A stretch of DNA of 64,000 nucleotides from the NCBI RefSeq assembly GCF_013408175.1, contig NZ_JACBYW010000002.1, positions 310,001-374,000 on the forward strand, in the 5' to 3' direction. The DNA is from Actinopolyspora biskrensis (GTDB lineage Bacteria; Actinomycetota; Actinomycetes; Mycobacteriales; Pseudonocardiaceae). Under the pieces are notes generated by a model. It was not told the DNA's origin. It made no database searches and saw only the letters and a list, made by a program, of their open reading frames with translations. Below, piece after piece: positions 1-64,000 of the stretch. How positions within the stretch are numbered: position 1 is the first letter of the stretch; the number at the start of each line of letters is the position of its first letter. The translations under genes and the position numbers were made by a program.

Positions 1-7
1 GGAGCGT

Positions 8-1705
8 TCAACTCAATCCGACGACCTCACCGCGGTCGTCGATGTCGATCCGTTCCGCTGCGGGGCGGGAACTGAGCCCCGGCATGGTGCGGATATCGCC
101 GCAGATCGGGTAGACGAACCCGGCTCCCACCGAGGCGCGGACATCGCGTACGGGCAGCGTCCACCCAGTCGGAGCCCCGAGCAGGCTCGGGTTCGAGCTC
201 AGCGACAGATGTGTCTTGGCGACACATACCGGCAACGAACCGAAGCCGTTCTCCGCGTAGCTCTTCAGCGCTTTCGCCGCCGCGGGCTCGTAGGAGACGT
301 CCTCGGCCCCGTAGACCCGGGTGGCTATCGTCTCGATCTTGCTCCGCAGGTCGGCGGAGTCGGGATAGAGCAGCTCGAACCGGCTCGGTTCCTCGGCGGC
401 CTCGGCGACCGCCTCGGCGAGTTCGACAGCTCCCTTGCCGCCATCGCTGAAATGGGTGCTGATCGCGACCCTGGCCCCCGCCTGCTCGGCGATGTCACGG
501 ATCGCCTGGTGCTCACTGGCGTAGTCGGACGGAAAGGCGTTGACCGCCACCACCGGGGAAACACCGTGCAACCGGAGGTTGTCGATCTGCTTGCGCAGGT
601 TCGCCGCCCCGGCCAACACGTCGTCGGGGTTCTCGGCCAGCATCTCCTCCGGCAGGTCCTTGCCCGCCACCACCCGGAAACGACCGGAGTGAGCCTTGAG
701 CGCCCGGACGGTGGCCACCAGCACCGCCGCGTCCGGGCTGAGCCCGGAGTTGCGGCACTTGATGTTGAAGAACCGTTCGGCCCCCATGTCGGCGCCGAAC
801 CCCGCCTCGGTGACCACGTAGTCGGCACACCTGCTGGCTATCCGATCGGCCACGATCGAGGAGTTCCCGTGGGCGATGTTGCCGAACGGGCCCGCGTGCA
901 CCAGCACGGGGGTGTTCTCCACCGTCTGCATCAGGTTGGGCTTGATGGCCTCGCGCATGATCACCGTCATGGCTCCGGCCGCGCCGAGCTGCTCGGCGGT
1001 GACCGGCCCGCCGTCGTAGGTGTATCCGACGACGATCCGTCCGAGCCGGGCACGCATGTCGTGCAACGAGGTGGACAGCGCGAGGACCGCCATCACCTCG
1101 CTCGCCGCGGTGATGTCGAAACCCGTCTGGTGCGGTGAACCGTCGTCGTTTCCGCCCAACCCGGTCACGATGTTGCGCAGGTCCCTGTCGTTGACGTCGG
1201 TAACCCTCCGCCAGGTGATGCGACGCGGATCCAGCCCCAGCCGGTTCCCCTTGTGCAGATGGTTGTCCACCATCGCGGCCAACATGTTGTTGGCGGCGGT
1301 GACCGCGTGCATGTCCCCGGTGAGATGCAGGTTCAGTGCCTCCATCGGCACGACCTGGCTGTAACCACCGCCCGCCGCCCCACCCTTGATGCCGAAGGTG
1401 GGCCCCATGGAGGGCTGGCGGACGGTCACCGCCGAGGTCTTGCCCAGGTGGCGCAGCGCCTGGCCGAGCCCGACGGTGGTGGTCGTCTTGCCCTCCCCCA
1501 ACGGGGTGGGAGTGATGGCCGACACCAGGACGTACTTGGCACGGTTCTCCGTGCCGGCCTCCTCGAGGGCGTCCAGGGAGACCTTGGCCACGTCCCGGCC
1601 GTACGGTTCGAGCAGATGAGGAGCCAGCCCCAGCTGCGCGGCGATCTCCTCCAGCGACCTGCGCGGGGAGGATCGCGAGATGTCCAGGTCGGACGGCATG
1701 TTCAT
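8..1705 (-). CDS. fhs: formate--tetrahydrofolate ligase
   Basis: 565-aa cytosolic ligase that interconverts formate + THF + ATP and 10-formyl-THF. The P-loop TPTPLGEGKTTT is at residues 65-76, and the family signature EAGFGADMGAERF and the VATVRALK motif are both present. Length fits the family (about 555-560 aa). I chose the ATG at 1705 because GGAGGTG lies just upstream and homology begins there; the longer open frame above it reads antisense-like into the metF-like gene. The start overlaps the upstream stop by 4 nt (ATGA), so it is translationally coupled to the MetF-like reductase and the GcvT-like methyltransferase. In corynebacterial sox operons formyl-THF is handled by PurU; here Fhs can run in reverse to drain formyl groups and recover ATP, or forward. 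The function is secure; the direction of flux is inference. Confidence 0.95.
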   Translation of the reverse strand: MNMPSDLDISRSSPRRSLEEIAAQLGLAPHLLEPYGRDVAKVSLDALEEAGTENRAKYVLVSAITPTPLGEGKTTTTVGLGQALRHLGKTSAVTVRQPSMGPTFGIKGGAAGGGYSQVVPMEALNLHLTGDMHAVTAANNMLAAMVDNHLHKGNRLGLDPRRITWRRVTDVNDRDLRNIVTGLGGNDDGSPHQTGFDITAASEVMAVLALSTSLHDMRARLGRIVVGYTYDGGPVTAEQLGAAGAMTVIMREAIKPNLMQTVENTPVLVHAGPFGNIAHGNSSIVADRIASRCADYVVTEAGFGADMGAERFFNIKCRNSGLSPDAAVLVATVRALKAHSGRFRVVAGKDLPEEMLAENPDDVLAGAANLRKQIDNLRLHGVSPVVAVNAFPSDYASEHQAIRDIAEQAGARVAISTHFSDGGKGAVELAEAVAEAAEEPSRFELLYPDSADLRSKIETIATRVYGAEDVSYEPAAAKALKSYAENGFGSLPVCVAKTHLSLSSNPSLLGAPTGWTLPVRDVRASVGAGFVYPICGDIRTMPGLSSRPAAERIDIDDRGEVVGLS

Positions 1706-2547
1706 GCGGGCACCTCCTGCAAACGGTCGGCCGTTTCCATGGCCCACTGCCTGGTTTTGGTGATCTCGTTGAAGGTGAACAAGTGACAACCGGCGATGTT
1801 GTAGTCCGGATCCACGAGGTAAGGGGAGAGCTCGTCGAAGACGTTCTCCGGGGTGTAACGGGTGAGCAGCTTCCCGACCACCCCGTGCTGCTTGCGCAGG
1901 AACCTCATGGACTGCCCCAGCCCGATCTTCATCGAGATCCGCAACAGCTTGCTCGGATCGATGGAACCGGGAGCACCGATGTAGACCGGAAGGGTCACCC
2001 CTCTGGCCCGCATGGTTTTGACCCACGAGGCGATCGTGTTCGGGTCGTAGCAGATCTGTGAGACGATGTAGTCCGCGTACCGCGCCTTCTCGTCGGTGGC
2101 CTGGATCGTCATCTGGTCCGAGATGAAGGAGTGCGGTTCGGGGTAGCCGGTGATGCCCACCCGGTGCGGTCTGTTTCCGATCTCCTCCATCCCGCGGAGC
2201 AGGGAAAGCGCGTCGGTGAACCTGCCCGCGGGGTCGTCCGCGTCACCGGCGATCACGAACACCTCGGTGAGTCCCAGCGCCTCGATCCGTGCCAGCAGCT
2301 CGTCGAGATGCGCGTTGTCCCTGACGAGCCTCGCCGCCAGGTGCGGGACGACGTGCATCCCCGAACCGCGCAGTCTGGCGGCGAGATCCAGGGTGGCCTC
2401 GGTCCCCTTGGAAGGCGAGGAGGTCACGGTCACCGTCGTACCGGGGGGCAGCCCCTGCGCCTGTTCCAGTGCTCCGCGCAACGGCAGAACTTCGTAGCGA
2501 GCGTTGCGCAGGTAGTGCTGTAGCTGTTGCCGCGCGTTCGTGTTCAT
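1702..2547 (-). CDS. methylenetetrahydrofolate reductase (MetF family)
   Basis: 281-aa TIM-barrel flavoprotein of the MetF family, which interconverts 5,10-methylene-THF and 5-methyl-THF. Supporting stretches are VTSSPSKG near the N-terminus, the VFIAGD motif and the GITGYPEPH segment. Both ends overlap neighbours by 4 nt (start at 2547 over the GcvT-like stop, stop over the fhs start), so the three genes form one coupled operon. Because it lies directly behind a DmdA-like methyltransferase whose relatives release 5-methyl-THF, the likely role is oxidation of methyl-THF to methylene-THF for catabolism, not methionine supply. That role is inferred from context. The sequence is shorter and more diverged than housekeeping MetF of about 300 aa, which supports a specialised paralogue. 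Confidence 0.88.
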   Translation of the reverse strand: MNTNARQQLQHYLRNARYEVLPLRGALEQAQGLPPGTTVTVTSSPSKGTEATLDLAARLRGSGMHVVPHLAARLVRDNAHLDELLARIEALGLTEVFVIAGDADDPAGRFTDALSLLRGMEEIGNRPHRVGITGYPEPHSFISDQMTIQATDEKARYADYIVSQICYDPNTIASWVKTMRARGVTLPVYIGAPGSIDPSKLLRISMKIGLGQSMRFLRKQHGVVGKLLTRYTPENVFDELSPYLVDPDYNIAGCHLFTFNEITKTRQWAMETADRLQEVPA

Positions 2548-3755
2548 TTCGACACCGCCGCTTCTTCCTGCCGCTCGAGCTGCTTGGGGATCTGCTTGTT
2601 CGGGTCGAGGAAGGGCTTTTCGGCCACCACGGCGTCCTGCGGTCCGTGCTGGGTCTCGACGACGAGGGGAGTGCCCGTCTCGCGGTAGCTGATCGGCACC
2701 ATGGCGTAACCGATGTTGCTCTCCACCCGCGGTGAGTAGCAGGCCGAGGTGACGTCTCCGATGTGCAGGCCGTTCGGGTCCCGCACGGGGAAGGTGTCGA
2801 TCATCGAGCCGTCGTTGAAGCTGCCCACTTCCGGGCCACCGATCTTCACGCCCACCAGCCTGCGGCTGATCCCCTCGTTGTAGATGCGGGTCAGTGCCGA
2901 CTTTCCGATGAAGTCGGCCTCCTGGTTGAGGTCGACCATCCAGGTCGCCTCGAATCCGTAGCCGACCTCGAACGGGTTGGTGTCGTAGGTGATGTCGCAT
3001 CCCCAGGAGAGGATCCCGGCCTCGATCCTGCGGATGTGGCAGGGACCGATCACCTGCATGTCGTAGGGGCGGCCGGCCTCCCAGATCTTCTCCCAGAGTC
3101 GTACGCCGTCGCGGCTGGCGTTGTGCAGGTAGATCTCGTAACCGAGCTCGGCGGTGTACCCGGTCCGCGAGACGATCACTTCCATGCCGTCGAGTTCGCG
3201 GTCCACCGCGTAGTAGTAGGGGATGTCCTGGATGGACTCACCGAACAGGTCGATCATGACGTCGCGGGACTTGGGGCCCTGCACCTGCACGGGCCCCACG
3301 TCGGGTTCCCGGATCTGGACGTTCATGCCCATGCTGTAGGCGAGCCCCTTGGCCCAGAGGAGCACGTCGCTGTCGGCCAGCGACAACCAGAAGTGGTTCT
3401 CGCCGAGCCGCAGCAGCACGGGATCGTTGATGATCCCCCCGTCCTCGGAGGTGATGAACACGTACTTGCACTGCCCGACCCGGCACTTGTTGAGATCACG
3501 GGGGACCAGCATGTTGGTGAAGTCGAAGGCGTCCGGCCCGGTGATCTCGACCTGCCGCTCGACGCCGACGTCCCACAGGGTCACACCGTTCAACAGGTGC
3601 CAGTACTCGGCGACGGGGTCTCCGTAGTGCCTGGCGTGATAGGTGTGGTTGTACACGCTGTACATCCCCACCCCGTGCCTGCGCGAGGCGTAGAAGAAGG
3701 GCGACTTGCGGATGCGGGGGTACTGCAGGATCGCAGGGGTCGGGTTGATGCTCAT
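2544..3755 (-). CDS. GcvT/DmdA-like THF-dependent methyltransferase (demethylase)
   Basis: 403-aa aminomethyltransferase-fold protein with no oxidase domain. The N-terminal half has the pattern I remember from DMSP demethylase DmdA: a VYNHTYHARHYGD-type segment, YWHLLNGVTLWDVGVERQVEI split by short differences, and GQCKYVFITSEDGGIINDPV. The C-terminal part has the GcvT folate-domain RLEAG-like segment (RRIEAG) and FIGKSAL. Family members move a methyl group from a quaternary or sulfonium substrate (DMSP, methoxyaromatics, possibly betaine) to THF, giving 5-methyl-THF. It sits 99 bp downstream of dimethylglycine oxidase and is coupled (ATGA) to a MetF gene. That pairing argues for a non-oxidative methyl transfer. 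The substrate is unknown; glycine betaine and DMSP are the leading options. Confidence 0.82.
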   Translation of the reverse strand: MSINPTPAILQYPRIRKSPFFYASRRHGVGMYSVYNHTYHARHYGDPVAEYWHLLNGVTLWDVGVERQVEITGPDAFDFTNMLVPRDLNKCRVGQCKYVFITSEDGGIINDPVLLRLGENHFWLSLADSDVLLWAKGLAYSMGMNVQIREPDVGPVQVQGPKSRDVMIDLFGESIQDIPYYYAVDRELDGMEVIVSRTGYTAELGYEIYLHNASRDGVRLWEKIWEAGRPYDMQVIGPCHIRRIEAGILSWGCDITYDTNPFEVGYGFEATWMVDLNQEADFIGKSALTRIYNEGISRRLVGVKIGGPEVGSFNDGSMIDTFPVRDPNGLHIGDVTSACYSPRVESNIGYAMVPISYRETGTPLVVETQHGPQDAVVAEKPFLDPNKQIPKQLERQEEAAVSK

Positions 3756-3854
3756 GGGGGACTCCTCAAGGGGTCATCGGGTTGAACGGATCATCCCCAT
3801 CGCTTCGCGGAGGACGGTGGGGACGACGATCGGGGGGATCGGTTCGGATGCGCT

Positions 3855-6347
3855 TCAGCAGCGCATCCGTTTCATCTCGGGGTCGAAAACCGGATCGGAC
3901 ATCACCGTCGCGGGGTGCCGCTGTCCGAAGTAGGAGACCTCCACCGGAGTTCCCGCCTCGGACAACTCCGAGGGCAGCCAGGCGTAGGCCAGGCTGAGCC
4001 CGATGCTGTGGCCGTAGCCCGTGCTCGTGGTGAAGCCGCAGGCACGCCGGGCGGTCGGGTCGGGAAAGACCGGCTCGGATCCCATGACCACGGTGCCGTC
4101 GTCGACCGACAGACAGCACAACTTGCGTCGAATCGGGTTCTCGCGGCGGCGGAGAAGAGCGTCACGACCGATGAACTCGCCCTTGTCCGGTTTGACCGCG
4201 AAGGCGAGCCCGGCCTCGTCGGGAGTGTGCTCGCTCCACATGTCGCCGCCCCAGGCCCGATATCCTTTCTCCAGCCGGAGGTTGCTGAAGGCGCCTCTGC
4301 CTCCGGCGATGACGCCGTACTCGGCGCCCGCGGCGGAAAGCAGGTCCCACAGTCGGAGACCGAAATCCGCCGAAGTGTAGAGCTCCCACCCCAGTTCACC
4401 GACGTAGGACAGCCGTAGCGCGGTGACGGGGACGTCACGTACGAACATCCTTTTTGCCCGGAAGAAGCGGAATCCCTCGTGGGAGACGTCCTCGTCGGTC
4501 AACGACTGCAACACGGCCCTGGCGTAGGGGCCCCAGAGACCGATGCAGCAGGTTCCGCCGGTCGTGTCCCGCACCGTGGTCGTCTCGTCCGCGTGCTCGC
4601 GCATCCAGGCGATGTCGCGCTGCCCGTTGCAGCCGACCTGGAAGGTGTCCTCGGACAGCCGGGCCACCGTGACGTCGGAGCGAACTCCTCCGGTGGGGTC
4701 CAGCATCAGCGTGTAGGTGACGTAGCCGGGGGCGCGGTCCAGCTGGTTGGTGGTCAGCCGCTGCAGCAGGTCCAGGGCGCCGCGGCCGCTGACCTCGGCA
4801 CGGCACAGTGAGGTCATGTCGTACAGGGCGACCCGTTCGCGGGTGATCTGGTGCTCGGCTCCGACGATCGGGGACCAGTACCGACTCGCCCACTCGCCGG
4901 GGGCGACTATCTCGCGCTCGGCGGTCAGCGGTGCGTTCGACTCGAACCAGTGCGGGCGTTCCCAACCGCTGGCTTCGAGGAACACGGCGCCGAGTTCCCG
5001 CTGCCTGGGGTAGAACGGACTGGTTCGCAGCGGACGCGGGTGTTCCGGGGGCTGTTGGGGGTGGATGATGTCGTAGACCTCGCGGAAGGTCTGCGCGCTG
5101 CGCTCGGCCACGTAGCTGTCGCTGTGGGCGAAGTTCTCGAAGCGGCGTACGTCGGCGGACCGCAGGTCGGTGCCGGGGACACCGTCGGTCATCCACTCGG
5201 CCACGGCTTTGCCCACACCGGCCGAGTGAGTGATCCACACCGCTTCGGCGAGCCAGAAGTTGTCCACCTCGCGGGTCGGTCCGAGAACCGGCCCGCCGTC
5301 CGATGTGAACAGGAAGACTCCGTTCATCCCCTCGGAGATCTGGGTCCGCCGCAGCTCGGGGACGAGTTCGCGGCCGCGTTCGAACGGTTCGGCGAAGTCC
5401 TCCGGAGTGAAGGGGTGCACGGAGGACATCCCCTTCCAGCCACCGCCCTCCGGAGGAGCTTCGGTCCCTTCGCCGGGAGCGGAGGTCGGGCCGATCTCCT
5501 CCGTGGAGACCGGGATGACGCGGTGCCGGTAGGAGCCGACTCCGTAGCGGTCGTGGATCTGGCGGAAGTACATCGAGCTGTCCTGCTGCCGCAGGATCGG
5601 CTGTTCGACCTCCTCGGAACCGGCCGTGAGCCCGGGAACGGGCTCGGTGACGGCGTACTGGTGCGCCACCGGTTGCACGGGGACGGAAACTCCGGCCAGT
5701 TGTCCTACCCGGGGTCCCCAGATTCCCGCGCAGCACAGCACGGAATCGGTTTCCACGGTGCCGGCCGAGGTGTGTACGGCGTGCACTTTGCCGCCCGAGA
5801 CGTCGAAGCCGGTGACTTCGGTGTGCTCGGCGAAACGGACACCGAGCCGCTCGGCCTCGTGGGACATCGCCTCGGCCGCGCGCACGGGCTTCGCGATCCC
5901 GTCGGTGGGAACGTACAGCCCGCCGTAGATGTGGTCCGGGTCCACCTGCGGGATCTTTTCCCGCACCTCCTCAGGGGTGAGCAGTGTGCCGTGCACTCCC
6001 CACGCGGTGGCCAGGCCGAGCTTGCGGTGCAGGTCGTCCCACCGGGCCCGGGTAGTGGCCACCTCGATACCGCCCACCTGGTGGAAGCAGGGGCGGTCGT
6101 CGACGCTCAGCGAGTTGAACAGCTCGACCGTGTAGCTGGCGAGCTGGGTCATCGTCTGGGACCCGCTCGTCTGGAAGACCAGCCCGGGGGCGTGTGAGCT
6201 GGATCCTCCGGTCGCGAAAAGCGGGCCCTGCTCGATCACGAGCACGTCCGTCATCCCGCGTTGGGCGAGATGATACGCGGTACTGCATCCGACGATTCCG
6301 GCACCGATTATCACAGTGCGTGCACGCGAACCGAGCGCCGAAGCCAT
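3855..6347 (-). CDS. dimethylglycine oxidase (FAD / folate, two-domain)
   Basis: 830 aa, the same length as Arthrobacter globiformis DMGO as I remember it, and similar along its whole length. Residues 1 to about 400 are the FAD amine-oxidase half: GAGIVG at 15-20 and the SSSHAPG motif, whose His52 corresponds to the covalently flavinylated histidine of the family. Residues from about 430 are the GcvT-like folate half, with GGTCCIGLWGP, RLSYVGELGWELYTSAD and a DPxxDPxMxRxR terminus. It oxidises N,N-dimethylglycine to sarcosine; the methyl leaves as methylene-THF, with H2O2 from the oxidase reaction. The ATG at 6347 has a GGGGG-type ribosome site. It is the first gene of the leftward group, and the product sarcosine is the substrate of soxBDAG on the other side of the GntR gene. 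Confidence 0.94.
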   Translation of the reverse strand: MASALGSRARTVIIGAGIVGCSTAYHLAQRGMTDVLVIEQGPLFATGGSSSHAPGLVFQTSGSQTMTQLASYTVELFNSLSVDDRPCFHQVGGIEVATTRARWDDLHRKLGLATAWGVHGTLLTPEEVREKIPQVDPDHIYGGLYVPTDGIAKPVRAAEAMSHEAERLGVRFAEHTEVTGFDVSGGKVHAVHTSAGTVETDSVLCCAGIWGPRVGQLAGVSVPVQPVAHQYAVTEPVPGLTAGSEEVEQPILRQQDSSMYFRQIHDRYGVGSYRHRVIPVSTEEIGPTSAPGEGTEAPPEGGGWKGMSSVHPFTPEDFAEPFERGRELVPELRRTQISEGMNGVFLFTSDGGPVLGPTREVDNFWLAEAVWITHSAGVGKAVAEWMTDGVPGTDLRSADVRRFENFAHSDSYVAERSAQTFREVYDIIHPQQPPEHPRPLRTSPFYPRQRELGAVFLEASGWERPHWFESNAPLTAEREIVAPGEWASRYWSPIVGAEHQITRERVALYDMTSLCRAEVSGRGALDLLQRLTTNQLDRAPGYVTYTLMLDPTGGVRSDVTVARLSEDTFQVGCNGQRDIAWMREHADETTTVRDTTGGTCCIGLWGPYARAVLQSLTDEDVSHEGFRFFRAKRMFVRDVPVTALRLSYVGELGWELYTSADFGLRLWDLLSAAGAEYGVIAGGRGAFSNLRLEKGYRAWGGDMWSEHTPDEAGLAFAVKPDKGEFIGRDALLRRRENPIRRKLCCLSVDDGTVVMGSEPVFPDPTARRACGFTTSTGYGHSIGLSLAYAWLPSELSEAGTPVEVSYFGQRHPATVMSDPVFDPEMKRMRC

Positions 6348-6376
6348 AGCCGCCCCCTGTCGAAGTCGGGAACCGG

Positions 6377-6414
6377 TGTTGCGTTTAGAACAACAATCTG
6401 CGTCACTCGCAACA
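6377..6414. promoter_or_regulatory. inverted repeat upstream of dimethylglycine oxidase
   Basis: TGTTGCG (6377-6383) and CGCAACA (6408-6414) form perfect 7-bp arms 24 bases apart, 30-67 bp upstream of the oxidase start. This is a candidate operator for the adjacent GntR regulator. The position is good but the wide spacing keeps confidence modest. Confidence 0.4.
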
Positions 6415-6551
6415 GTGCGCCCGGTGGTCTGGGTGCGTCAAGACACACATTCGGGCGAAAGGTGGTTGTTCCGGGCAAGTGGAATCACGCGTTTGAACAG
6501 GGAGTTCCCGAACATTTCTTCGGGTTTCGGCGGCAGGGCGCGGGCGGCGCC

Positions 6552-7220
6552 TCAGATGGCCCGGCGGATGGCGCTCTCGAAGTGATCGACGTGCTCCACG
6601 GCGATGCGGTCCGCGCGTTCCCCGTCGCCGGAGACCACCGCCTTCAGCAACTCTGCGTGCTCGGTGACGTGTCCCGTCACGTCGGGCAGTCGATCGAAGA
6701 ACAGTCCCCAGATGCGCAACGCCAGGTTGTAGTACTGGCCGAGGGTGTTTTCCAGGTACCCGTTGTGGGTGCAGCGGTACAGCGTGCGGTGGACGCGCGC
6801 GTCCACGCCCATCACCGCGTCCCGTTCCTCCGGCAGGTGCTCGACCGCCCCCGCCAGCTCGCCGAGTTCCGCGCGCTCCGCTTCGGTGGCCCGTTCGGCC
6901 GCCCTGCGGGCCGCGTGTCCTTCGAGGCGGCGGCGCACATCGGCGATCAGTGCGTGGTCGGTGATGTTGACCTCGGTGACGAACGTCCCCCGGCGGGGGT
7001 AGATCGCGACGAGGGACTCGGCCGCGAGTCGTTTCACGGCCTCCCGGAAGGGGGTGCGCCCGAGGTCGAGTTCGCGGGTGAGGGCTTCCTCCTGCACTGG
7101 TGAACCGGGTTCCAGTCGTAACGAGAGGATCTCCTCCCGCAGGGTCAGGTAGGCCCGCTCCGCCTGCGAGAGGTTCCGGGGTGAGCCATCACCCGATGGG
7201 GAATTGACCGCTTCCGACAC
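6552..7220 (-). CDS. GntR family regulator, FCD subfamily
   Basis: 222-aa transcription factor. An N-terminal GntR winged helix spans about residues 18-80, with LREEILSLRLEPGSPVQEEAL and the recognition region GRTPFREAVKRL. A helical FCD effector domain follows (HRTLYRCTHNGYL, HAELLKAV). It is transcribed leftward, away from soxBDAG and toward the dimethylglycine oxidase gene 204 bp downstream. It therefore sits at the junction of both methylamine operons and most likely controls them in response to betaine, dimethylglycine or sarcosine. Effector identity is inference. The ATG at 7220 follows the divergent intergenic region that carries repeated AGTTGT elements. Confidence 0.9.
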   Translation of the reverse strand: MSEAVNSPSGDGSPRNLSQAERAYLTLREEILSLRLEPGSPVQEEALTRELDLGRTPFREAVKRLAAESLVAIYPRRGTFVTEVNITDHALIADVRRRLEGHAARRAAERATEAERAELGELAGAVEHLPEERDAVMGVDARVHRTLYRCTHNGYLENTLGQYYNLALRIWGLFFDRLPDVTGHVTEHAELLKAVVSGDGERADRIAVEHVDHFESAIRRAI

Positions 7221-7252
7221 GGCTCGTAGTCTACCGTACAGACTGACATTTC

Positions 7253-7278
7253 AGTTGTTGGTTAGTTGTGTGTAACTA
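7253..7278. promoter_or_regulatory. AGTTGT direct repeats with a TAGTT/AACTA inverted repeat
   Basis: AGTTGT occurs at 7253 and again 11 bp later at 7264. TAGTT (7263-7267) and AACTA (7274-7278) form an inverted repeat with a 6-base spacer. The stretch is AT-richer than its surroundings and lies in the divergent gntR-soxB promoter region, so it is a likely regulator site, probably for the GntR protein. Confidence 0.4.
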
Positions 7279-7389
7279 TTCGTGTGCTGTGGCCATTCAA
7301 AAGTGGACCGCAACTCACTCCGGAGTGGGAACCGGCGAATTACGAGAACACTGCGAGCAATCCGAACGCACTCCCAGCAAGGAGCCCCG

Positions 7390-8613
7390 TTGGTCGTTGA
7401 CGGACACACTTCTCCCGCTCCGGACCGGCTGTGGCGCAATCCGGAGCCGAAGAGCAACTACGACGTGGTGATCGTCGGTGCGGGTGGGCACGGGCTCGCC
7501 ACCGCCTACTACCTGGCCCGCAATCACGGTGTGACGGACATAGCCGTCCTGGAGCGCGGTTGGCTCGCGGGCGGCAACATGGCGCGCAACACCACGATCA
7601 TCCGCTCGAACTACCTCCTCGACGCCAGCGCGGCGCTCTACGATCACGCCCTGCGGCTCTGGGAGGAGCTTCCGGAGGAACTGGACCACGAGTTCCACTT
7701 CAGCCAGTGCGGAGTGCTGAACCTCGCCCACACCGAACAGGAAGCGCGGGACGCGCGCAGACGCGCCTTCGCCAACGAACTCAACGGGGTGGACGCCGAA
7801 TGGCTGACCCCGGACGAGATAGCCGAGGTGTGTCCCATCCTGGACACCTCACCGCGGTTGCGATATCCGGTGATCGGGGCCACCTACCAGCGCAGAGCCG
7901 GGGTGGCCAAACACGATCACGTCGCATGGGCGCTGGCACGCAAGTGCGACGAGATGGGCGTGGACCTCATCCAGAACTGTGAGGTCACCGGGTTCGTCAC
8001 GGCCGGCGACCGGGTGACCGGGGTGCACACGAGCAGGGGAACGATCGGTGCGGGACGGGTCGGACTGGCCGCGGCCGGTAGGACCAGCGTCCTCACGGAC
8101 ACGCTGGGGATCTCCCTGCCGCTGCAGAGCCACCCACTGCAGGCGATGGCCTCCGAGATCCTCGAACCCGTGCACCCGTGCGTGGTCATGTCCAACCACG
8201 TCCACGTCTACACCAGCCAGGCGCACAAGGGGGAGCTGGTCCTCGGAGCGGGAATAGACACCCACAACGGGTACGCGCAGCGCGGTTCGGTGCACGTGGT
8301 CGAGAACCAGCTGGCGGCGGCCGTGGAGCTGTTCCCGATCTTCGGCAGGGCACACCTGCTGCGCACCTGGGCGGGAACGGTGGACGTCACCCCCGACGCC
8401 TCTCCGATCATCGGCCCCACCCCCTACGGGAACCTCTTCGTCAACTGCGGCTGGGGAACCGGCGGATTCAAAGCCACGCCGGGGGCGGGGTGGGTGTTCG
8501 CCCACACCATCGCCACCGGAGCTCCGCACCCGCTCAACGAGCCCTACGGGATGGAGCGGTTCACGAGCGGGGCGCTCATCGACGAACACGGTGCTGCGGC
8601 CGTGGCCCACTGA
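7390..8613 (+). CDS. soxB: sarcosine oxidase beta subunit
   Basis: 407-aa catalytic subunit of heterotetrameric sarcosine oxidase (sarcosine to glycine, with the methyl passed to THF). The FAD Rossmann motif GAGGHG is at residues 30-35. KHDH contains His175, matching the histidine that carries covalent FMN in corynebacterial enzymes (reported around 173). [18 protein letters not shown] and [12 protein letters not shown] are typical SoxB stretches. I prefer the TTG at 7390 to the earlier open-frame start: AAGGAG lies 5 nt upstream and the resulting length matches the usual 405 aa or so, while the preceding 36 codons look unrelated to SoxB. It is the first gene of soxBDAG. Confidence 0.95.
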
Positions 8614-8625
8614 GGGGGGAGATCA

Positions 8626-8895
8626 ATGCTGCTCATCCGATGCCCGTGGTGCGGAGACCGCGACGAGGTCGAGTTCCGCTACGGAGGACAGGCCGATGTC
8701 GCCTATCCGACCGATCCCCACGAGCTCGACGACGCCGAGTGGGGGAACTTCCTGTTCGTGAGAGCGAACCCGATGGGGGCACTCACAGAGCGCTGGGTGC
8801 ACACCGCCGGTTGCCGCCGGTGGTTCTCCGTCGTCCGTGACACCGCGACCAACGAGATGACGCCGGACATCCCCCGGCGCCGGGAAAGTCGGTAG
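8626..8895 (+). CDS. soxD: sarcosine oxidase delta subunit
   Basis: 89-aa zinc-binding small subunit. The known zinc ligands of the family are all at their expected places: Cys6 and Cys9 in CPWCG, then His59 and Cys63 in HTAGC. The ATG at 8626 has a GGGGGAG ribosome site. It sits 12 bp after soxB and 4 bp before soxA, in the standard B-D-A-G order. It is structural in the heterotetramer. Confidence 0.96.
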   Translation: MLLIRCPWCGDRDEVEFRYGGQADVAYPTDPHELDDAEWGNFLFVRANPMGALTERWVHTAGCRRWFSVVRDTATNEMTPDIPRRRESR

Positions 8896-8899
8896 CGCC

Positions 8900-11803
8900 A
8901 TGATGAGTTCGTCCAATCCCAACCGGCTCAACGCCTCCGTCCGCTCCGGACGGATCGACCGCACCCGAGTGGTCAACTGCACCGTGGACGGAACCACGGT
9001 GCAGGGGCGCCCTGGAGACACCCTCGCATCGGCACTGCTGGCCAGCGGAACGATCGAAGTGGGCTCCTCCGTGCACCGCGGACGACCGCGCGGGATACTC
9101 ACGGCCGACTGCACCGAGCCGAACGCGCTGGTGCAGCGGCTGGACGGTTGTCCGGAACCGATGCTCGCCGCCACCGAGATCGAACTGTACGAAGGACTGG
9201 AGGCCCGCACGCTGTCGGGCGTCGGCTGGCTGAGCGGGGAACGGGACACCGCCCGCTACGACAAGAAGTTCGTGCACTCCGACGTCGTCGTGGTCGGGGC
9301 GGGTCCCGCGGGCATGGCCGCGAGCCTGGCCGCGGCCCGCAGCGGCGCGCGGGTGATCCTGATCGACCAGCATCGTGAGCTGGGCGGCATGTTGCTGGAC
9401 GGGCAGTCGCACATCTCGGGGCATCCCGCCACCGAATGGGTGGGCCGGGCCGCCAGGGAACTGGCCGAGAACCAGAACGTGCGGGTGCTGACCCGCTCGG
9501 CGGTGCTCGGTTGCTACGACCACAACTACCTGCTCGTGGCCGAACGCAGGACCGACCACCTGCCCACGAGCTCCGGTGCGGCCACCAGGCAACGGCTCTG
9601 GCACGTCAGGACGGGACAGCTGGTGCTCGCCACGGGTGCGCACGAGCGGCCCCTCGTGTTCGCCGACAACGACCGTCCCGGGGTCATGCTCGCCTCGGCG
9701 GTGCGTTCCTACCTCAACCGCCACGCCGTGCTGCCCGGGCGGAACGCGGTGGTGTTCACGACCTCGGACAGTGCCTACACCACGGCTCTCGACCTGCTCT
9801 CCTCCGGAGCGCGGGTTCCCGCGATCGTCGACACCCGGCCGGATCCCCCCGCGCGGCTGGTCGAACAGGCCCGTGCGGCCGGGGCGCAGGTTTACCCCGG
9901 TGCGGCCGTGGTCGCCACGGAGGGGGCCCCGCGGATTTCCGCGGTGAGAATCCGCGGCCTGGACACCGGCGGTGCGCTCAACGGCTCGCCCGTCGACGTT
10001 TCCTGTGACCTGCTGGCCGTCTGCGGTGGGTGGAACCCGGCCGTTCAGCTGTTCGCGCAGAGCGGTGGCACGGTGCGCTGGGACCCGGTTGTCGCCGGGT
10101 TCGTGCCGCTGAACACCGGGGGGCGCTCGACGCGAGTCGTGGGAGCGGCGCGCGGGACCTACGACCTGGCCGGTTGCCTGGCACAGGGGTTCGCGGCGGG
10201 CGCCGAAGCCGCGACCGTCGCCGGTTTCCGGATCGCGCCGCCCCCCGTGCCCCAGGTCGACGGGGACCGCCCCGGAGCCCGTCCCCGTCCCGTCTGGGCG
10301 GTTCCGGACGAATCGCGTCCACCGGAAGCCTGCACGGACCACTTCGTCGATCTGCAACGCGACGCAACCGTGGCCGACATCCACGCCGCCACCGAGACGG
10401 GGATGCGTTCGGTCCAGCACGTCAAGCGGTACACGACCATTTCCACGGGCGTCGAGCAGGGCAAGAACTCCGGGGTGAACGCGATCGGCGTGCTGGCCGA
10501 GACGCTCGCGGCGAACTCCCCCGGCGAGGTCGGCACCACGACGTTCCGCCCGCCCTACACGCCGGTGCCCATCGCCCTGTTCGCGGGCCGAACCCACGGG
10601 TCGCTCTACGACCCGGTGCGCACGACTCCCATGCACTCCCGGCACGAACAGGCCGGAGCGGTCTTCGAGGACGTGGGCCAGTGGAAACGGCCGCGTTACT
10701 ACCCCCGTTCGGGCGAGGACATGCACAGCGCGGTCCTGCGGGAGTGCGCGGCGGCGCGCACCGGCGTGGCCATTCAGGACGTGAGCACGCTGGGGCGCAT
10801 CGAGGTGGTCGGTTCGGACGCCCCGACCTTTCTCGACCGCGTGTACACCAACGGTTTCGCCAACCTCCCCGTCGGCAGAGCCCGCTACGGGATGATGTGC
10901 GGGGCGGACGGAATGGTCCTCGACGACGGTGTGTCGATGCGGCTGGCCGAGGACCGGTACCTGATGAGCACCACCACCGGTGGGGCGGCGAAGGTGCTGG
11001 ACTGGCTCGAGGAGTGGTTGCAGACAGAATGGCCCGAACTGGACGTCTACTGCACTTCGGTGACCGAGCAGTGGGCGGCCGTCGCCGTTGTGGGACCCGA
11101 TTCCAGGACGGTGGTGGGGCGCCTGGCCCCCGATCTGGACGTCTCCGCCGAGTCCTTCGGCTTCATGCGGTTCCGGGAGACGGTCCTCGGCAACGGGACG
11201 CCGGCCAGGGTGGCAAGGGTGTCCTTCTCCGGGGAGCTGGCTTTCGAGATCAATGTGGCCGGGTGGTACGGCCGGGCGCTGTGGGACGCCGCGATGGCGG
11301 CGGGCGCCGATCTGGACATCACTCCCTACGGCACGGAGACGATGCACGTGCTGCGTGCCGAGAAGGGGTTCGTGATCGTCGGGCAGGACACCGACGGCAC
11401 CGTCACACCACTGGACCTGGGCATGGACTGGGCGGTCTCCCGCCGCAAGGATTTCATCGGGAAACGTTCGTTGAGCCGCCCCGAGATGCTGCGCGAGGAC
11501 CGCAAGCAGCTGGTGGGGCTGCTGCCCGTGGACACCGACACCCTGCTGCCCGAGGGAGCTCATCTGGTCGAGCCCGATGCTTCCCGGCGTCCTCCGGTGC
11601 CGATGCTGGGGCACGTCACTTCGAGCTACCACAGCGCCGCTCTCGGACGCACCTTCGCGCTCGGGCTGGTCAGCAGGGGGCAGGAACGGGTCGGGGAAGT
11701 GCTGCGCTCCCCCGTGGACGGTTCCGACATCGAGGTGGAGATAACCACCCCCGTTCTCTACGATCCGGAAGGAGTTCGACGTGACGGTCCTGCACAGGGT
11801 TGA
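8900..11803 (+). CDS. soxA: sarcosine oxidase alpha subunit
   Basis: 967 aa, the usual length. The N-terminal ferredoxin-like Fer2_4 domain (GRPGDTLASALLASG) is followed by an NAD-binding Rossmann domain (VVVVGAGPAGMAA near residue 132) with the second GxxxxAG region ATGAHERPLVFADNDRPG. The C-terminal third is a GcvT-type folate domain (SFSGELAFEINVAGWYGRALWD). This last domain takes the sarcosine-derived methylene group onto THF. It overlaps the start of soxG by 23 bp, indicating coupled translation. Confidence 0.96.
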   Translation: MMSSSNPNRLNASVRSGRIDRTRVVNCTVDGTTVQGRPGDTLASALLASGTIEVGSSVHRGRPRGILTADCTEPNALVQRLDGCPEPMLAATEIELYEGLEARTLSGVGWLSGERDTARYDKKFVHSDVVVVGAGPAGMAASLAAARSGARVILIDQHRELGGMLLDGQSHISGHPATEWVGRAARELAENQNVRVLTRSAVLGCYDHNYLLVAERRTDHLPTSSGAATRQRLWHVRTGQLVLATGAHERPLVFADNDRPGVMLASAVRSYLNRHAVLPGRNAVVFTTSDSAYTTALDLLSSGARVPAIVDTRPDPPARLVEQARAAGAQVYPGAAVVATEGAPRISAVRIRGLDTGGALNGSPVDVSCDLLAVCGGWNPAVQLFAQSGGTVRWDPVVAGFVPLNTGGRSTRVVGAARGTYDLAGCLAQGFAAGAEAATVAGFRIAPPPVPQVDGDRPGARPRPVWAVPDESRPPEACTDHFVDLQRDATVADIHAATETGMRSVQHVKRYTTISTGVEQGKNSGVNAIGVLAETLAANSPGEVGTTTFRPPYTPVPIALFAGRTHGSLYDPVRTTPMHSRHEQAGAVFEDVGQWKRPRYYPRSGEDMHSAVLRECAAARTGVAIQDVSTLGRIEVVGSDAPTFLDRVYTNGFANLPVGRARYGMMCGADGMVLDDGVSMRLAEDRYLMSTTTGGAAKVLDWLEEWLQTEWPELDVYCTSVTEQWAAVAVVGPDSRTVVGRLAPDLDVSAESFGFMRFRETVLGNGTPARVARVSFSGELAFEINVAGWYGRALWDAAMAAGADLDITPYGTETMHVLRAEKGFVIVGQDTDGTVTPLDLGMDWAVSRRKDFIGKRSLSRPEMLREDRKQLVGLLPVDTDTLLPEGAHLVEPDASRRPPVPMLGHVTSSYHSAALGRTFALGLVSRGQERVGEVLRSPVDGSDIEVEITTPVLYDPEGVRRDGPAQG

Positions 11804-12419
11804 AACCGATCTCGCCGAAGCGGACACCGCCACGGCGGCGCCACGGCACAGCCCGCTGGAGCACCGCGGTGCGGAGTTCGAACGAGCCACGGCGCTCGGC
11901 CCGAGGGGAGTCCGCCTCCGGGAGGAACCGTTCCTGACCCAGCTCAACCTTCGAGTCCCTCCGGACGATGCTGTTTCGGAGGCGGTGGCCGAGGCGCTCG
12001 ATCTGACACCGCCCGCTGCGAACAAGGTCAGCGGCGACGAGGGGCGGGCCCTGCTGTGGCTGGGGCCGGACGAGTGGCTGCTCGTGGCCGAGGAGGAGCG
12101 CGCTCGTGGAGCGCTGCGGGCGGTTCGTTCCGCGCAGCAGGACGCCAGCGGTTCCTCGGTGGACGTGTCCGCGAACAGGACGACGCTGCGGCTCGCCGGT
12201 CCGGCCGCGCGTGAGGTGCTGGAAAAGGTGTGCTCCCTGGATCTGCACCCGCGTGCTTTTTCGGTCGGCGACTGCGCGCAGACGCTGCTCGGTCGTACTG
12301 TCGCTGTGCTGTGGCAGGTGGGGCCGGACCCCGAGTACCGCGTTCTGGTGCGTTGCTCGTTCGCGGAGTACCTCGCGGATCTCCTGCTCGACGCCATGGC
12401 CGAGTTCCTGGAGGGATGA
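11781..12419 (+). CDS. soxG: sarcosine oxidase gamma subunit
   Basis: 212-aa GcvT-like gamma subunit. Recognisable blocks are LTQLNLRV, LWLGPDEWLLV and SVDVSANRTTLRLAGPAAREVL. A GTG start at 11781 is preceded by GGAAGGAG inside the soxA 3' end. It is the last gene of soxBDAG. No glyA or purU follows, unlike the corynebacterial operon; the one-carbon role appears to be covered by fhs and metF on the other side of the GntR gene. Confidence 0.94.
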   Translation: MTVLHRVETDLAEADTATAAPRHSPLEHRGAEFERATALGPRGVRLREEPFLTQLNLRVPPDDAVSEAVAEALDLTPPAANKVSGDEGRALLWLGPDEWLLVAEEERARGALRAVRSAQQDASGSSVDVSANRTTLRLAGPAAREVLEKVCSLDLHPRAFSVGDCAQTLLGRTVAVLWQVGPDPEYRVLVRCSFAEYLADLLLDAMAEFLEG

Positions 12420-12794
12420 GTCCGCGGAGGCGATCGCATCAGCGCTCGACCGAGTCCGTCGGGCCGGGGTCGCGTCGTCGGAACCGATCGGCGCGATGCC
12501 GGTCCGCCGCACGGAAGGGCTCAGCCGGTGGAGGGCCGGTTTCGCGGGGGTCGTGGTGGTTCCCTCGCGCGGTAGGATAAAAGTGACGGGTCCCGGTTCG
12601 GGCGAATTCCCCGCCCAGGCCGGGTGGTGGTAGCGCAACCGGTGAACTCGCCGGTACCGCCGGGTTCGTCCACACGGACGAGCATTGTTGCGAACAGGGA
12701 GTCCAGCGAAATCCCGGTCGTGCTTTTGGTTCGACGGTACGGCTGGGCAGGCAGCTGGTTCCGGCAGTTGTCCCCGGACGGATACGGTTGAGTA
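12420..12794. other. 375-bp intergenic region soxG-iclR
   Basis: No reading frame here looks like a protein. It should hold the end of the sox transcript and the promoter of the IclR gene. A TACGGT hexamer about 10 bp before the GTG start is the only weak -10 candidate. I see no convincing terminator hairpin. Confidence 0.5.
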
Positions 12795-13586
12795 GTGAGT
12801 GAAGCAGCGGACGCACGAGGTAAGGGATCGGGAGCGCTCGTCCAGTCGGTGGATCGGGCCGTGACGATCCTGGAACTCGTGGCGCGCAACGGCGAAGTCG
12901 GGATCACCGAGATCGCCGGTGAGCTGGGTGTGCACAAGTCTACCGCGTCGCGGCTGGTCAGCGTGTTGGAAACGCGCGGCCTGCTGGAGCAGCTCAAGGA
13001 CAGGGGCAAGTACGTGATCGGGTTCGGGGTGGTGCGCCTCGCGGGCGCCGCGACCGAACGGATGGACCTTCCCCGGTTGGGAGGCCCGTACTGTGACTCG
13101 CTCGCGGCCGAACTCGGTGAGACCGTCAACATCGCCATCCGTGACCACGACGTGGCAATCAACATCAGCCAGGCCCGCGGCACGGCCGCAGTCACGGCGC
13201 ACAACTGGGTCGGTCAGCGGACTCCACTGCACGCGACCTCCAGTGGGAAGGTGCTGTTCGCGCACTCCCCGGAAGAGGATCGCGAGGACCTGCTCAAGGA
13301 GGAGCTGCAGCAGTACACGGCCCGTACCATCACTGACCCGGAGGAGCTCCGCAAAGAGTTCCAGTCGATCGTCAGGGACGGTTTCGCGACCAGTTACGAG
13401 GAGTTGGAACTGGGACTGAACGCCGCCGCCGTCGCCGTGTACAACCACGACGGCGGGGTCATAGCCGCGTTGAGTGCCTCCGGGCCCTCCTACCGCTTCT
13501 CCCGCAGGCGGATGCGTGAACTGGTCGACGCGATGACGGTGGCCGCCAAGGAGCTCTCCGCCCAGCTCGGCTACCTGGAGTCCTGA
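12795..13586 (+). CDS. IclR family transcriptional regulator
   Basis: 263-aa regulator. The N-terminal winged helix (about residues 17-70: LVQSVDRAVTILELVARNG, HKSTASRLVSVLETRGLL) precedes the IclR effector domain (GETVNIAIRDHD, TPLHATSSGKVLFAHSPEE). GTG start at 12795. It lies 375 bp after soxG in the same direction and is a second candidate regulator of the demethylation genes, possibly sensing choline, betaine or glycine. Its targets are not visible in the sequence. Confidence 0.9.
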   Translation: MSEAADARGKGSGALVQSVDRAVTILELVARNGEVGITEIAGELGVHKSTASRLVSVLETRGLLEQLKDRGKYVIGFGVVRLAGAATERMDLPRLGGPYCDSLAAELGETVNIAIRDHDVAINISQARGTAAVTAHNWVGQRTPLHATSSGKVLFAHSPEEDREDLLKEELQQYTARTITDPEELRKEFQSIVRDGFATSYEELELGLNAAAVAVYNHDGGVIAALSASGPSYRFSRRRMRELVDAMTVAAKELSAQLGYLES

Positions 13587-13687
13587 GCCCTTCGTCCCCT
13601 TCCGGACGGAGGGCGTGCGGAACCGGAGCCGAACGGGCTTCCCGGACCCGCGCGGCTCCTGATCCGTTTCCCGCCGGGGAGACGGGA

Positions 13688-14884
13688 TCAGTGCTGTTCG
13701 CTCCCTCCGGTGGGGGACTCTCGCGCGTGGTGGGGGAAGTCGGCGTCGTCGATCACCGCGGTCGAGGTCTCGGAGTCCTCCGCGGCCCCGGAAGACGAGT
13801 AGTGGGCGCGGATGCTGGAGGCCTCCCGGGGCATCCGGTGCGTGGTGAACATGTCCGCGATCCGGTCGGCGAACAACGCACGCTGGTGCTCGTCCTCCGG
13901 ATGCGCCGTTTCGATCATGTGTTTGGCGAAGTAGACCCGCAGCGCGGTCCGGTCGCCCTGATCGTTGATGGGCAGGATTCCGGGATCGGGGTTCTTCCCG
14001 TCGAACTCGAACCCGTGCTGCCGTGACCCGTCGAGCTCGGACTCGGTGCCGGTCCTTTCGGAGGTGGTCCACCACGTGGTGGACGAGGCCGGTGCGGAAC
14101 GGGCCGTTCCGGAGCTGTGAGCCAGCTCGGAAAGACGGTCCAGGGCGTCCACCAGCTCGAGGGTCTCCTCGAGGTGCCGTCTGGTCATCTCGCCCTGGGC
14201 CAGCCACCACACCACCGCGGTGGCGGTGTCCTTGAGCGCGTCCTCGGCCAGGTACTCGCGCAGACCGCGCTCCTGGTCCCGCCTGCGCTGCCGGAGCTCC
14301 TCGTCCTTGGCGGCCTCGCTGAGCGCACGCAGTCGTTCCGCGTCCTCCACCCCGAGGGACAGGGAGATGTCGGTTGCCCAGGCCTGCAGGTACCCCTCTC
14401 CGTCCTGCCGCAGTGTCCCGAGGGCGGCCTGCAACCGATGGGCGGTGATCTCGTGGTCCAGCGCCCCCGTCTCGGCCGTCACCGCGCTGGCGCGGTCGTG
14501 CACGGATTCCACGGCGATGGCTCGCTGACGCTCCGGCCCGGGACCGGCCGCTCCCGGGCCCGGTACCCAGTGCACGGTGGCGGAGAGCAGCAACGGGTAC
14601 TCGGGGTGAACGGTGGGCACCCGGAGTCCGCTCACTTCGTAGGAGGGATGGGGCGCCGGAGGATCCTCGTTGCGCTGCTGTTTTTCATGCATCTCCCTGC
14701 GGATCTGCTGCTGTGCGCGTCGTTGGAGTATCCGCCTGCCGAGAAGAACCGGGACCGCCAGCAGAGCGAGCGCCAGCGGCAGCCAGGCCCAGACGGGCCA
14801 CCCCAGGCCGATCCCGAGAAGAACCGGAGCGAGCAGGAGTACTCCGGCCAGCGTTCCGAGCAGCGTTTTCTCCTCGTACGTCAT
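13688..14884 (-). CDS. membrane-anchored protein of unknown function
   Basis: 398 aa; I do not recognise a family. Two closely spaced transmembrane helices near residues 7-49 (LLGTLAGVLLLAPVLLGIG; AWLPLALALLAVPVLLG) are followed by a basic stretch (GRRILQRRAQQQIRRE), then a cytoplasmic region. It includes a beta-rich part (VHWVPGPG), a charged helical segment rich in E and R (about 180-240, coiled-coil-like) and a low-complexity acidic/serine tail. The architecture resembles small SPFH-like or scaffolding membrane proteins only in outline. It is convergent with the IclR gene; ATG start at 14884. Confidence 0.65.
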   Translation of the reverse strand: MTYEEKTLLGTLAGVLLLAPVLLGIGLGWPVWAWLPLALALLAVPVLLGRRILQRRAQQQIRREMHEKQQRNEDPPAPHPSYEVSGLRVPTVHPEYPLLLSATVHWVPGPGAAGPGPERQRAIAVESVHDRASAVTAETGALDHEITAHRLQAALGTLRQDGEGYLQAWATDISLSLGVEDAERLRALSEAAKDEELRQRRRDQERGLREYLAEDALKDTATAVVWWLAQGEMTRRHLEETLELVDALDRLSELAHSSGTARSAPASSTTWWTTSERTGTESELDGSRQHGFEFDGKNPDPGILPINDQGDRTALRVYFAKHMIETAHPEDEHQRALFADRIADMFTTHRMPREASSIRAHYSSSGAAEDSETSTAVIDDADFPHHARESPTGGSEQH

Positions 14885-15320
14885 CGGCTGACCTCCTCAT
14901 CGTGCCGGTGTGTGAATCCGGCTCCGCGTTTCCCGTTCCCCGGCGCGTTCCGGTCTCCCGCGCGGCCGGTTCTCACAGGGGGCGGCAGTGGTCCGGTCGT
15001 GTGTTGCCGGGACCGCGGTCCCGGTCGACGGTTCCTGCCGGCGACGCGTTCCGATGGGGTTCGCCGAGCGGTTTCCGCAAGCTCCGAAGGGCGGATCGGA
15101 TGGCACACCCCCGTGCGTACCGCTCGGACGCGGGGGAGAGGTACCTCCCGTGATCGAGTTCGCTCGAACGGAGTAGGTGTGTTCGTGTTGAACGGCACCT
15201 CCGCCTGCTCTCGGGGCAGGGCCTGACATCGGGCGGGGACCGCACGGTGTCGGGCCGTTCCCGGGAGAGCGCGACCGGGAGAACCCGCTGCCGTTCGGGA
15301 CACGAACCCGAGGACGACCT
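14885..15320. other. 436-bp intergenic region with an 18-bp palindrome
   Basis: No gene is supported. It should contain the promoter of the leftward membrane protein gene and the end of the metE-like transcript. The one clear structure is a perfect 18-bp palindrome at 15007-15024, CCGGGACCG followed by CGGTCCCGG. Confidence 0.5.
15007..15024. repeat. perfect 18-bp palindrome
   Basis: CCGGGACCG (15007-15015) is followed without spacer by its reverse complement CGGTCCCGG. It lies between the metE-like gene and the divergent-direction membrane protein gene. It could be an operator; with no loop it is a poor terminator hairpin. Confidence 0.4.
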
Positions 15321-16445
15321 CTAAGAGGTGCCCCACACCTCCTGGGCGGTTTCCACGATCAGCTTCAGCTTCGCGACCTGCTGCTCGTGGTTCAGGGCGT
15401 TGCCCTCCTCGGTCGAGGCGAATCCACACTGGGGGGACAGGCACAGCTGGTCGAGATCGATGTAGCGGCTCGCCTCGTCGATGCGGCGTTTCAACGTGTC
15501 CTTGGACTCGAGCTCGCCGCGTTTGGTGGTTACCAGCCCGAGAACCACCATCTTGTTCTCGGGGACGAAGCGCAGCGGAGCGAAGCCGCCGGAGCGCTCG
15601 TCGTCGTACTCGAGGAAGAATCCGTCCACGTCGAGCTCGCTGAACACCGCCTCGGCGACGAACTCGTAGCCACCCTCGGCGACCCAGGAGGAGCGGTAGT
15701 TGCCCCGGCACATGTGCGTGGTCACGGCCATGCCCGCCGGTTTTCCGGCCAGCGCCGCGTTGATCTGCTTTATGTTCCGCAGGTGCTGGCGCTCGGCATC
15801 GGCTCCCGTCGCCGCGAGCTGTTCCCGCTGCGCCGGGTCGTTGAGGTAAGCCAGGCTGGTGTCGTCCAGCTGCAGGTAGCGGCACCCGAGCCGTCCCATG
15901 GCGCGGATCTGGTCCGCGTAGGCGGCGGAGAGGTCGTTCCAGAACTCCTCGATGTCCGGGTAGACCTCTTCACTGATGGCAGCGGGACCACCTCTGTAGT
16001 GAACCATGCTCGGAGACGGAAGGGTGAGTTTCGGAGTGTTCGTGGTGACCTGGCCGCTCAGGTACTCGAAATCCTCGGTGAATATGGGCTCTTCCAGAGC
16101 TATCATCCCGTCCACCCTGGTCGCCGCCGGAGTGAATTCGACGTCTCCGGAATCGTTGTGGAACCGTACGTTCATGGTCGAGTCGGACTTTCCGATCCCG
16201 GCGAGCCGGTAGATGAAGTCCATGTGCCACGTGCTGCGCCGGAATTCCCCGTCGGTGGCGGTGGAGAGCCCGATCTCCTCCTGCATGCGCACCACTTCGG
16301 TGACGGCGCGGTCCTCGACCTCGCGCAACGCCTCCGCTGTGATGCGGCCCGCCGCGAAGTCCTCGCGGGCCGTGCGCAGGTAGGTGGGGCGTAGCAGACT
16401 GCCGACGTGGTCGGCCCGGTACGGTGGAGAGCTGCGCTGAGTCAT
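15321..16445 (-). CDS. cobalamin-independent methionine synthase-like protein (MetE C-terminal type)
   Basis: 374-aa single-barrel protein related to the C-terminal catalytic half of MetE (YxjG/YxjH class). Supporting motifs are DHVGSLLRP at the N-terminus, STATDGEFRRSTWH, QLDDTSLAYL, and zinc-ligand regions THMCRGN and CLSPQCGF with Cys and His in family positions. It transfers a methyl group to a thiol, usually homocysteine; the methyl donor of these short forms is often not methyl-THF-triglutamate. The ATG at 16445 starts at MTQRSSPPYRADHVG, where homology begins; the longer open frame upstream is not supported. It is divergent from an IclR gene 222 bp away. Near a methyl-group catabolic island, a role in methyl salvage is plausible but not shown. 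Confidence 0.85.
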   Translation of the reverse strand: MTQRSSPPYRADHVGSLLRPTYLRTAREDFAAGRITAEALREVEDRAVTEVVRMQEEIGLSTATDGEFRRSTWHMDFIYRLAGIGKSDSTMNVRFHNDSGDVEFTPAATRVDGMIALEEPIFTEDFEYLSGQVTTNTPKLTLPSPSMVHYRGGPAAISEEVYPDIEEFWNDLSAAYADQIRAMGRLGCRYLQLDDTSLAYLNDPAQREQLAATGADAERQHLRNIKQINAALAGKPAGMAVTTHMCRGNYRSSWVAEGGYEFVAEAVFSELDVDGFFLEYDDERSGGFAPLRFVPENKMVVLGLVTTKRGELESKDTLKRRIDEASRYIDLDQLCLSPQCGFASTEEGNALNHEQQVAKLKLIVETAQEVWGTS

Positions 16446-16667
16446 GTGGCGCACACTAGGGCAGGGCGGAAGCGGTGCACAGGATCCAGCAGGAGCGCTG
16501 TCCGTGCGCTGCTGTTCTTCTTCGGATTCCGCAGATCGGGAAAAACAGTTCGCGGTTTGATTTCCGCTGAGCGGGAAACGGGGTTCATGGACCGGCCGTT
16601 CTCCTGCATTCTGTCCGGGTGTGCCCGTCGTGGAGGACACAACGAGTGATTCACTCTCGGGAGACGT

Positions 16668-17459
16668 ATGGAGTCCGACGCGGGAAAGGCCGGCGAGAGA
16701 CCGGAAAAAGAAACCGTCGTGGGGAAACTGGTCGATCTCCTCGCGGCGTTCTCGCCCCGGCGCCCGGAACTGACTCTCAGCGAGATGGCCCGCTTGTCCG
16801 GGCTGGCCACCACCACCGTGCACCGGATGGCCGGGGAGCTGACCGAACGCGGGCTCCTGGAACGGGGCCCGGACCGCAGATACCGGATAGGTCTGGCTCT
16901 GTTCGAGATCGCGGCGCTCGCTCCGCGCGGTCCGGGGCTGCGCGAGGTGGCACTGCCGTTCATGGAGGACCTCTACGAGGTGACCAGGGAGAACGTTCAG
17001 CTCGCTGTGCGCGCGGGTGACGAGATGGTGTTCGTCGAGCGGATCGCCGGACGTTCTTCGGTCGGGGTCCGCACCCGTATCGGCGGGCGTTTTCCGATGC
17101 CGCCCACCGGAGTGGGGCTGGTGCTGCTCGCGCATTCCCCCGTGGACGTCCAGCAACGCGTGCTGGAAGCACCGCTGGCCCGGTACACGCCGTACACGCT
17201 CACCGATCCGGAATCGCTGCGGAACACGTTGGCCGAGGTGCGCCGCACCGGGGTGGCGATCAGCGATCGCCAGGTGACCTCGGACGCTGTGTCGGTGGCC
17301 GTCCCGGTTCACGACGGCCACGACGTGGTGGCCGCCCTGTCCGTGGTTCAACGTTTCGGGGGCGCCCGGCCGAGCTCCCTGACGCCGGCTGTGCGTGCCG
17401 CCGCGCTGGGGATGTCCCGCTCGCTCTCCGCGGCGGGCAGTGCTCCCGCCGGACGTTGA
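16668..17459 (+). CDS. IclR family transcriptional regulator
   Basis: 263-aa IclR protein with an N-terminal winged helix at about residues 15-72 (LTLSEMARLSGLATTTVHRMAGEL) and an effector domain (NVQLAVRAGDEMVFVERIAG; GRFPMPPTGVGLVLLAHSP). It is transcribed away from the metE-like gene with a 222-bp shared promoter region, the usual layout for a regulator of its divergent neighbour. It is distinct in sequence from the IclR gene at 12795. Confidence 0.9.
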   Translation: MESDAGKAGERPEKETVVGKLVDLLAAFSPRRPELTLSEMARLSGLATTTVHRMAGELTERGLLERGPDRRYRIGLALFEIAALAPRGPGLREVALPFMEDLYEVTRENVQLAVRAGDEMVFVERIAGRSSVGVRTRIGGRFPMPPTGVGLVLLAHSPVDVQQRVLEAPLARYTPYTLTDPESLRNTLAEVRRTGVAISDRQVTSDAVSVAVPVHDGHDVVAALSVVQRFGGARPSSLTPAVRAAALGMSRSLSAAGSAPAGR

Positions 17460-17562
17460 GCGCGCGGAGTCCCCGGACGGTCGCCCCCGTGCCGGGACGC
17501 CCGCTCACGAGCCGGCGGGAGGCCGCGTCGTCCGCACCGCCAGGCGTACCGAACGGAGGACT

Positions 17563-18090
17563 TCAACGAACGCGGGACTCGGGGGCCTGTTCGTGCTGCC
17601 GCTTCAGTTCCAGGTAGTGCTCGGCGTTGGCCTTCACGAGTTCGCGTTCCTCGGCGGAGGTCTCCCTGCGGACCTTGCCCGGAACGCCCGCGACCAGCGA
17701 ATTGGGCGGGATTTCCGTGCCCTCGAGGATCACGGTTCCGGCGGCGACGAGGGTGCCCGTACCGATGTGGGCACCGTTGAGCACCGTCGCGCTCATCCCG
17801 ACCAGTACCTCGTCGTCGACGGTGCACCCGTGGAGCACGGCCCGGTGCCCCACCGAGACGTGCTCGCCGATGGTCACCGGGAACCCGGGATCGGCGTGCA
17901 GCACGCAGCCGTCCTGGATGTTGCTGCACCCGCCGATGGAAATGCGATCCCCGTCGGCGCGCACGACCGAGCCGTACCAGACGCTGGCCCCTGCGGAGAG
18001 CGTGACGGAACCCGCCAAAGTGGCCCCGTGGGCTGCCCAGGAGTCCTCCGCGAGTCGCGGAGCGGTCCCGTTGATCTCCACCGCGTACAT
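17563..18090 (-). CDS. gamma-carbonic anhydrase-like hexapeptide-repeat protein
   Basis: 175-aa left-handed beta-helix protein. Hexapeptide repeats run from about residue 25 to 130 (ASVWYGSVVRADGDRISIGG, GHRAVLHGCTVDDEVLVGMSATVLNGAHIG). The conserved histidine regions of the family are visible as CVLHAD, SVGHRAVLHGC and the preceding DG-rich turns. The ATG at 18090 is chosen for the GGAGG 6 nt upstream. These proteins bind a metal and either hydrate CO2 or act as coenzyme-ester-linked hydrolases; which one cannot be told here. Confidence 0.88.
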   Translation of the reverse strand: MYAVEINGTAPRLAEDSWAAHGATLAGSVTLSAGASVWYGSVVRADGDRISIGGCSNIQDGCVLHADPGFPVTIGEHVSVGHRAVLHGCTVDDEVLVGMSATVLNGAHIGTGTLVAAGTVILEGTEIPPNSLVAGVPGKVRRETSAEERELVKANAEHYLELKRQHEQAPESRVR

Positions 18091-18259
18091 GAAACCTCCG
18101 TGGATTCGGACTCGTGCAGGGGACAACCTACACACGAATGGATGGGGTTCGTGGGCACGTTCGCGTTGTGGTCCGGATGTTCCGCCGAGGACCGGGCGCC
18201 CGGCGGGTCCGGCACGACTCAGACCGGACGGTCCCCGGACGGATCCGGGGGGTGCCGAC

Positions 18260-19672
18260 TCACACCCCGTAGATCCTGGTCCGGGCCCGTCGGTAGGCGT
18301 CCCGGACCTCGGCCCCCGAATCGACGTCGCCGACCTCGTACCGCTCGTAGCGCAGTTGCCAGTCCGGTGGCTGCTCGGTCCCGGCTGCGACCCACGCGGC
18401 CTGCTTGGCCGCGCCCAGCGCGACGTACTCCGCCGGTTCCGGCACGTGCACGTCCACGCCGAACAGGGAGGGGGCCATCGCGCGTACGGCGGGGGAGTCG
18501 GCCGCTCCTCCTATCAGCAGGACACGGCGCACCGTCGCCCCGACTTCGCGCAGCGCCTCCACTCCGTCGGCCAGGCCGCACAGCATCCCCTCCACGGAGG
18601 CCCGTGCCAGGTTCTCCGGGGTCATGTTCGTGCCCCGCATGCCCGTGAGCGAACCGGTGGCCTCCGGCAGGTCCGGAGTGCGCTCCCCCTCGAGGTAGGG
18701 GATCAGGGTCAGTCCCCCCGCTCCGGGGGCCGCCGACAGCGCGAGGTCGCTGAGCCCGTCCAGATCGGTCCCCAGGGCGTTGGCGGCGGAGTCCAGCACG
18801 CGAGCGGCGTTCAACGTGCACACGAGCGGGAGGTAGCGGCCGGTCGCGTCGCAGAACCCGGCCACGGTTCCGGTCTCCTCGGCGGTGGGGTGGTCGGAGA
18901 CGGCGAAGGCGGTGCCCGATGTTCCGAGCGAGACGACCACGTCGCCCGGACCGATGCCCATCCCCAACGCGGCCGCCATGTTGTCGCCGGTACCGGGGCC
19001 GAGCACGGCACCGCTGAGCTCGTCCAGTCCGTTGACCTCGCCGGCCTTGTCGGAGGAGCCCAGGACCTCGGGGAGCCGCGGTGTGCGCCCGCCCAGCACC
19101 TCCCGGCACAGCTCCGGCAGCCACTCCCCGGACCGCGGGGAGAAGTACCCCGTCCCGGAAGCGTCACCACGATCGGTGCAAGCCCTCTCCGGGCGGCCCG
19201 CCAGCCGCCATGTCACCCAGTCGTGCGGCAGGAGAACCCGGTCCAAACGATCCGCGTTGTGCGGTTCGTTCTCGGCGAGCCAGGCCAGCTTGGTCAGGGT
19301 GAAGCTCGCCACCGGCACGAGCCCGGTTCGTTCGGCGAGCTCGTTCGCTCCGTGGCGTTCGATCAGCTCACGAGCCTGCGGGGCCGACCTGGTGTCGTTC
19401 CACAGCAGCGCGTCCCGCAGGGGCGTTCCGCCGTTGTCGAGCGGAACCAGGCCGTGCTGTTGACCGGCGACCGAGACGGCGTCGACGGGTCCGGGGGCCT
19501 GGTCGATCGCCTGCCGAACCGCCTCGCCGCAGGCCGTCCACCACACGGCGGGGTCGATCTCGGTCTGAGGAGGGTGCGGGGACTTCCCCTCGGAGACCAC
19601 CACGCCGTCCTCCGAGTTCACCACCACGGCCTTGGTGGACTGAGTGGACGAGTCGATACCCAGAACGAACAC
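18260..19672 (-). CDS. xylB: xylulokinase
   Basis: 470-aa FGGY-family sugar kinase that phosphorylates D-xylulose. The ATP-binding start GIDSSTQSTKAVV, the VAGQQHGLV catalytic-region motif, the GDASGTGYF segment and C-terminal GGAADSPAVRAM are present. GTG start at 19672: GAGGAGGA lies about 5 nt upstream and the sequence begins VLGIDSSTQ, as in the family; the open frame extending to 20008 is not supported. It follows xylA by 175 bp in the same orientation. Confidence 0.95.
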   Translation of the reverse strand: MFVLGIDSSTQSTKAVVVNSEDGVVVSEGKSPHPPQTEIDPAVWWTACGEAVRQAIDQAPGPVDAVSVAGQQHGLVPLDNGGTPLRDALLWNDTRSAPQARELIERHGANELAERTGLVPVASFTLTKLAWLAENEPHNADRLDRVLLPHDWVTWRLAGRPERACTDRGDASGTGYFSPRSGEWLPELCREVLGGRTPRLPEVLGSSDKAGEVNGLDELSGAVLGPGTGDNMAAALGMGIGPGDVVVSLGTSGTAFAVSDHPTAEETGTVAGFCDATGRYLPLVCTLNAARVLDSAANALGTDLDGLSDLALSAAPGAGGLTLIPYLEGERTPDLPEATGSLTGMRGTNMTPENLARASVEGMLCGLADGVEALREVGATVRRVLLIGGAADSPAVRAMAPSLFGVDVHVPEPAEYVALGAAKQAAWVAAGTEQPPDWQLRYERYEVGDVDSGAEVRDAYRRARTRIYGV

Positions 19673-19847
19673 GACTTCCTCCTCGAAAAGCACTGCGTCG
19701 TGAATGTGCGAGACTACGCCGAACGCGGGCTGCGAGGCAGCCCGCGTTCGACGACTGACCGATGTCTTCCGTTCGCCCCCGTCGCGGGTGGTCGCCCGGC
19801 GGAACCCCGACCCGGAAAGCATCGTTCCGCGAGGCCCCGATCCGTGC

Positions 19848-21011
19848 TCAGCCGACTCCCATGAGGTGTTCCAGGGCGAGCTGGTCGAGGCGTTCGTAGC
19901 GCATGGCCCGCTTGCCCACCTCCTCCGGATCGAAGTCCTCCTTCGCGGTGAGCAGTTCCGCGGCCTTCTCCCCCGGAGCGAGCGTGGGTCGGCGGAGCTC
20001 GGTGACACGGGAGGCTTCCAGCGCCTCCCGCACCCTGGGATCGGCGCGGAAGGCCGCGGCGCGGTCCCTGAGGATCAGGTAGTTGCGCATGCAGCCCGCC
20101 GCCGAGTCCCACACACCTTCCTCGTCCTCGGTCCGCGACGGTTTGAAGTCGAAGTGCCTCGGGCCGGAGTAGCCCGCGCTCTCCAGCAGGTCGACCGTGA
20201 AGAAGGCGCTTTTGAGATCACCGGCGCCGAAGCGCAGATCCTGGTCGAACTTGGCACCGTGCTGGCCGTTGAGGTCGAGGTGGAACAGCTTGTCCGACCA
20301 CAGTGCCTGGGCGATTCCGTGCACGTAGTTGAGCCCGGCCATCTGTTCGTGCCCGACTTCCGGGTTCACACCGACCATCTCGGGGTGCTGGAGACGTTCG
20401 ATGAACGCCAGCACGTGCCCCACGGTGGGCAGCAGGATGTCCCCGCGGGGTTCGTTCGGCTTGGGTTCCAGAGCCAGCCGCAGGCCGTAACCCCGGTCGC
20501 GGATGAACTCGCAGATCAGGTCGACACCTTCCTTGTAGCGCTCGAACGCGCTGTGGGCGTCGATCGCGGCATCCGATTCGGAGCCTTCCCTTCCACCCCA
20601 GGCCACGAAGGTCTCGGCTCCCAGCTCGGCCGCCAACTCGACGTTGCGCAGTACCTTTCGCAGCGCGAAACGCCTGATGTCGCGGTCGTTGGCCGTGAGG
20701 GCACCGTCCTTGAAAACCGGGTGTCCGAAGAGGTTGGTCGTCACCATCGGAACGGTCATCCCGGTCTCGTCGAGTGCCGCGCGGAAGCGGGAGACGGCTT
20801 CCTCGCGCTCCGAGTCGGACGCGGCGAACGGGATCAGGTCGTCGTCGTGGAAGGTGACTCCCCACGCGCCCCGCTCCGCCAGCTTGTGCACGGCCCGGAC
20901 CGGATCCAGATCGGGACGGGTGGCGGCGCCGAACGGATCGGCGCCCTGGAAGCCGACCGTCCACAGGCCGAACGAGAACTTGTCGGCCGGGGTGGGTGAG
21001 TAGTCGTTCAT
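19848..21011 (-). CDS. xylA: xylose isomerase
   Basis: 387-aa metal-dependent isomerase (D-xylose to D-xylulose), the class I length of Streptomyces and Actinoplanes enzymes. Active-site histidine is at residue 55 in TFHDDDL; the substrate lysine and metal ligand lie in [11 protein letters not shown]; further metal ligands are in NPEVGHEQM and [12 protein letters not shown] at 21011 with GGAGAGG upstream. It is the second enzyme of the leftward xylose operon. Confidence 0.97.
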
Positions 21012-21132
21012 TCGGTTTCCTCTCCTTCGGAGTGGTTGCGCACCTGTCGTTGACGAGATGGACACCGATCGGCCCCTGCCGGCGGGGCCGAGTTCCCGCA
21101 GGATCGGTGTCCGCTCTCGTGCTCCCGGACCG

Positions 21133-21175
21133 GAGCCCCGGTCTCCGATGGGCCGTGGGCTCCGCTCCGGGGCTC
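21133..21175 (-). terminator. hairpin after the GH3 gene
   Basis: CCGGGGCTC (21167-21175) and GAGCCCCGG (21133-21141) form a 9-bp GC-rich stem with a 25-base loop, starting 4 bp past the GH3 stop codon. There is no U tract, as is common in actinomycetes. It may attenuate transcription into xylA rather than stop it fully. Confidence 0.5.
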
Positions 21176-21178
21176 GCG

Positions 21179-23902
21179 TCACTCGACCTTGACGACGAAG
21201 CTCGTCGACTCGGATGTGCCGCGGTACCGGACGTTCGCCGTGACTGTGGCCACGCCCCGGTCCCGGGTGCGGATCCCGCCGTGCCGGTTCACGGACACGA
21301 CGTCGGGCCGGTTGCTCCGGTAGTCGACCCGCATGCCCCTCGGGAGGGGCGCGTCCTGGGAGTCGGCGATGTGCCCACGCAGTGTTCCGTCGTTCATCGA
21401 CACGGTGATCCGCGGTTTCACCACGGTGTCCTGCGGAAACATCTTGCGGACCGTGATGCCGCGCTCACCGTCGCCCGCCGCGCGCGGTGTGGTGCTGACA
21501 GCGGCGGGTGCGGGCTTGAGCTCACCGTGCACGCCGACCGTCGCGCGTTGCGCGACCTCGGAACTCGAATGCGCCAGCCGGAACTCGTAGTTTCCGTTCG
21601 CCACCTCGTAACGCCCGGCCTGCTGGTCGAAGAACGCCAGATCACGTACGGGCACCTCGAAGTGCACCTGCTTGGTCTCACCCGGTTGCAGCGACACCTT
21701 CTCGAAGCCGGCCAGACGTTTGTCCGGACGTTGCGTCGGTGCTGGTCCGTCCGGGGGAGCGGTGTACAGCTGGACCACGTCCGAGCCCTTGGTCTCACCC
21801 GTGTTGGTGACCTCGGCGGTGGCCCGGACAGTGCCGTTGGCGTTCACCTGGTTGCGGTCCACCCGCAGATCGGAGTACTCGAAGCGCTCGTAACCGAGGC
21901 CGTGCCCGAAGGGGTAGGAGGCCCGACCGTCGAAGTACATGTAGGTCCGCCCCGGACCGCTACCGCTCTGTCGAATGCTGTAGTCCCCCATGGCCGGGAG
22001 CTGCGATTCGTCGCGGTACCAGGTGAAGGGCAGGTGCCCGCTGGGGTTCTGCGTGCCGAGCAGCACGTCGGCCAGGGCCTGGCCCTTGCGCTGCCCGTTG
22101 TAGGAGCTCCACAGCATCGCCGACACGTCGGAGGAGAAGCTGCTCACGTCGACCTGACCGATGGTCTCCATGTAGACGACCGTGTCGGGGTTGCGCGCCG
22201 CGACCTCGTTGATCAGCGAGGTCTGCGGTCTCGGCAGGTCGATCGACTTGCGGTCCTGGTCCTCCTTGGCCGTGCTCTCGTCGGTACCGGCGTAGACGAT
22301 CGCGGCGTCGTAGTCGGCCGACTCGCGCACCGACTCCCGGTTGAGCTTCTGCTCGTTTCCGGGAGCGGTTCCGGGCAGGTGGTCCACCACGGCGTCCGGG
22401 TTGACGGCTTTGACCGCGGCCTTGACGCCAACGTGTCCGTTGACCCCGTTGGCCCGGCCCGCGGAGTGCTGGTTGCTGGAGTAACCGCCCAGGTACATCT
22501 CCTCCGGATCGGCGTGGTCACCGATCACGGCGACGCGGTACTGGCCGGACTCGGGGACCTTCAGCGGGAGGAGCTTGTTCCCGCTGTCGCCGGAGGACTT
22601 GTTCTGCAGCAGCACGATCGACTCGGACGCGGCCTCACGAGCCAGTTTCAACCGCTGCGGCGTCTGAGTGACCGCGTTGTTGGAGTCCGAGTTCTCCCAG
22701 CTCCCCTCGGGGACGCGTTCACGTGCCCGCCGCACCCAGGGGACCTTCTCCGGGTCGTCGAACTCGCCGAGCTTGATCCGGATCGTGAACATCCGGATCA
22801 GCGAGGCGTCCATGAAGTTGGCCGTGTAGACCCCGTTGCCGGTTTCGATTCCCTGCTCGGCGGCCTTGGTCAGCGTGTTCGCGAAGTTGTGCTCGTCGTG
22901 GTAGCCCTTGTTGCAGTTCAGGTCCACCCCGGCAGCGTTCGCGTACGCGTTGCGTTCGACGTGGTCGAGCGGCTCGCCCGCGGGCTTCCATTGGTGCCCG
23001 TGCTGGATCTCGTAGACCGAGTCGCAGTCTGAGGTGAAAAAGCCCTCGAAGCCGAAGGTCTTGCGCGCCAGCGTGTCCAGCAGCTTCACGCTGGCCGAGG
23101 TCGGCACCCCGTTGACCCGGTTGTAGGAGCTCATGATGGACCCGGGGGAGCTGTTGCGGATCACCTCCTCGAACGGGGCCGTGTAGTACTCGCGCAACGT
23201 GCGCTCGTCCATGTCGGAGGATCCGGTGAGCCGGTTGAACTCGCTGTTGTTCGCCGCGAAGTGCTTGATGGTGGTGCTGGTCTTGAGGTAGCCGTTCGCG
23301 GAAGGCAGAAGTTCGCCGTCCTCGTCCTTGCCCTCCATTCCGTTGACGTACTGCGCGGCCATCTTCGCCGTCAGCCCGGGGTCCTCGCTGAACGTCTCGT
23401 CGTTGCGCCCCCAACGGGGGTCGCGGGCGAGGTTGATCGTCGGGGAGTAGAAGTTGAGGTCGCGCGTGTTGTCGCGAACGACTTCCCTGGCCTCACTGGA
23501 GGTCTCCTGGGCCACCCGGTACATCAGGTCCGGGTTCCACGTGGAGCCCATGGACAGGCTCACCGGGTAGGAGGTGGTGTTGGTCAGCACCTCTGGTTCG
23601 GAGTCGTCGGCCAGCTGTTCGCGGGCGACACCGTGTGCGGCCTCGTTCCACCAGCCGTAGGCGCGCACCCCGAGGCGAGGGATCGCCGGAGCACGGCTGC
23701 TGACCATCTGTTCGGCCTTCTCGGAGGGAGTCATCCGCGACACGAGGTCCGCGGCCCGCTCCCGGGCGGAGAAGCTCGGGTCGAGGTAGACGGGTTCGTC
23801 GTCGTCCGTGCTCGGTTCCTGTGCGGTGGCGGGTGCGGTGGACGCGGTGCACGCCATGCACAGACCGATCAGTGCCAGTAATCGTGTCGGTCGTCTGTTC
23901 AC
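21179..23902 (-). CDS. secreted GH3 beta-glycosidase (probable beta-xylosidase)
   Basis: 907-aa glycoside hydrolase. An N-terminal signal peptide ([20 protein letters not shown], cleavage probably near ATAQE) is followed by the GH3 barrel with [15 protein letters not shown] and KHFAANNSE. The nucleophile region is TSDCDS, with Asp292. Then come the GH3 C-terminal sandwich ([26 protein letters not shown]) and a fibronectin-III-like domain ([16 protein letters not shown]). The last 75 residues or so look like a bacterial Ig-like (Big_2) domain, [11 protein letters not shown]. Cluster membership with xylA, xylB and a sugar symporter points to xylo-oligosaccharides or xylosides; GH3 enzymes can also act on glucosides or arabinosides. 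It begins 29 bp after the symporter. Confidence 0.9.
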
Positions 23903-23931
23903 TTCCGTCCCTCCTGGACTTGCTGTCGGGG

Positions 23932-25332
23932 TCAGACCTGTTGGGACTCGATTCCTTCCTTGGCCGGACCTTCGTGCAGGTCCGTTTCCAAGCCCTCCAA
24001 ACTCCGGCCGGTGGTTTCCGGCACGAACGCGCTGACGAAGACGAAGGACAGCACGCCGAGCGCGGCGAAGATGAGCATCGACCAGCCCTGTCCGATGGCG
24101 CCGAGAACGACGGGGAAGGCCAGCGAAACCACGAAGTTCGCCGCCCAGTTGCTCCAGGTGGCCAGCCCTTCGGCCGGCCCGCGGATCCGCAGCGGGTAGA
24201 GCTCGGGCAACATCACCCAGACGACCGGCCCCCAGGTCGCCCCGAAGGAGGCGATGTAGGTGGCCAGGCAGATGACGGTGATCACCGCGACGGTTTGTCC
24301 GGAGGCACCGACTATCAGGGTGAGGATCCCCAGCACTCCGAGACTGACGCTCATGCCGGTACTGCCGGTCAGCAACAGCCGCTTGCGGCCGATCCGGTCG
24401 GTGTAGCGGACCGCGATCAGGGTGAACAGCAGCATCACGGTCCCGATTCCGACCTGTGCGGCGATCGAGGCCCCGTCACCCATGCCGAGCTGCGTCAGCG
24501 TCGTGGGCGCGTAGTAGATGATGGTGTTGATGCCGACGAACTGCTGGAGCACGGCGAGTCCGATCCCGATGAACAGGGCGGGGCGGATCCATTTCGCCGT
24601 CAGGTCCCGCCAGCCCAGCTGTTCGCCGGTCTGGCGTTGCGCGGCCCGGATCTCCTCGAAGCCCTCAGCGACCTCTTCCGGTGGGCGGGTGCGTTCCAGG
24701 ACCGCGCGGGCTTCGTCCGTGCGGTCGCGGCTGGCCAACCAGCGCGGGGTCTCGGGCATGAACAGCATCCCGACGAACAGCGCCACCGCGGGAATGACCG
24801 CCAGCCCGAGCATCCACCGCCAGGCCTCCCACGGGGCCAGGGCGTAGTCGACGATGTAGGCGAGCAGGATGCCCGTGGTGATCAGCAGCTGGTTCAGCGA
24901 GGTCAGGGTCCCGCGGATCCGGGTGGGCGAGATCTCGGCGATGTACATCGGAACGATCACCGAGGCGAGGCCGACCCCGATGCCGATCACGAAGCGGGCG
25001 AGAACGAGATTGGCCACGTCGGGGCTGAACGCGGCCCACAGCGACCCGAGCGCGAACACGCACGCCGCGATCAGGGTCATCATTCGCCTGCCCAAACGGG
25101 CGGCCAGGCCGCCGCTGGTCAGTGCGCCGACCATCGCGCCGACGAGGATCCCGCTGGTCACCAGCCCCTGCAGGAACTCGTTGTCGGCTATTCCGAGCGG
25201 TCCTTTCAAGTAGAGCAGCGCTCCGGAGATCACCCCGGTGTCGTACCCGAACAGCAGCGCGCCGATGGCGCAGATCGTGGCGGGCAGATACACGGAGCGA
25301 GCGCTGCCGTGGCGCTGTTTCGTCTCTGTCAT
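23932..25332 (-). CDS. sugar:proton symporter, MFS sugar porter family
   Basis: 466-aa 12-helix transporter. Family signatures are GYDTGVISGAL in TM1, the GRR loop after TM2 (ARLGRRMM), the PMYIAEISPTRIRG motif, QQFVGINTIIYYAP in TM7 and PETTGRSLE at the C-terminus. ATG at 25332 with AGGAG upstream. As first gene behind the ROK operator and in one operon with xylosidase, xylA and xylB, it most likely imports D-xylose (XylE/GalP type). Confidence 0.93.
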   Translation of the reverse strand: MTETKQRHGSARSVYLPATICAIGALLFGYDTGVISGALLYLKGPLGIADNEFLQGLVTSGILVGAMVGALTSGGLAARLGRRMMTLIAACVFALGSLWAAFSPDVANLVLARFVIGIGVGLASVIVPMYIAEISPTRIRGTLTSLNQLLITTGILLAYIVDYALAPWEAWRWMLGLAVIPAVALFVGMLFMPETPRWLASRDRTDEARAVLERTRPPEEVAEGFEEIRAAQRQTGEQLGWRDLTAKWIRPALFIGIGLAVLQQFVGINTIIYYAPTTLTQLGMGDGASIAAQVGIGTVMLLFTLIAVRYTDRIGRKRLLLTGSTGMSVSLGVLGILTLIVGASGQTVAVITVICLATYIASFGATWGPVVWVMLPELYPLRIRGPAEGLATWSNWAANFVVSLAFPVVLGAIGQGWSMLIFAALGVLSFVFVSAFVPETTGRSLEGLETDLHEGPAKEGIESQQV

Positions 25333-25360
25333 CGGGCGTGCACTCCTGCGAGCCAATATG

Positions 25361-25383
25361 ATTTGTAAGAGGTAAAAACAAAT
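25361..25383. promoter_or_regulatory. xylose regulon operator (ROK repressor site)
   Basis: ATTTGT (25361-25366) and ACAAAT (25378-25383) form a perfect inverted repeat with an 11-base AT-rich spacer, 28 bp upstream of the symporter ATG and in the divergent region shared with the ROK gene. AT-rich TTTGT/ACAAA operators are typical of XylR-type ROK repressors. Confidence 0.7.
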
Positions 25384-25476
25384 TTGCCGATGTGTCAACC
25401 CCCACACCGATTGGCGCTGCTCAGCAGTGCCGAGTTGACTGGGCTTCGGCTATCCGCGAGAACGAGTGAGGACGTC

Positions 25477-26661
25477 TTGACCGCATCGACCGTGCAGGGC
25501 CGTGATCCGGCCAGCCTGCGACGCCACAACCTCCGCACCCTGTTGCGCCATCTGCACCTGCAGGGAGCCACCAGCAGGGTGCGGCTGGGAGAGGTGACCG
25601 GACTGACCCGCAGCACCATCGCGGATCTGGTCGGAGAGCTCGCCGAGCGGGGGCTGGCGGTCGAGACGGGATCCAGCCGGCCGCAGTCGGGCCGCGGCCG
25701 TCCTCCGATGATCGTCTCCCCCAGGGAGGAGACCGCCTACGTGCTGGCCGTGTCGGTCGATGTGGACACCATCGGGATCGGACGTGTGGGGCTCGGCGGC
25801 ACCCTGCTGGAGGAGTCGGAAGCCCGGCACGAACGGGGTCCGGGGGATCCGGCCGCGAGCGTGAGTCAGCTCGTCCGGCTGATCCACGCGGAAGTGGAGC
25901 CGTTCGAGCACGCGCCCCTCGCGGTGGGCATCGCGGTTCCCGGCCTGGTACGTGCCGAGGACGGAGTGGTCACCCGCGCCCCGAATCTGGGGTGGCGCGA
26001 GTTGAACCTGGCCGAGCGGTTGCGCGACGAACTCCGGTTCACCGGACCGATCGTGATCGGAAACGAGGCGCGGCTGGCCGCGTTGGCCGAGCACCGCCGG
26101 GGTGCGGGCAGGGACTGCGCCGACCTCGTCTACGTCTCCGCCGGGGTCGGAGTCGGCGGGGGAATAGTCACCCACGATCGACTGCTGACGGGAAGCACCG
26201 GCTACGCCGGAGAGGTCGGTCACATGATCACTAATCCCGGTGGGCGCTCCTGTCACTGCGGTGGCCGGGGGTGCTGGGAAACCGAGATCGGTGCGGACGC
26301 CCTGCTGAGCCAGGTGGGGGTGGTCGCCCCGACGAACCGGCACACGGCCCTGGAGGAACTGTTCGCCGGGGCCGAGCGCTCCGATCCGGAAGTCCTGGAA
26401 GCGTTCCGCCGGATGTGCCCCCCGGTCGCCGTCGGCCTGGCCAACCTGGTCAATGTTTTCGACCCGCGTCGGGTGCTGCTCGGGGGATGGCTGCGGTTGA
26501 TGCTGCGGCACACCGGGGAGGAGCTGCGCACGGCCCTCGACCAGCTCCGCGGGCTGCCCGAGCTCCCGGCGGACCTGCGGACCGCGCGGTTCGGTGAGCA
26601 GGGACGTCTGCTCGGGGCGGCCGAAGCCGCGGTCAGCGGTTTCCTCGCCGAGCTGCGCTGA
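25477..26661 (+). CDS. ROK family transcriptional repressor (XylR-like)
   Basis: 394-aa repressor. An N-terminal winged helix (ASLRRHNLRTLLRHLHL, TRSTIADLVGELAERGL, residues about 12-70) precedes an ROK sugar-kinase-like domain. That domain has VGIAVPGLV, VYVSAGVGVGGG, GYAGEVGHM and the zinc motif CHCGGRGCWE. The start is uncertain. TTG at 25477 has GTGAGGA upstream and places the protein at the family's usual length; an ATG at 25390 in frame would lie just after the operator. It is divergent from the xylose operon and presumably represses it until xylose binds. Confidence 0.88.
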   Translation: MTASTVQGRDPASLRRHNLRTLLRHLHLQGATSRVRLGEVTGLTRSTIADLVGELAERGLAVETGSSRPQSGRGRPPMIVSPREETAYVLAVSVDVDTIGIGRVGLGGTLLEESEARHERGPGDPAASVSQLVRLIHAEVEPFEHAPLAVGIAVPGLVRAEDGVVTRAPNLGWRELNLAERLRDELRFTGPIVIGNEARLAALAEHRRGAGRDCADLVYVSAGVGVGGGIVTHDRLLTGSTGYAGEVGHMITNPGGRSCHCGGRGCWETEIGADALLSQVGVVAPTNRHTALEELFAGAERSDPEVLEAFRRMCPPVAVGLANLVNVFDPRRVLLGGWLRLMLRHTGEELRTALDQLRGLPELPADLRTARFGEQGRLLGAAEAAVSGFLAELR

Positions 26662-26815
26662 GGGAGCCAGGGGCACGACCCGGAGCACCGGATCGAGCCG
26701 GCACTGCTCGCCCGGGGCAGGACGCGTCACCGGTTCGCCCGGTACTTCACCGCGCTCGAACCGGCGGGAGCGGTGACGAGTTGTTCGATGGCCCACGGCG
26801 TGCTGCTCTGTGACC

Positions 26816-27322
26816 ATGGCGGAAGACGAAACGGAGCGGTCCGCTGACGGGCACGCCGAGGAAGTGAGGGTCGCTCAGGTCGAAAACGGCCTGAGTGTTT
26901 ACGGCAGCGGTGTTCGTACCGCTCTGCGGAACAACGCCACGGCCTACGGTTTCTCGATAGCGATCACCTCCTCCTACGGTCTGGTCAACGGAGCCAGCGG
27001 TCCGGCCAGGAGCTGGGAGACGGTTTCCTTCGCGCTGGGAGCCGCCGTCGCGTTCGTGCTGGTGGGCGGGGTGTTTCTCAGCCGTTTCCGCAAAGGCGCT
27101 CTGCCGGAGAGCGCGCGGGTGGCCACGATAAGCGGGGCCGTAGACCTGTTGTCGATCTCCGCGTCCGTGGCCGTGGCTTACGGGTGTTCGCGAATCGCGG
27201 GGTACTGGGCGTGGCCCTTGACCGCCACGGGCACCGTGGTTACCTATCTGCTGGTGGGAGGGGCCGACATTCTGATAGCACGCAGCGCGGCGAACAGGAC
27301 GTCGCTGGCGCAGCGTCAGTGA
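26816..27322 (+). CDS. small membrane protein of unknown function
   Basis: 168 aa. An acidic N-terminal tail of about 30 residues is followed by three or four hydrophobic helices: a weak one near 40-55, WETVSFALGAAVAFVLVGGVFL, a segment around VDLLSISASVAVAYGCS, and TATGTVVTYLLVGGADILI. I know no function. ATG 26816 or GTG 26810 could start it; neither has a good ribosome site. Confidence 0.6.
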   Translation: MAEDETERSADGHAEEVRVAQVENGLSVYGSGVRTALRNNATAYGFSIAITSSYGLVNGASGPARSWETVSFALGAAVAFVLVGGVFLSRFRKGALPESARVATISGAVDLLSISASVAVAYGCSRIAGYWAWPLTATGTVVTYLLVGGADILIARSAANRTSLAQRQ

Positions 27323-27592
27323 ACACGGCCACGGGGGCGGAGGGCGGGCTTGTTCCGGGAGGAGTGTGTGGGGGTGGAACGGGAGGAATCAACTCGGAAC
27401 CGACGCGTAACCTCATCGGAGTACCCCGATCCTGGCCGCCCAGGTCGCCGGACAGCTGTCCCGGCCCTCCGGCGGACGCGGGCGTGGCGGAAGGGGCCGC
27501 GGACCGCGTGCTGTTCCGTCCGAGGAGAGAATGGGAGCGGCGACGCGGAGACGATCGAGACGTCGGCTCGGCCGGCTCGAGGGAGTGAGAAC

Positions 27593-28171
27593 ATGGGCGG
27601 CACCGGGATGGCCCCGGAGACGATCAGCGTTGTGCCCATGCGTATGGCGCACCTGGAAGGTGTGTTGGACCTGGGGTTTCGGACCTTCGACGTCTCCACC
27701 ATGCCGTACACCTCGTGGTCGCTGTCGAGCATCACGGAGCACTTCGACACTCAGCCGGAGGCGTGCTGGGTGGCCGAATCCGAAGGTGAGGTCCTCGGTT
27801 TCGTGCTCGGGTCCATGTCCTACGACGAACGCGAGGACTGGGGCTACATGGAATGGATCGCTCTCGACCCCCGTGCGCGCGGCAGCGGTGTGGCCAGTCA
27901 TCTGGTCGAGGCCTGTTGCCAGGCCCTTTTCGACGCGGGAGCGGCACGGATCATCACCGACGTCGAGCACGGGAACGACCCCTCCGCGCGGATGATGCGG
28001 CGCAACGCGTTCGCCGAGGGGGTGACTGTGACGCTGTTCGTCAGGAAGCGCCCGGAGGAATCGCCGAGCTTCGGACGCGCGCCCCACGTGCGCAGCAAGC
28101 CGGAGGATCCGGCCAGGGCACGGGTGCGCACGGTGGCGCGTCGTTCCACGGGAGGATCGGGGCCCACCTGA
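27593..28171 (+). CDS. GNAT family N-acetyltransferase
   Basis: 192-aa acetyltransferase with the acetyl-CoA-binding segment MEWIALDPRARGSGVASHLVEACC (motif A, R/QxxGxG form as RARGSG at about residue 96) and a preceding beta strand GEVLGFVLG. ATG at 27593 has GGGAGTGAG upstream. The substrate is unknown. The C-terminal 35 residues after VRKRPEE are basic, low-complexity and unlike GNAT proteins. Confidence 0.82.
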   Translation: MGGTGMAPETISVVPMRMAHLEGVLDLGFRTFDVSTMPYTSWSLSSITEHFDTQPEACWVAESEGEVLGFVLGSMSYDEREDWGYMEWIALDPRARGSGVASHLVEACCQALFDAGAARIITDVEHGNDPSARMMRRNAFAEGVTVTLFVRKRPEESPSFGRAPHVRSKPEDPARARVRTVARRSTGGSGPT

Positions 28172-28388
28172 CCCCGGGACTCCTCCGCGCCGGCCTCTCG
28201 GCCGGGAGACCGGAGCGGAGGTTCCGCGATGGAGCGGGGTGAACCTTTCCGCCCCGGCGCGCGGGCCTGCGGCGGTACTTCGGGCGGGGACGTGCGGGCG
28301 TGCCGCGAAGCGGCCCGTAAAGCTCCGCGGCGATATCGTGGTTGTATTGTGGGTGCAGGGAAAGCACTGTATGGAAGGGGACGTACGT

Positions 28389-28568
28389 ATGGGGCGCAAG
28401 CGCGCCAAGGCCAAGCAGGCCAAAATCGCACGTGAGCTCAAGTACAGTTCGCCACCGCTCGATATCGAGGCCTTGCAGGACGAGTTGGCCGAAGGTGAAT
28501 CCGAGGAAGAGGACGAGGACGAAGGGGAAAGTCGTGATTCGGAGAAATACGATCGGAACTCCGAATGA
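28389..28568 (+). CDS. DUF3073 family small protein
   Basis: 59-aa protein. The start MGRKRAKAKQAKIARELKYS is the hallmark of the actinobacterial DUF3073 family, followed by an LEAL-like segment and a very acidic tail (EEEDEDEGES). ATG at 28389 has GGAAGGGGA upstream; the longer open frame starting at 28239 is not supported. Its function is unknown and it is widely conserved in Actinobacteria. Confidence 0.9.
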   Translation: MGRKRAKAKQAKIARELKYSSPPLDIEALQDELAEGESEEEDEDEGESRDSEKYDRNSE

Positions 28569-29500
28569 GCGCTGCTCCGCGGGGCGGTGGTGACTTTCCC
28601 GCCCACGTCGTGGTTCCGCCCCCGGGGAGTGGGCTCGGCTTCCGGTCGGCTCCCTCGCGCCACCGCGCGTCCTGACAAGGAGTCGAGGACGGGAGTTGGG
28701 CCGGGTACGTCACTCTTCGACCATTCCTCGTGTCGCTTTCCGTGCTTTCGGTTCTTGTTCCCGTACCGGCGTCGCGAGGATTTACGTCTCGGTTTTTGTG
28801 GATTTTTCGGACGGCGTCACGAAAAAGAAGTCCTGAATGTCGCCCCCGGAAAGCGCGCTCTCGGTTTTTCCGTGCGCTCGAATCGAATTGCCCGGATCAC
28901 GTTCCCGGCCCGGGCCGTGCCCGGACGGGGGAAGTGGTGTCCGGGGGTGTTGCACGCCCCGGCGGAGCCGGTTTTCCGAGCTGTCGTCGCGGGAGTTTCC
29001 GGCAGGACCTTCCCCGCTTCCGGCGTCGGAGCCGAGGCCGGTGGGGAGTTCGCGAACTCCGCGACGAGGCGCGCACTCCGCGGAGCGTCCTGCGTGCGGG
29101 CGCTCCGCGTGGAGCTCCTCGGTGAACAATCGTGTCGGAACGACCACGAACCCGGCTTCCGGAAAAAACGAGCCTCTTCACGGGAGGCCGGACGAGATCC
29201 GTGCGGTCTTTCACGGTTCTTCGATTCTTCCGGAAGACCGCCCGCGAACGGGGCCGTGCCGTGCGGAACGGGTGGCGATGTGTTTCCGCGGCGACCCCGA
29301 GGACGCCCTCGTCGCGGTGGGATGTTCACGTCGGCGGAGCAGAAGAGCAAGCGGGTGCTTCCCGGGCCCGGTGCGGGGGGTTAGGGGCCGCACCGGGACC
29401 CCCGGCGGCCCACACGGGTGCCGGGCGGGGCGCCCCCGCCCGGCCGTGTCCCGGACAGCCCCGCCCCGCCCCGGCCGTTCCGAGCACGACCGGGTGTCGG
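28569..29500. other. 932-bp region without a supportable gene
   Basis: Several open frames cross this stretch on both strands, but all are arginine/glycine-rich translations without family resemblance or a ribosome site. Base composition is less GC-rich around 28730-28880. Apart from the hairpin at 29420-29444 I see no element I can name. Confidence 0.5.
29420..29444 (-). terminator. strong GC hairpin downstream of the small HTH gene
   Basis: An 11-bp perfect stem (29420-29430 with 29434-29444, sequence GCCGGGCGGGG) closes a 3-base loop. It lies 57 bp past the stop of the leftward HTH gene at 29501, a good terminator position. Confidence 0.6.
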
Positions 29501-29710
29501 CTACTGCTCGGCCCTGCCGAGCGCCTTGTACACCGTCTGGGGGGACACGCGGGCCAGAGCCGCGATCTCCCTGCGGTTGAGTCCCGCACCGTCCGCCTCG
29601 CGGATGGTCCGGCGCGTGCGTTCCCAGAGCTCGTCGAGCTGCTGCTCCACCGTGGTTCGTTCGTGGGCGAGGTCGTTCAGTTTCTCCCGCGCCGTTTCAG
29701 CGTCCTCCAT
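29501..29710 (-). CDS. small helix-turn-helix protein
   Basis: 69 aa. The C-terminal half, GLNRREIAALARVSPQTVYKAL, is a resolvase/sigma-region-4-like helix-turn-helix; the N-terminal half is a charged helix (coiled-coil-like). It may bind DNA as a dimer or modulate a partner. It follows the ABC transporter genes by 85 bp in the same orientation and could be co-transcribed with them. Confidence 0.7.
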   Translation of the reverse strand: MEDAETAREKLNDLAHERTTVEQQLDELWERTRRTIREADGAGLNRREIAALARVSPQTVYKALGRAEQ

Positions 29711-29795
29711 GGTGGCCGAGTCTGCCCGCGGCGGTGTGTTCCCGCAGCGGGCACCCCGGGGCTTCCCCGGCGGGGAGCGGACGGAACGCGAGCAC

Positions 29796-30611
29796 CTACT
29801 CCTTGACGCCGCCCCCGGTGATGCCCGCAGCCACGTACCGTTGCGCGGTCAGCAGCAGGATCGCCGCTGGCACGGAGGCCAGTACGGCGGTGGCCATCAC
29901 CCCGTTCCAGTTCGTGGTCTGGTTGCCCACGAAGCGGTAGATCCCCACGGTTATCGGCTGGATGGTGTTGCCCGTGGTGAAGCTGACCGCGAACAGGAAG
30001 TCCGCCCAGGCGAAGAGGAAGCTGAACAGCCCCGCGGTGATCAGGGCGTTGCGGCACACCGGCAGCACCACGCTGCCGAACGTGCGCCACTGGCCGCAGC
30101 CGTCGACCCGGGCCGCCTCGATCAGCTCCCCCGGGACCCCGCTCATGAAGGTGCGCAGGATCAACACCGCGAACGGGACGGTCAGCGTCGAGTCGGCGAG
30201 GATCATGCCCGCATAGCTGTCCAGCAGCCCGAGCTGGCTGAACACCGGGTAGAGCGAGTTGGCCATCACGATTCCGGGCACCATCTGCACCAGCAGCACG
30301 ACCAGAACCAGCGCCAGCGTGCCGCGCAGCCGGAACCTGGCGAGCGCGTGGGCGGCGGGTGCGCTCACCAGCAGCGTGAACAGCACCGTCCCCAGCGCGA
30401 TCACCAGACTCGTGAGCAGGTGCGAGCCCTGGGTGCGTATCGCCTCGACGTAGCCGTCCCAGGTCGGATCGGCCGGGAACCAGGCCGGCGGTGTCCGCAG
30501 CAGGGCGTCGCTGCTCTGCAACGACACGTTGATCATCCAGTACACCGGTGCCAGGAAGGTGAGTACCAGCACGATGCCGACAGCGGTGTCGGTCACGCGT
30601 CGTGCGCTCAT
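29796..30611 (-). CDS. carbohydrate ABC transporter permease (MalG type)
   Basis: 271-aa CUT1 inner permease with six helices. The cytoplasmic EAA loop reads EAARVDGCGQWRTFGSVVLP, and the protein ends in AGITGGGVKE, a classical MalG-type terminus (family: GLTAGAVKG). Start ATG 30611 overlaps the upstream permease stop by 4 nt. It is the last gene of the SBP-permease-permease operon. Confidence 0.93.
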   Translation of the reverse strand: MSARRVTDTAVGIVLVLTFLAPVYWMINVSLQSSDALLRTPPAWFPADPTWDGYVEAIRTQGSHLLTSLVIALGTVLFTLLVSAPAAHALARFRLRGTLALVLVVLLVQMVPGIVMANSLYPVFSQLGLLDSYAGMILADSTLTVPFAVLILRTFMSGVPGELIEAARVDGCGQWRTFGSVVLPVCRNALITAGLFSFLFAWADFLFAVSFTTGNTIQPITVGIYRFVGNQTTNWNGVMATAVLASVPAAILLLTAQRYVAAGITGGGVKE

Positions 30612-31576
30612 CGGGGCTCTCCTTCCGAGCGGAGCGAATCGCGGATGGAGCGCAGGTAGAGCAGCGCGAACACCAGTGCGATCACTATGAGGACGTTGCC
30701 GACGGCGGCCCCCTGCCCGAAGTCGAACTCCTCGAACGACAGCGCGAAGGACCACGTGGTCAACGTCTCGGTGGCGTTGGCCGGGCCGCCACCGGTGAGA
30801 ACCATGATCATGTCGAAGACCTTGAGCGTGTAGATCAGTCCCAGCATCAGCACGATGGCGATGACCGGCCGCAGCAGCGGAAGCGTGATCTTCCGGAAGC
30901 GCTGCCACGGGCCCGCGCCGTCCAGAGCCGCGGCCTCGTACAGCGACGCGGGAACGGCCTGGAGGCCGCTGTGGAGAATGACCAGGTTGAACGGAACCCC
31001 CACCCAGATGTTGGCGATGACCGCCGCGGTCAACGCGTACTGGGTGCTGGACAACCAGGGGATCGGGTCCTGGATCAGCCGCAGGCCGAGCAGGACCTGG
31101 TTGAGCACCCCGAAACCCTCGTCGTAGATCCAGCGGAACACGGCACCGGAAACCACCAGCGGCAACAGCCACGGCAGCAGCAGCAACCCGCGCAGCACTC
31201 CGCTGAGCGGGAAACGTCGTTGGAAGAACACCGCCAGCCCCAGGCCGATCACGAACTGGAAAGACAGCGATCCAGCGGTGAACAGAGCCGTGTTCAGCAC
31301 GGCGGTGCCGAACAGCGGGTCGGTGACGAGCTCGACGTAGTTGTCCAGTCCGACGAAGGGGGCACCGCCCTCGTAGAACGAGGCAACTGTCCACTGCTGG
31401 AACCCCATCATCAGGTTCCGGCTGACCGGATAGCAGAAGAACAGCAGGAGGAAGACCGCCATCGGCAGGACGAAGGTCCACCGGACCAACCGCTCACGTC
31501 CGCCGCCGATCCCGCGCCGGCCGCGTCGTGGCGGGGCGGCCCCGGTCTTCGTGGTTTTCGCGCTCGCCGTCGTCAT
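30608..31576 (-). CDS. carbohydrate ABC transporter permease (MalF type)
   Basis: 322-aa permease with six helices and an EAA loop EAAALDGAGPWQRFRKITLP. ATG at 31576 places the start 28 bp after the binding-protein stop; in-frame starts further up would overlap it. No ATPase is encoded here, so the pair probably uses a shared MsiK/UgpC-type ATPase, as is usual for actinomycete CUT1 systems. The substrate is unknown. Confidence 0.92.
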   Translation of the reverse strand: MTTASAKTTKTGAAPPRRGRRGIGGGRERLVRWTFVLPMAVFLLLFFCYPVSRNLMMGFQQWTVASFYEGGAPFVGLDNYVELVTDPLFGTAVLNTALFTAGSLSFQFVIGLGLAVFFQRRFPLSGVLRGLLLLPWLLPLVVSGAVFRWIYDEGFGVLNQVLLGLRLIQDPIPWLSSTQYALTAAVIANIWVGVPFNLVILHSGLQAVPASLYEAAALDGAGPWQRFRKITLPLLRPVIAIVLMLGLIYTLKVFDMIMVLTGGGPANATETLTTWSFALSFEEFDFGQGAAVGNVLIVIALVFALLYLRSIRDSLRSEGEPR

Positions 31577-31604
31577 GACAACCACCCGTTCAGCACCGTT
31601 GACG

Positions 31605-32951
31605 TCAGTCCGCGGTTTCCGCGACACGTGCGGCTCGTTCCAGGGCCTGCTCGGGACTGGCCGACCCGGCGATGGTGGCTTGGACGGCGTCGGCCAGGGC
31701 CTGGGAGACCTCCCGGTACCGGGGCCCCAGTTCGGCCGTGCGCGCTCGTCCGGTGGCCACTTCCGTGACGAAGGGCTTCATGGCCGGAACGTCCCGGGCG
31801 TACTGCTCGGCGGTGTCCACCCGGGACGGAACGTAGGCGTGGTCGGTCGTCCAGTCCAGCATGTTCTCCCGTTCGAGCATGCAGCCCAACACGCGTGCGG
31901 CGTTCTCCTGCCGTCGCGGAGTGGTTTCCGGAACGACACCGACCTCGCCGCCGAGCGGTACCTGCGGCGCGACGTCGGGGCTCGGAGTCGGGATCGGCAC
32001 GACTCCGTAGTCCGTTCCCGAGTCGTCCAGAGCGGACAGGGACCAGGAACCGTTGATCATCATGGCCGCGTGGCCGCTCGCGAAGCGGTCGATGACGTCG
32101 TTCTGGTTCCAGTTGACCACCGATCTGGACGCCAGTCCGTCCTCGACCAGTCCGGACCAGAACTCCAAAGCCCGCACCGACTCCGGGGAGGTGAGGTCGT
32201 CGAGCTCACCTCCGTTGCTCCACAGGAAGGGCTCGAACTGCCAGGAGCCCTCCTCGGAGGCGATCGCGGAGAACGCGAGACCGTGCGTGGATCCCCGGGT
32301 CAGGGTTCGGGCCGCCTCGCGCATCTCCTGCCAGGTTTCCGGTGGGTCCAGCCCGGCCCTCTCGAACACGGTGCGGTTGTAGAACAGCGCGAGCCCGTTC
32401 ACCCCGGGAGCGAGTCCGTAGAGTTCTCCCCGGTAGGAACCCGCCTCCACGATGGCGGAGAAGTGCCCTTCGCCGCTGAGGCCGTACTGGCCCAGCTCGG
32501 TGAGCGCTCCGGTCTCGGCCACGGTTTGCAGGTCGGGATTGTCCACGAACAGCAGGTCCGGCAGCGAGTGCGCGGTGGCGTCCCGGAGCACTTTGGGCAT
32601 CAGCTGGTCGGTGGGCACGTCCTGCCGTTGGATCCGCAGGTCGAATCGCCGCGCGCAGCGGTCGAGCACCGCTCTGAACTGTCGGCCGGCCGCGGCGTCC
32701 GTGTAGTGGTCGAGTTCGATCACCACGTTCGGGTCGCGTGAACGCACCCCACCCGCGCAGCCCGCGGTGACCAGCAGCACGACCAGGCCGATGGTGACGA
32801 CACGGGCGGGGGAGCGGTTTCCCCTGCCGTCCGGGGCGCCACCGAATGCCGGGGCTTTCCCGGCCGGTGTGCGGTTGTCGGTCGGATGTCGTTCGACCCG
32901 GCCGGAACGAGCTTGTCGAATCGCTTCGACAAAGCCGACGAGTGACCACAT
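31605..32951 (-). CDS. sugar ABC transporter substrate-binding lipoprotein
   Basis: 448-aa family 1 solute-binding protein. The lipobox LVTAGC puts the lipidated cysteine at residue 65, after an unusually long, basic N-terminal region of about 50 residues. Body motifs include LPDLLFVDNPDLQTVA, YGLAPGVNGLALFYN and MMINGSW. ATG at 32951 fits a strong AGGAGG 8 nt upstream; a GTG at 32960 overlaps that site. An inverted-repeat operator lies inside codons 7-13, so repression probably acts as a roadblock or loop. It is the first gene of the transporter operon. Confidence 0.9.
   Translation of the reverse strand: MWSLVGFVEAIRQARSGRVERHPTDNRTPAGKAPAFGGAPDGRGNRSPARVVTIGLVVLLVTAGCAGGVRSRDPNVVIELDHYTDAAAGRQFRAVLDRCARRFDLRIQRQDVPTDQLMPKVLRDATAHSLPDLLFVDNPDLQTVAETGALTELGQYGLSGEGHFSAIVEAGSYRGELYGLAPGVNGLALFYNRTVFERAGLDPPETWQEMREAARTLTRGSTHGLAFSAIASEEGSWQFEPFLWSNGGELDDLTSPESVRALEFWSGLVEDGLASRSVVNWNQNDVIDRFASGHAAMMINGSWSLSALDDSGTDYGVVPIPTPSPDVAPQVPLGGEVGVVPETTPRRQENAARVLGCMLERENMLDWTTDHAYVPSRVDTAEQYARDVPAMKPFVTEVATGRARTAELGPRYREVSQALADAVQATIAGSASPEQALERAARVAETAD
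32913..32932. promoter_or_regulatory. LacI-type operator within the binding-protein gene
   Basis: TTGTCGAA (32913-32920) and TTCGACAA (32925-32932) form perfect 8-bp arms around TCGC. The core TCGAATCGCTTCGA is shared exactly with a second site at 33251. Confidence 0.65.
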
Positions 32952-33403
32952 CGTCGCCACCTCCTTCCGGTGCTGTCGTGCTCCTGTCAGTCGTGTGGTT
33001 CCGGCGCGCCGCTCTCGCGCACGTGCGGCCGGGAGTCCGGCGGCTCGGGGGCGTCGGCCGGGGGAGTTCCGGCGTGTGGGCGGTGTTCCGGTTGCCGGAG
33101 CCCGCGTTCGTCACGTTTCCGCGTGCTGTCCGGCGTGGAGTCCCCGTCGGTGAGCGGGCGGGGCGCCCAGCCGGGAGAGGTCCGAACGTCCCGGGTGGTC
33201 CCGGCGATCGTGGGCATGTGTGGTTCCCGTTCGGGATAGGGTTTCCACTTTTCGAATCGCTTCGAAGGAAGATAGGGGGTGATCGAGGTCACGTCAACAG
33301 TGAGCTGTGCGGAGCGGAGCCGACTCCGGTGCTTGTCGGCTCGCTCGGAGTGGAAAGGGCGAGCCGGATGAACGTGGGCAGCCCGAACACCGGGCAACGG
33401 GAA
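32952..33403. other. 452-bp leader/intergenic region of the ABC operon
   Basis: No gene is supported. It contains the operator at 33251-33266 near an AT-rich stretch (33241-33300) that probably holds the operon promoter, leaving an untranslated leader of roughly 280 bp. Confidence 0.5.
33251..33266. promoter_or_regulatory. LacI-type operator upstream of the transporter operon
   Basis: TTCGAA-TCGC-TTCGAA, 300 bp upstream of the binding-protein start. It shares the 14-base core of the site at 32913-32932; the centres are 336 bp apart. No LacI gene is present in the window. Confidence 0.65.
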
Positions 33404-33718
33404 CTACTCGTCGTGCCGCCGGTTCCGCTGCCGCCGCACTGCGAGCAGTGCGACGGCCACAACGGCGGCGAATCCGATCAGGCACCCCAGGGCGAGTGGT
33501 GTGGTAACTCCGGGTGATGCGTCCAGTGGGCCTGCCGGCGTGGCCTCCCGCATCCTCTTCTCGGTCCAGTACTCGGTGCTCGGGGCGGCCGAGAACCGGG
33601 TGGACACCGTGTCGGTGTTCGTGCGCGTGTCCTGCAGCGCGAGCAGCGTGAGGAGCCCGGCCGCGGATACCAGGCCGACGACTCCGGCCACCAGTCCGGC
33701 GCGAGCTCCGGTCCTCAT
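33404..33718 (-). CDS. small membrane protein with two helices
   Basis: 104 aa with a helix near residues 6-25 (GLVAGVVGLVSAAGLLTLLAL), an extracytoplasmic segment of about 45 residues, a second helix (LALGCLIGFAAVVAVALLAV) and a basic C-terminal tail. The family is unknown. ATG at 33718 has GGGGGCG upstream; an in-frame start at 33745 is possible. Confidence 0.55.
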   Translation of the reverse strand: MRTGARAGLVAGVVGLVSAAGLLTLLALQDTRTNTDTVSTRFSAAPSTEYWTEKRMREATPAGPLDASPGVTTPLALGCLIGFAAVVAVALLAVRRQRNRRHDE

Positions 33719-33857
33719 AGGACGCCCCCGCGCCAGGGATACCACGCGATGGGCCGTTTCCGGTGCGGTTCACCGGGGCCCGGCCGTTCACGGTGTTGGT
33801 GCTGTTTCCGCCTGCGCGATGTCATCCCGGGGGCTCGGAGTCGAGGCGGGACCCCAT

Positions 33858-33872
33858 CGTCGTAGTACGACG
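33858..33872. repeat. 15-bp palindrome at the broken reductase start
   Basis: CGTCGTA-G-TACGACG is a perfect palindrome with a single central base. It overlaps the first codons of the reductase pseudogene, which may be operator DNA or chance. Confidence 0.3.
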
Positions 33873-34808
33873 CGGTGGTGGTCGGTGGCGGCGCGGCAGG
33901 GTTGAGCGCCGGAACGATGCTGGGCAGATCCCGCAGGCGGGTCGGTCGTCGACGGCGGGCAACCGCGCAATGCTGCTTCCGGACACCTGCACGGCTTCCT
34001 GTCGCGGGACGGGGCTGAACCGGCGGAGTTGCTCGCCACCGGCCGGGAGGAGTTCCTCGGTTACGGCGGTGAGCTGCTCACCGAGCTGGTGGACGGTGTC
34101 GAGCGCGGCGCTGTGCACGGATTCGTGGTGCGCCTGGCCGGTGGAAAGGAGCTGACAACCCGCAGCGTGCTGGTGGCAACGGGGCTGCGGGACGAACCGC
34201 CCCGGATTACCGGTGTGCGGGAGCAGTGGGGCGAGGCCGTGCTGCACTGCCCGTACTGCCACGGCTACGAGTTCCGCGATTCACCGCTGGCCGTGCTCGG
34301 CGGCGACAACCGGCCGTTCACCCTGCACCAGGCACAGCTGGTGCGGCAGTGGTCTTCCGACGTCGTGTTCCTCCCCAACCGGATCGCGCTCACCGAGGAC
34401 GAGCACGAGCGGTTGACCGCCCGCGGGGTCCGGGTCGTCGAAGGGGAGGTGGCACGGGTCCTGACGCACGAGGACGGTGTGTCCGGTGTCGAGCTCGCCG
34501 ATGGTCGGGTGCTGTCGAGGTCGGCGGTGTTCGTCGGTCCCAGGTTCGTGCCGCACGACGAGCTGTTGACCGCTCTGGGGTGTGATCTCGGCGAGAACGG
34601 TTGGGTGGCTACGGACACCACGGGCCGTACGAGCGTGGACGGAGTGTGGGCCGCGGGCAACGTGGTGGACGATCCCGCTCAACTGATCAACGCCGCGGGA
34701 GCCGGATCGACCGCAGCGGTCGCGATCGACCACTACCTGCTGGTCGAGGACGTCGAACAGGCCCTCGCGGGCCACCGTGCGTCCGAAGGTGCGTTCTCCC
34801 GGCCGTGA
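33866..34808 (+). pseudogene. thioredoxin reductase-like FAD/NAD(P) oxidoreductase, broken
   Basis: The first 25 codons or so (from 33866) read YDAVVVGGGAAGLSAGTMLGRS, the FAD-binding start of the family, but the codon directly before is TAG and no start with a ribosome site exists. Near 33950 the frame shifts (one extra or two missing bases), after which VVDGGQPRNAASGHLHGFLSRDG and the rest read on in the 34029-34808 frame. The remainder has VLVATGLRDEPPRITG, the HCPYCHGYEF region with its redox cysteine pair (CPYC) and the C-terminal VDGVWAAGNVVDDPAQ. It is probably inactive; a base-calling error could explain the shift but not the missing start. Confidence 0.8.
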
Positions 34809-34878
34809 TGGGCGGTTGCGGAGTTCCTCCGTTCCGTCGGAAGCGTCCGGTGCGGCCCCGCTTGCTCGATGGTTCGGG

Positions 34879-36384
34879 TCACTGCTCGCCTTTCGGAGCC
34901 CGGGTGTCCCGGTTCCGTGCTTTCCTGAGCCAGTTGCGGGCATCCTGCTTCCGGCCGTGTCGTAAGAGCAGTCCTCCGAGAACGAGCATGGCTTTCGGAT
35001 CTCCCGAACCGGCAGCGCTGCGGAAGGCCGCTTCCGCGGCGACGGTGTTGTCGCTCTGCCAGGCTGTCTGGCCGATGTGCAACGCTTCCTGCGGAGTGGA
35101 GAGAGTCAGCACTGCGCTGCGGGTCGTGTCCGGGGTGGTTCGGCCGTGCAGGGGGCTCGCCGGAAGTTCCGCGCTGTCGAGGAGGTAGTCGGAGGCGAGG
35201 TAGGTGCCGTCCCTATGGGGCTGGAGACACGAGCTGGCGCCGAGCACCCTCTTGCAGGCCCAGGCGAGACCTTCTGTGAAAGCGGGGAGATCGCCGCGGT
35301 GCCGCCAGCCGGGAGCGAGGTAGTGCGCGTGCAGTCCTTCCAGGACTTCAGCCGGGATGGGCCGGTGGTATCCGGCGCGGCGGCAGTCGACGGCGGCGCT
35401 GATGACGGCTTGGCCGAGGTGGTAGAGATCGCCGTCACCGGTGGTCCACCGGCCGAACATGGCTTTGCCCGCGGCCAGGTATTCGGCGAATCCTTCTTCG
35501 GCGTGCAGAGCGGAGTGGATGCGGTGGTCCGTTTGGCGGGAAGCCGCGTCGCGTTCGGTGCCACTGAGACGTCGGGCGAGGTTGACGCGGTGCTCGTCCC
35601 GGAGCTGTTCGACGAGCGGGACAGCGCTGTGCACGACGTCCGGGTAATCGTGGCTTCCGGAGATCGAGGCGTGGTCGTACCGGGCCAGTTCGTCGTCGCG
35701 GATGGTGGCGACGATCCTCGTGCTCCGGGCGTTCGGGCACAGTCGGTGTGCCAGGCCGAGGTCGAGTCCGTCCGGGGTGAGGAAATGTTCCAGGTCGTCG
35801 AGCCAGATCACGGTGTCGGTGAGGTCGATGCCCGCTTCGGCGATCTCGCGTAGCGCCGGTCCGTCGTTGGGCACGAGCAACTTGTGGTCCGGAACTCGTC
35901 GGCGCAGGGCCTCGAGGGCTACTCGGCTCTTGCCCGCGGCGGCTCGACCGTGCACCAGCACCATGCCACCCCGGGCGATCGCCCGGTCCAGCTCCGCGTC
36001 CCGATCGCGCGGGACGAAGGGCGGGAGCTCCGACTCCGAGTCGGTGTCGATCGCGGGTTTGACGCCGAGCGGGAGCAGGCCGACCCGGCTGACCGTGGGA
36101 AGATCTCCGGAGACGAGGTGCAGGGCACGACCGGGCAACACATCGGGTGGGGTTGGTGGATCCGTCTCGGGGGGACCGTTCACTCCGGTGAGTCGGTGCC
36201 ACGTCGCTGCGGTCCCGGCACCGGCAACACCGAGCATTCCGAAGATCCAGCTCAGCGCCTCGAGCATGTTGCGGACGGGACTGCTGTCCTCGAACAGCCA
36301 ACCGGGGCGGCTCAGCAGGAATCCCGCGACCGTGACGGTCAGGAGACCACCGAGCAGCAGTACCCGGAACCACCGACTCCGCAT
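34879..36384 (-). CDS. membrane-anchored P-loop NTPase with C-terminal repeat region
   Basis: 501 aa. Two N-terminal hydrophobic helices (residues 7-25 and 44-62) are followed by a P-loop domain with Walker A GRAAAGKS (146-153) and Walker B TVIWLDDLE (191-199). A helical region follows, and then a Sel1/TPR-like repeat at the end (AAEAAFRSAAGSGDPKAMLVLGGLLLRHG). The layout resembles STAND-type signalling or defence NTPases of actinomycetes; function is unknown. It is the last chromosomal gene before the left attachment repeat and is transcribed away from it. ATG at 36384 is chosen because the upstream extension runs through the att repeat with no family resemblance. Confidence 0.72.
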   Translation of the reverse strand: MRSRWFRVLLLGGLLTVTVAGFLLSRPGWLFEDSSPVRNMLEALSWIFGMLGVAGAGTAATWHRLTGVNGPPETDPPTPPDVLPGRALHLVSGDLPTVSRVGLLPLGVKPAIDTDSESELPPFVPRDRDAELDRAIARGGMVLVHGRAAAGKSRVALEALRRRVPDHKLLVPNDGPALREIAEAGIDLTDTVIWLDDLEHFLTPDGLDLGLAHRLCPNARSTRIVATIRDDELARYDHASISGSHDYPDVVHSAVPLVEQLRDEHRVNLARRLSGTERDAASRQTDHRIHSALHAEEGFAEYLAAGKAMFGRWTTGDGDLYHLGQAVISAAVDCRRAGYHRPIPAEVLEGLHAHYLAPGWRHRGDLPAFTEGLAWACKRVLGASSCLQPHRDGTYLASDYLLDSAELPASPLHGRTTPDTTRSAVLTLSTPQEALHIGQTAWQSDNTVAAEAAFRSAAGSGDPKAMLVLGGLLLRHGRKQDARNWLRKARNRDTRAPKGEQ

Positions 36385-36562
36385 GATCGCAGTTTCGCAC
36401 AGGAGCGGGTGCTTTCGGCCGGGATTCGGTGGTCGTGCCGGAGAGATCCAGGAGTGCGCGCGATTTCCGGAGACGGTTCGCAGGCGTACGAGCATGCTGG
36501 TTCCGGAAGGGCCGCTCGGTTCGGCCCAGCGTCCGCGTATTGGCCGCGCATTCGCCGTGAAC

Positions 36563-36711
36563 ACTCGCACAGGCCCGCGCCGAGCCGGGCACAGCCGCAG
36601 AAACCATGATCGGCCGCTGTTCGCTTCGCCCCAGCGCAGCGGCCGTTTTCGGGTGGTGGTGCAGGGTGCCCCCGGTCCGACTCGAACGGACACTACACGG
36701 ATTTTGAGTCC
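36563..36711. repeat. left attachment repeat (attL)
   Basis: This 149-bp direct repeat matches 57080-57228 with five mismatches, all in its first 63 bp; the last 86 bp (36626-36711) are identical. The identical part contains the 3' portion of the tRNA-Leu gene (T arm, variable region and part of the anticodon loop) and ends where the tRNA copy breaks off. Identity is lost abruptly after 36711. Confidence 0.9.
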
Positions 36712-36853
36712 ATGCGTGATCTGGCCCGTGACCTGCGATGTTGCTTCCGCTTGGCTCGGTTTGTCCGTGCATTGGCCGTGTAGCGGGGTGGTGCCGGGGC
36801 GCCACTCGTGTTTCTCGCTCGATCGGAACCCTCGGACGGACGTCGATGTGATC

Positions 36854-36985
36854 ATGATGGCCGTGCGAACGACAGCGGTGTGGAAGGCGCTGAATCGAGC
36901 TGGGCGATTGCTGCGGCGGGTTTCATGGTCGACGTGGCTGTTGGTGGCCGCAGTGGTGCTGCTGGCCGAGGGAGCCCTGACGTGA
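36854..36985 (+). CDS. tiny membrane protein at the element's left end
   Basis: 43 aa with one basic amphipathic part and one hydrophobic helix (WSTWLLVAAVVLLAEGAL). Its start is preceded by TGTGATCATG, the same context as the pentapeptide-protein gene near the right end, whose N-terminus (WLRRVRASKWVLVAAVVAL) it resembles. It may be a remnant of such a gene. The stop overlaps the next GTG by 4 nt. Confidence 0.4.
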   Translation: MMAVRTTAVWKALNRAGRLLRRVSWSTWLLVAAVVLLAEGALT

Positions 36986-37335
36986 GTGCCGCTGGACTGC
37001 TCGAAGCTGCTGGCCGGGGTATGGGGCGCCCCGGCTTGGCTACGTGGGGCTTGCTTCGGTTGCCGAGGCTGGCGACTCTCGTCAGCGTCGTGTTGCTGGG
37101 TGTCGTTGTGGCGGTGAAGTTTCCCGTTCGACCCTGGCGAGGTGTTACGGCCGATGAGTCGCCGTCGCAGGTAAAGCCGTTGCGGAGGTGGCTGATGGCC
37201 CTGGCCGCGCTGGGTAGTGCGGCCAGGGCTGCCACTGCGGGGTGGTTGTTGCTGGATGTGGCGACTCAGGCGCAGGATCCGGCCCTGGCTCTGTCCATGC
37301 GGTGTAGGTTGCTACGACTATCGTTTCTGGGGTGA
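36982..37335 (+). CDS. small membrane protein, possibly a gene remnant
   Basis: 117 aa from a GTG overlapping the previous stop. Hydrophobic segments are LATLVSVVLLGVVVAV and AATAGWLLLDVA. Together with the preceding small frame it may be the broken-up N-terminal membrane part of a larger protein like the one at 54379. I recognise no family. Confidence 0.35.
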   Translation: MSAAGLLEAAGRGMGRPGLATWGLLRLPRLATLVSVVLLGVVVAVKFPVRPWRGVTADESPSQVKPLRRWLMALAALGSAARAATAGWLLLDVATQAQDPALALSMRCRLLRLSFLG

Positions 37336-37447
37336 TCGGGACAGTGGTGCTGTGGCTGATCGAACGAAAGTGGTGGTGGGCAGAGCATAGATGAGGCAAC
37401 ATCGAAAGATCACCACCGAAAAATACCGCCCAGGGTACTGTCAGACC

Positions 37448-37480
37448 TTACTAACCGGAACAGTTACCACTTTGTAGTAA
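37448..37480. promoter_or_regulatory. inverted repeat before the AT-rich nuclease gene
   Basis: TTACTA (37448-37453) and TAGTAA (37475-37480) are perfect 6-bp arms 21 bases apart, ending 21 bp before the start codon. Possible operator or promoter element of the cargo gene. Confidence 0.3.
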
Positions 37481-37501
37481 ATGCTCATTTGGGAGGTTGA
37501 A

Positions 37502-39790
37502 ATGGACAATACAGGAGCAATAACCGGAAATATTCAACTCCGACCTGCCCGAATAGGTTTTGTGTTTTGGCCGGACATGGAGATACTCAGATCCACAATA
37601 AGATGCCTCACAATAGCTTGGGGTGGAATCTACTGCCCACTTATATCATCTGAATCGCCTGAATTGGCTTCCCGTGTTGCAAAAACACTAGACGTTGACG
37701 CCTTGTATCCACTCGACAATTATGAAGCAACGAATAATATTTGTGAAGAAATAGGCTTTACATGGCTAGGAAGGAACCAATCAGGGCCGATTAACCTTAA
37801 GGAGCAAGATAATTATATTAAACAGCTAGCAACCCCATATTGGCCTGACCTCCAAACGGAAATGAGTCGAAAGTTTATTCCTGAGTGGGAAGAGTCGGAC
37901 CCACTTGCCATGCTTTTTTCTGCATGGTTTGGCGAATTTGGAGAATCCGAATTTCATCAAAAATACAGAGATAAATTTCAGAGAAATGCTAGCGTGTTAC
38001 AAATAGAGGAGAAGTTGGGGCGACATGTAGAAGGGCGTGACAATTCTCCAATTAGATACACGTCCCGCAGTGTTTACAATAATTCTATGCCAGTGCAGTC
38101 TGGAATTTATGTCGTAGATCCAGATAATCCATCGGACTTGATGGAGTATTGGAACACGAGAGCATCGGGGCATGATGTATTTCCCTTGCCTAAGCGTTAC
38201 AGCAGTAGGATTATGGGGGCGCTCAGAAATTGGGTTAATAGTCGATCGGAAGAGGTTTTTGTTTGGTCAAGTCGTATTTATAAAGAGGAAAATTTTGAAG
38301 TACACGATGTTCTATCGGAGGTCGGGAAAAGTATTGATGCGGTGGAATGTTCGCCGGAAGTATTTGGGTGGCAAGGTAGTTATCATCCTTTGAGTACCAA
38401 TTTTGAATCATCTTTTTCGGTGTCAGTTCAAAAACGAAATATGAAGTTCAAGGCGCCCATAAATACGCCGTTTGTGTTCGACAACAAAGATGAACTATTG
38501 GAACAGTATAGAGTTGCCGCCGCTCAAATTAGTATCTCATCCGAGCAAGACGTTGATCCACGAATAACTTACAGCGTTCCGAATATACGCAGTATGTCGA
38601 GGATTATACCTAGGGACTTGGAAGGGCCAGATGTATTTTCGCGGCCTGCAATGGGAGGTCGAGCTGAAGGTGTCCATATCGGGACTCAAGATATTCAGTT
38701 GACTGGACTGAAAATTGAAAATATATTCAGCACTGTATTTGAGAGTGTCGGGTGGAGCAGTGCTCAAACAGACAATGGTAAATTTGCTTCCCGTTTGATA
38801 GACATTTTGGGGGGAGTAGAATCCAATGCAGCGAACCAGCCAGGGGTTCGTGCCGTCCTTGATGATGCCGCTCGGACTCCAAAAGGAAAGCCGATCGCAG
38901 CCCTTATCCAAAGTGCCAAGAATTACCGTGGTGACTGGCCGTCCACGATCGCAAACGAGAGTATGATCGAGAGGTATCCGACCGACATAGTATATAGTTT
39001 GCTTGATAAGCGAATACTCAGACCAGTTCTTCCGGTTTCTTGTCCTAGATGTACGACGCAAGCTACATTGAATCCTGATGAACTAAGTAGCGACATAGTT
39101 TGTGACTTTTGTCGCGAGACTTTTCCGCTTGGGTTGGCTTTGGGGACACAAAAGAAAAGCAATTCCGGTTGGCTATATCGCCTTGCTGGAAAGATCCCAA
39201 GTGCACAGTTGCAAGAGACATTGCCTGTGATGGCTGCTATTTCCACTTTGGCAGAATTTCATCATCCTTTCAGTAGTTACCATAACCTCCTTGGGGTTGA
39301 AGTTGAGAAGCAAAAAAATCCGCTTGAAATAGACATTGCGATGTTTGTTTCAGATCGAGGAAACCCCGCTTTGCTAATTGGGGAAGCGAAGAGTTATCGT
39401 GATGACATTACGGCACGTGATCTGGCTAATTTGGGTAGAATGCAGCGCGACCTCAAGGAGAGTAATATTGAATGCCTTGTCCTGGCTGCCTCTTTTCATG
39501 AAAATTTTACGGAACAGGAAATAGAGGCGCTTCGTGAGTTTTGCAATAACTCCGCTTACCTAGTTTCAGAGGCTAATCCTAATAGTCCCGTTCTTCCTAT
39601 AGTGTTAACAGGGCCAGATCTATCGTCACTGCCTCTCAGTGAAGGTCATCCGCAAACCTGGAGAATGTACTCTCATGACAAGGATATATACTCTCTCGCT
39701 GTAGAATCATGTAAACGTAACTTAGGGCTTGCTTCCTTTCGGGCACTTACAAATGATCGGGGGATGTACTGGGATTTCGAATGGAAATAA
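37502..39790 (+). CDS. candidate defence protein: zinc ribbon plus PD-(D/E)XK nuclease, unknown N-terminal region
   Basis: 762 aa; I do not recognise the family as a whole. The N-terminus has RIGFVFWPD and an AWGGIYCPLI motif (W40-G41-G42). A long middle region lacks recognisable motifs and has no Walker A. A four-cysteine zinc ribbon follows (C514, C517, C534, C537), then a restriction-endonuclease-like core E609-I-D611 ... E628-A-K630 with a downstream glutamine in NLGRMQRDL. The spacing fits PD-(D/E)XK nucleases. Base composition is sharply lower in GC than everything around it (24 of 60 bases are G or C in the line starting 38221), showing recent acquisition. ATG 37502 has GGGAGGT 7 nt upstream; ATG 37481 is poorer. 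It stands alone, so a single-gene anti-phage system is the simplest reading; this is inference. Confidence 0.75.
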   Translation: MDNTGAITGNIQLRPARIGFVFWPDMEILRSTIRCLTIAWGGIYCPLISSESPELASRVAKTLDVDALYPLDNYEATNNICEEIGFTWLGRNQSGPINLKEQDNYIKQLATPYWPDLQTEMSRKFIPEWEESDPLAMLFSAWFGEFGESEFHQKYRDKFQRNASVLQIEEKLGRHVEGRDNSPIRYTSRSVYNNSMPVQSGIYVVDPDNPSDLMEYWNTRASGHDVFPLPKRYSSRIMGALRNWVNSRSEEVFVWSSRIYKEENFEVHDVLSEVGKSIDAVECSPEVFGWQGSYHPLSTNFESSFSVSVQKRNMKFKAPINTPFVFDNKDELLEQYRVAAAQISISSEQDVDPRITYSVPNIRSMSRIIPRDLEGPDVFSRPAMGGRAEGVHIGTQDIQLTGLKIENIFSTVFESVGWSSAQTDNGKFASRLIDILGGVESNAANQPGVRAVLDDAARTPKGKPIAALIQSAKNYRGDWPSTIANESMIERYPTDIVYSLLDKRILRPVLPVSCPRCTTQATLNPDELSSDIVCDFCRETFPLGLALGTQKKSNSGWLYRLAGKIPSAQLQETLPVMAAISTLAEFHHPFSSYHNLLGVEVEKQKNPLEIDIAMFVSDRGNPALLIGEAKSYRDDITARDLANLGRMQRDLKESNIECLVLAASFHENFTEQEIEALREFCNNSAYLVSEANPNSPVLPIVLTGPDLSSLPLSEGHPQTWRMYSHDKDIYSLAVESCKRNLGLASFRALTNDRGMYWDFEWK

Positions 39791-39845
39791 TAGTGATTAA
39801 AGCTGGTTTTTGGTGGCTACGCATGTAAGATCGGAAATACGAGGG

Positions 39846-39867
39846 GTTACCCAACAGAAGGGGTAAC
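39846..39867 (+). terminator. hairpin after the AT-rich nuclease gene
   Basis: GTTACCC (39846-39852) and GGGTAAC (39861-39867) make a 7-bp stem with an 8-base loop, 56 bp after the stop codon and at the point where base composition returns to high GC. No U tract follows. Confidence 0.4.
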
Positions 39868-39882
39868 TAACGACCTGTCGCG

Positions 39883-40327
39883 AACCGTGCCGAGGAGCTG
39901 CGGCACGCTGTGGCTCCCAACGAGCGGGCAACGCTCGTGGTCGCCGCGTGGCTGCACGACATCGGCTACGCCCCTGAGATCGGGCACACGCTGTTTCACC
40001 CGCTCGACGGTGCCCGGCTACCTGTACGAGCAAGGTTGACCGGAGACGGTCGTTAACCTCGTGGCTCGTCGCTCCGGTGCCCGTTTCGAGGCGGAGGAGC
40101 GCGGGTTGTCGGCCGAGCTGGCCGAGTTCCCGTTCGAGGATTCGCCGCTGCTCGTCGCTGCCGATCTGACCACCGGCCCGGCCGGTGAACGCTTCGGCTA
40201 CGACGAGCGTATGGACGAGATCCTGAGCCGTTACGCTCCCGAGGATCCGGTGCACCGGACGTGGACACGGGCACGGAGGGAAGACAAGCTGTTGGTGCGT
40301 CCTCAAGTCCCATGCGTGCACGCATGA
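39883..40327 (+). pseudogene. HD-domain phosphohydrolase remnant
   Basis: The frame from 39883 reads NRAEELRHAVAPNERATLVVAAWLHDIGYAPEIGHT in pieces, with the HD motif (LHDIGYAPEIGH). It then loses frame near 40020. The continuation lies in another frame (YLYEQG, then TGA where a tryptophan is expected, then PETVVNLVARRSG and FEAEERGLSAELAEFPFEDSPLL). The N-terminal part before NRAEEL is absent and replaced by the AT-rich cassette. HD proteins are often found beside GntR/NUDIX genes in such elements. The gene is clearly dead: truncated, frameshifted and with an internal stop. Confidence 0.8.
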
Positions 40328-40352
40328 GCGTTATGCATGCATGGAAGCATAA
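40312..40352. promoter_or_regulatory. operator region of the GntR/NUDIX genes
   Basis: ATGCGTGCACGCAT (40312-40325) is a perfect 14-bp palindrome. TTATGC (40331-40336) and GCATAA (40347-40352) form a second inverted repeat, enclosing part of the palindrome ATGCATGCAT (40333-40342). They lie 40-80 bp before the GntR start and are probably its own binding sites. Confidence 0.55.
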
Positions 40353-40391
40353 TGTTTCCAGGGAAGGAACAGACGCTAGTGAGGGGCGAGC

Positions 40392-40844
40392 GTGGCTGAC
40401 CGTGGAACGTACCGCGTGATCGCGGCGGAGCTGGAGCGGCAGATCAAGTCAGGACACTACGCTCCTGGAGCTCTGCTGCCGTCAGAGTCGAGTCTGGCCG
40501 GTGAGCACTCGGTGGCTCGGAACACGGTTCGCTCCGCGCTCGAGGTCCTGGAGGAGTCCGGGTTTGTCGAGGTGTTGCCCGGTCATGGCCGTCGAGTCGT
40601 AGGGGAGCCCGCATCGCCCGGTGACGCCACGACTGCGTACGAGCGATTGGCCGCTGAGTTCCGAGAGCGGATAGCAGCCGGGGAGTTTCGATCTGAGATG
40701 CCGCTTCCCGGCGAGGCACGGTTGGCCAAACAACACGGTGTCTCGCGGAATACGGTCCGCCGGGCCTATCGCTTACTGGCAGACGAAGGCACGATCGTCA
40801 TTCGGCACGGGGCTGGTGCCTTCGTGGCCCAGCCGGACAAGTGA
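40392..40844 (+). CDS. GntR-type repressor with two winged-helix domains (KorSA-like position)
   Basis: 150 aa made almost entirely of two tandem GntR winged helices. The first is residues 5-68 (IAAELERQIKSGHYAPGALLPSE, ARNTVRSALEVLEESGFV); the second is about 81-147 (RLAAEFRERIAAGEFRSEMPLPGE, SRNTVRRAYRLLADEGTI). There is no separate effector domain. In pSAM2-type elements a GntR protein, KorSA, represses the activator of replication and excision; position and coupling to a NUDIX gene suggest the same role. The two-headed form is unusual and could bind two half-sites as a monomer. GTG start at 40392; the stop overlaps the next start. Confidence 0.85.
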   Translation: MADRGTYRVIAAELERQIKSGHYAPGALLPSESSLAGEHSVARNTVRSALEVLEESGFVEVLPGHGRRVVGEPASPGDATTAYERLAAEFRERIAAGEFRSEMPLPGEARLAKQHGVSRNTVRRAYRLLADEGTIVIRHGAGAFVAQPDK

Positions 40845-41434
40845 TGTGGCCGCACAGCGGCAGATCGGTGGGAAGCATTCCGATGGAGCAGCCGGGCAAA
40901 AGCGGTGAATGGCTCGTACACGGGGAACGGACGATCTACGACAGCGAGTGGGTTCGCCTGGACATGGCCGACATCACTGTGCCGTCCGGGGAGCGCTTCG
41001 AGCACCACAAGGTGTGGCTTCCGCCGGCTGCGATGGTCCTCGTGCTGGACGAGGACGAGAGTCACGTCTTGCTCTCGTACCGCCATCGGTTCGTGTCGAA
41101 CGTGTGGAACTACGAACTTCCCGGCGGGCTGCTCAACGATGACGAACCCGCGTCCGAGACAGCAGTGCGCGAGCTCGAAGAGGAAACGGGATACCGCGCC
41201 CGTTCGATCGAACACCTCGTGACGTTCGAACCGATGATCGGGACCGTCACCAATCCGCACCACGTCTATCTCGCTCGGGGCGTCGAGGCGGTTGGCGGCG
41301 TTGTGGAACTGGACGAGGGGAAGTTCCAGTGGGTTCCAGTCAGTGAGCTGCGGAACCTGGTCTCAGTCGGTCAGATCGTCAACTCCGGAACGTTGGTCGC
41401 GGTGTTGCACTACTTGGCTTTCAACCCCGGGTGA
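40841..41434 (+). CDS. NUDIX hydrolase
   Basis: A perfect NUDIX box is present: G-x5-E-x7-REL-x-EE-x-G, in GGLLNDDEPASETAV followed by RELEEETGY. The fold is that of ADP-ribose/NDP-sugar pyrophosphatases. GTG 40841 overlaps the GntR stop (197 aa); an ATG at 40883 (MEQPGKSGEW) gives a 183-aa protein closer to typical length. NUDIX genes such as pif of pSAM2 occur in this place in AICEs, where Pif is linked to blocking redundant transfer; similar use here is inference. Confidence 0.87.
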   Translation: MMWPHSGRSVGSIPMEQPGKSGEWLVHGERTIYDSEWVRLDMADITVPSGERFEHHKVWLPPAAMVLVLDEDESHVLLSYRHRFVSNVWNYELPGGLLNDDEPASETAVRELEEETGYRARSIEHLVTFEPMIGTVTNPHHVYLARGVEAVGGVVELDEGKFQWVPVSELRNLVSVGQIVNSGTLVAVLHYLAFNPG

Positions 41435-41438
41435 ATCC

Positions 41439-42566
41439 CTAATTCTGCAGCTTCTCGATACGAGCGCGCTGTCGAGCTGATCCGGTGTTCCCGGCCAGCT
41501 CCTCAGCGCGTTTCGCATGTTTGCGCGCTTCGTCTTCCTCGCCGCGGGCTTTCAGGGCCAACGCGAGGTCCACACGCATACCGGCTTCCGCACGTCGGAA
41601 ATCGCCTCCGGCCAAATCGCCCAGCGCGGAGTTCAGGTCGTTGACCGCTTCATCCGCTCCGAGGCGCGCCAGGCAGTGTCCCCGCCAGCGGGCCAGATGC
41701 GTGCTGTTCAGGGCGAGGAACGGGAGCTCCGGATCGCTATCCCCGGGTTCCTTCGGCAGCAGCCGCTCCGCCTCGTCCAGAGCTTTGTGCGTACCTGCGT
41801 AGTCACCGGTCGCCGCGCGCATCTCTCCCTCCGCGGCGGCGAGCCAACTGCGCATTCGAGGATGTACTCGATTGATGTCCTTGGATCTGGCTCGTTGCAC
41901 GAGCGAAAGGGCTTCCGACGGGCGTTCGGAGTCCAGCAAGACGTAGGCCTGCTGGGCCGTCACATGGGCGAGGATGGAAGGGTTATCCGACTCGCGTGCT
42001 CCGGTTTTCGCCAGTTCGTGCATGCGCCAAGCATCCTGCACATTGCGCATGTCCAGAGCTTGCCAGCCCGAGAGAGCCGAAGCCTCGGCCAGAGCAGCGG
42101 CCAGCAAATCCCGTTCGTCTCCGGGAACTGCGTACTTCAGCATTTCCTCGATCTGATGGACATGGCTGCTGGTCTGAGAAAAAAGCCGTTCTGCTCCCAG
42201 CCTGCGGTCGAGCAATCGGAAGTTCTGTGTTTGGCTCTCGAAAAGCTCGACAAGCGAGGAATCCACTTCGGAGAAGCGGAGCCTGTCGTCTATCTCGGCT
42301 GAGGTCTCTGCGTAGTCCGATGATTCGATCGGCGTGAACCCGAGTTCAGCGGGAGAGCGTCCGTAAGCAGCGCAGAACGGTGCGTGGTACTGCTCCGGGA
42401 CGATACGAGAACCCTGCTCCCAATACCGCATCTGGCGATTGATGCTTTCGTCGGTGACGAACAGAGGTTGGCCCAGGTCCTCAGCGGAGCGCTTCAGTTT
42501 TCGTATGGCCTGCTGCTTCGTGAGTCCAAGTTCCTGTCGCACACGCAGCAGTGGCGTGGCCTCCAT
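41439..42566 (-). CDS. XRE-family regulator with TPR-like sensor region
   Basis: 375 aa. The N-terminal 60 residues or so form a helix-turn-helix (LLRVRQELGLTKQQAIRKLKRSAE ... INRQMRYWEQGSRIVP). The rest is helical with TPR-like repeats (ALAEASALSGWQALDM, AYVLLDSERPSEALSLVQRA, AGTHKALDEAERLLP). It is convergent with the NUDIX gene (4 bp gap) and divergent from the transfer operon starting at 42855, so it is a likely regulator of that operon, possibly peptide- or signal-responsive. Confidence 0.85.
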   Translation of the reverse strand: MEATPLLRVRQELGLTKQQAIRKLKRSAEDLGQPLFVTDESINRQMRYWEQGSRIVPEQYHAPFCAAYGRSPAELGFTPIESSDYAETSAEIDDRLRFSEVDSSLVELFESQTQNFRLLDRRLGAERLFSQTSSHVHQIEEMLKYAVPGDERDLLAAALAEASALSGWQALDMRNVQDAWRMHELAKTGARESDNPSILAHVTAQQAYVLLDSERPSEALSLVQRARSKDINRVHPRMRSWLAAAEGEMRAATGDYAGTHKALDEAERLLPKEPGDSDPELPFLALNSTHLARWRGHCLARLGADEAVNDLNSALGDLAGGDFRRAEAGMRVDLALALKARGEEDEARKHAKRAEELAGNTGSARQRARIEKLQN

Positions 42567-42724
42567 GGATCCCTCCAGTCACTCGTCCGGTCTCACTCTG
42601 CACAAGGGAGGACTCGGCAGGCAAGCCAGTCCGTCCCCTTTGGTCCCCCTCTCGTCCCGTGTTGGGAAGCCGCCGAGGTCGACAACCTTGGAGATGTCAA
42701 CGCGATGCGCTTGCTCAAGCCACA

Positions 42725-42783
42725 GGGTTGACAACCCAAGAAGGCATGTGCCCTACTTGTTCTCAACAGGTTGGGTACCTGTT
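42725..42783. promoter_or_regulatory. operators in the divergent XRE/transfer-operon promoter
   Basis: GGGTTG-A-CAACCC (42725-42737) is a 13-bp palindrome containing a TTGACA -35-like hexamer. AACAGGT (42765-42771) and ACCTGTT (42777-42783) form a perfect inverted repeat around TGGGT. Flanking TGTT...AACA pairs repeat the half-site. These are probable sites of the XRE regulator. Confidence 0.5.
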
Positions 42784-42854
42784 CAACATAAAGGGTTCCC
42801 CGCAGCCGCCACTGCGAGGAACCGATATCGGGCCAGACGAGAGGAGCCGACCCG

Positions 42855-43136
42855 ATGGAGATCTTCCCAGGACGACCGGACCGGGCAGAAGAGCAACTGC
42901 ACCCGGAGGTCGTGGAACCGACGGCCGAGGAGCTCGCGGCGGTGGAGTCGCCGTTGCCGGAGTGGGAGAGGCTGCGTGTCCAGCGGTTTTACGCGGAGAT
43001 GATCGAGCAGGAGCTGGGACCGGACCTTCCGGAGGACGTGCCGGCGCGGCGTACTGCTTCGGGAGCTGTGCTGTGGCTGGTGCCTGGCGAGACCGGTCGC
43101 TGCGGTGACGAGTTCGCCGGGGGTGAGGCGGCATGA
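42855..43136 (+). CDS. small AICE protein of unknown function
   Basis: 93 aa, acidic N-terminal half rich in E and P, then a helix (PEWERLRVQRFYAEMIEQELG). First gene of a chain of five genes joined by 4-nt stop-start overlaps (42855-45190). No family recognised. Confidence 0.65.
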   Translation: MEIFPGRPDRAEEQLHPEVVEPTAEELAAVESPLPEWERLRVQRFYAEMIEQELGPDLPEDVPARRTASGAVLWLVPGETGRCGDEFAGGEAA

Positions 43137-43519
43137 AGGTCGAGGTGTCGTTGGCGCCGCTGGTGCACACCAGCTCGGGCAGCTTCGGGATGTCAGTGCC
43201 GGTCGAGGTGGGCGACACGGTGTATCGGGTTCCGCGTCCGATGTCGGTGCTTGAGGGCCCCGTGGTGCTTACTCCGGAGGTCGAGGCATCCGCGGACGCT
43301 CGTGCGGTGTCGCTGCGGATGGATCGCTGGATCGTGCTGCACGTGTTCGCCAAGACGACGTTGCCGATCACGACGCCGGATATGGCCACGGCCGTCCGCG
43401 CGGGACGGGAGTTCCTGGCCGATCCGGGGATCGGATGGCAGTCCAGCGAGGCCGATCTGTACGCGTGGGCTGCCGCGTGGGCGGAGCGGGCCAACACCGC
43501 TGGGGGAAGTGAGCAGTGA
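43133..43519 (+). CDS. small AICE protein of unknown function
   Basis: 128 aa. The N-terminal half is beta-rich (KVEVSLAPLVHTSSGSFGMSVPVEVG), the C-terminal half helical with several tryptophans. ATG overlaps the previous stop by 4 nt; its own stop overlaps the next GTG. No family recognised. Confidence 0.65.
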   Translation: MKVEVSLAPLVHTSSGSFGMSVPVEVGDTVYRVPRPMSVLEGPVVLTPEVEASADARAVSLRMDRWIVLHVFAKTTLPITTPDMATAVRAGREFLADPGIGWQSSEADLYAWAAAWAERANTAGGSEQ

Positions 43520-43806
43520 TGGCGACGGCGGTGCGGATCGCGACGTTTCCGTTTCGGGTGTTGGGGCGGCTGGTCAAGCTGCTGTTTCTGCCGGTGCTGA
43601 TCGTGGCTGCCACGTGGCTGGTCACCGGTGTGCAGTCGGGGTGGTTCCTCGGCGTTGCCGGTTTCTGTGGCCTGTGGACGTTCGTGGTGGTGCGGCTGTG
43701 GTGGCTGCAGACCGTGGGTGAGCTGCGCTCCCTGGGGCGGGGAACGGTGGATGTACGTACCCGCTCCCGCAAGCATTCCGGCTTCCGAGAGGAGGAACGG
43801 CGATGA
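43516..43806 (+). CDS. small membrane protein of the transfer operon
   Basis: 96 aa with two hydrophobic helices (VKLLFLPVLIVAATWLVTGV; WFLGVAGFCGLWTFVVVRLWWL) and a basic C-terminal tail. Starts at GTG 43516 (overlapping) or ATG 43519. Small membrane Spd-type proteins accompany TraB in Streptomyces elements and help plasmid spread; this is a candidate by position and topology only. Confidence 0.65.
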   Translation: MMATAVRIATFPFRVLGRLVKLLFLPVLIVAATWLVTGVQSGWFLGVAGFCGLWTFVVVRLWWLQTVGELRSLGRGTVDVRTRSRKHSGFREEERR

Positions 43807-44072
43807 GTGGGCTGTCCACAGCGAGCCGGGCGCTGCTGGAGCTGTTGGGAACGATGCCGAAGCCGTTCGCCGCGGCGGCCGAGCGTGCGGCGTGGCTGCG
43901 GGAGAAGGCTCGGGTGTTGGAGCTGATCGCGGCCGACTACGACGTCGGGGCCGCCGCAGGCTCCGAACTTGCCGCCCGGGAAGCCGAGCGGAGCAGGCAA
44001 GCAGCGGCCGAGGCCCGCAGTAGGGCCGATCACGTGGCAAATCCTGTCGGTCTGGGAGGTGAGCAGCGATGA
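43803..44072 (+). CDS. small helical AICE protein
   Basis: 89 aa, alanine-rich and mostly helical (ERAAWLREKARVLELIAADYDVGAAAG; EAERSRQAAAEARSRADHV). Coupled on both sides by ATGA overlaps. No family recognised. Confidence 0.6.
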   Translation: MSGLSTASRALLELLGTMPKPFAAAAERAAWLREKARVLELIAADYDVGAAAGSELAAREAERSRQAAAEARSRADHVANPVGLGGEQR

Positions 44073-45190
44073 CGCAGATGCGGTATCGGGACCCGCGTGC
44101 GGCGCGGACGGAGGCCAAGGCCGAGGCGGAACGGGCCCGGGCGGATGCCGAGGCCACCAGAGCCGAGACTCAGCGTGCTGCGGCTGAGGCAGCGGACGAG
44201 CGTCGGCGGGCACAGCGGGCCGAACGTGCCGAGCGGGCACGGCAACGACGGCACGAGCGTCGGCAGTGGCTGGCCACGGTGGCCCAGTGGGCGGGTTCGC
44301 ATCAGATCGAGCTGTTGATGAGCCTGATCGTGGTGGTACCGGGGATGCTGGCGTGGTCGGCGATGGCCGCTTACGGCGTCGACATCTACGGCCCGCTCGG
44401 CGGGGTGTTGCCGCTGTTTTCCGAGGGCGCGATGTGGGCGTTCGCGTTCGCGGTGCACCTGGCTCGTCGGGAAGGACGCCCGGTGGGTTGGCTGCACGTC
44501 GGGGTGTGGACGTTCGCCGCGGTCAACGCGACGTTGAACTTCCTGCACGGTCTCGACGTCTCCAGTGTGCTCGTCGGTGTGGTCATGGCGCTGGTCGCGG
44601 TCGGCGGTGTTGTGGCGCATCAGTTGATTACGGCCGCACCGATGCGCACCCGTCGTAGCCGGGCGGAGAAAGACCAAGCCCGAACGCAACGGATCGCGCA
44701 CCGGCGGGCGGTTCGCATGGAACGGGCCGCGGTGCGGCACGCCATCGGCGAACTGTCCACCGACGGCTCGGTACGACTGCGGTACGCACCCGGTGTGGTC
44801 ACCCTGCCCCGGTGGGGCCGGCGGCTACGTCCGGCGGTGGTTCCGGGACTGGTTCCTCGCGGTTCCCACCAGACCGAAGAACCCGACACGGGCGAGCAGT
44901 TGGCCACCGAGATCACCGACTGGTTGGCCGCCTCGCCCCATGAGCTGACGGGGGCGGTGGAACCGTCGGGAACAGCGAAAACGAGCCCGCAGAGTGCTAG
45001 TGAGACGCAGCCGGGAACCACCGAGTACCTGGCCGAGATTCGGCGAGCCATCGCATCCGGCGAGCTGGAACCGAGCCCGACCCGACGCCGGGTGCAGCAG
45101 CACCTCGGAGTACGCGCGACTACTGCCCAGCGGGTGCTACGAGAACTGCGCCGGAACCGGGGCGACGGACCGGCCGAGGTCGCCGCGTAA
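44069..45190 (+). CDS. DUF2637-type membrane protein, probable plasmid-spread protein
   Basis: 373 aa. A long charged, alanine/arginine/glutamate-rich helix (residues 8-68, coiled-coil-like) precedes four hydrophobic helices: IELLMSLIVVVPGMLAWSAM, GVLPLFSEGAMWAFAFAVHL, the WLHVGVWTFAAVNATLNF region and VLVGVVMALVAVGGVVAHQL. That block matches the DUF2637 pattern. The C-terminal part ends in a helix-turn-helix-like segment (RRRVQQHLGVRATTAQRVLRELRR). DUF2637 proteins are common in AICEs and Streptomyces plasmids next to traB. Last gene of the overlapping chain. Confidence 0.78.
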   Translation: MTQMRYRDPRAARTEAKAEAERARADAEATRAETQRAAAEAADERRRAQRAERAERARQRRHERRQWLATVAQWAGSHQIELLMSLIVVVPGMLAWSAMAAYGVDIYGPLGGVLPLFSEGAMWAFAFAVHLARREGRPVGWLHVGVWTFAAVNATLNFLHGLDVSSVLVGVVMALVAVGGVVAHQLITAAPMRTRRSRAEKDQARTQRIAHRRAVRMERAAVRHAIGELSTDGSVRLRYAPGVVTLPRWGRRLRPAVVPGLVPRGSHQTEEPDTGEQLATEITDWLAASPHELTGAVEPSGTAKTSPQSASETQPGTTEYLAEIRRAIASGELEPSPTRRRVQQHLGVRATTAQRVLRELRRNRGDGPAEVAA

Positions 45191-45285
45191 CCCACTCCGC
45201 TACGGCGGATCCCCACAGATTCGGCAGCCGCTCGGGCTGTCTGGTCGGTAAGTCCCTGGTGTTTTTCGAGAAAGGCGGGTTTGTC

Positions 45286-45642
45286 ATGGCAGAGCAGAGT
45301 TTCAGCTTGGGTGATCCGGAGTTCTTCTCGCCGCGGGCGATTCGGGAGTACTGCGAGAACGGCCGCAAGTTGATTCGGCCGCTGTATCACGAGTTGCACG
45401 TCTCGGCGGAGGAACTGGAGATGGTGCTGCGCGACGTGCAAAGCAGCAACCCTCAGATGTTCGGGCAGGACTCGAAGGTGCGGGCCCGGATCGTGGCCAA
45501 GCATCTGCGGCAGTCGGCCGAGGCGGTCGAGGTGGCCTCTGCCTCGCTGGCGCGGACGTATCAGTCCTTCCGCAAGCACTACCTGGCCGAGGCGAACGCC
45601 AAGTCGCGGCCACGCCGTCAGTTCGACGTCACCGACCAGTAA
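45286..45642 (+). CDS. small AICE protein before traB
   Basis: 118 aa, soluble and largely helical (REYCENGRKLIRPLYHELHVSAEELEMVLRDVQ; ARIVAKHLRQSAEAVEVASASLARTYQSFRKHYL) with a basic C-terminus. ATG 45286 is preferred over the open-frame start at 45259. It lies 50 bp before traB. Function unknown. Confidence 0.65.
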   Translation: MAEQSFSLGDPEFFSPRAIREYCENGRKLIRPLYHELHVSAEELEMVLRDVQSSNPQMFGQDSKVRARIVAKHLRQSAEAVEVASASLARTYQSFRKHYLAEANAKSRPRRQFDVTDQ

Positions 45643-45692
45643 GCCAGTGATCGCGGTGACCGCGAGGCCATCGGGAAAGGAGCGTGCGAACA

Positions 45693-47759
45693 ATGGCCAG
45701 TCAGCGTAAGCGTGGCGGTGACCCTGCGGTCACCGGCGGCACCAACTCGGAGTTCGGGTATCAGAAGCCGAAGGGCCACTGGGCCTCCCGGTTGGCTCCC
45801 TACGCCCCGGAATGGGTGGGTGGCCTGACGCTGTGGCCGGTGGCGGCCGGAGCGCACCTGTGGTTCGCCTCGGCCGAGGCGATGCCCTGGGCCAGTTCGG
45901 GGCTCACGCTGCTGGGCGCTGGGCTGACCGGGTTGACCTACTATTGCTCCCGAGCACGGGCGGCACTGGTGCGCCAGTTCGCCACCGCCACGGTCGGGGT
46001 GACCGCCGCGTGGACCACCGCGGCCACCATCGCCGGGCCGTGGCAGACTCCGCTGCTGGAGCTGTGGGCATTCGGCGGTGGTGGTGTCGCGGTGGCCTGG
46101 AGCATCCACAAGGCACTCAAACGCGGCGGCGACTCCGACGAAGGATCGTCGAACACCACCTCGGATCTGTTCGACAAGGTCAAACTCTCCGGTGTCAAAC
46201 CGGGGAAGATGGAGGTGCAGCCGAACAAGGTCACCGGCCCGTTGCAGCTTCCCGCCGGAGAGGTCGACGTATCGGACGTGCAGAAGGCCTCGGACAAGAT
46301 CGCGGCGATGCTGGGGCTGCGCAAGGGAGCGGTCCGCATCACCGAGAACCCCGACGACGCCTCCAAGGCGACCATGACCGTGGTGGCCGAGGACGTGCTC
46401 AAGGATCCGCAACAGTGGCCAGGACCGTCCCACCCGGGCGAGTCCATCCTGAACCCGGTCGAGTTGGGAGTCTACGAGAACGCCGAGGTGGTGCGGCTGT
46501 GGCTGCCCGGTGACAAGTCCACCTCGCGCAATGCCACCCACGTGCAGGTCAACGGGATGAACGGCTCCGGCAAGTCCGGAGGGTTCAAGCTGGCCGCGGC
46601 CGAGATCCTCACCCGCAGGGACGCGGTACTGATCGTGCTGGATCCCTCCAAAGGCGACCAAACGGTCCAGTTTCTGCAGAACTCGGCGGCGCACCTGGTC
46701 ACCGACGCCGGGGGCTGCAAGAAACTGCTCAAAAAGCTCCCGCAGGTAATCACCGACCGGGCCTCCCAGCTGGGGCAGTGGGGCATGGATCAGTGGGAAC
46801 CGGCCGCGTACGAGCAGCACGGCATGCCCTATGTGGTCCTCTGGATCGAGGAGGCCTCCAAGCTGCTCAAGGACGTCGACCAGTTCGACACCATCGCCCA
46901 GGAAGCCCGATCCGCGGGGATCTCGTTGGTCATCTCGCAGCAGAAGTCCAGCTTCCGGCAGATGAGCACCGACGTGCGCTCCCAACTCGGCGCGGCCCTG
47001 TGCTTCGGAGTGAAATCCACCGAAGACGCCGGATACAGCCTCTCCGACGAAACTCTGGAGGCCGGGGCGCGGCCCGAGCAGTGGCAAAACCGCCGTCCGG
47101 GCTGCCTGTACCTGGAAGGCCCCGGCATCGACGAGGAGCTGTTCGCCACCCCGGGCCGTACCTACCTCCACTCAGATGAGGCCCTGGCCGTCGACATCGC
47201 CGAACACACCCCCAACGCCGCCGAGTTGGAAGCCTCCACCGCCAAGACCCTCGGCCTGCCGACCAAGTCACACCACGAGAACCACTCCAGCGAGCACAAC
47301 ACGACCGAGCAGGAAGGAGGAACAGTCGTGCCCCTGCACAGCCCCAGCCGCACAGCAGAGCCAGCCAACCACGACTCGGTCGAAACCGATCTCGAACAGC
47401 TCGACCAACTCGAAGACGACGACGAAGACGACACCGACGAGAACGTACTCGCGCTGCCCGAACCCCACGAACCCGAACTAGAGGTCGACCCCGACGCCGA
47501 ACTACCCGCCGAAACCAACACCACCGCGCTTCCACAGCCCCGGCCGAGCCTGACCGAAGCACGGGCCAACCTGCACGACTGGATCGGCCGGCAAACCACC
47601 GTGTTCGGCCCCAAAGACGTGCCCACCGAGCTGCACGGCCGCGACCGCTCCTGGTCCTCCCGCGAGCTAGCCCGCCTGGCCGAAGACGGCGTGATCACAC
47701 CCGCCGACGAGGCTGGCAGCTACTACCCACACCCCGACGACGAGCAACACGCCGCGTAG
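45693..47759 (+). CDS. traB: TraB-type FtsK/SpoIIIE DNA translocase (conjugal transfer)
   Basis: 688-aa septal DNA pump that moves double-stranded plasmid DNA between mycelial cells. N-terminal hydrophobic helices lie at about residues 45-125. Walker A GMNGSGKS is at 288-295; the two acidic strands are AVLIVLDPSKGD and VVLWIEEASKLL. The last 190 residues hold an acidic, E/D/T-rich linker followed by a C-terminal winged-helix-like domain (RDRSWSSRELARLAEDGVITPAD), the usual place of clt recognition. ATG 45693 lies 10 nt after AAAGGAG; the GTG at 45684 is too close to it. Confidence 0.9.
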   Translation: MASQRKRGGDPAVTGGTNSEFGYQKPKGHWASRLAPYAPEWVGGLTLWPVAAGAHLWFASAEAMPWASSGLTLLGAGLTGLTYYCSRARAALVRQFATATVGVTAAWTTAATIAGPWQTPLLELWAFGGGGVAVAWSIHKALKRGGDSDEGSSNTTSDLFDKVKLSGVKPGKMEVQPNKVTGPLQLPAGEVDVSDVQKASDKIAAMLGLRKGAVRITENPDDASKATMTVVAEDVLKDPQQWPGPSHPGESILNPVELGVYENAEVVRLWLPGDKSTSRNATHVQVNGMNGSGKSGGFKLAAAEILTRRDAVLIVLDPSKGDQTVQFLQNSAAHLVTDAGGCKKLLKKLPQVITDRASQLGQWGMDQWEPAAYEQHGMPYVVLWIEEASKLLKDVDQFDTIAQEARSAGISLVISQQKSSFRQMSTDVRSQLGAALCFGVKSTEDAGYSLSDETLEAGARPEQWQNRRPGCLYLEGPGIDEELFATPGRTYLHSDEALAVDIAEHTPNAAELEASTAKTLGLPTKSHHENHSSEHNTTEQEGGTVVPLHSPSRTAEPANHDSVETDLEQLDQLEDDDEDDTDENVLALPEPHEPELEVDPDAELPAETNTTALPQPRPSLTEARANLHDWIGRQTTVFGPKDVPTELHGRDRSWSSRELARLAEDGVITPADEAGSYYPHPDDEQHAA

Positions 47760-47775
47760 CCAAGCAGCCGGTGGT

Positions 47776-47791
47776 GGCTGTGTACACAGCC
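47776..47791. repeat. 16-bp perfect palindrome after traB
   Basis: GGCTGTGT-ACACAGCC, 16 bp past the traB stop; CACAGCC recurs at once downstream. Followed at 47823-47849 by an alternating CG/purine-pyrimidine tract. Candidate cis-acting transfer locus (clt) or terminator. Confidence 0.45.
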
Positions 47792-47950
47792 TGCACAGCC
47801 ACACACCCCGCCAGCCCGGCCCAACGCGCGAGCGCGCGCACGCGCGCGAAATCCCCTAGTTGATCATGCACACCCGATGTGGTGGCGGCACTGCACACCC
47901 CAATGCATACACACATAGTAATCAAACTGGTGACGGAAAGGAGTCCGATC

Positions 47951-48370
47951 ATGCCGGGACTGCCCGAGGTGACCGTGGCCGGAACACTGACCGCCGACCC
48001 TGAGATCAAGTACTTCGACTCGGGCGTGTGCGTCGCCAACTTCACCGTGGCGGCCAACGACCGGCGATTCGACAAAGACCAAGGCCAGTGGGTAGACGCT
48101 TCGGCCACCTTCCTGCGCTGCCAGATCTGGCGCCAAGAGGCCGAGCACGTCGTCGAATCGCTGTCGAAGGGCAACCGCGTGCTGGTCACCGGAGCGCTGA
48201 AACAACGCTCGTGGGAGACCGAGCACGGCGAGAAACGCACCGTCATGGAACTGGCCGTGACCGAGATCGGGGCCAGCCTGAAGTTCGCCACCGCGGCCGT
48301 GCGCAAAGCCACCCGCGAAGCGGCCACCGGTGAGCCCGCGGCGCAGCCAGCCGGGCCACCCCCGTTCTGA
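47951..48370 (+). CDS. ssb: single-stranded DNA-binding protein
   Basis: 139-aa SSB-like OB-fold protein: LPEVTVAGTLTADPEIKYFDSGVCVANFTVA, WRQEAEHVVESLSKGNRVLVTGAL. It ends in a short PPPF tail instead of the canonical acidic DDDIPF tail, as in many plasmid SSBs. ATG 47951 with AAGGAG. Likely supports element replication together with the primase-polymerase. Confidence 0.9.
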   Translation: MPGLPEVTVAGTLTADPEIKYFDSGVCVANFTVAANDRRFDKDQGQWVDASATFLRCQIWRQEAEHVVESLSKGNRVLVTGALKQRSWETEHGEKRTVMELAVTEIGASLKFATAAVRKATREAATGEPAAQPAGPPPF

Positions 48371-48390
48371 CCACCTGCTGGTTTGTACAG

Positions 48391-48431
48391 CCCGGCCAGG
48401 CCCAGGCCTGACAAGCAACGGCCTGGCCGGG
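48391..48431 (+). terminator. 12-bp stem hairpin after ssb
   Basis: CCCGGCCAGGCC (48391-48402) and GGCCTGGCCGGG (48420-48431) form a perfect 12-bp stem with a 17-base loop, 20 bp after the ssb stop and 29 bp before the next start. Terminator or attenuator. Confidence 0.6.
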
Positions 48432-48460
48432 TTCCCACCCCTACAGGAAGGGAAATACCC

Positions 48461-49063
48461 ATGCTGCCAGACATCGCCCTGACGCTGGGCACCGCCGGAT
48501 GGGCCACGGCCGCCACCACCCTGGCCTGCCGCTACCGCACCCGACTGCACACCGACCCGCTGACCGGGCTCGGCAACCGCACGGCGCTGTACCGCACCGC
48601 ACGGCGTCCCTGGCGTCGCGGCTTCGTCGGCGTGCTGTTGGTCGACCTCGACCAGTTCAAAGCGATCAACGACGCCCACGGCCACGACACCGGCAACCGC
48701 GTGCTGGCCGCCGTGGCCACCCGGCTGGCCGAGACCACCCAGCACGGCGAGCGCGCCGTACGACTGCACGGCGACGAATTCGCCGTCTGGCTCGGAACCA
48801 CCCCCACCACCGACCATGCCGAAGCCCGCGCCGAGGCCATCACCCACGCCCTGGCCGAACCGCTCTGGATCGACGGGCACCGACTGACCGTGCTCGGCAG
48901 CGTCGGCCTGGCCACCGGTCCCGCGCACACCCCGGTGAGCGACCTCCTCAGCCAAGCAGACACGCACATGTACCAGGTCAAAACCACCCGACAACTGACC
49001 AGCCTGCCCACCTACTCCACCCGACCCCGTGACCAGCATCCCCACGGAGGTCACGCCGCATGA
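48461..49063 (+). CDS. GGDEF-domain protein (possible diguanylate cyclase)
   Basis: 200 aa. A short hydrophobic N-terminal stretch is followed by one GGDEF domain: DPLTGLGNRTALYR, VLLVDLDQFKAINDAHGHDTGN and the signature loop as LHGDEF, so the first glycine is histidine. Metal-binding DLDQFKxIN is intact. Cyclase activity with HGDEF is uncertain; it may instead bind nucleotide as a receptor. GGDEF genes recur in AICEs between traB and the primase-polymerase. ATG 48461 with GGAAGGG. Confidence 0.83.
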   Translation: MLPDIALTLGTAGWATAATTLACRYRTRLHTDPLTGLGNRTALYRTARRPWRRGFVGVLLVDLDQFKAINDAHGHDTGNRVLAAVATRLAETTQHGERAVRLHGDEFAVWLGTTPTTDHAEARAEAITHALAEPLWIDGHRLTVLGSVGLATGPAHTPVSDLLSQADTHMYQVKTTRQLTSLPTYSTRPRDQHPHGGHAA

Positions 49064-49108
49064 ACCCCAGCCGTCCCCACACAGCCCTGTTCACGGAGGT
49101 GAACCGCA

Positions 49109-50311
49109 GTGAGTAGCCCCTACGATGTGGCCTGTTGGCTGGCCGGACACGACTTCGCCGTGTTCCCGCTACGACCGCACGGTAAGCGTCCGTTCGGCAA
49201 CTGCCGCTCCTGCGGAAACGGCCGGTGCACACTCCACGAATGCCCGTGCCTGGCGAACGACCGACCTTGCCACGGCCTGCTGGCTGCCACCACCGATCTC
49301 GGGCAGGTCACACGGTGGTGGCGCTACACCCCGAAAGCCAACATCGGCATCCACACTGGCCGTTCCGGGCTGGTGGTACTCGACCTCGACCGCAAACCCG
49401 GACCACCCGCACCGGCCGCCCGTGACGTGCCCACACCGGTCACCGACGGGCTGCAAGCCCTGCACGCGATCACGGCCGCCGAGCAGGTGCCCTGGCCGGA
49501 CACGCTGACCGTGTGCACCCCCAGCGAGGGCAGGCATCTCTACTTCCGGTGCCCCGAAGGCCTGTCGGTTTCCAGTGACGCAAGCGGGCGGATGGGGCAC
49601 CAGATCGACATCCGTGCCGAAGGTGGCTACGTGGTCGCCCCTGGATGTGAAATCTACTCTCCACCCGAAGATCGGGAAGGAACCTACCAGCGCTGCTCGC
49701 ACACCACCGGCATCGCCGATCTTCCCGAGTGGCTGTGCAACCGGGCGCTGCCACCGCCGCCGGCCCAGCCTGAACCTCGGCAGGCTCCCAACCTTCCCGC
49801 GGCGCTGCCGGGGCGGCACACCGAGACCTACTGGCGCCGCATCTGGCACGACGAACTCGACAAGGTCGAAACCCGCCCCGGGGAACGGTGGCGACTGCTC
49901 TACGCCGCCGCACGCAGGCTGGCCAACCTCGCCACCCACGACCAAGCCCCCTGGAGCGAAACCGAGGCCACCGAGGCACTGCTGGCCGCCGCACTGCGGC
50001 GCCGACAACACACCGGCAAACCCACCGAGGAAGCCATTGCCCGTCGCAACATCACCCGCGGCTGGCAACGCGGCACCCGCGACACCCCCGACAGCCTGCA
50101 CGGACTCGGCCGCACACGGCCTTCCGGCCGGGCCGAGACACCGGCTGAACCTTCCCGAGGCGGCACAGGCCAACTCAGGAAGCAATCGAGCGGGGCGTGC
50201 GGACGGCTGAGCGGCTCCACAACGGACACCGCCGGAAGGGGCGGGTCATCGGACCAGCGGCCAAACACCCCGCCGACAGACCAACACAGCTCCCACGAGG
50301 GGGCCGCGTGA
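49109..50311 (+). CDS. bifunctional DNA primase/polymerase (Prim-Pol, AICE replication)
   Basis: 400 aa. N-terminal prim-pol domain (about residues 5-205): VFPLRPHGKRP, metal-binding VLDLDRK, EGRHLYF and IDIRAEGGYVVAPG. A cysteine-rich insertion (CRSCGNGRCTLHECPC) looks zinc-binding. The C-terminal region is helical and then low-complexity. GTG 49109. Its stop overlaps the next GTG (GTGA), so it is coupled to the DUF3987 gene, the usual replication pair of this AICE class. Confidence 0.88.
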   Translation: MSSPYDVACWLAGHDFAVFPLRPHGKRPFGNCRSCGNGRCTLHECPCLANDRPCHGLLAATTDLGQVTRWWRYTPKANIGIHTGRSGLVVLDLDRKPGPPAPAARDVPTPVTDGLQALHAITAAEQVPWPDTLTVCTPSEGRHLYFRCPEGLSVSSDASGRMGHQIDIRAEGGYVVAPGCEIYSPPEDREGTYQRCSHTTGIADLPEWLCNRALPPPPAQPEPRQAPNLPAALPGRHTETYWRRIWHDELDKVETRPGERWRLLYAAARRLANLATHDQAPWSETEATEALLAAALRRRQHTGKPTEEAIARRNITRGWQRGTRDTPDSLHGLGRTRPSGRAETPAEPSRGGTGQLRKQSSGACGRLSGSTTDTAGRGGSSDQRPNTPPTDQHSSHEGAA

Positions 50312-51963
50312 GCCTGCCACAACCCCAAACACCCGGGCTGGGGCGCATCCAGCGTCCCAGCCCGGTACCCAAACCCGACGAGGACACCACCACGACCATG
50401 CCCACACATCTCACCGCCATCCCCACCCCAACCGAAACAAAGCATGTCCCGGCGTCTCCCGCGGCCGCCGCGGGTTGGGAGCCTCCGGTGCCGCTGGGCG
50501 AGACCCGCGCGCGGCCGGAGTTTCCCACCGACGCCCTGACCGGCTGGCTCGGCGACATGGTCGAGGCGGTGGCCGAAGCGACCCAGACACCGCCCGATCT
50601 GGCCGGTTGCGTGGGGCTGGCCGCGTTGTCCACCGCTGCCGGAGGCCGTGCCCTCGCGCGCCCCCGCACCGGCTGGGATGAGCCGGTCAACATCTACACC
50701 GTGGTCGCCCTGCCCCCGGCAACTCGGAAAACACCGGTGTTTCGAGCCATGACCCGCCCGTTGCAGCGAGCCGAGTCCGAACTACTGGAAAAGGCGCGCC
50801 CGCTCATCGAACAAGCTCGGCTGGAACGTAAAACCGCCGAGGCCAACCAGGAAAAGGCCGAACGACAGGCGGTGAGCAAGAACGGTGACGAGCACGAGCA
50901 GGCCATGGCCGATGCCCTGGACGCCGCCCTGCAAGCCCAGGACACCGACGTGCCCGCCGAACCGCGGTTGATCGCCGACGACCTCACCCCGGAAACCGCG
51001 GCTTCGCTGCTGTCCCAGCAGAACGGGCGCATCGCGGTGCTGTCGGCCGAAGGCGGCATCTTCGCCATCCTGGCCGGGCGCTACTCCGGTGCCCCCAACC
51101 TCGACGTGTTCCTCAAGGGCCACGGCGGTGACATGATCCGCATCGACCGCAAGGGGCGTCCCTCGGAATGCATCGACAACCCCGCCATCACCCTAGGACT
51201 CACCGTGCAACCGGCCATCATCGACGAGCTGTCCCACACTGCTCTGTTCCGCGGTTCCGGACTGCTGGCACGGTTCCTGTACTCCCTGCCCGACAGCCGC
51301 GTCGGCCAACGCCTGGCCGACCCGCCACCGGTGCCCGAGAACATCGCCACCACCTACGACGAACACCTCCGCGGACTCGTCCACACCCTGCACGCCTGGA
51401 CGGATCCGGCCGTGCTGGCTTTCACGCCGGAGGCCAACCAGATACTCGTCGAGCTGCACAACGAGATCGAACCCAAACTTGACCCGCAACGGGGGGAGTG
51501 GGCTCACATCGGTGACTGGGCGGGCAAGCAGATCGGCCAAACCGTGCGGCTGGCTTCGCTGCTGCACCTGGCCGCTCATCCGAGCGAGCCCTGGACCATC
51601 CCGGTGGCCGCGGACACCGTCAAACGCGCACGCAGGCTCGCCCGCTACTTCACCGCGCACGCCCTGGCCGTGTTCGATCGGCTCGGAGCCGACCCCGACC
51701 TGGAAGCCGCCCGCATCCTGCTCGACTGGATCCAGCGCACCGGCCCGGAAAGCTTCACCAAGCGCGAAGCCCACCGGGCCAACCGCGGCGAACGCTTCCG
51801 CCAGGCGAATGACCTCAACCCGGCACTGGCGCTGCTGGAGGACCACGGCCACATCGCCTACGTCGAACCCACACGAACCGGACCGGGACGCCCACCGAGT
51901 CCGCGCTACTACACGCACCCCACCTACCGACACCAGACCCCTGGACAGAATGGACACAATTGA
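50308..51963 (+). CDS. DUF3987 replication-associated protein
   Basis: 551 aa. Body matches DUF3987/YfjI-type proteins found with prim-pol genes: FPTDALTGWLGDMVEAVAEATQTPPDLAGCVGLAALS, an altered P-loop-like PPATRKTPVF, GRIAVLSAEGGIFAILAGRY and SGLLARFLYSLPD. The central charged helix (about 170-220) looks coiled. The C-terminus (TKREAHRANRGERFRQANDLNPALALLEDHG) resembles a winged helix. GTG 50308 is coupled to the primase stop; ATG 50398 is an alternative. Its 3' end runs into the iteron array. Confidence 0.82.
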   Translation: MSLPQPQTPGLGRIQRPSPVPKPDEDTTTTMPTHLTAIPTPTETKHVPASPAAAAGWEPPVPLGETRARPEFPTDALTGWLGDMVEAVAEATQTPPDLAGCVGLAALSTAAGGRALARPRTGWDEPVNIYTVVALPPATRKTPVFRAMTRPLQRAESELLEKARPLIEQARLERKTAEANQEKAERQAVSKNGDEHEQAMADALDAALQAQDTDVPAEPRLIADDLTPETAASLLSQQNGRIAVLSAEGGIFAILAGRYSGAPNLDVFLKGHGGDMIRIDRKGRPSECIDNPAITLGLTVQPAIIDELSHTALFRGSGLLARFLYSLPDSRVGQRLADPPPVPENIATTYDEHLRGLVHTLHAWTDPAVLAFTPEANQILVELHNEIEPKLDPQRGEWAHIGDWAGKQIGQTVRLASLLHLAAHPSEPWTIPVAADTVKRARRLARYFTAHALAVFDRLGADPDLEAARILLDWIQRTGPESFTKREAHRANRGERFRQANDLNPALALLEDHGHIAYVEPTRTGPGRPPSPRYYTHPTYRHQTPGQNGHN

Positions 51964-52242
51964 CACAATCCCGTCAGCAGCGGCGAATATCCAGCGCACA
52001 GGCTTACAAAGCTACCGGTGGTTCGCTGGACACAACTGGACAGAATTTGGACACAAATCACCGGCCGCCCCCGTGGGAGGGGCACCGTGTCCAGTCCGAG
52101 CCAGCCACCGCGCGGGCCTCGACCTAATTCTGTCCAAATTCTGTCCAATACTGTCCAAACCGGCGCCCGCCACTCCGTGGCTTCGTGACCAGTACAAACG
52201 GAGCTGAAACCCGAGTTCTGTCAATTCTGTCCATTCTGTCCA
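51942..52242. repeat. mirror-symmetric array of twelve TGGACA/TGTCCA hexamers (origin candidate)
   Basis: Left arm: TGGACA at 51942, 51951, TTGACA at 51960 (9-bp steps); TGGACA at 52027, 52037, 52048 (10 and 11). Right arm: TGTCCA at 52131, 52142, 52152 (11 and 10); TGTCAA at 52219, TGTCCA at 52228, 52237 (9-bp steps). Every unit has its exact reverse partner about base 52092. Even the degenerate TTGACA/TGTCAA units match. The array sits beside the replication genes, suggesting Rep-binding iterons or an origin. Confidence 0.85.
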
Positions 52243-52276
52243 AGCCCCGCGTGTGCTCACCGACCGGGAGACACCT

Positions 52277-52693
52277 GTGCTCGAACGCCGCTACCGGACG
52301 AGCCTCGACTGCTACGACCCGAACGCCGAACACCACCCGATCCCGACGTACCCGTGGAAACGGGCACCGGTGCACCTGGTCACCCGCCGCCAGCTCCGCG
52401 AGGCCGGACTCTGCCCCGGCGAGTACCCACCGGTGGCCCAGTGCCTGCGGCCCCGCAAGCGTCGCCCCACCGAACCGCTCCGAGCCTGGCTCTACGACGG
52501 GCGGCTGGCAACCGAGAAACGTACTCCCAGCCCCGCCCAACTGACCGCCGTATCGGCCATGAATCGGGCACATCGCATCTGCGGCACCTGCCAGCGCGAC
52601 GTCGGTTACCGCATTCCGACCACCCCGCCACTGCGGGGCGAATGCCTCGACTGCCACGAGACCCGCACTTGCCTCAGCCAGGCAGCAGCCTGA
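52277..52693 (+). CDS. RRQRL-type zinc-binding protein of AICEs
   Basis: 138 aa. Contains VTRRQLREAGLCPG, the RRQRL-like motif by which this AICE family is known, and a C-terminal CGTCQRD ... CLDCHETRTC cysteine set that fits zinc binding. GTG 52277 has GGGAG 6 nt upstream; GTG 52253 is the longer alternative. It lies just before the excisionase gene. Role unknown, probably DNA binding. Confidence 0.78.
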   Translation: MLERRYRTSLDCYDPNAEHHPIPTYPWKRAPVHLVTRRQLREAGLCPGEYPPVAQCLRPRKRRPTEPLRAWLYDGRLATEKRTPSPAQLTAVSAMNRAHRICGTCQRDVGYRIPTTPPLRGECLDCHETRTCLSQAAA

Positions 52694-52710
52694 CCGGAAA
52701 GGAGACACCC

Positions 52711-52905
52711 ATGCCCAAACGCAGCGGCACCTGGATGACCGTCACCGAATTCTGCGAGGAGATGAGCGTCTCCCGCTCCACGTTCGACGACTGGCGTGCC
52801 AAGAACCGCGCTCCCAAGTGCGTCCGACTGCCCAACGGATCACTGCGCATCCGCCGCACCGACTTCGACAACTGGCTCGAGACCCTGGAGGACGACGCCG
52901 CATGA
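52711..52905 (+). CDS. xis: excisionase-like helix-turn-helix protein
   Basis: 64 aa, MerR/HTH_17 type: WMTVTEFCEEMSVSRSTFDDWRAKN, then NGSLRIRRTDFDNWL. This is the form of AICE excisionases. ATG 52711 with AAGGAG; the stop overlaps the integrase ATG by 4 nt, the classical xis-int arrangement. Confidence 0.9.
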   Translation: MPKRSGTWMTVTEFCEEMSVSRSTFDDWRAKNRAPKCVRLPNGSLRIRRTDFDNWLETLEDDAA

Positions 52906-54317
52906 CCGAGACCACCTACAACGTCCGGGTCTGGAAGATCCAGACTCGTAAGAACGCCAAGGGCAAGGTCACCAGCTATCGAGTCCGTTGGGAAGTCGGT
53001 GGGCAAGATCGAGCCGACTCCTTCAAGAACAAGGCCCAAGCCGAGAGCTTCCGCTCGGGTCTGGTCAGTGCTGCACGCAAAGGAGAGGCGTTTCGAGTCG
53101 ATACCGGTCTGCCGGTCTCGATGAGCCGCACTGTTGAAGAGATGTCATGGTTCGACTTCGCGTGTGCCTACGTGGACATGAAGTGGCCGGAGCAGTCGGG
53201 CAACTCTCGGAAGGGCATCGCGGAGACGCTGACCACGGTCACCCCAGCTTTGCTGAGCACCGAGCGGGGCAAGCCCGACGACAAGACACTGCGGGACGCG
53301 CTGTTCGGGTGGGCGTTCAACCGGGACCGTCGGGACACGATCGAGCAGCCTCGGCGAGTGCGGGCAGCGCTGAAATGGGTGGCGGCCAACACCAAGCCGG
53401 TCAACACGCTGGCCGAGCCCGCGATGCTGCGTGAGACGCTGCAGTTGATCGCCACCTGGTTGGACGGCAAGCCCTCAGCGGCTTCGGTGGTCAGCCGTAA
53501 GCGGGCGGTGCTGCACAACGCGCTGGACTACGCCGTCGAACGCGGGCTGCTAGACCGCAACCGGCTTCCGGAGCTGAAGTGGTCGCCGCCGAGGAACGTG
53601 CAGGCTCTGGACAAGCGCACCGTGGTCAACCACCAGCAGGCCCTGCGGTTGTTGGAGGCCGTGCGTAGCCAGGGGCCGAGCGGGCCGCGGCTGGTGGCCT
53701 TCTTCGCGGTGCTGTACTACGCCGCCGCACGCCCGGCTGAGGCGGTCAACCTGCACCGGCAGGACGTGACCCTGCCGGAATTGGTCGCCGACCCCGACAC
53801 AGGGCAGTGGCGAGAGCCCGAGGACGAGTGGGGCGAGCTGTTGCTGTCCGAGTCGGCCCCGGAGACCGGGGCGCGCTGGAGCAGCACCGGCAGGCGTCGG
53901 GACCGGCGACAGCTCAAACACCGGGGCAGGGGAGACACCCGCCCGGTGCCCTGTCCGCCGCCGCTGGTGCGACTGCTGCGCGAGCACATGCGGGCCTACC
54001 CGCCACGGGCCAACGGGCAGCTGTTCTACGGGCTGCGCGGTGGGGAGCTCTCGCAGAGCACCTACGGCCACGCCTGGGAACGAGCCCGCAAGGCCGCGCT
54101 GACCCCGGACGAGTTCGCCTCCCCGTTGGCGAAACGCCCCTACGACCTGCGGCACGCGGCCGTGTCCACCTGGCTGGCCGCCGGAGTACCGCCCACTCAG
54201 GTCGCCGAGTGGGCCGGACACAGCGTCAACGTGCTGCTGCAGATCTACGCCAAAGTACTCACCGGCCAAGAAGACGCCGCGCGGCGACGCATCCAGCAGG
54301 CTCTTGAAGGGAATTAG
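52902..54317 (+). CDS. int: tyrosine recombinase (integrase)
   Basis: 471-aa site-specific recombinase. N-terminal arm-binding and SAM-like core-binding parts (about 1-240), then the catalytic domain with Arg277 (AAARPAE), YDLRH carrying Arg417, His440 in AGHS and nucleophile Tyr449 in QIYAKVL. First position of the H-x-x-R box is tyrosine (YDLR), a tolerated change. It would integrate and, with Xis, excise the element at the tRNA-Leu att core 2.8 kb to the right. Intact. Confidence 0.95.
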   Translation: MTETTYNVRVWKIQTRKNAKGKVTSYRVRWEVGGQDRADSFKNKAQAESFRSGLVSAARKGEAFRVDTGLPVSMSRTVEEMSWFDFACAYVDMKWPEQSGNSRKGIAETLTTVTPALLSTERGKPDDKTLRDALFGWAFNRDRRDTIEQPRRVRAALKWVAANTKPVNTLAEPAMLRETLQLIATWLDGKPSAASVVSRKRAVLHNALDYAVERGLLDRNRLPELKWSPPRNVQALDKRTVVNHQQALRLLEAVRSQGPSGPRLVAFFAVLYYAAARPAEAVNLHRQDVTLPELVADPDTGQWREPEDEWGELLLSESAPETGARWSSTGRRRDRRQLKHRGRGDTRPVPCPPPLVRLLREHMRAYPPRANGQLFYGLRGGELSQSTYGHAWERARKAALTPDEFASPLAKRPYDLRHAAVSTWLAAGVPPTQVAEWAGHSVNVLLQIYAKVLTGQEDAARRRIQQALEGN

Positions 54318-54378
54318 GCGTTAGCACCACCTGCCGTGATCGACCCACGGACAGGGCCATCGGTGTGATCATGGTCGG

Positions 54379-55911
54379 GTGCGGGTGGTGATGCAGCGTT
54401 CCTGGCAGTGGCTGCGACGGGTACGAGCGTCGAAGTGGGTATTGGTGGCCGCGGTCGTGGCCCTAACGGGTGGGGTGGCCGCCTCGGTGCCGGTGCCTTG
54501 GCCGGCGTTGGCCGCGTGGGTCGGAGGCGTTCTCCTCGCCTGGGGCCTGCCGGGGCTGGTCACCCTCGGCGCCACCGGGGTGCTGGTGGTTCTCGCGGTG
54601 TTACGGGGTCGCGCGCGAGTTCGAGAGCGGGGCAAGAGGACCGCTGCGGGCTGGGGGCCGGTGCGGCCGATCCCGGGCTGGGCGATCTGGGTTGGCCTGG
54701 TCCTGGTGCTGTCTGTAGGCACGCTGACGGCTTGGGGGCTGGTGACAGCCTTCGGCAGCGGTAGTCCGCAGGACAAGGCCCACTTGGAGGCCATCAAGCT
54801 GGCCGGCAGCATTGCCGTGGGCACCGGCGGGGCGGTCGCTCTGCTACTGGCGGCCCGGCGGCAACGTGCCACCGAGGTGGGATTGCTGCAGCAGGAGCAG
54901 AGAGACGCCAGTGTCCGCCACGATGCCGATGAACGGCGCGCGACCGAGCTCTACACAGCCGCCGCTAACCAGCTGGCCTCGGACAAGGCCCCGGTGCGGC
55001 TGGCCGGTTTGTATGCCCTGTCCCGGCTGGGCCAGTACAACCCCACTTACCGGCAAACCATCGTCGATTTGTGGTGTGCCTACCTGCGCATGCCCTACAC
55101 CCTACCCGGAGTCAAGCCAGACCAGGAAGACAGCTCCGAGCAGTCCGTCCAGGACGAAGCGGGGCAGGACGGTGACAACCAGCCGTTGCTGCTCGATCTC
55201 GCCCCCACCCTGGCCGAAGCCGCCGGACTGTCGCTGGACGGGGCCGAGCAACACCAGCAGGAACGCCAAGTACGACTCACCGCCCAACGTCTACTCGCCC
55301 ACCACCAACAACCCCACCGGGATGAACACGACCAGCCCACCAACCCCGCCTTCTGGGGCGGCGACGACGGAACCGGCCTGGACCTCGACCTGACCGGAGC
55401 CACCCTCGACCACGGGAACTTCCGCGGTTGCTCCGTCCGGGCTGCCCACTTCGACGAGGTCCACTTCCATGGCCTCGCCCGATTCGGCGGGGCGCGGTTC
55501 CACGGCCGCGCCGGTTTCCGCATGGCGCGGTTCCACGGGTCCGCCCACTTCGGCATGGCGCGGTTCCGCGGGTCCGCCCACTTCGGCATGGCGCGGTTCC
55601 ACAGCCGTGCCAACTTCGACGGGGCGCACTTCCACGGCCTCACTACCTTCGACGGGGCGCGGTTCCACGGCCGCGTCGGCTTCCTCAGGGCGCGGTTCCA
55701 CGGCCGTGCTCGCTTCGCCGAGGTGTGGGCACGGCTCGATCACGAAGACTTACTTAGATCGACGTGGCCGAAAGGATGGACAGTGCGCAAGGCCGAGCCC
55801 GGCGACGGCCGCCAGGGCCGCTGGGGCAAGTTCGTCCCTGTCAACGACGCGGACCCCGTGACGACGGAGGCAGCGACGGAGTCGGACGTGCCGGAGCCGG
55901 GTGGTAAGTAA
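54379..55911 (+). CDS. membrane protein with pentapeptide-like repeats
   Basis: 510 aa. Four hydrophobic helices in the first 155 residues, a charged helical segment, then from about residue 330 a beta-helix-like repeat domain. Units alternate five and six residues (ARFHG / SAHFGM), giving an 11-residue period encoded by near-identical 33-bp tandem units (about 55490-55720). Pentapeptide proteins form right-handed beta-helices; the role in AICEs is unknown. GTG 54379 or ATG 54391. The gene starts behind a TGTGATCATG motif shared with the left end. Confidence 0.78.
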   Translation: MRVVMQRSWQWLRRVRASKWVLVAAVVALTGGVAASVPVPWPALAAWVGGVLLAWGLPGLVTLGATGVLVVLAVLRGRARVRERGKRTAAGWGPVRPIPGWAIWVGLVLVLSVGTLTAWGLVTAFGSGSPQDKAHLEAIKLAGSIAVGTGGAVALLLAARRQRATEVGLLQQEQRDASVRHDADERRATELYTAAANQLASDKAPVRLAGLYALSRLGQYNPTYRQTIVDLWCAYLRMPYTLPGVKPDQEDSSEQSVQDEAGQDGDNQPLLLDLAPTLAEAAGLSLDGAEQHQQERQVRLTAQRLLAHHQQPHRDEHDQPTNPAFWGGDDGTGLDLDLTGATLDHGNFRGCSVRAAHFDEVHFHGLARFGGARFHGRAGFRMARFHGSAHFGMARFRGSAHFGMARFHSRANFDGAHFHGLTTFDGARFHGRVGFLRARFHGRARFAEVWARLDHEDLLRSTWPKGWTVRKAEPGDGRQGRWGKFVPVNDADPVTTEAATESDVPEPGGK

Positions 55912-56050
55912 CCCGCAGGGCGGGTCCTGCCGCGGCCGGGCTCAGAGGGTGCTGGATCGCTTACTCGTGCATGACACTTTTATGGCCGGTTGAGGAGCCG
56001 CTGTGCTTACGCGAGGGGCTGCCCTGCAGTTACTCAAGCCCTTGATGTGC

Positions 56051-57001
56051 TTACTGGATCGGTGAGGTCTCTTCCCGCTTGAAGCCGCCTTCTGCTGTTT
56101 CGTAGACGCAGGCGATGTTCAGGCTGTGCAGCAGCTTGACGACGTCGTCGCTGGGCCGGTTCGGCAGGAGCAGTGCGAGTTTGAGAGCTGAGCGGGGGAT
56201 GTGTCGGCTGTAGTCGAGGAGCTGGCCAATTCCGCGGCGGATGTTGTCGCGCGTGGCGTTGCCCTTGGCTTCGTAGAGCTCGTTGGTGTGCTCGTCGTAG
56301 ACGTCGGTCCAAAACGGGCGTAGTTCTCCGGCCGGTCGGAGTTTCCACCTGTGCAGAACGCCGGCTGGGCGGGCCAAGTGCTCGCGGAAGCGCTGGACGA
56401 GCTCGCTCTCTCGCCGCTCGCCCTCGGCGGGGGCTGACCCGGCCGTGGTGAATGTGCGTGTGTCGTGGTTTTCGAGTTCCGCGAGGGTGGCCTCGGAGCC
56501 GGTGGCTGGTTCACCTGCTTGACTTCGGTCATCCTCTCGGTGAAGGGCTTGGCCGGCGGGGCGAAGGTGGAACACGATGACCGTGCGCTGCTCACCGGCT
56601 GTGTCGGGCGCTTCGAGCTCGCGGTAGGGGTCCTGCTGGTCAACTTCGAACTCGCCGAGGTACCGGTGGTTCTTCTGACTGGTCCTCGGCACAACGCCGT
56701 CCGCCACGAACAGGCGGAGAGCCCGCCCGGCACGCTTGTGGTTGAGAACAGAGAGGTTCCGTCTCCGCATGGTCTGTGGGCCTCGCTGCCCATCACCCGT
56801 GTAGCGAAATACGGTCTCGTCGTCGGTCCAGCCGTCGTAGCTGTAGCCGAACGCTGCAGCGCGTGCGGGATCTGAGTACAGGAAGATGTTCGGAGTGGTG
56901 GTCGACGGCTCAATGCCGCCTTGCACGCTGCCTCCGTACCGGCGCTGGCGCTCCGCGCGGCTCAGCAGGCTTCCGACAGGCACATCCCAGTCCTGGCTCA
57001 T
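56051..57001 (-). CDS. modification-dependent restriction enzyme candidate (YDG/SRA-like reader + PD-(D/E)XK)
   Basis: 316 aa. N-terminal part has the hallmark of YDG/SRA readers: YSYDGWTDD (YDGW at 55-58), FRYTGDGQRGPQTM (65-78) and NLSVLNHKRAGRALRLF. A charged linker follows. The C-terminal domain has D233 ... E244-A-K246 and Q260 (TDVYDE, ELYEAKGNATRDNIRRGIGQLLDY), a PD-(D/E)XK nuclease core. MspJI and related type IV enzymes combine an SRA-like reader with such a nuclease. It probably cuts modified invading DNA; the modification (5mC, 5hmC or phosphorothioate) is not known. Leftward, next to attR, as cargo. Confidence 0.8.
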   Translation of the reverse strand: MSQDWDVPVGSLLSRAERQRRYGGSVQGGIEPSTTTPNIFLYSDPARAAAFGYSYDGWTDDETVFRYTGDGQRGPQTMRRRNLSVLNHKRAGRALRLFVADGVVPRTSQKNHRYLGEFEVDQQDPYRELEAPDTAGEQRTVIVFHLRPAGQALHREDDRSQAGEPATGSEATLAELENHDTRTFTTAGSAPAEGERRESELVQRFREHLARPAGVLHRWKLRPAGELRPFWTDVYDEHTNELYEAKGNATRDNIRRGIGQLLDYSRHIPRSALKLALLLPNRPSDDVVKLLHSLNIACVYETAEGGFKREETSPIQ

Positions 57002-57079
57002 GCGTCGACCCTATGATCATGAGGCGCAAGCTTGGGGCCGAATCAACCAATCAACTGTGGCCACGCATTGGCCAGAGAG

Positions 57080-57228
57080 ACTCGCACAGGCCCGCACCGA
57101 GCCGGACACAGCCGCAGATACCGTGATCGGCCGCTGTTCGCGTCGCCCCAGCGCAGCGGCCGTTTTCGGGTGGTGGTGCAGGGTGCCCCCGGTCCGACTC
57201 GAACGGACACTACACGGATTTTGAGTCC
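57080..57228. repeat. right attachment repeat (attR)
   Basis: Direct repeat of 36563-36711 with five mismatches in the first 63 bp, and identical over 57143-57228. Here the repeat continues into the complete tRNA-Leu gene, so this end holds the reconstituted tRNA. Confidence 0.9.
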
Positions 57229-57257
57229 GCCGCCTCTGCCTATTGGGCTACGGGGGC
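57184..57257 (-). tRNA. tRNA-Leu (anticodon CAA)
   Basis: 74 nt. Acceptor stem GCCCCCG/CGGGGGC, anticodon loop CTCAAAA on a GCGGA/TCCGT stem, T arm GTCCG-TTCGAGT-CGGAC, discriminator A. CCA is not encoded (CCC follows). The anticodon CAA reads UUG, but the variable region is only about 5 nt, whereas ordinary bacterial tRNA-Leu has a long extra arm. The 3' part is the integration core of the element. Confidence 0.88.
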
Positions 57258-57326
57258 CGCTGTTGACGCAAGCATACGACACCGCTGATCACTGATCGCG
57301 GGCGGGGTGGCCGCGACCGGCCCGGA

Positions 57327-57400
57327 AGGGTGATGAAGCCTCCGCCGGATCACGTGGATCGCGCGGCGGCCCGTGCGCGTGGTCCAGCTCTCATCACCCT
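57327..57400. promoter_or_regulatory. 10-bp inverted repeat upstream of pdtaR
   Basis: AGGGTGATGA (57327-57336) and TCATCACCCT (57391-57400) are perfect arms 54 bases apart, about 100 bp before the pdtaR start. Possible operator pair or long hairpin between the tRNA and pdtaR promoters. Confidence 0.4.
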
Positions 57401-57503
57401 CCTCGCGCGGCCCCTGCCGCCTTCACCGGGGTGCGCAGGACGATAAGCTGCACTCTCCGGTGCGACCGCACCGGCAGACCCGAGAACCATCCAGGAGGAT
57501 CCG

Positions 57504-58118
57504 GTGACCACGCCGGCTGCCGAGGACCCGAACGCGGCGACGAATGCTGCTCAGCACCGCGTGCTCGTGGCCGAGGACGAGGCGCTGATCAGGCTCGATC
57601 TTGTGGAGATGCTTCGCGAGGAGGGATATCAGGTCGTCGGTGAAGCCGGTGACGGAGAAGAAGCGGTCCGTCTCGCGGAGGAGCTGCGTCCCGATCTGGT
57701 GATCCTGGACATCAAGATGCCGAAGATGGACGGCATCGAGGCGGCCTCCTCGATAGCGGGGGAGCGAATCGCCCCCGTCGTGATTCTGACCGCGTTCAGC
57801 CAGCGCGACCTGGTCGAGCGGGCGAAGGAGGCGGGGGCCATGTCCTACCTGGTCAAGCCCTTCGCCAAGCGGGACCTGGTGCCCGCCATCGAGCTCGCTG
57901 TCTCGCGCTTCACCGAGGTCCAGGCGTTGGAGGCGGAGGCCGCCAACCTCTCCGAACGTCTCGAGTCGCGCAAGGAGATCGAGCGTGCCAAGGGCCTGCT
58001 CATGAGCAACCACGACATGTCGGAGCCGGAGTCCTTCCGCTGGCTGCAGCGTACCGCGATGGACCGGCGCACCACCATGAGGGCGGTTGCCCAGGCAGTG
58101 CTCGAGAGCCTGGAGTGA
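57504..58118 (+). CDS. pdtaR: ANTAR-domain response regulator (PdtaR family)
   Basis: 204 aa, as in the mycobacterial PdtaR (Rv1626). The receiver domain (about 18-135) has the acidic pair in VAEDEALIR, the phospho-acceptor in LVILDIKMPKMDG, and the conserved lysine in YLVKPF. The C-terminal ANTAR RNA-binding domain ends the protein (ERLESRKEIERAKGLLM ... SFRWLQRTAMDRRTTM). It acts as an antiterminator binding paired hairpins in target mRNAs, normally phosphorylated by PdtaS. GTG 57504 with AGGAGG. It lies near polA, as in mycobacteria. Confidence 0.95.
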   Translation: MTTPAAEDPNAATNAAQHRVLVAEDEALIRLDLVEMLREEGYQVVGEAGDGEEAVRLAEELRPDLVILDIKMPKMDGIEAASSIAGERIAPVVILTAFSQRDLVERAKEAGAMSYLVKPFAKRDLVPAIELAVSRFTEVQALEAEAANLSERLESRKEIERAKGLLMSNHDMSEPESFRWLQRTAMDRRTTMRAVAQAVLESLE

Positions 58119-58235
58119 GGGCCCCGGTCTCCGCGGCCCCGCCGCCAGGGCTTGTCCGCACGGACCCGGCCCCAGCGCCGGTTCGACACAGCACCGGTCC
58201 GCAAGGACTCCGCTCCCGGACCGGTGCCGACCAGC

Positions 58236-58685
58236 TCACTCGGAGGGCGGCTTCTCGCGGATGAGGCAGGTCAGCCGTGCCGAACAGGTTCGCCTGTCCT
58301 GCTCGTCGGTTATGACGATCTCGTAGGTGGCGGTGCTCCCGCCCCTGTGCAGCGGGGTGGCCACCCCGGTCACGTTCCCCTCGGTGGCGGCGCGGTGATG
58401 CGTGCACGACAGTTCCAGCCCCACCGCGATCCGGTCGGCCCCGGCGTGCAGCGCCGCCGCGATAGACCCCAGCTGCTCGGCGAGCACGGCGTTCGCGCCC
58501 CCGTGCAGCAGACCGTAGGGCTGCCTGTTGCCGGACACCGGCATGACTCCGACCACACGATCGGGGGCGTATTCGGTCATTCTGATGCCCATCCTGCTCC
58601 CCAGCTGCTCCTGCTCGGAAACGGTGGGCATCGCTGCCGGCCCGTCCGCGCCGGACAGCACCGTTCCGTTCGTGTCCTCGGCCAC
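58236..58685 (-). CDS. hotdog-fold thioesterase (PaaI type)
   Basis: 149-aa acyl-CoA thioesterase with the conserved helix region YGLLHGGANAVLAEQLGSIAA and strand VGLELSCTHHRAATEG. GTG start 58685. Located between pdtaR and polA and leftward; in mycobacteria a similar thioesterase gene lies in this neighbourhood. Substrate unknown. Confidence 0.88.
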   Translation of the reverse strand: MAEDTNGTVLSGADGPAAMPTVSEQEQLGSRMGIRMTEYAPDRVVGVMPVSGNRQPYGLLHGGANAVLAEQLGSIAAALHAGADRIAVGLELSCTHHRAATEGNVTGVATPLHRGGSTATYEIVITDEQDRRTCSARLTCLIREKPPSE

Positions 58686-58748
58686 TTCTCACTCTCCTGC
58701 CCTGTGCGTAACCGTTGACGGGGGTTGAGCCTAGACTCGCACGCCGTG

Positions 58749-61439
58749 ATGGCATCCGAGCACCGACGCCTGCTGCTGATCGACGGCCACTCCATGGCCT
58801 ACCGAGCGTTCTACGCCCTGCCCAAGGAGAACTTCCAGACGGGCACCGGACAGCACACCAACGCGGTCTACGGCTTCACCTCGATGCTGATCAACCTGCT
58901 GCGGGACGAGCAGCCGACGCATCTCGGGGTGGCCTTCGACGTATCGCGTCAGACCTTCCGATCCGAAACCTATCCGGAGTACAAGGCCAACAGGGGCTCG
59001 ACCCCCGAGGAGTTCCGCGGTCAGGTGAGCCTGATCCAGGAAGTGCTCGGTGCGCTGAACGTTCCGGTGCTGAGCAAGGACAACTACGAGGCCGACGACG
59101 TCATCGCCACCCTGACCAGCCAGGCGGTCGCCGAGGGGCTGGACGTCAGCATCTGTACCGGTGACCGGGACGTCCTGCAGCTGGTTTCCGAGAGCGTCAC
59201 CGTGCTGTACCCGAGCAAGGGCGTCTCCGAGATGACCCGTTTCACCCCGCAGGCGGTACAGGACAAGTACGGCCTGACGCCGGTCCAGTACCCCGATTTC
59301 GCGGCGCTGCGCGGCGACCCCTCGGACAATCTGCCCAAGATCGACGGCGTGGGGGAGAAGACCGTCACCAAGTGGATCCAGCAGTTCGGATCGTTGAACG
59401 AACTGCTGGACAGGGTCGACGAGGTGAAGGGCAAAGCGGGCGAGAAACTGCGCGATCACGTGGCGCAGGTGCTGCGCAACAGGGAGCTGACCCAGCTCGT
59501 CTCGGACGTCGCGCTGGATGCGCGCCCGGCGGACCTCGAGATGAGGCAGTGGGACCGCGACGCCGTGCACCGGGTGTTCGACGACCTGGAATTCCGGGTG
59601 CTGCGTGATCGTCTGTTCAGCACGCTCTCGCCCGAGGAACCCGAGGTTTCCGAAGGGTTCCACGTGTCCGGCGGGATCGCGGAACCGGGGACTCTGCGGG
59701 ACTGGCTGGACAACCACGCCCGGGACGGTCATCGGGTCGGGCTGGCCTGCACCGGAACCTGGTCGCAGGGCAGCGGGGACCTCGACGGGATCGCCGTGGC
59801 CACCGCGTCCGGCGCGGGGACCTACGTGGACGTCTCGGAGCTGACTCCCGAGGACGAGAGCGCTTTCGGCGCGTGGTTGGCGGACGAGTCCGTTCCCAAG
59901 TCGGCCCACGACGTCAAGGTTCCCGTGCACGCGATCCGGGAACGCGGCTGGGAACTGCGCGGCGTCACCAGCGACACCGCTCTGGCCGGTTACCTGGTGC
60001 GTCCGGGGCAGCGTTCCTTCGAACTTCCCGACCTGGTCGTGCGGTACCTGCAGCGCGATCTCAGCGTGCGCGGCGGCGAGGACAGCGGTCAGCTCTCGTT
60101 GCTGGAGGACGAGGACCAGGCCAGGAAGGACGCCGCCGCGGCCGAACTGGTGCGGGCGAAGGCGGTGCTGGAACTCGCGGACGCGCTGGACGGCGAGCTC
60201 GAGGAGATCGAGAACCGTGGGCTGCTCACCGATCTGGAGCTGCCACTGCTGTGCGTGCTGGTCGACCTGGAGGAGGCCGGTATAGCGGTGGACCGGCAGC
60301 GGTTGGAGGAACTGGGCGACCGCTTCGTCGCGCGAGTGGACGAGGCGGCCGGGCAGGCCTATTCGGTCATCGGCAGGGAGATCAACCTCGGCTCGCCGAA
60401 GCAGCTGCAAACGGTGCTTTTCGACGAGCTGGGGATGCCCAAGACGAAGCGCACCAAAACCGGTTACACCACCGATGCCGAGGCGTTGCAGGGGCTGTAC
60501 GAGAAGACCGAGCACCCGTTCCTGCGGCACCTGCTGGAGCACAGGGACGCCACCAAGCTCAAGACCACAGTGGAAGGCCTGGTGAAGGCCGTCGCCGCGG
60601 ACGGGCGGATCCACACCACCCTGAACCAGATGATCGCCTCCACGGGCAGGCTGTCGTCCACGGAACCGAACCTGCAGAACATCCCCGTCCGCACCGAGGA
60701 GGGGCGGCGGATCCGGGAGGTGTTCGTCGTCGGTGACGGCTACGAGACGCTGCTCACCGCGGACTACAGCCAGATCGAGATGCGGATCATGGCTCACCTC
60801 TCCGGCGACGAGGGGCTGATCGAAGCCTTCCGGAGCGGGGAGGACCTGCACAACTACGTCGCCTCCCAGGCGTTCGGGGTGCCGATCGGAGAGGTCGACC
60901 ACGAGCTGCGCCGTCGGGTCAAGGCGATGTCCTACGGGTTGGTCTACGGGCTGTCCGCCTTCGGGCTGGCTCAACAGCTCCAGATCTCCAACGAGGAGTC
61001 CAAGCAGCAGATGGACGCCTACTTCGCCCGGTTCGGTCGGGTGCGCGACTACCTGCACGAGATCGTCGAGCGGGCGCGGAGGGACGGCTACACGTCCACC
61101 ATCCTCGGGCGACGTCGTTACTTGCCCGATCTGACCAGCGACAACAGGCAGCGCCGGGAAATGGCCGAACGTATGGCGCTGAACGCCCCGATCCAGGGCA
61201 GCGCCGCGGACATCATCAAGGTGGCGATGCTCGGCGTGCACCGCGCGCTGGCCTCCGAGGGGCTGTCCTCCAGGATGCTGTTGCAGGTGCACGACGAACT
61301 GATCATCGAAGTGGCCGAGGGGGAGACCGCGGCCGTCGAGCGGCTGGTTCGTGAGCAGATGAGCTCCGCGGCGAGCTTGGACGTTCCGCTGGAGGTTTCC
61401 GTGGGAACGGGGAGCTCCTGGGACACGGCGGCGCACTGA
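58749..61439 (+). CDS. polA: DNA polymerase I
   Basis: 896 aa. N-terminal 5'-3' exonuclease (LLLIDGHSMAYRAFYAL, NYEADDVIATL, GDPSDNLPKIDGVGEKT), a central exonuclease-like domain lacking the DxE catalytic residues (the strand reads GLACTGTW), and a family A polymerase domain. Polymerase motifs are GRLSSTEPNLQNIPVR, motif A DYSQIEMRIMAHLSGD, the O-helix RRRVKAMSYGLVYGLS and motif C HDEL. Loss of proofreading is usual in actinobacterial PolA. ATG 58749 chosen over the in-frame TTG at 58725. Confidence 0.97.
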   Translation: MASEHRRLLLIDGHSMAYRAFYALPKENFQTGTGQHTNAVYGFTSMLINLLRDEQPTHLGVAFDVSRQTFRSETYPEYKANRGSTPEEFRGQVSLIQEVLGALNVPVLSKDNYEADDVIATLTSQAVAEGLDVSICTGDRDVLQLVSESVTVLYPSKGVSEMTRFTPQAVQDKYGLTPVQYPDFAALRGDPSDNLPKIDGVGEKTVTKWIQQFGSLNELLDRVDEVKGKAGEKLRDHVAQVLRNRELTQLVSDVALDARPADLEMRQWDRDAVHRVFDDLEFRVLRDRLFSTLSPEEPEVSEGFHVSGGIAEPGTLRDWLDNHARDGHRVGLACTGTWSQGSGDLDGIAVATASGAGTYVDVSELTPEDESAFGAWLADESVPKSAHDVKVPVHAIRERGWELRGVTSDTALAGYLVRPGQRSFELPDLVVRYLQRDLSVRGGEDSGQLSLLEDEDQARKDAAAAELVRAKAVLELADALDGELEEIENRGLLTDLELPLLCVLVDLEEAGIAVDRQRLEELGDRFVARVDEAAGQAYSVIGREINLGSPKQLQTVLFDELGMPKTKRTKTGYTTDAEALQGLYEKTEHPFLRHLLEHRDATKLKTTVEGLVKAVAADGRIHTTLNQMIASTGRLSSTEPNLQNIPVRTEEGRRIREVFVVGDGYETLLTADYSQIEMRIMAHLSGDEGLIEAFRSGEDLHNYVASQAFGVPIGEVDHELRRRVKAMSYGLVYGLSAFGLAQQLQISNEESKQQMDAYFARFGRVRDYLHEIVERARRDGYTSTILGRRRYLPDLTSDNRQRREMAERMALNAPIQGSAADIIKVAMLGVHRALASEGLSSRMLLQVHDELIIEVAEGETAAVERLVREQMSSAASLDVPLEVSVGTGSSWDTAAH

Positions 61440-61719
61440 CCCCTCCACCGGGCGACGGGGCCATGCGGTTGTTCACCGGGCGTTTCCGTCCGGGCGACGC
61501 CCGGTGAACCGTGCCAGCCGGTTGTCACTCCGAAGAGGTCATGCGGTTAGGCTGCCCCGGATTCAGTTGTGCATCGGCGGTACAGACTCCGTCGGGGGTT
61601 CGTTAGCTGTCCCAAGCAGGGGATTCGAGCCGCCGGAGAACTGGCGTACCACGACACGAGAAACCGCGGATGGTCGACGCGTGGTGTTGGGGGCTCCCCG
61701 ACGTCGGCGAAGGAGGATC

Positions 61720-62127
61720 ATGATCAGCATCGACAGACTGGACCACTTGGTGCTCACCGTGGCCGATGTCGATCGTGCGTTGGACTTCTACGAGAACATT
61801 CTCGGTATGGAGACCGTGACCTTCCGGGGGGAGCGGCACGCGGTGCGCTTCGGTCAGCAGACCATCAAACTGCACGCGGCCAGCGACCTGGTGGAACCCA
61901 CGGCGACGCATCCGGTTCCCGGATCGGCGAACCTGTGCTTCGTCACCGGCAACGTGCTCAGCGAGGTTCAGGAACACCTGAGGGCGAACGACGTGCGCAT
62001 AGAGGCCGGTCCGGTCGTTCGGACCGGGAGCGTCGGTCCGATCACCTCGTTGTACCTGCGCGATCCGGACGGCAACCTGATCGAGATCGCCCGCTACGAC
62101 GAGCCGGAGCAGTCGGCGCGGGAGTGA
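61720..62127 (+). CDS. VOC (glyoxalase/bleomycin-resistance) family protein
   Basis: 135 aa with the betaalpha-beta3 pattern of the VOC fold: LDHLVLTVADVDRALDFYENILGME, FGQQTIKLH and LYLRDPDGNLIEIARYD, with metal-ligand positions His and Glu. ATG 61720 with AAGGAGG. Function not determined; fosfomycin/virulence-protein-like relatives are often annotated this way. Confidence 0.85.
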   Translation: MISIDRLDHLVLTVADVDRALDFYENILGMETVTFRGERHAVRFGQQTIKLHAASDLVEPTATHPVPGSANLCFVTGNVLSEVQEHLRANDVRIEAGPVVRTGSVGPITSLYLRDPDGNLIEIARYDEPEQSARE

Positions 62128-62232
62128 CCCGGTGGCCCCTCGGCAGAGGGCCGGTGACGAGTGCCGTGGCATCCCGTCACCGGCTCCTCCGGGGTGCGAC
62201 CGTGCTGTTTCAACGGTGCGCTCGCGGCGGTT

Positions 62233-64000
62233 TCACAGTGCCAGTTCCGGCCGGAGCCTGGAGGCCGTCCAGATCCGCTGCCGCATGGCGGCGACCGTGC
62301 TCAGCAGCAGTCCACCGACCAGGTAGCAGGCGAGTACCAACGCCGCCTGCGCCGCGTTGTCCGCGCTGCCGCCGTAGAGCAGGTGCCGCAACCCGTCCAC
62401 GACGTGGCTCAGCGGCAGTATCCGGTGCAGTGGGTGCAGCACGTCGGGGATGGTCTGCCAGGGGAAGGTTCCCCCTGCCGTGACGAGCTGCAGAACCAGG
62501 AACACCAGGGCGAGGAATTTCCCGCGTGGACCGAACGCGGCGTTGAGCGAGTGCACCACACCGGTGAACGCGAGCGAGGTCAGTACCAGGAAAGCCAGGG
62601 TCAGCCACGGGCGCGCGGGGTGGACCCCGACGCCGAAGACCACGACCAGGTACAGCAGCACGGCCTGGACCGTCCCCACGATCGCGGCAGGCAACCATCC
62701 TCCGAGCGCTGTGCGCCACGGTGCGACACCGGCAGCCAACGCGCGGTTCGAAAGGGGACGCATCAGCAGGAACAGCACGAATCCGCCGATCCACAGGGCC
62801 AGCCCCATGAAGTAGGGGGCGAGGCCTGCCCCGTAGGTTCCCGCGTCGGTCTGCGCCCGCTCGTCCACGGTGACCGGGTTTCCGATGGTCTCGGCTGTGG
62901 CTTCGCGCGTGGACTCGTCCGGGGCCGGGATGTCCGCGGCGCCGTTGTCGAGCTTGTCGGCGAGTTCGTGCGAGCCGCTGGCCAGCTCGTCCGAGCCGCT
63001 GGCCAGCCGAGTGGTGCCCGAGGCCAGTTCGTCGGCCCCCGTGGCGAGTTCCTCGGCGCCGGCCACCGCCTCCCGTTGTTTGTCCCGTAGCTCGGTGGCC
63101 CCGGAGTGGACCTCGGCCGAGCCGTCCGCGAGCTTTTCCGAGGCCGTGTCCAGCTTCGCGATGCCGTCGGTCAGTTCGGGGGTCCTGTTCGCGAGTTCCC
63201 GCGCGTGCGTGGCGACCTGCTCCGCTCCGTCCGAGAGCTTGCGGACCTTGTTCACACGTTGCTGGACCTCCGAGTTGGCCTCGTCCACGGGCTGGTCGAG
63301 CTCATCGATCGACTGGGTGATGCGCTCGATCCGCTGCTCCGACAGCCCGAGGCCGCGCAGTTTCTCGGCTATGTCGCTCTTGGCCCCGTCCAGCCCGTCG
63401 ACTATGTGCTGCGACACGCTCCCGAGCTTCGTGGCCTTCTCGGCGAGTTCGGCGTTGCCCTCGGCGACGCGTTCGGCGCCGTCGGCGAGTCGGTCGCTCT
63501 TCTCCGGGAGCTCGGCGGTTTGGTCCCGCAGGCGGCTCAGCCCGCGGTGGAGCTCACCGCTGCCGTTCGCGACCTCCCCCGCCCCCTCGGCGAGCTGGGT
63601 CGAGCCGTCGGCCAGCCGGCGTTGGCCGGTTAGCAGTTCGTGCGTTCCCCGGGAAAGCCGCGCGGCGCCGTTGTTGGCGCTGTCCAGCCCTTCGTCCAGG
63701 TCCCCGGCCCCGCTCGCGAGTTCTCCGGCGCCGTCGGCCGCTCGTACCGTCTTGTCGTGCACGGTGCTCAGACCGAGCAGCAGCTGTCGCGCGGCGTCGC
63801 TTCCCGCGTCGGCCGCGACCCCCTGGCGGACCCGGGTCACCACCTGGTCGGCGATCGTTCCGGCCAGGTAGTTGTTCGCGTCGTTGGTGATCAGCCGGAG
63901 CCGGGCCCGCTCCGGGTCGAACTCCCCGGGGGAGAGCAGTGCTTCGGAGAAGCCCTTCGGGATCACGAGGGCGAAGGTGTAGCGCCCTTCCGAGACTCCG
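62233..64000 (-). CDS. YhgE/Pip family membrane protein (5' end outside window)
   Basis: At least 589 aa visible; the N-terminus lies beyond the window edge. A YTFALVIPKGFS segment is followed by a long heptad-like region of repeated DGAxxLAxGAxEL units (about 60-330 of the visible part), then five or so membrane helices (LAPYFMGLALWIGGFVLFLLMR ... VLACYLVGGLLLSTVAAM) of the ABC-2 type. Members include the lactococcal phage-infection protein Pip and EsaA-like proteins; role in actinomycetes is unclear, perhaps transport or secretion. Confidence 0.87.
   Translation of the reverse strand, partial: GVSEGRYTFALVIPKGFSEALLSPGEFDPERARLRLITNDANNYLAGTIADQVVTRVRQGVAADAGSDAARQLLLGLSTVHDKTVRAADGAGELASGAGDLDEGLDSANNGAARLSRGTHELLTGQRRLADGSTQLAEGAGEVANGSGELHRGLSRLRDQTAELPEKSDRLADGAERVAEGNAELAEKATKLGSVSQHIVDGLDGAKSDIAEKLRGLGLSEQRIERITQSIDELDQPVDEANSEVQQRVNKVRKLSDGAEQVATHARELANRTPELTDGIAKLDTASEKLADGSAEVHSGATELRDKQREAVAGAEELATGADELASGTTRLASGSDELASGSHELADKLDNGAADIPAPDESTREATAETIGNPVTVDERAQTDAGTYGAGLAPYFMGLALWIGGFVLFLLMRPLSNRALAAGVAPWRTALGGWLPAAIVGTVQAVLLYLVVVFGVGVHPARPWLTLAFLVLTSLAFTGVVHSLNAAFGPRGKFLALVFLVLQLVTAGGTFPWQTIPDVLHPLHRILPLSHVVDGLRHLLYGGSADNAAQAALVLACYLVGGLLLSTVAAMRQRIWTASRLRPELAL

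Follow-up and report, generated by a model that had tools for sequence, protein, structure and literature searches.

Directly behind the gene of a DUF3987 (YfjI) protein in Actinopolyspora biskrensis we found an array of twelve short units arranged as a mirror image. We propose that it serves the putative self-loading helicase encoded upstream of it as a cognate site and, most likely, as replication origin. The matching of site and protein is well supported by sequence comparison. The origin function is suggested by the position of the array, by an exchange cassette in a relative and by the circular record NZ_CP107792. In the following, the window is the whole stretch of 64,000 nucleotides that was analysed.

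The window carries an integrative conjugative element

The window carries an actinomycete integrative conjugative element (AICE), with a tyrosine integrase (Int), an excisionase (Xis), an FtsK-type Tra protein, a replication module and insertion at a tRNA gene. A 129-bp direct repeat of 96.9% identity (36583-36711 and 57100-57228) overlaps tRNA-Leu and marks the likely ends of the element, so that its likely extent is 36583..57228. The element encodes TraA, the FtsK-type conjugation translocase TraB (45684..47759, +), a single-strand binding protein (SSB; 47879..48370, +), a GGDEF protein, a Prim-Pol primase-polymerase (PF09250; 49109..50311, +) and the DUF3987/YfjI protein that we propose as the initiator (50197..51963, +). 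The array comes next and is followed by the genes of an RRQRL zinc-binding protein (52253..52693, +), of a helix-turn-helix (HTH) excisionase whose ORF ends at 52905, just upstream of the integrase, and of the tyrosine integrase itself (52818..54317, +). The GGDEF (diguanylate cyclase) gene lies at 48383-49063 and has a counterpart in a circular Streptomyces relative (L099 6002-6652).

Twelve units are mirrored about one base

The array has twelve units of the TGGACA type, of which ten read TGGACA and two TTGACA. They pair up as mirror images around a dyad at base 52092, and the coordinates of each of the six pairs sum to 104184. On the plus strand, the left outer triplet (51942..51965) consists of TGGACA at 51942 and 51951 and TTGACA at 51960, in steps of 9 bp, and the left inner triplet (52027..52053) of TGGACA at 52027, 52037 and 52048, in steps of 10 and 11 bp. 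Behind a central spacer (52054..52130), the minus-strand partners follow in the same steps, as a right inner triplet (52131..52157; TGTCCA at 52131, 52142 and 52152) and a right outer triplet (52219..52242; TGTCAA at 52219, TGTCCA at 52228 and 52237). The first-pass annotation had described this mirror array of twelve hexamers, with its two kinds of steps and its mirrored degenerate units, and the unit coordinates bear it out in each respect.

The symmetry exceeds chance. Around the dyad 88 of 151 positions are complementary, compared with 29-54 at 29 other centres. TGGACA forms five mirrored pairs with the same centre within 400 bp, while the other hexamers in the 64-kb window reach at most two, and a genome search for the outer triplet with up to three mismatches returned just its two copies in the array. 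The first unit lies inside the DUF3987 reading frame, and the stop codon (51961-51963) falls within the third.

Two further elements lie between the triplets. A thirteenth TGTCCA (52088-52093) is located in the central spacer close to the dyad and outside the symmetry; a functional role for it is unlikely, since it is missing in L001, a relative with 87% identity. The right inter-triplet spacer holds the box TGACCAGtacAAAC (52186..52199), and similar boxes are present in the spacers of many relatives. The box TGACC(A/T)GC or a close variant of it occurs no more than 230 bp from the dyad in 40/47 arrays, and on both sides in 22/47, compared with 20/141 equal-length pieces of the same loci; this 8-base pattern, as counted across the arrays, does not match the copy in the window.

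Several known signals were considered at this site. The units resemble part of the DnaA box. Of the two forms of that box that we tried, the window holds no exact copy, 51700-52500 holds none even when one mismatch is allowed, and the relatives use CCGCA or CACA units, so a DnaA-box origin was rejected. An AT-rich unwinding element at the dyad was rejected as well, since the GC content of the centre is 0.75 (52057-52127). The sole promoter-like match, at 51942, is the outer triplet itself, and there was no Rfam match within 51000-53000.

The array recurs downstream of DUF3987 genes

We drew DUF3987 relatives from genome collections, viral contigs and plasmids and scored 580 bp downstream of each for runs of at least five complementary bases about one centre. 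With the threshold set at 14, 47 of 66 distinct loci, the window among them, had a mirror array just behind DUF3987; many of these loci are related, so the counts are not independent. In the control, the 580 bp upstream of the match, a score of 14 was reached once in 66. The top score among 1650 dinucleotide shuffles was 14, and 49/66 loci scored higher than all 25 of their own shuffles. The window scored 34, L008 62 and the circular Streptomyces record NZ_CP107792 51, and two of six further relatives reached at least 14. The scoring excluded the duplicates L001-L003 and L027, as well as L084, which had too little downstream sequence. Fragments (L045, L089, L094), duplicates (L095, L096, L099) and L097, L098 and L102-L107 also lie outside the scored set.

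The scored stretch was anchored at the extended stop codon; the 19 low loci, and these only, were rescored from the end of the match. Three of them then passed: L041 (27), L069 (19) and L092 (29, with 247 masked bases included). L014 and L029 have clean left-half arrays only, ~15-130 nt past DUF3987, and represent natural half-origin cases. In L023, L066, L073 and L090 units are visible by eye below the threshold, and in L017 the array is displaced behind an inserted gene. By any look, there was no clear mirror array in nine loci (L018, L034-L037, L043, L044, L086, L088); L088 has a short direct pair only, and in L034-L036 a helix-turn-helix excisionase lies within ~125 bp after DUF3987. The surroundings of the array-less L034, L035 and L037 (L047, L048 and L050) held no arrays above background scores. 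An array-like cluster was seen at L049 80-240, ~8.6 kb upstream of DUF3987, in an element without a downstream array.

The first-pass annotation had staked its reading on the symmetry being present in relatives, and this is what we found. The array that it tied to the prim-pol/DUF3987 module is real and conserved, and further elements of this kind show the design too. The same module and array are present in NZ_CP107792, a complete circular record of 18 kb, where Prim-Pol and YfjI are the only genes named for replication. We found no published account of such an array for Prim-Pol AICEs or for DUF3987/YfjI in a search that left most subscription papers outside.

These positions bear on another reading, in which DUF3987 would bind the array to repress genes or to set the copy number, and replication would start at some other place. 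Evidence for a binding site does not by itself establish origin function, and in several elements the array is located between the rep gene and xis/int. However, the arrays are downstream of the DUF3987 gene and not at its promoter, what comes after the array varies among relatives, and for an operator, two-fold symmetry around a phased centre would seem excessive. We consider a control site unlikely and the origin the better reading of the array.

The halves keep helical phase

In the common plan, a triplet with 9-bp steps is followed, after a gap, by a triplet with 10-11-bp steps, in which the middle unit is often degenerate; a centre then separates this half from its mirror image. L022, L025 and L026 have compact variants. 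An automatic geometry reader applied to 49 loci returned the left gap in 28, the right gap in 18 and the centre in 30. The gaps between outer and inner triplets cluster at 43-44, 55-59, 65-69 and 78 bp, and both gaps and centres vary by steps of ~11 bp, about one helical turn.

For 27 centre lengths the best period was 11.45 bp (R 0.81), and none of 10,000 simulations, which assumed uniform lengths and ignored relatedness, gave a periodicity as strong. It was seen in the family of the window (12 values, p 0.013) and in the others (15 values, 0/5,000). The 27 values were hand-picked from the 30: close relatives were thinned, L070 was corrected from 143 to 57, L032 was dropped as ambiguous and L004 was added. 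Before these corrections the period was 11.3 with R 0.71-0.72. The fitted period exceeds 10.5 bp, at which R is 0.43.

Exact mirror equality, claimed by the first-pass annotation, is true of the window and does not hold as a general rule, since the left and right gaps are unequal in several relatives (L010 69/67, L071 58/56, L082 55/68). Across the sequences compared, the rule that is kept is the geometry of the half-module together with its helical phase, and the exact mirror of the window is a tidy case of it. The halves also differ in the base after CA, which is C in 18/78 left units and 2/78 right units (13 loci). This means that they are not fully equivalent. CACAA-type units sit mostly in the half adjacent to DUF3987, a left-right asymmetry.

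An inverted array could also act by base pairing, as a hairpin or cruciform in single-stranded DNA that serves as a single-strand origin or for priming. The single DNA strand indeed folds strongly (z -9.2, with 0/100 shuffles as stable), and similarity is higher within mirrored pairs than between units that are not partners (outer 0.92 vs 0.85, inner 0.88 vs 0.80; 13 loci). Yet such folding is expected of any inverted set of equal units, the base after CA is often mismatched between the halves, and the ~11-bp phasing and the correlation with the protein described below favour binding to the duplex. A structure of this kind is very improbable.

The unit sequence follows DUF3987

The units differ among elements (GGACA, TGACA, CGACA, CCGCA, ACGCA and CACA types), with a 3' side that is mostly CA(G/C/A)AA. 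L085 and L087 have a second class of units, of the GTCAGGGA type, together with a different winged-helix segment.

The most informative relative is L061, from the same genus. Its DNA is 96.6% identical to the window in the left part, 91.3% in tra-SSB and 91.3% in RRQRL-Xis-Int, while from ~50440 to 52240 the identity drops to ~55% and then recovers. At the protein level, TraA (99%), TraB (94%), SSB (97%), Prim-Pol (90%), RRQRL (92%), Xis (100%) and Int (92%) are close to those of the window, but DUF3987 is only 52% identical. The units have changed from TGGACA to the ACACA type and the plan is kept. From these comparisons, L061 has swapped the DUF3987 core, the winged helix and the whole array as one cassette (50440..52240, +, edges approximate). 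L061 differs in other places too. The DUF2637 stretch (window 44014-45223) is not matched by the DNA of L061, where the counterpart looks diverged, ~0.75 kb is added before Prim-Pol with an ORF at L061 7110-7853, which by its motif we take to be a DNA cytosine methyltransferase-like protein, and the ~2.75 kb from the integrase to tRNA-Leu (54308-57056; long ORFs 54379-55911 and 56051-57001) is absent, so that int leads straight into the tRNA region. Because of these differences, the exchange by itself does not single out DUF3987 against all other proteins.

The exchange bears on other proteins that might read the array in place of DUF3987. Clt transfer sites consist of 8-bp TRS repeats, and the TraB proteins of these systems read short repeats through a winged helix. 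A TraB translocase of this kind is encoded in the element, so the array could be a clt-type site. However, TraB of L061 is 94% identical despite the changed units, so the specificity does not follow TraB; the unit tracks a DUF3987 residue, and the array adjoins DUF3987 and not traB. We give this reading hardly any credence. Arm sites of the integrase or excisionase, or an accessory recombination site, would fit the position of xis and int after the array, but in L061 Xis is 100% and Int 92% identical though the array has been replaced. It is just as improbable that the array serves recombination.

DUF3987 itself carries a signal that fits the units. Among 497 columns of the protein, column 527 was the first in predicting the base two before CA in 49 elements: Arg is found there in 15/15 GACA elements and in 0/34 others, with the unit type assigned by hand. 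This set contains loci below the mirror threshold (L014, L023, L029, L066, L073, L090) and loci with mixed units such as L072 and L091. It leaves out 17 of the 66 (L017, L018, L034-L037, L041-L044, L068, L069, L085-L088, L092), of which L041 and L042 (His-Arg, TTGACA) and L088 (Gln-Arg, TGACA) fit the R527 rule by eye, and L085 and L087, with the other unit class, cannot be placed under it. In a phylogeny that left out the winged helix, the independent pairs agreed in 4/4 cases (p 0.125), too few for significance.

The elements L073 and L091 share a genome. Their DUF3987 proteins have 97% identity over the core and 91% over the winged helix, and differ by Asn/Arg at the R527 site plus six residues further on. 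The units are mostly CCGCA in L073 versus GACA in L091; in the left half, both arrays have the same degenerate middle unit in the inner triplet. The first-pass annotation had also brought in prim-pol as a partner. With regard to specificity, the L061 exchange and the R527 correlation make DUF3987 the likelier one, and the specificity partner of the array looks like DUF3987 rather than Prim-Pol.

The genomes G503, G539, G569 and G495 each have two elements with differing units. Incompatibility as the driver of this divergence was not supported: the two copies in G059 share CCGCA units, and in G004 all three have units of a CCGC type.

DUF3987 as a putative initiator

The AlphaFold model of the DUF3987 protein (6 sequences) was of moderate quality (pLDDT 66.6). 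In Foldseek, its C-terminal domain (residues ~500-575) had winged-helix matches with a probability of up to 1.00 and a best E of 0.009, and some of these are methyltransferases. The top fold matches of the core, which we interpret as AAA+-like, were MCM chains, double hexamers included, at E values that are not significant (0.05-0.5). In Pfam the protein matched DUF3987 only, and a PDB sequence search gave three chance-level matches (E 0.25-0.73) and nothing relevant. P174, R177, K178 and R359 are invariant and E285 is nearly so; as we read them, these residues could correspond to the P-loop (P174-R177-K178), the Walker B motif (E285) and the arginine finger (R359) of an AAA+ protein. In the model, R527 is positioned in helix 522-528, the second helix of the winged helix and not the canonical recognition helix.

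We propose that the units would be read by the C-terminal winged helix of DUF3987. Each half, with three 9-bp and three 10-11-bp units, could nucleate one oligomer of the helicase core, and the opposed halves, kept in helical phase over a variable centre, would position two helicase assemblies face to face. These would unwind the duplex bidirectionally, while Prim-Pol would supply the primers and SSB would coat the strands. We infer two hexamers and bidirectional forks from the 6+6 units and the symmetry. Tentatively, this may be an origin that assembles two opposed AAA+ (MCM-like) initiators as one phased complex, with six winged-helix sites per half (12 for two hexamers), a register held across 23-127 bp, an Arg527-GACA code and exchange as one cassette. 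The GC-rich centre (0.75), in place of an AT-rich unwinding element, counts against the origin reading, and so do the 19/66 loci under the mirror-score threshold.

For the replication of Prim-Pol integrative elements, our analysis offers a candidate origin and a putative initiator, together with a residue predicted to set specificity and naturally exchanged pairs, all directly testable. It also suggests a bacterial system in which the loading of two helicases in opposite directions could be studied and a route to predicting the pairing of initiators with origins.

Comparison with known origins

At the origins of SV40 and the papillomaviruses, opposed short sites load two hexameric helicases, a layout similar to the mirrored halves described here. 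Those systems differ in that the DNA-binding domain is N-terminal, the viruses are eukaryotic and the sites are fewer. The origins of iteron plasmids have direct repeats of initiator sites spaced by about one helical turn. Repeated sites at about one turn are shared with the array; here, however, two direct-repeat halves are inverted about a dyad, so it is not a classical iteron origin, which consists of direct repeats only and has an AT-rich unwinding element and DnaA boxes.

The SV40 T-antigen and papillomavirus E1 origins are named as analogues in a study on staphylococcal elements (PMC7581432). According to that study, the helicases SaPI Rep and SCCmec Cch2 use their C-terminal domain to bind short repeats located just behind the helicase gene, a primase-polymerase is encoded nearby and two hexamers are proposed (PMC7581432). 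Our array likewise consists of repeats directly downstream of the gene of a putative helicase. To call it a new type of replication origin, as the first-pass annotation did, is therefore an overstatement, since self-loading helicases with downstream repeats are known (PMC7581432). The helicases described there belong to the DUF927 and D5/Primase_Cterm families, in contrast to DUF3987, and for Cch2 a direct-repeat region with three iterons is described, whereas here there are 12 units in mirrored, phased half-modules with a GC-rich centre. By analogy, the DUF3987 array may work like the SaPI/SCC origins; we do not claim membership, because the SaPI/SCC cores belong to other families.

By gene order, the window resembles RepPP/Prim-Pol AICEs such as SLP1, where the Prim-Pol gene is followed by a replication gene (SCO4617-SCO4618), in the sections of the source at hand (PMC3218068). 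In both cases, Prim-Pol and a replication gene belong to an integrative element that also encodes FtsK-type Tra, Xis and Int. The account of Prim-Pol AICEs in those sections describes no origin of this kind (PMC3218068).
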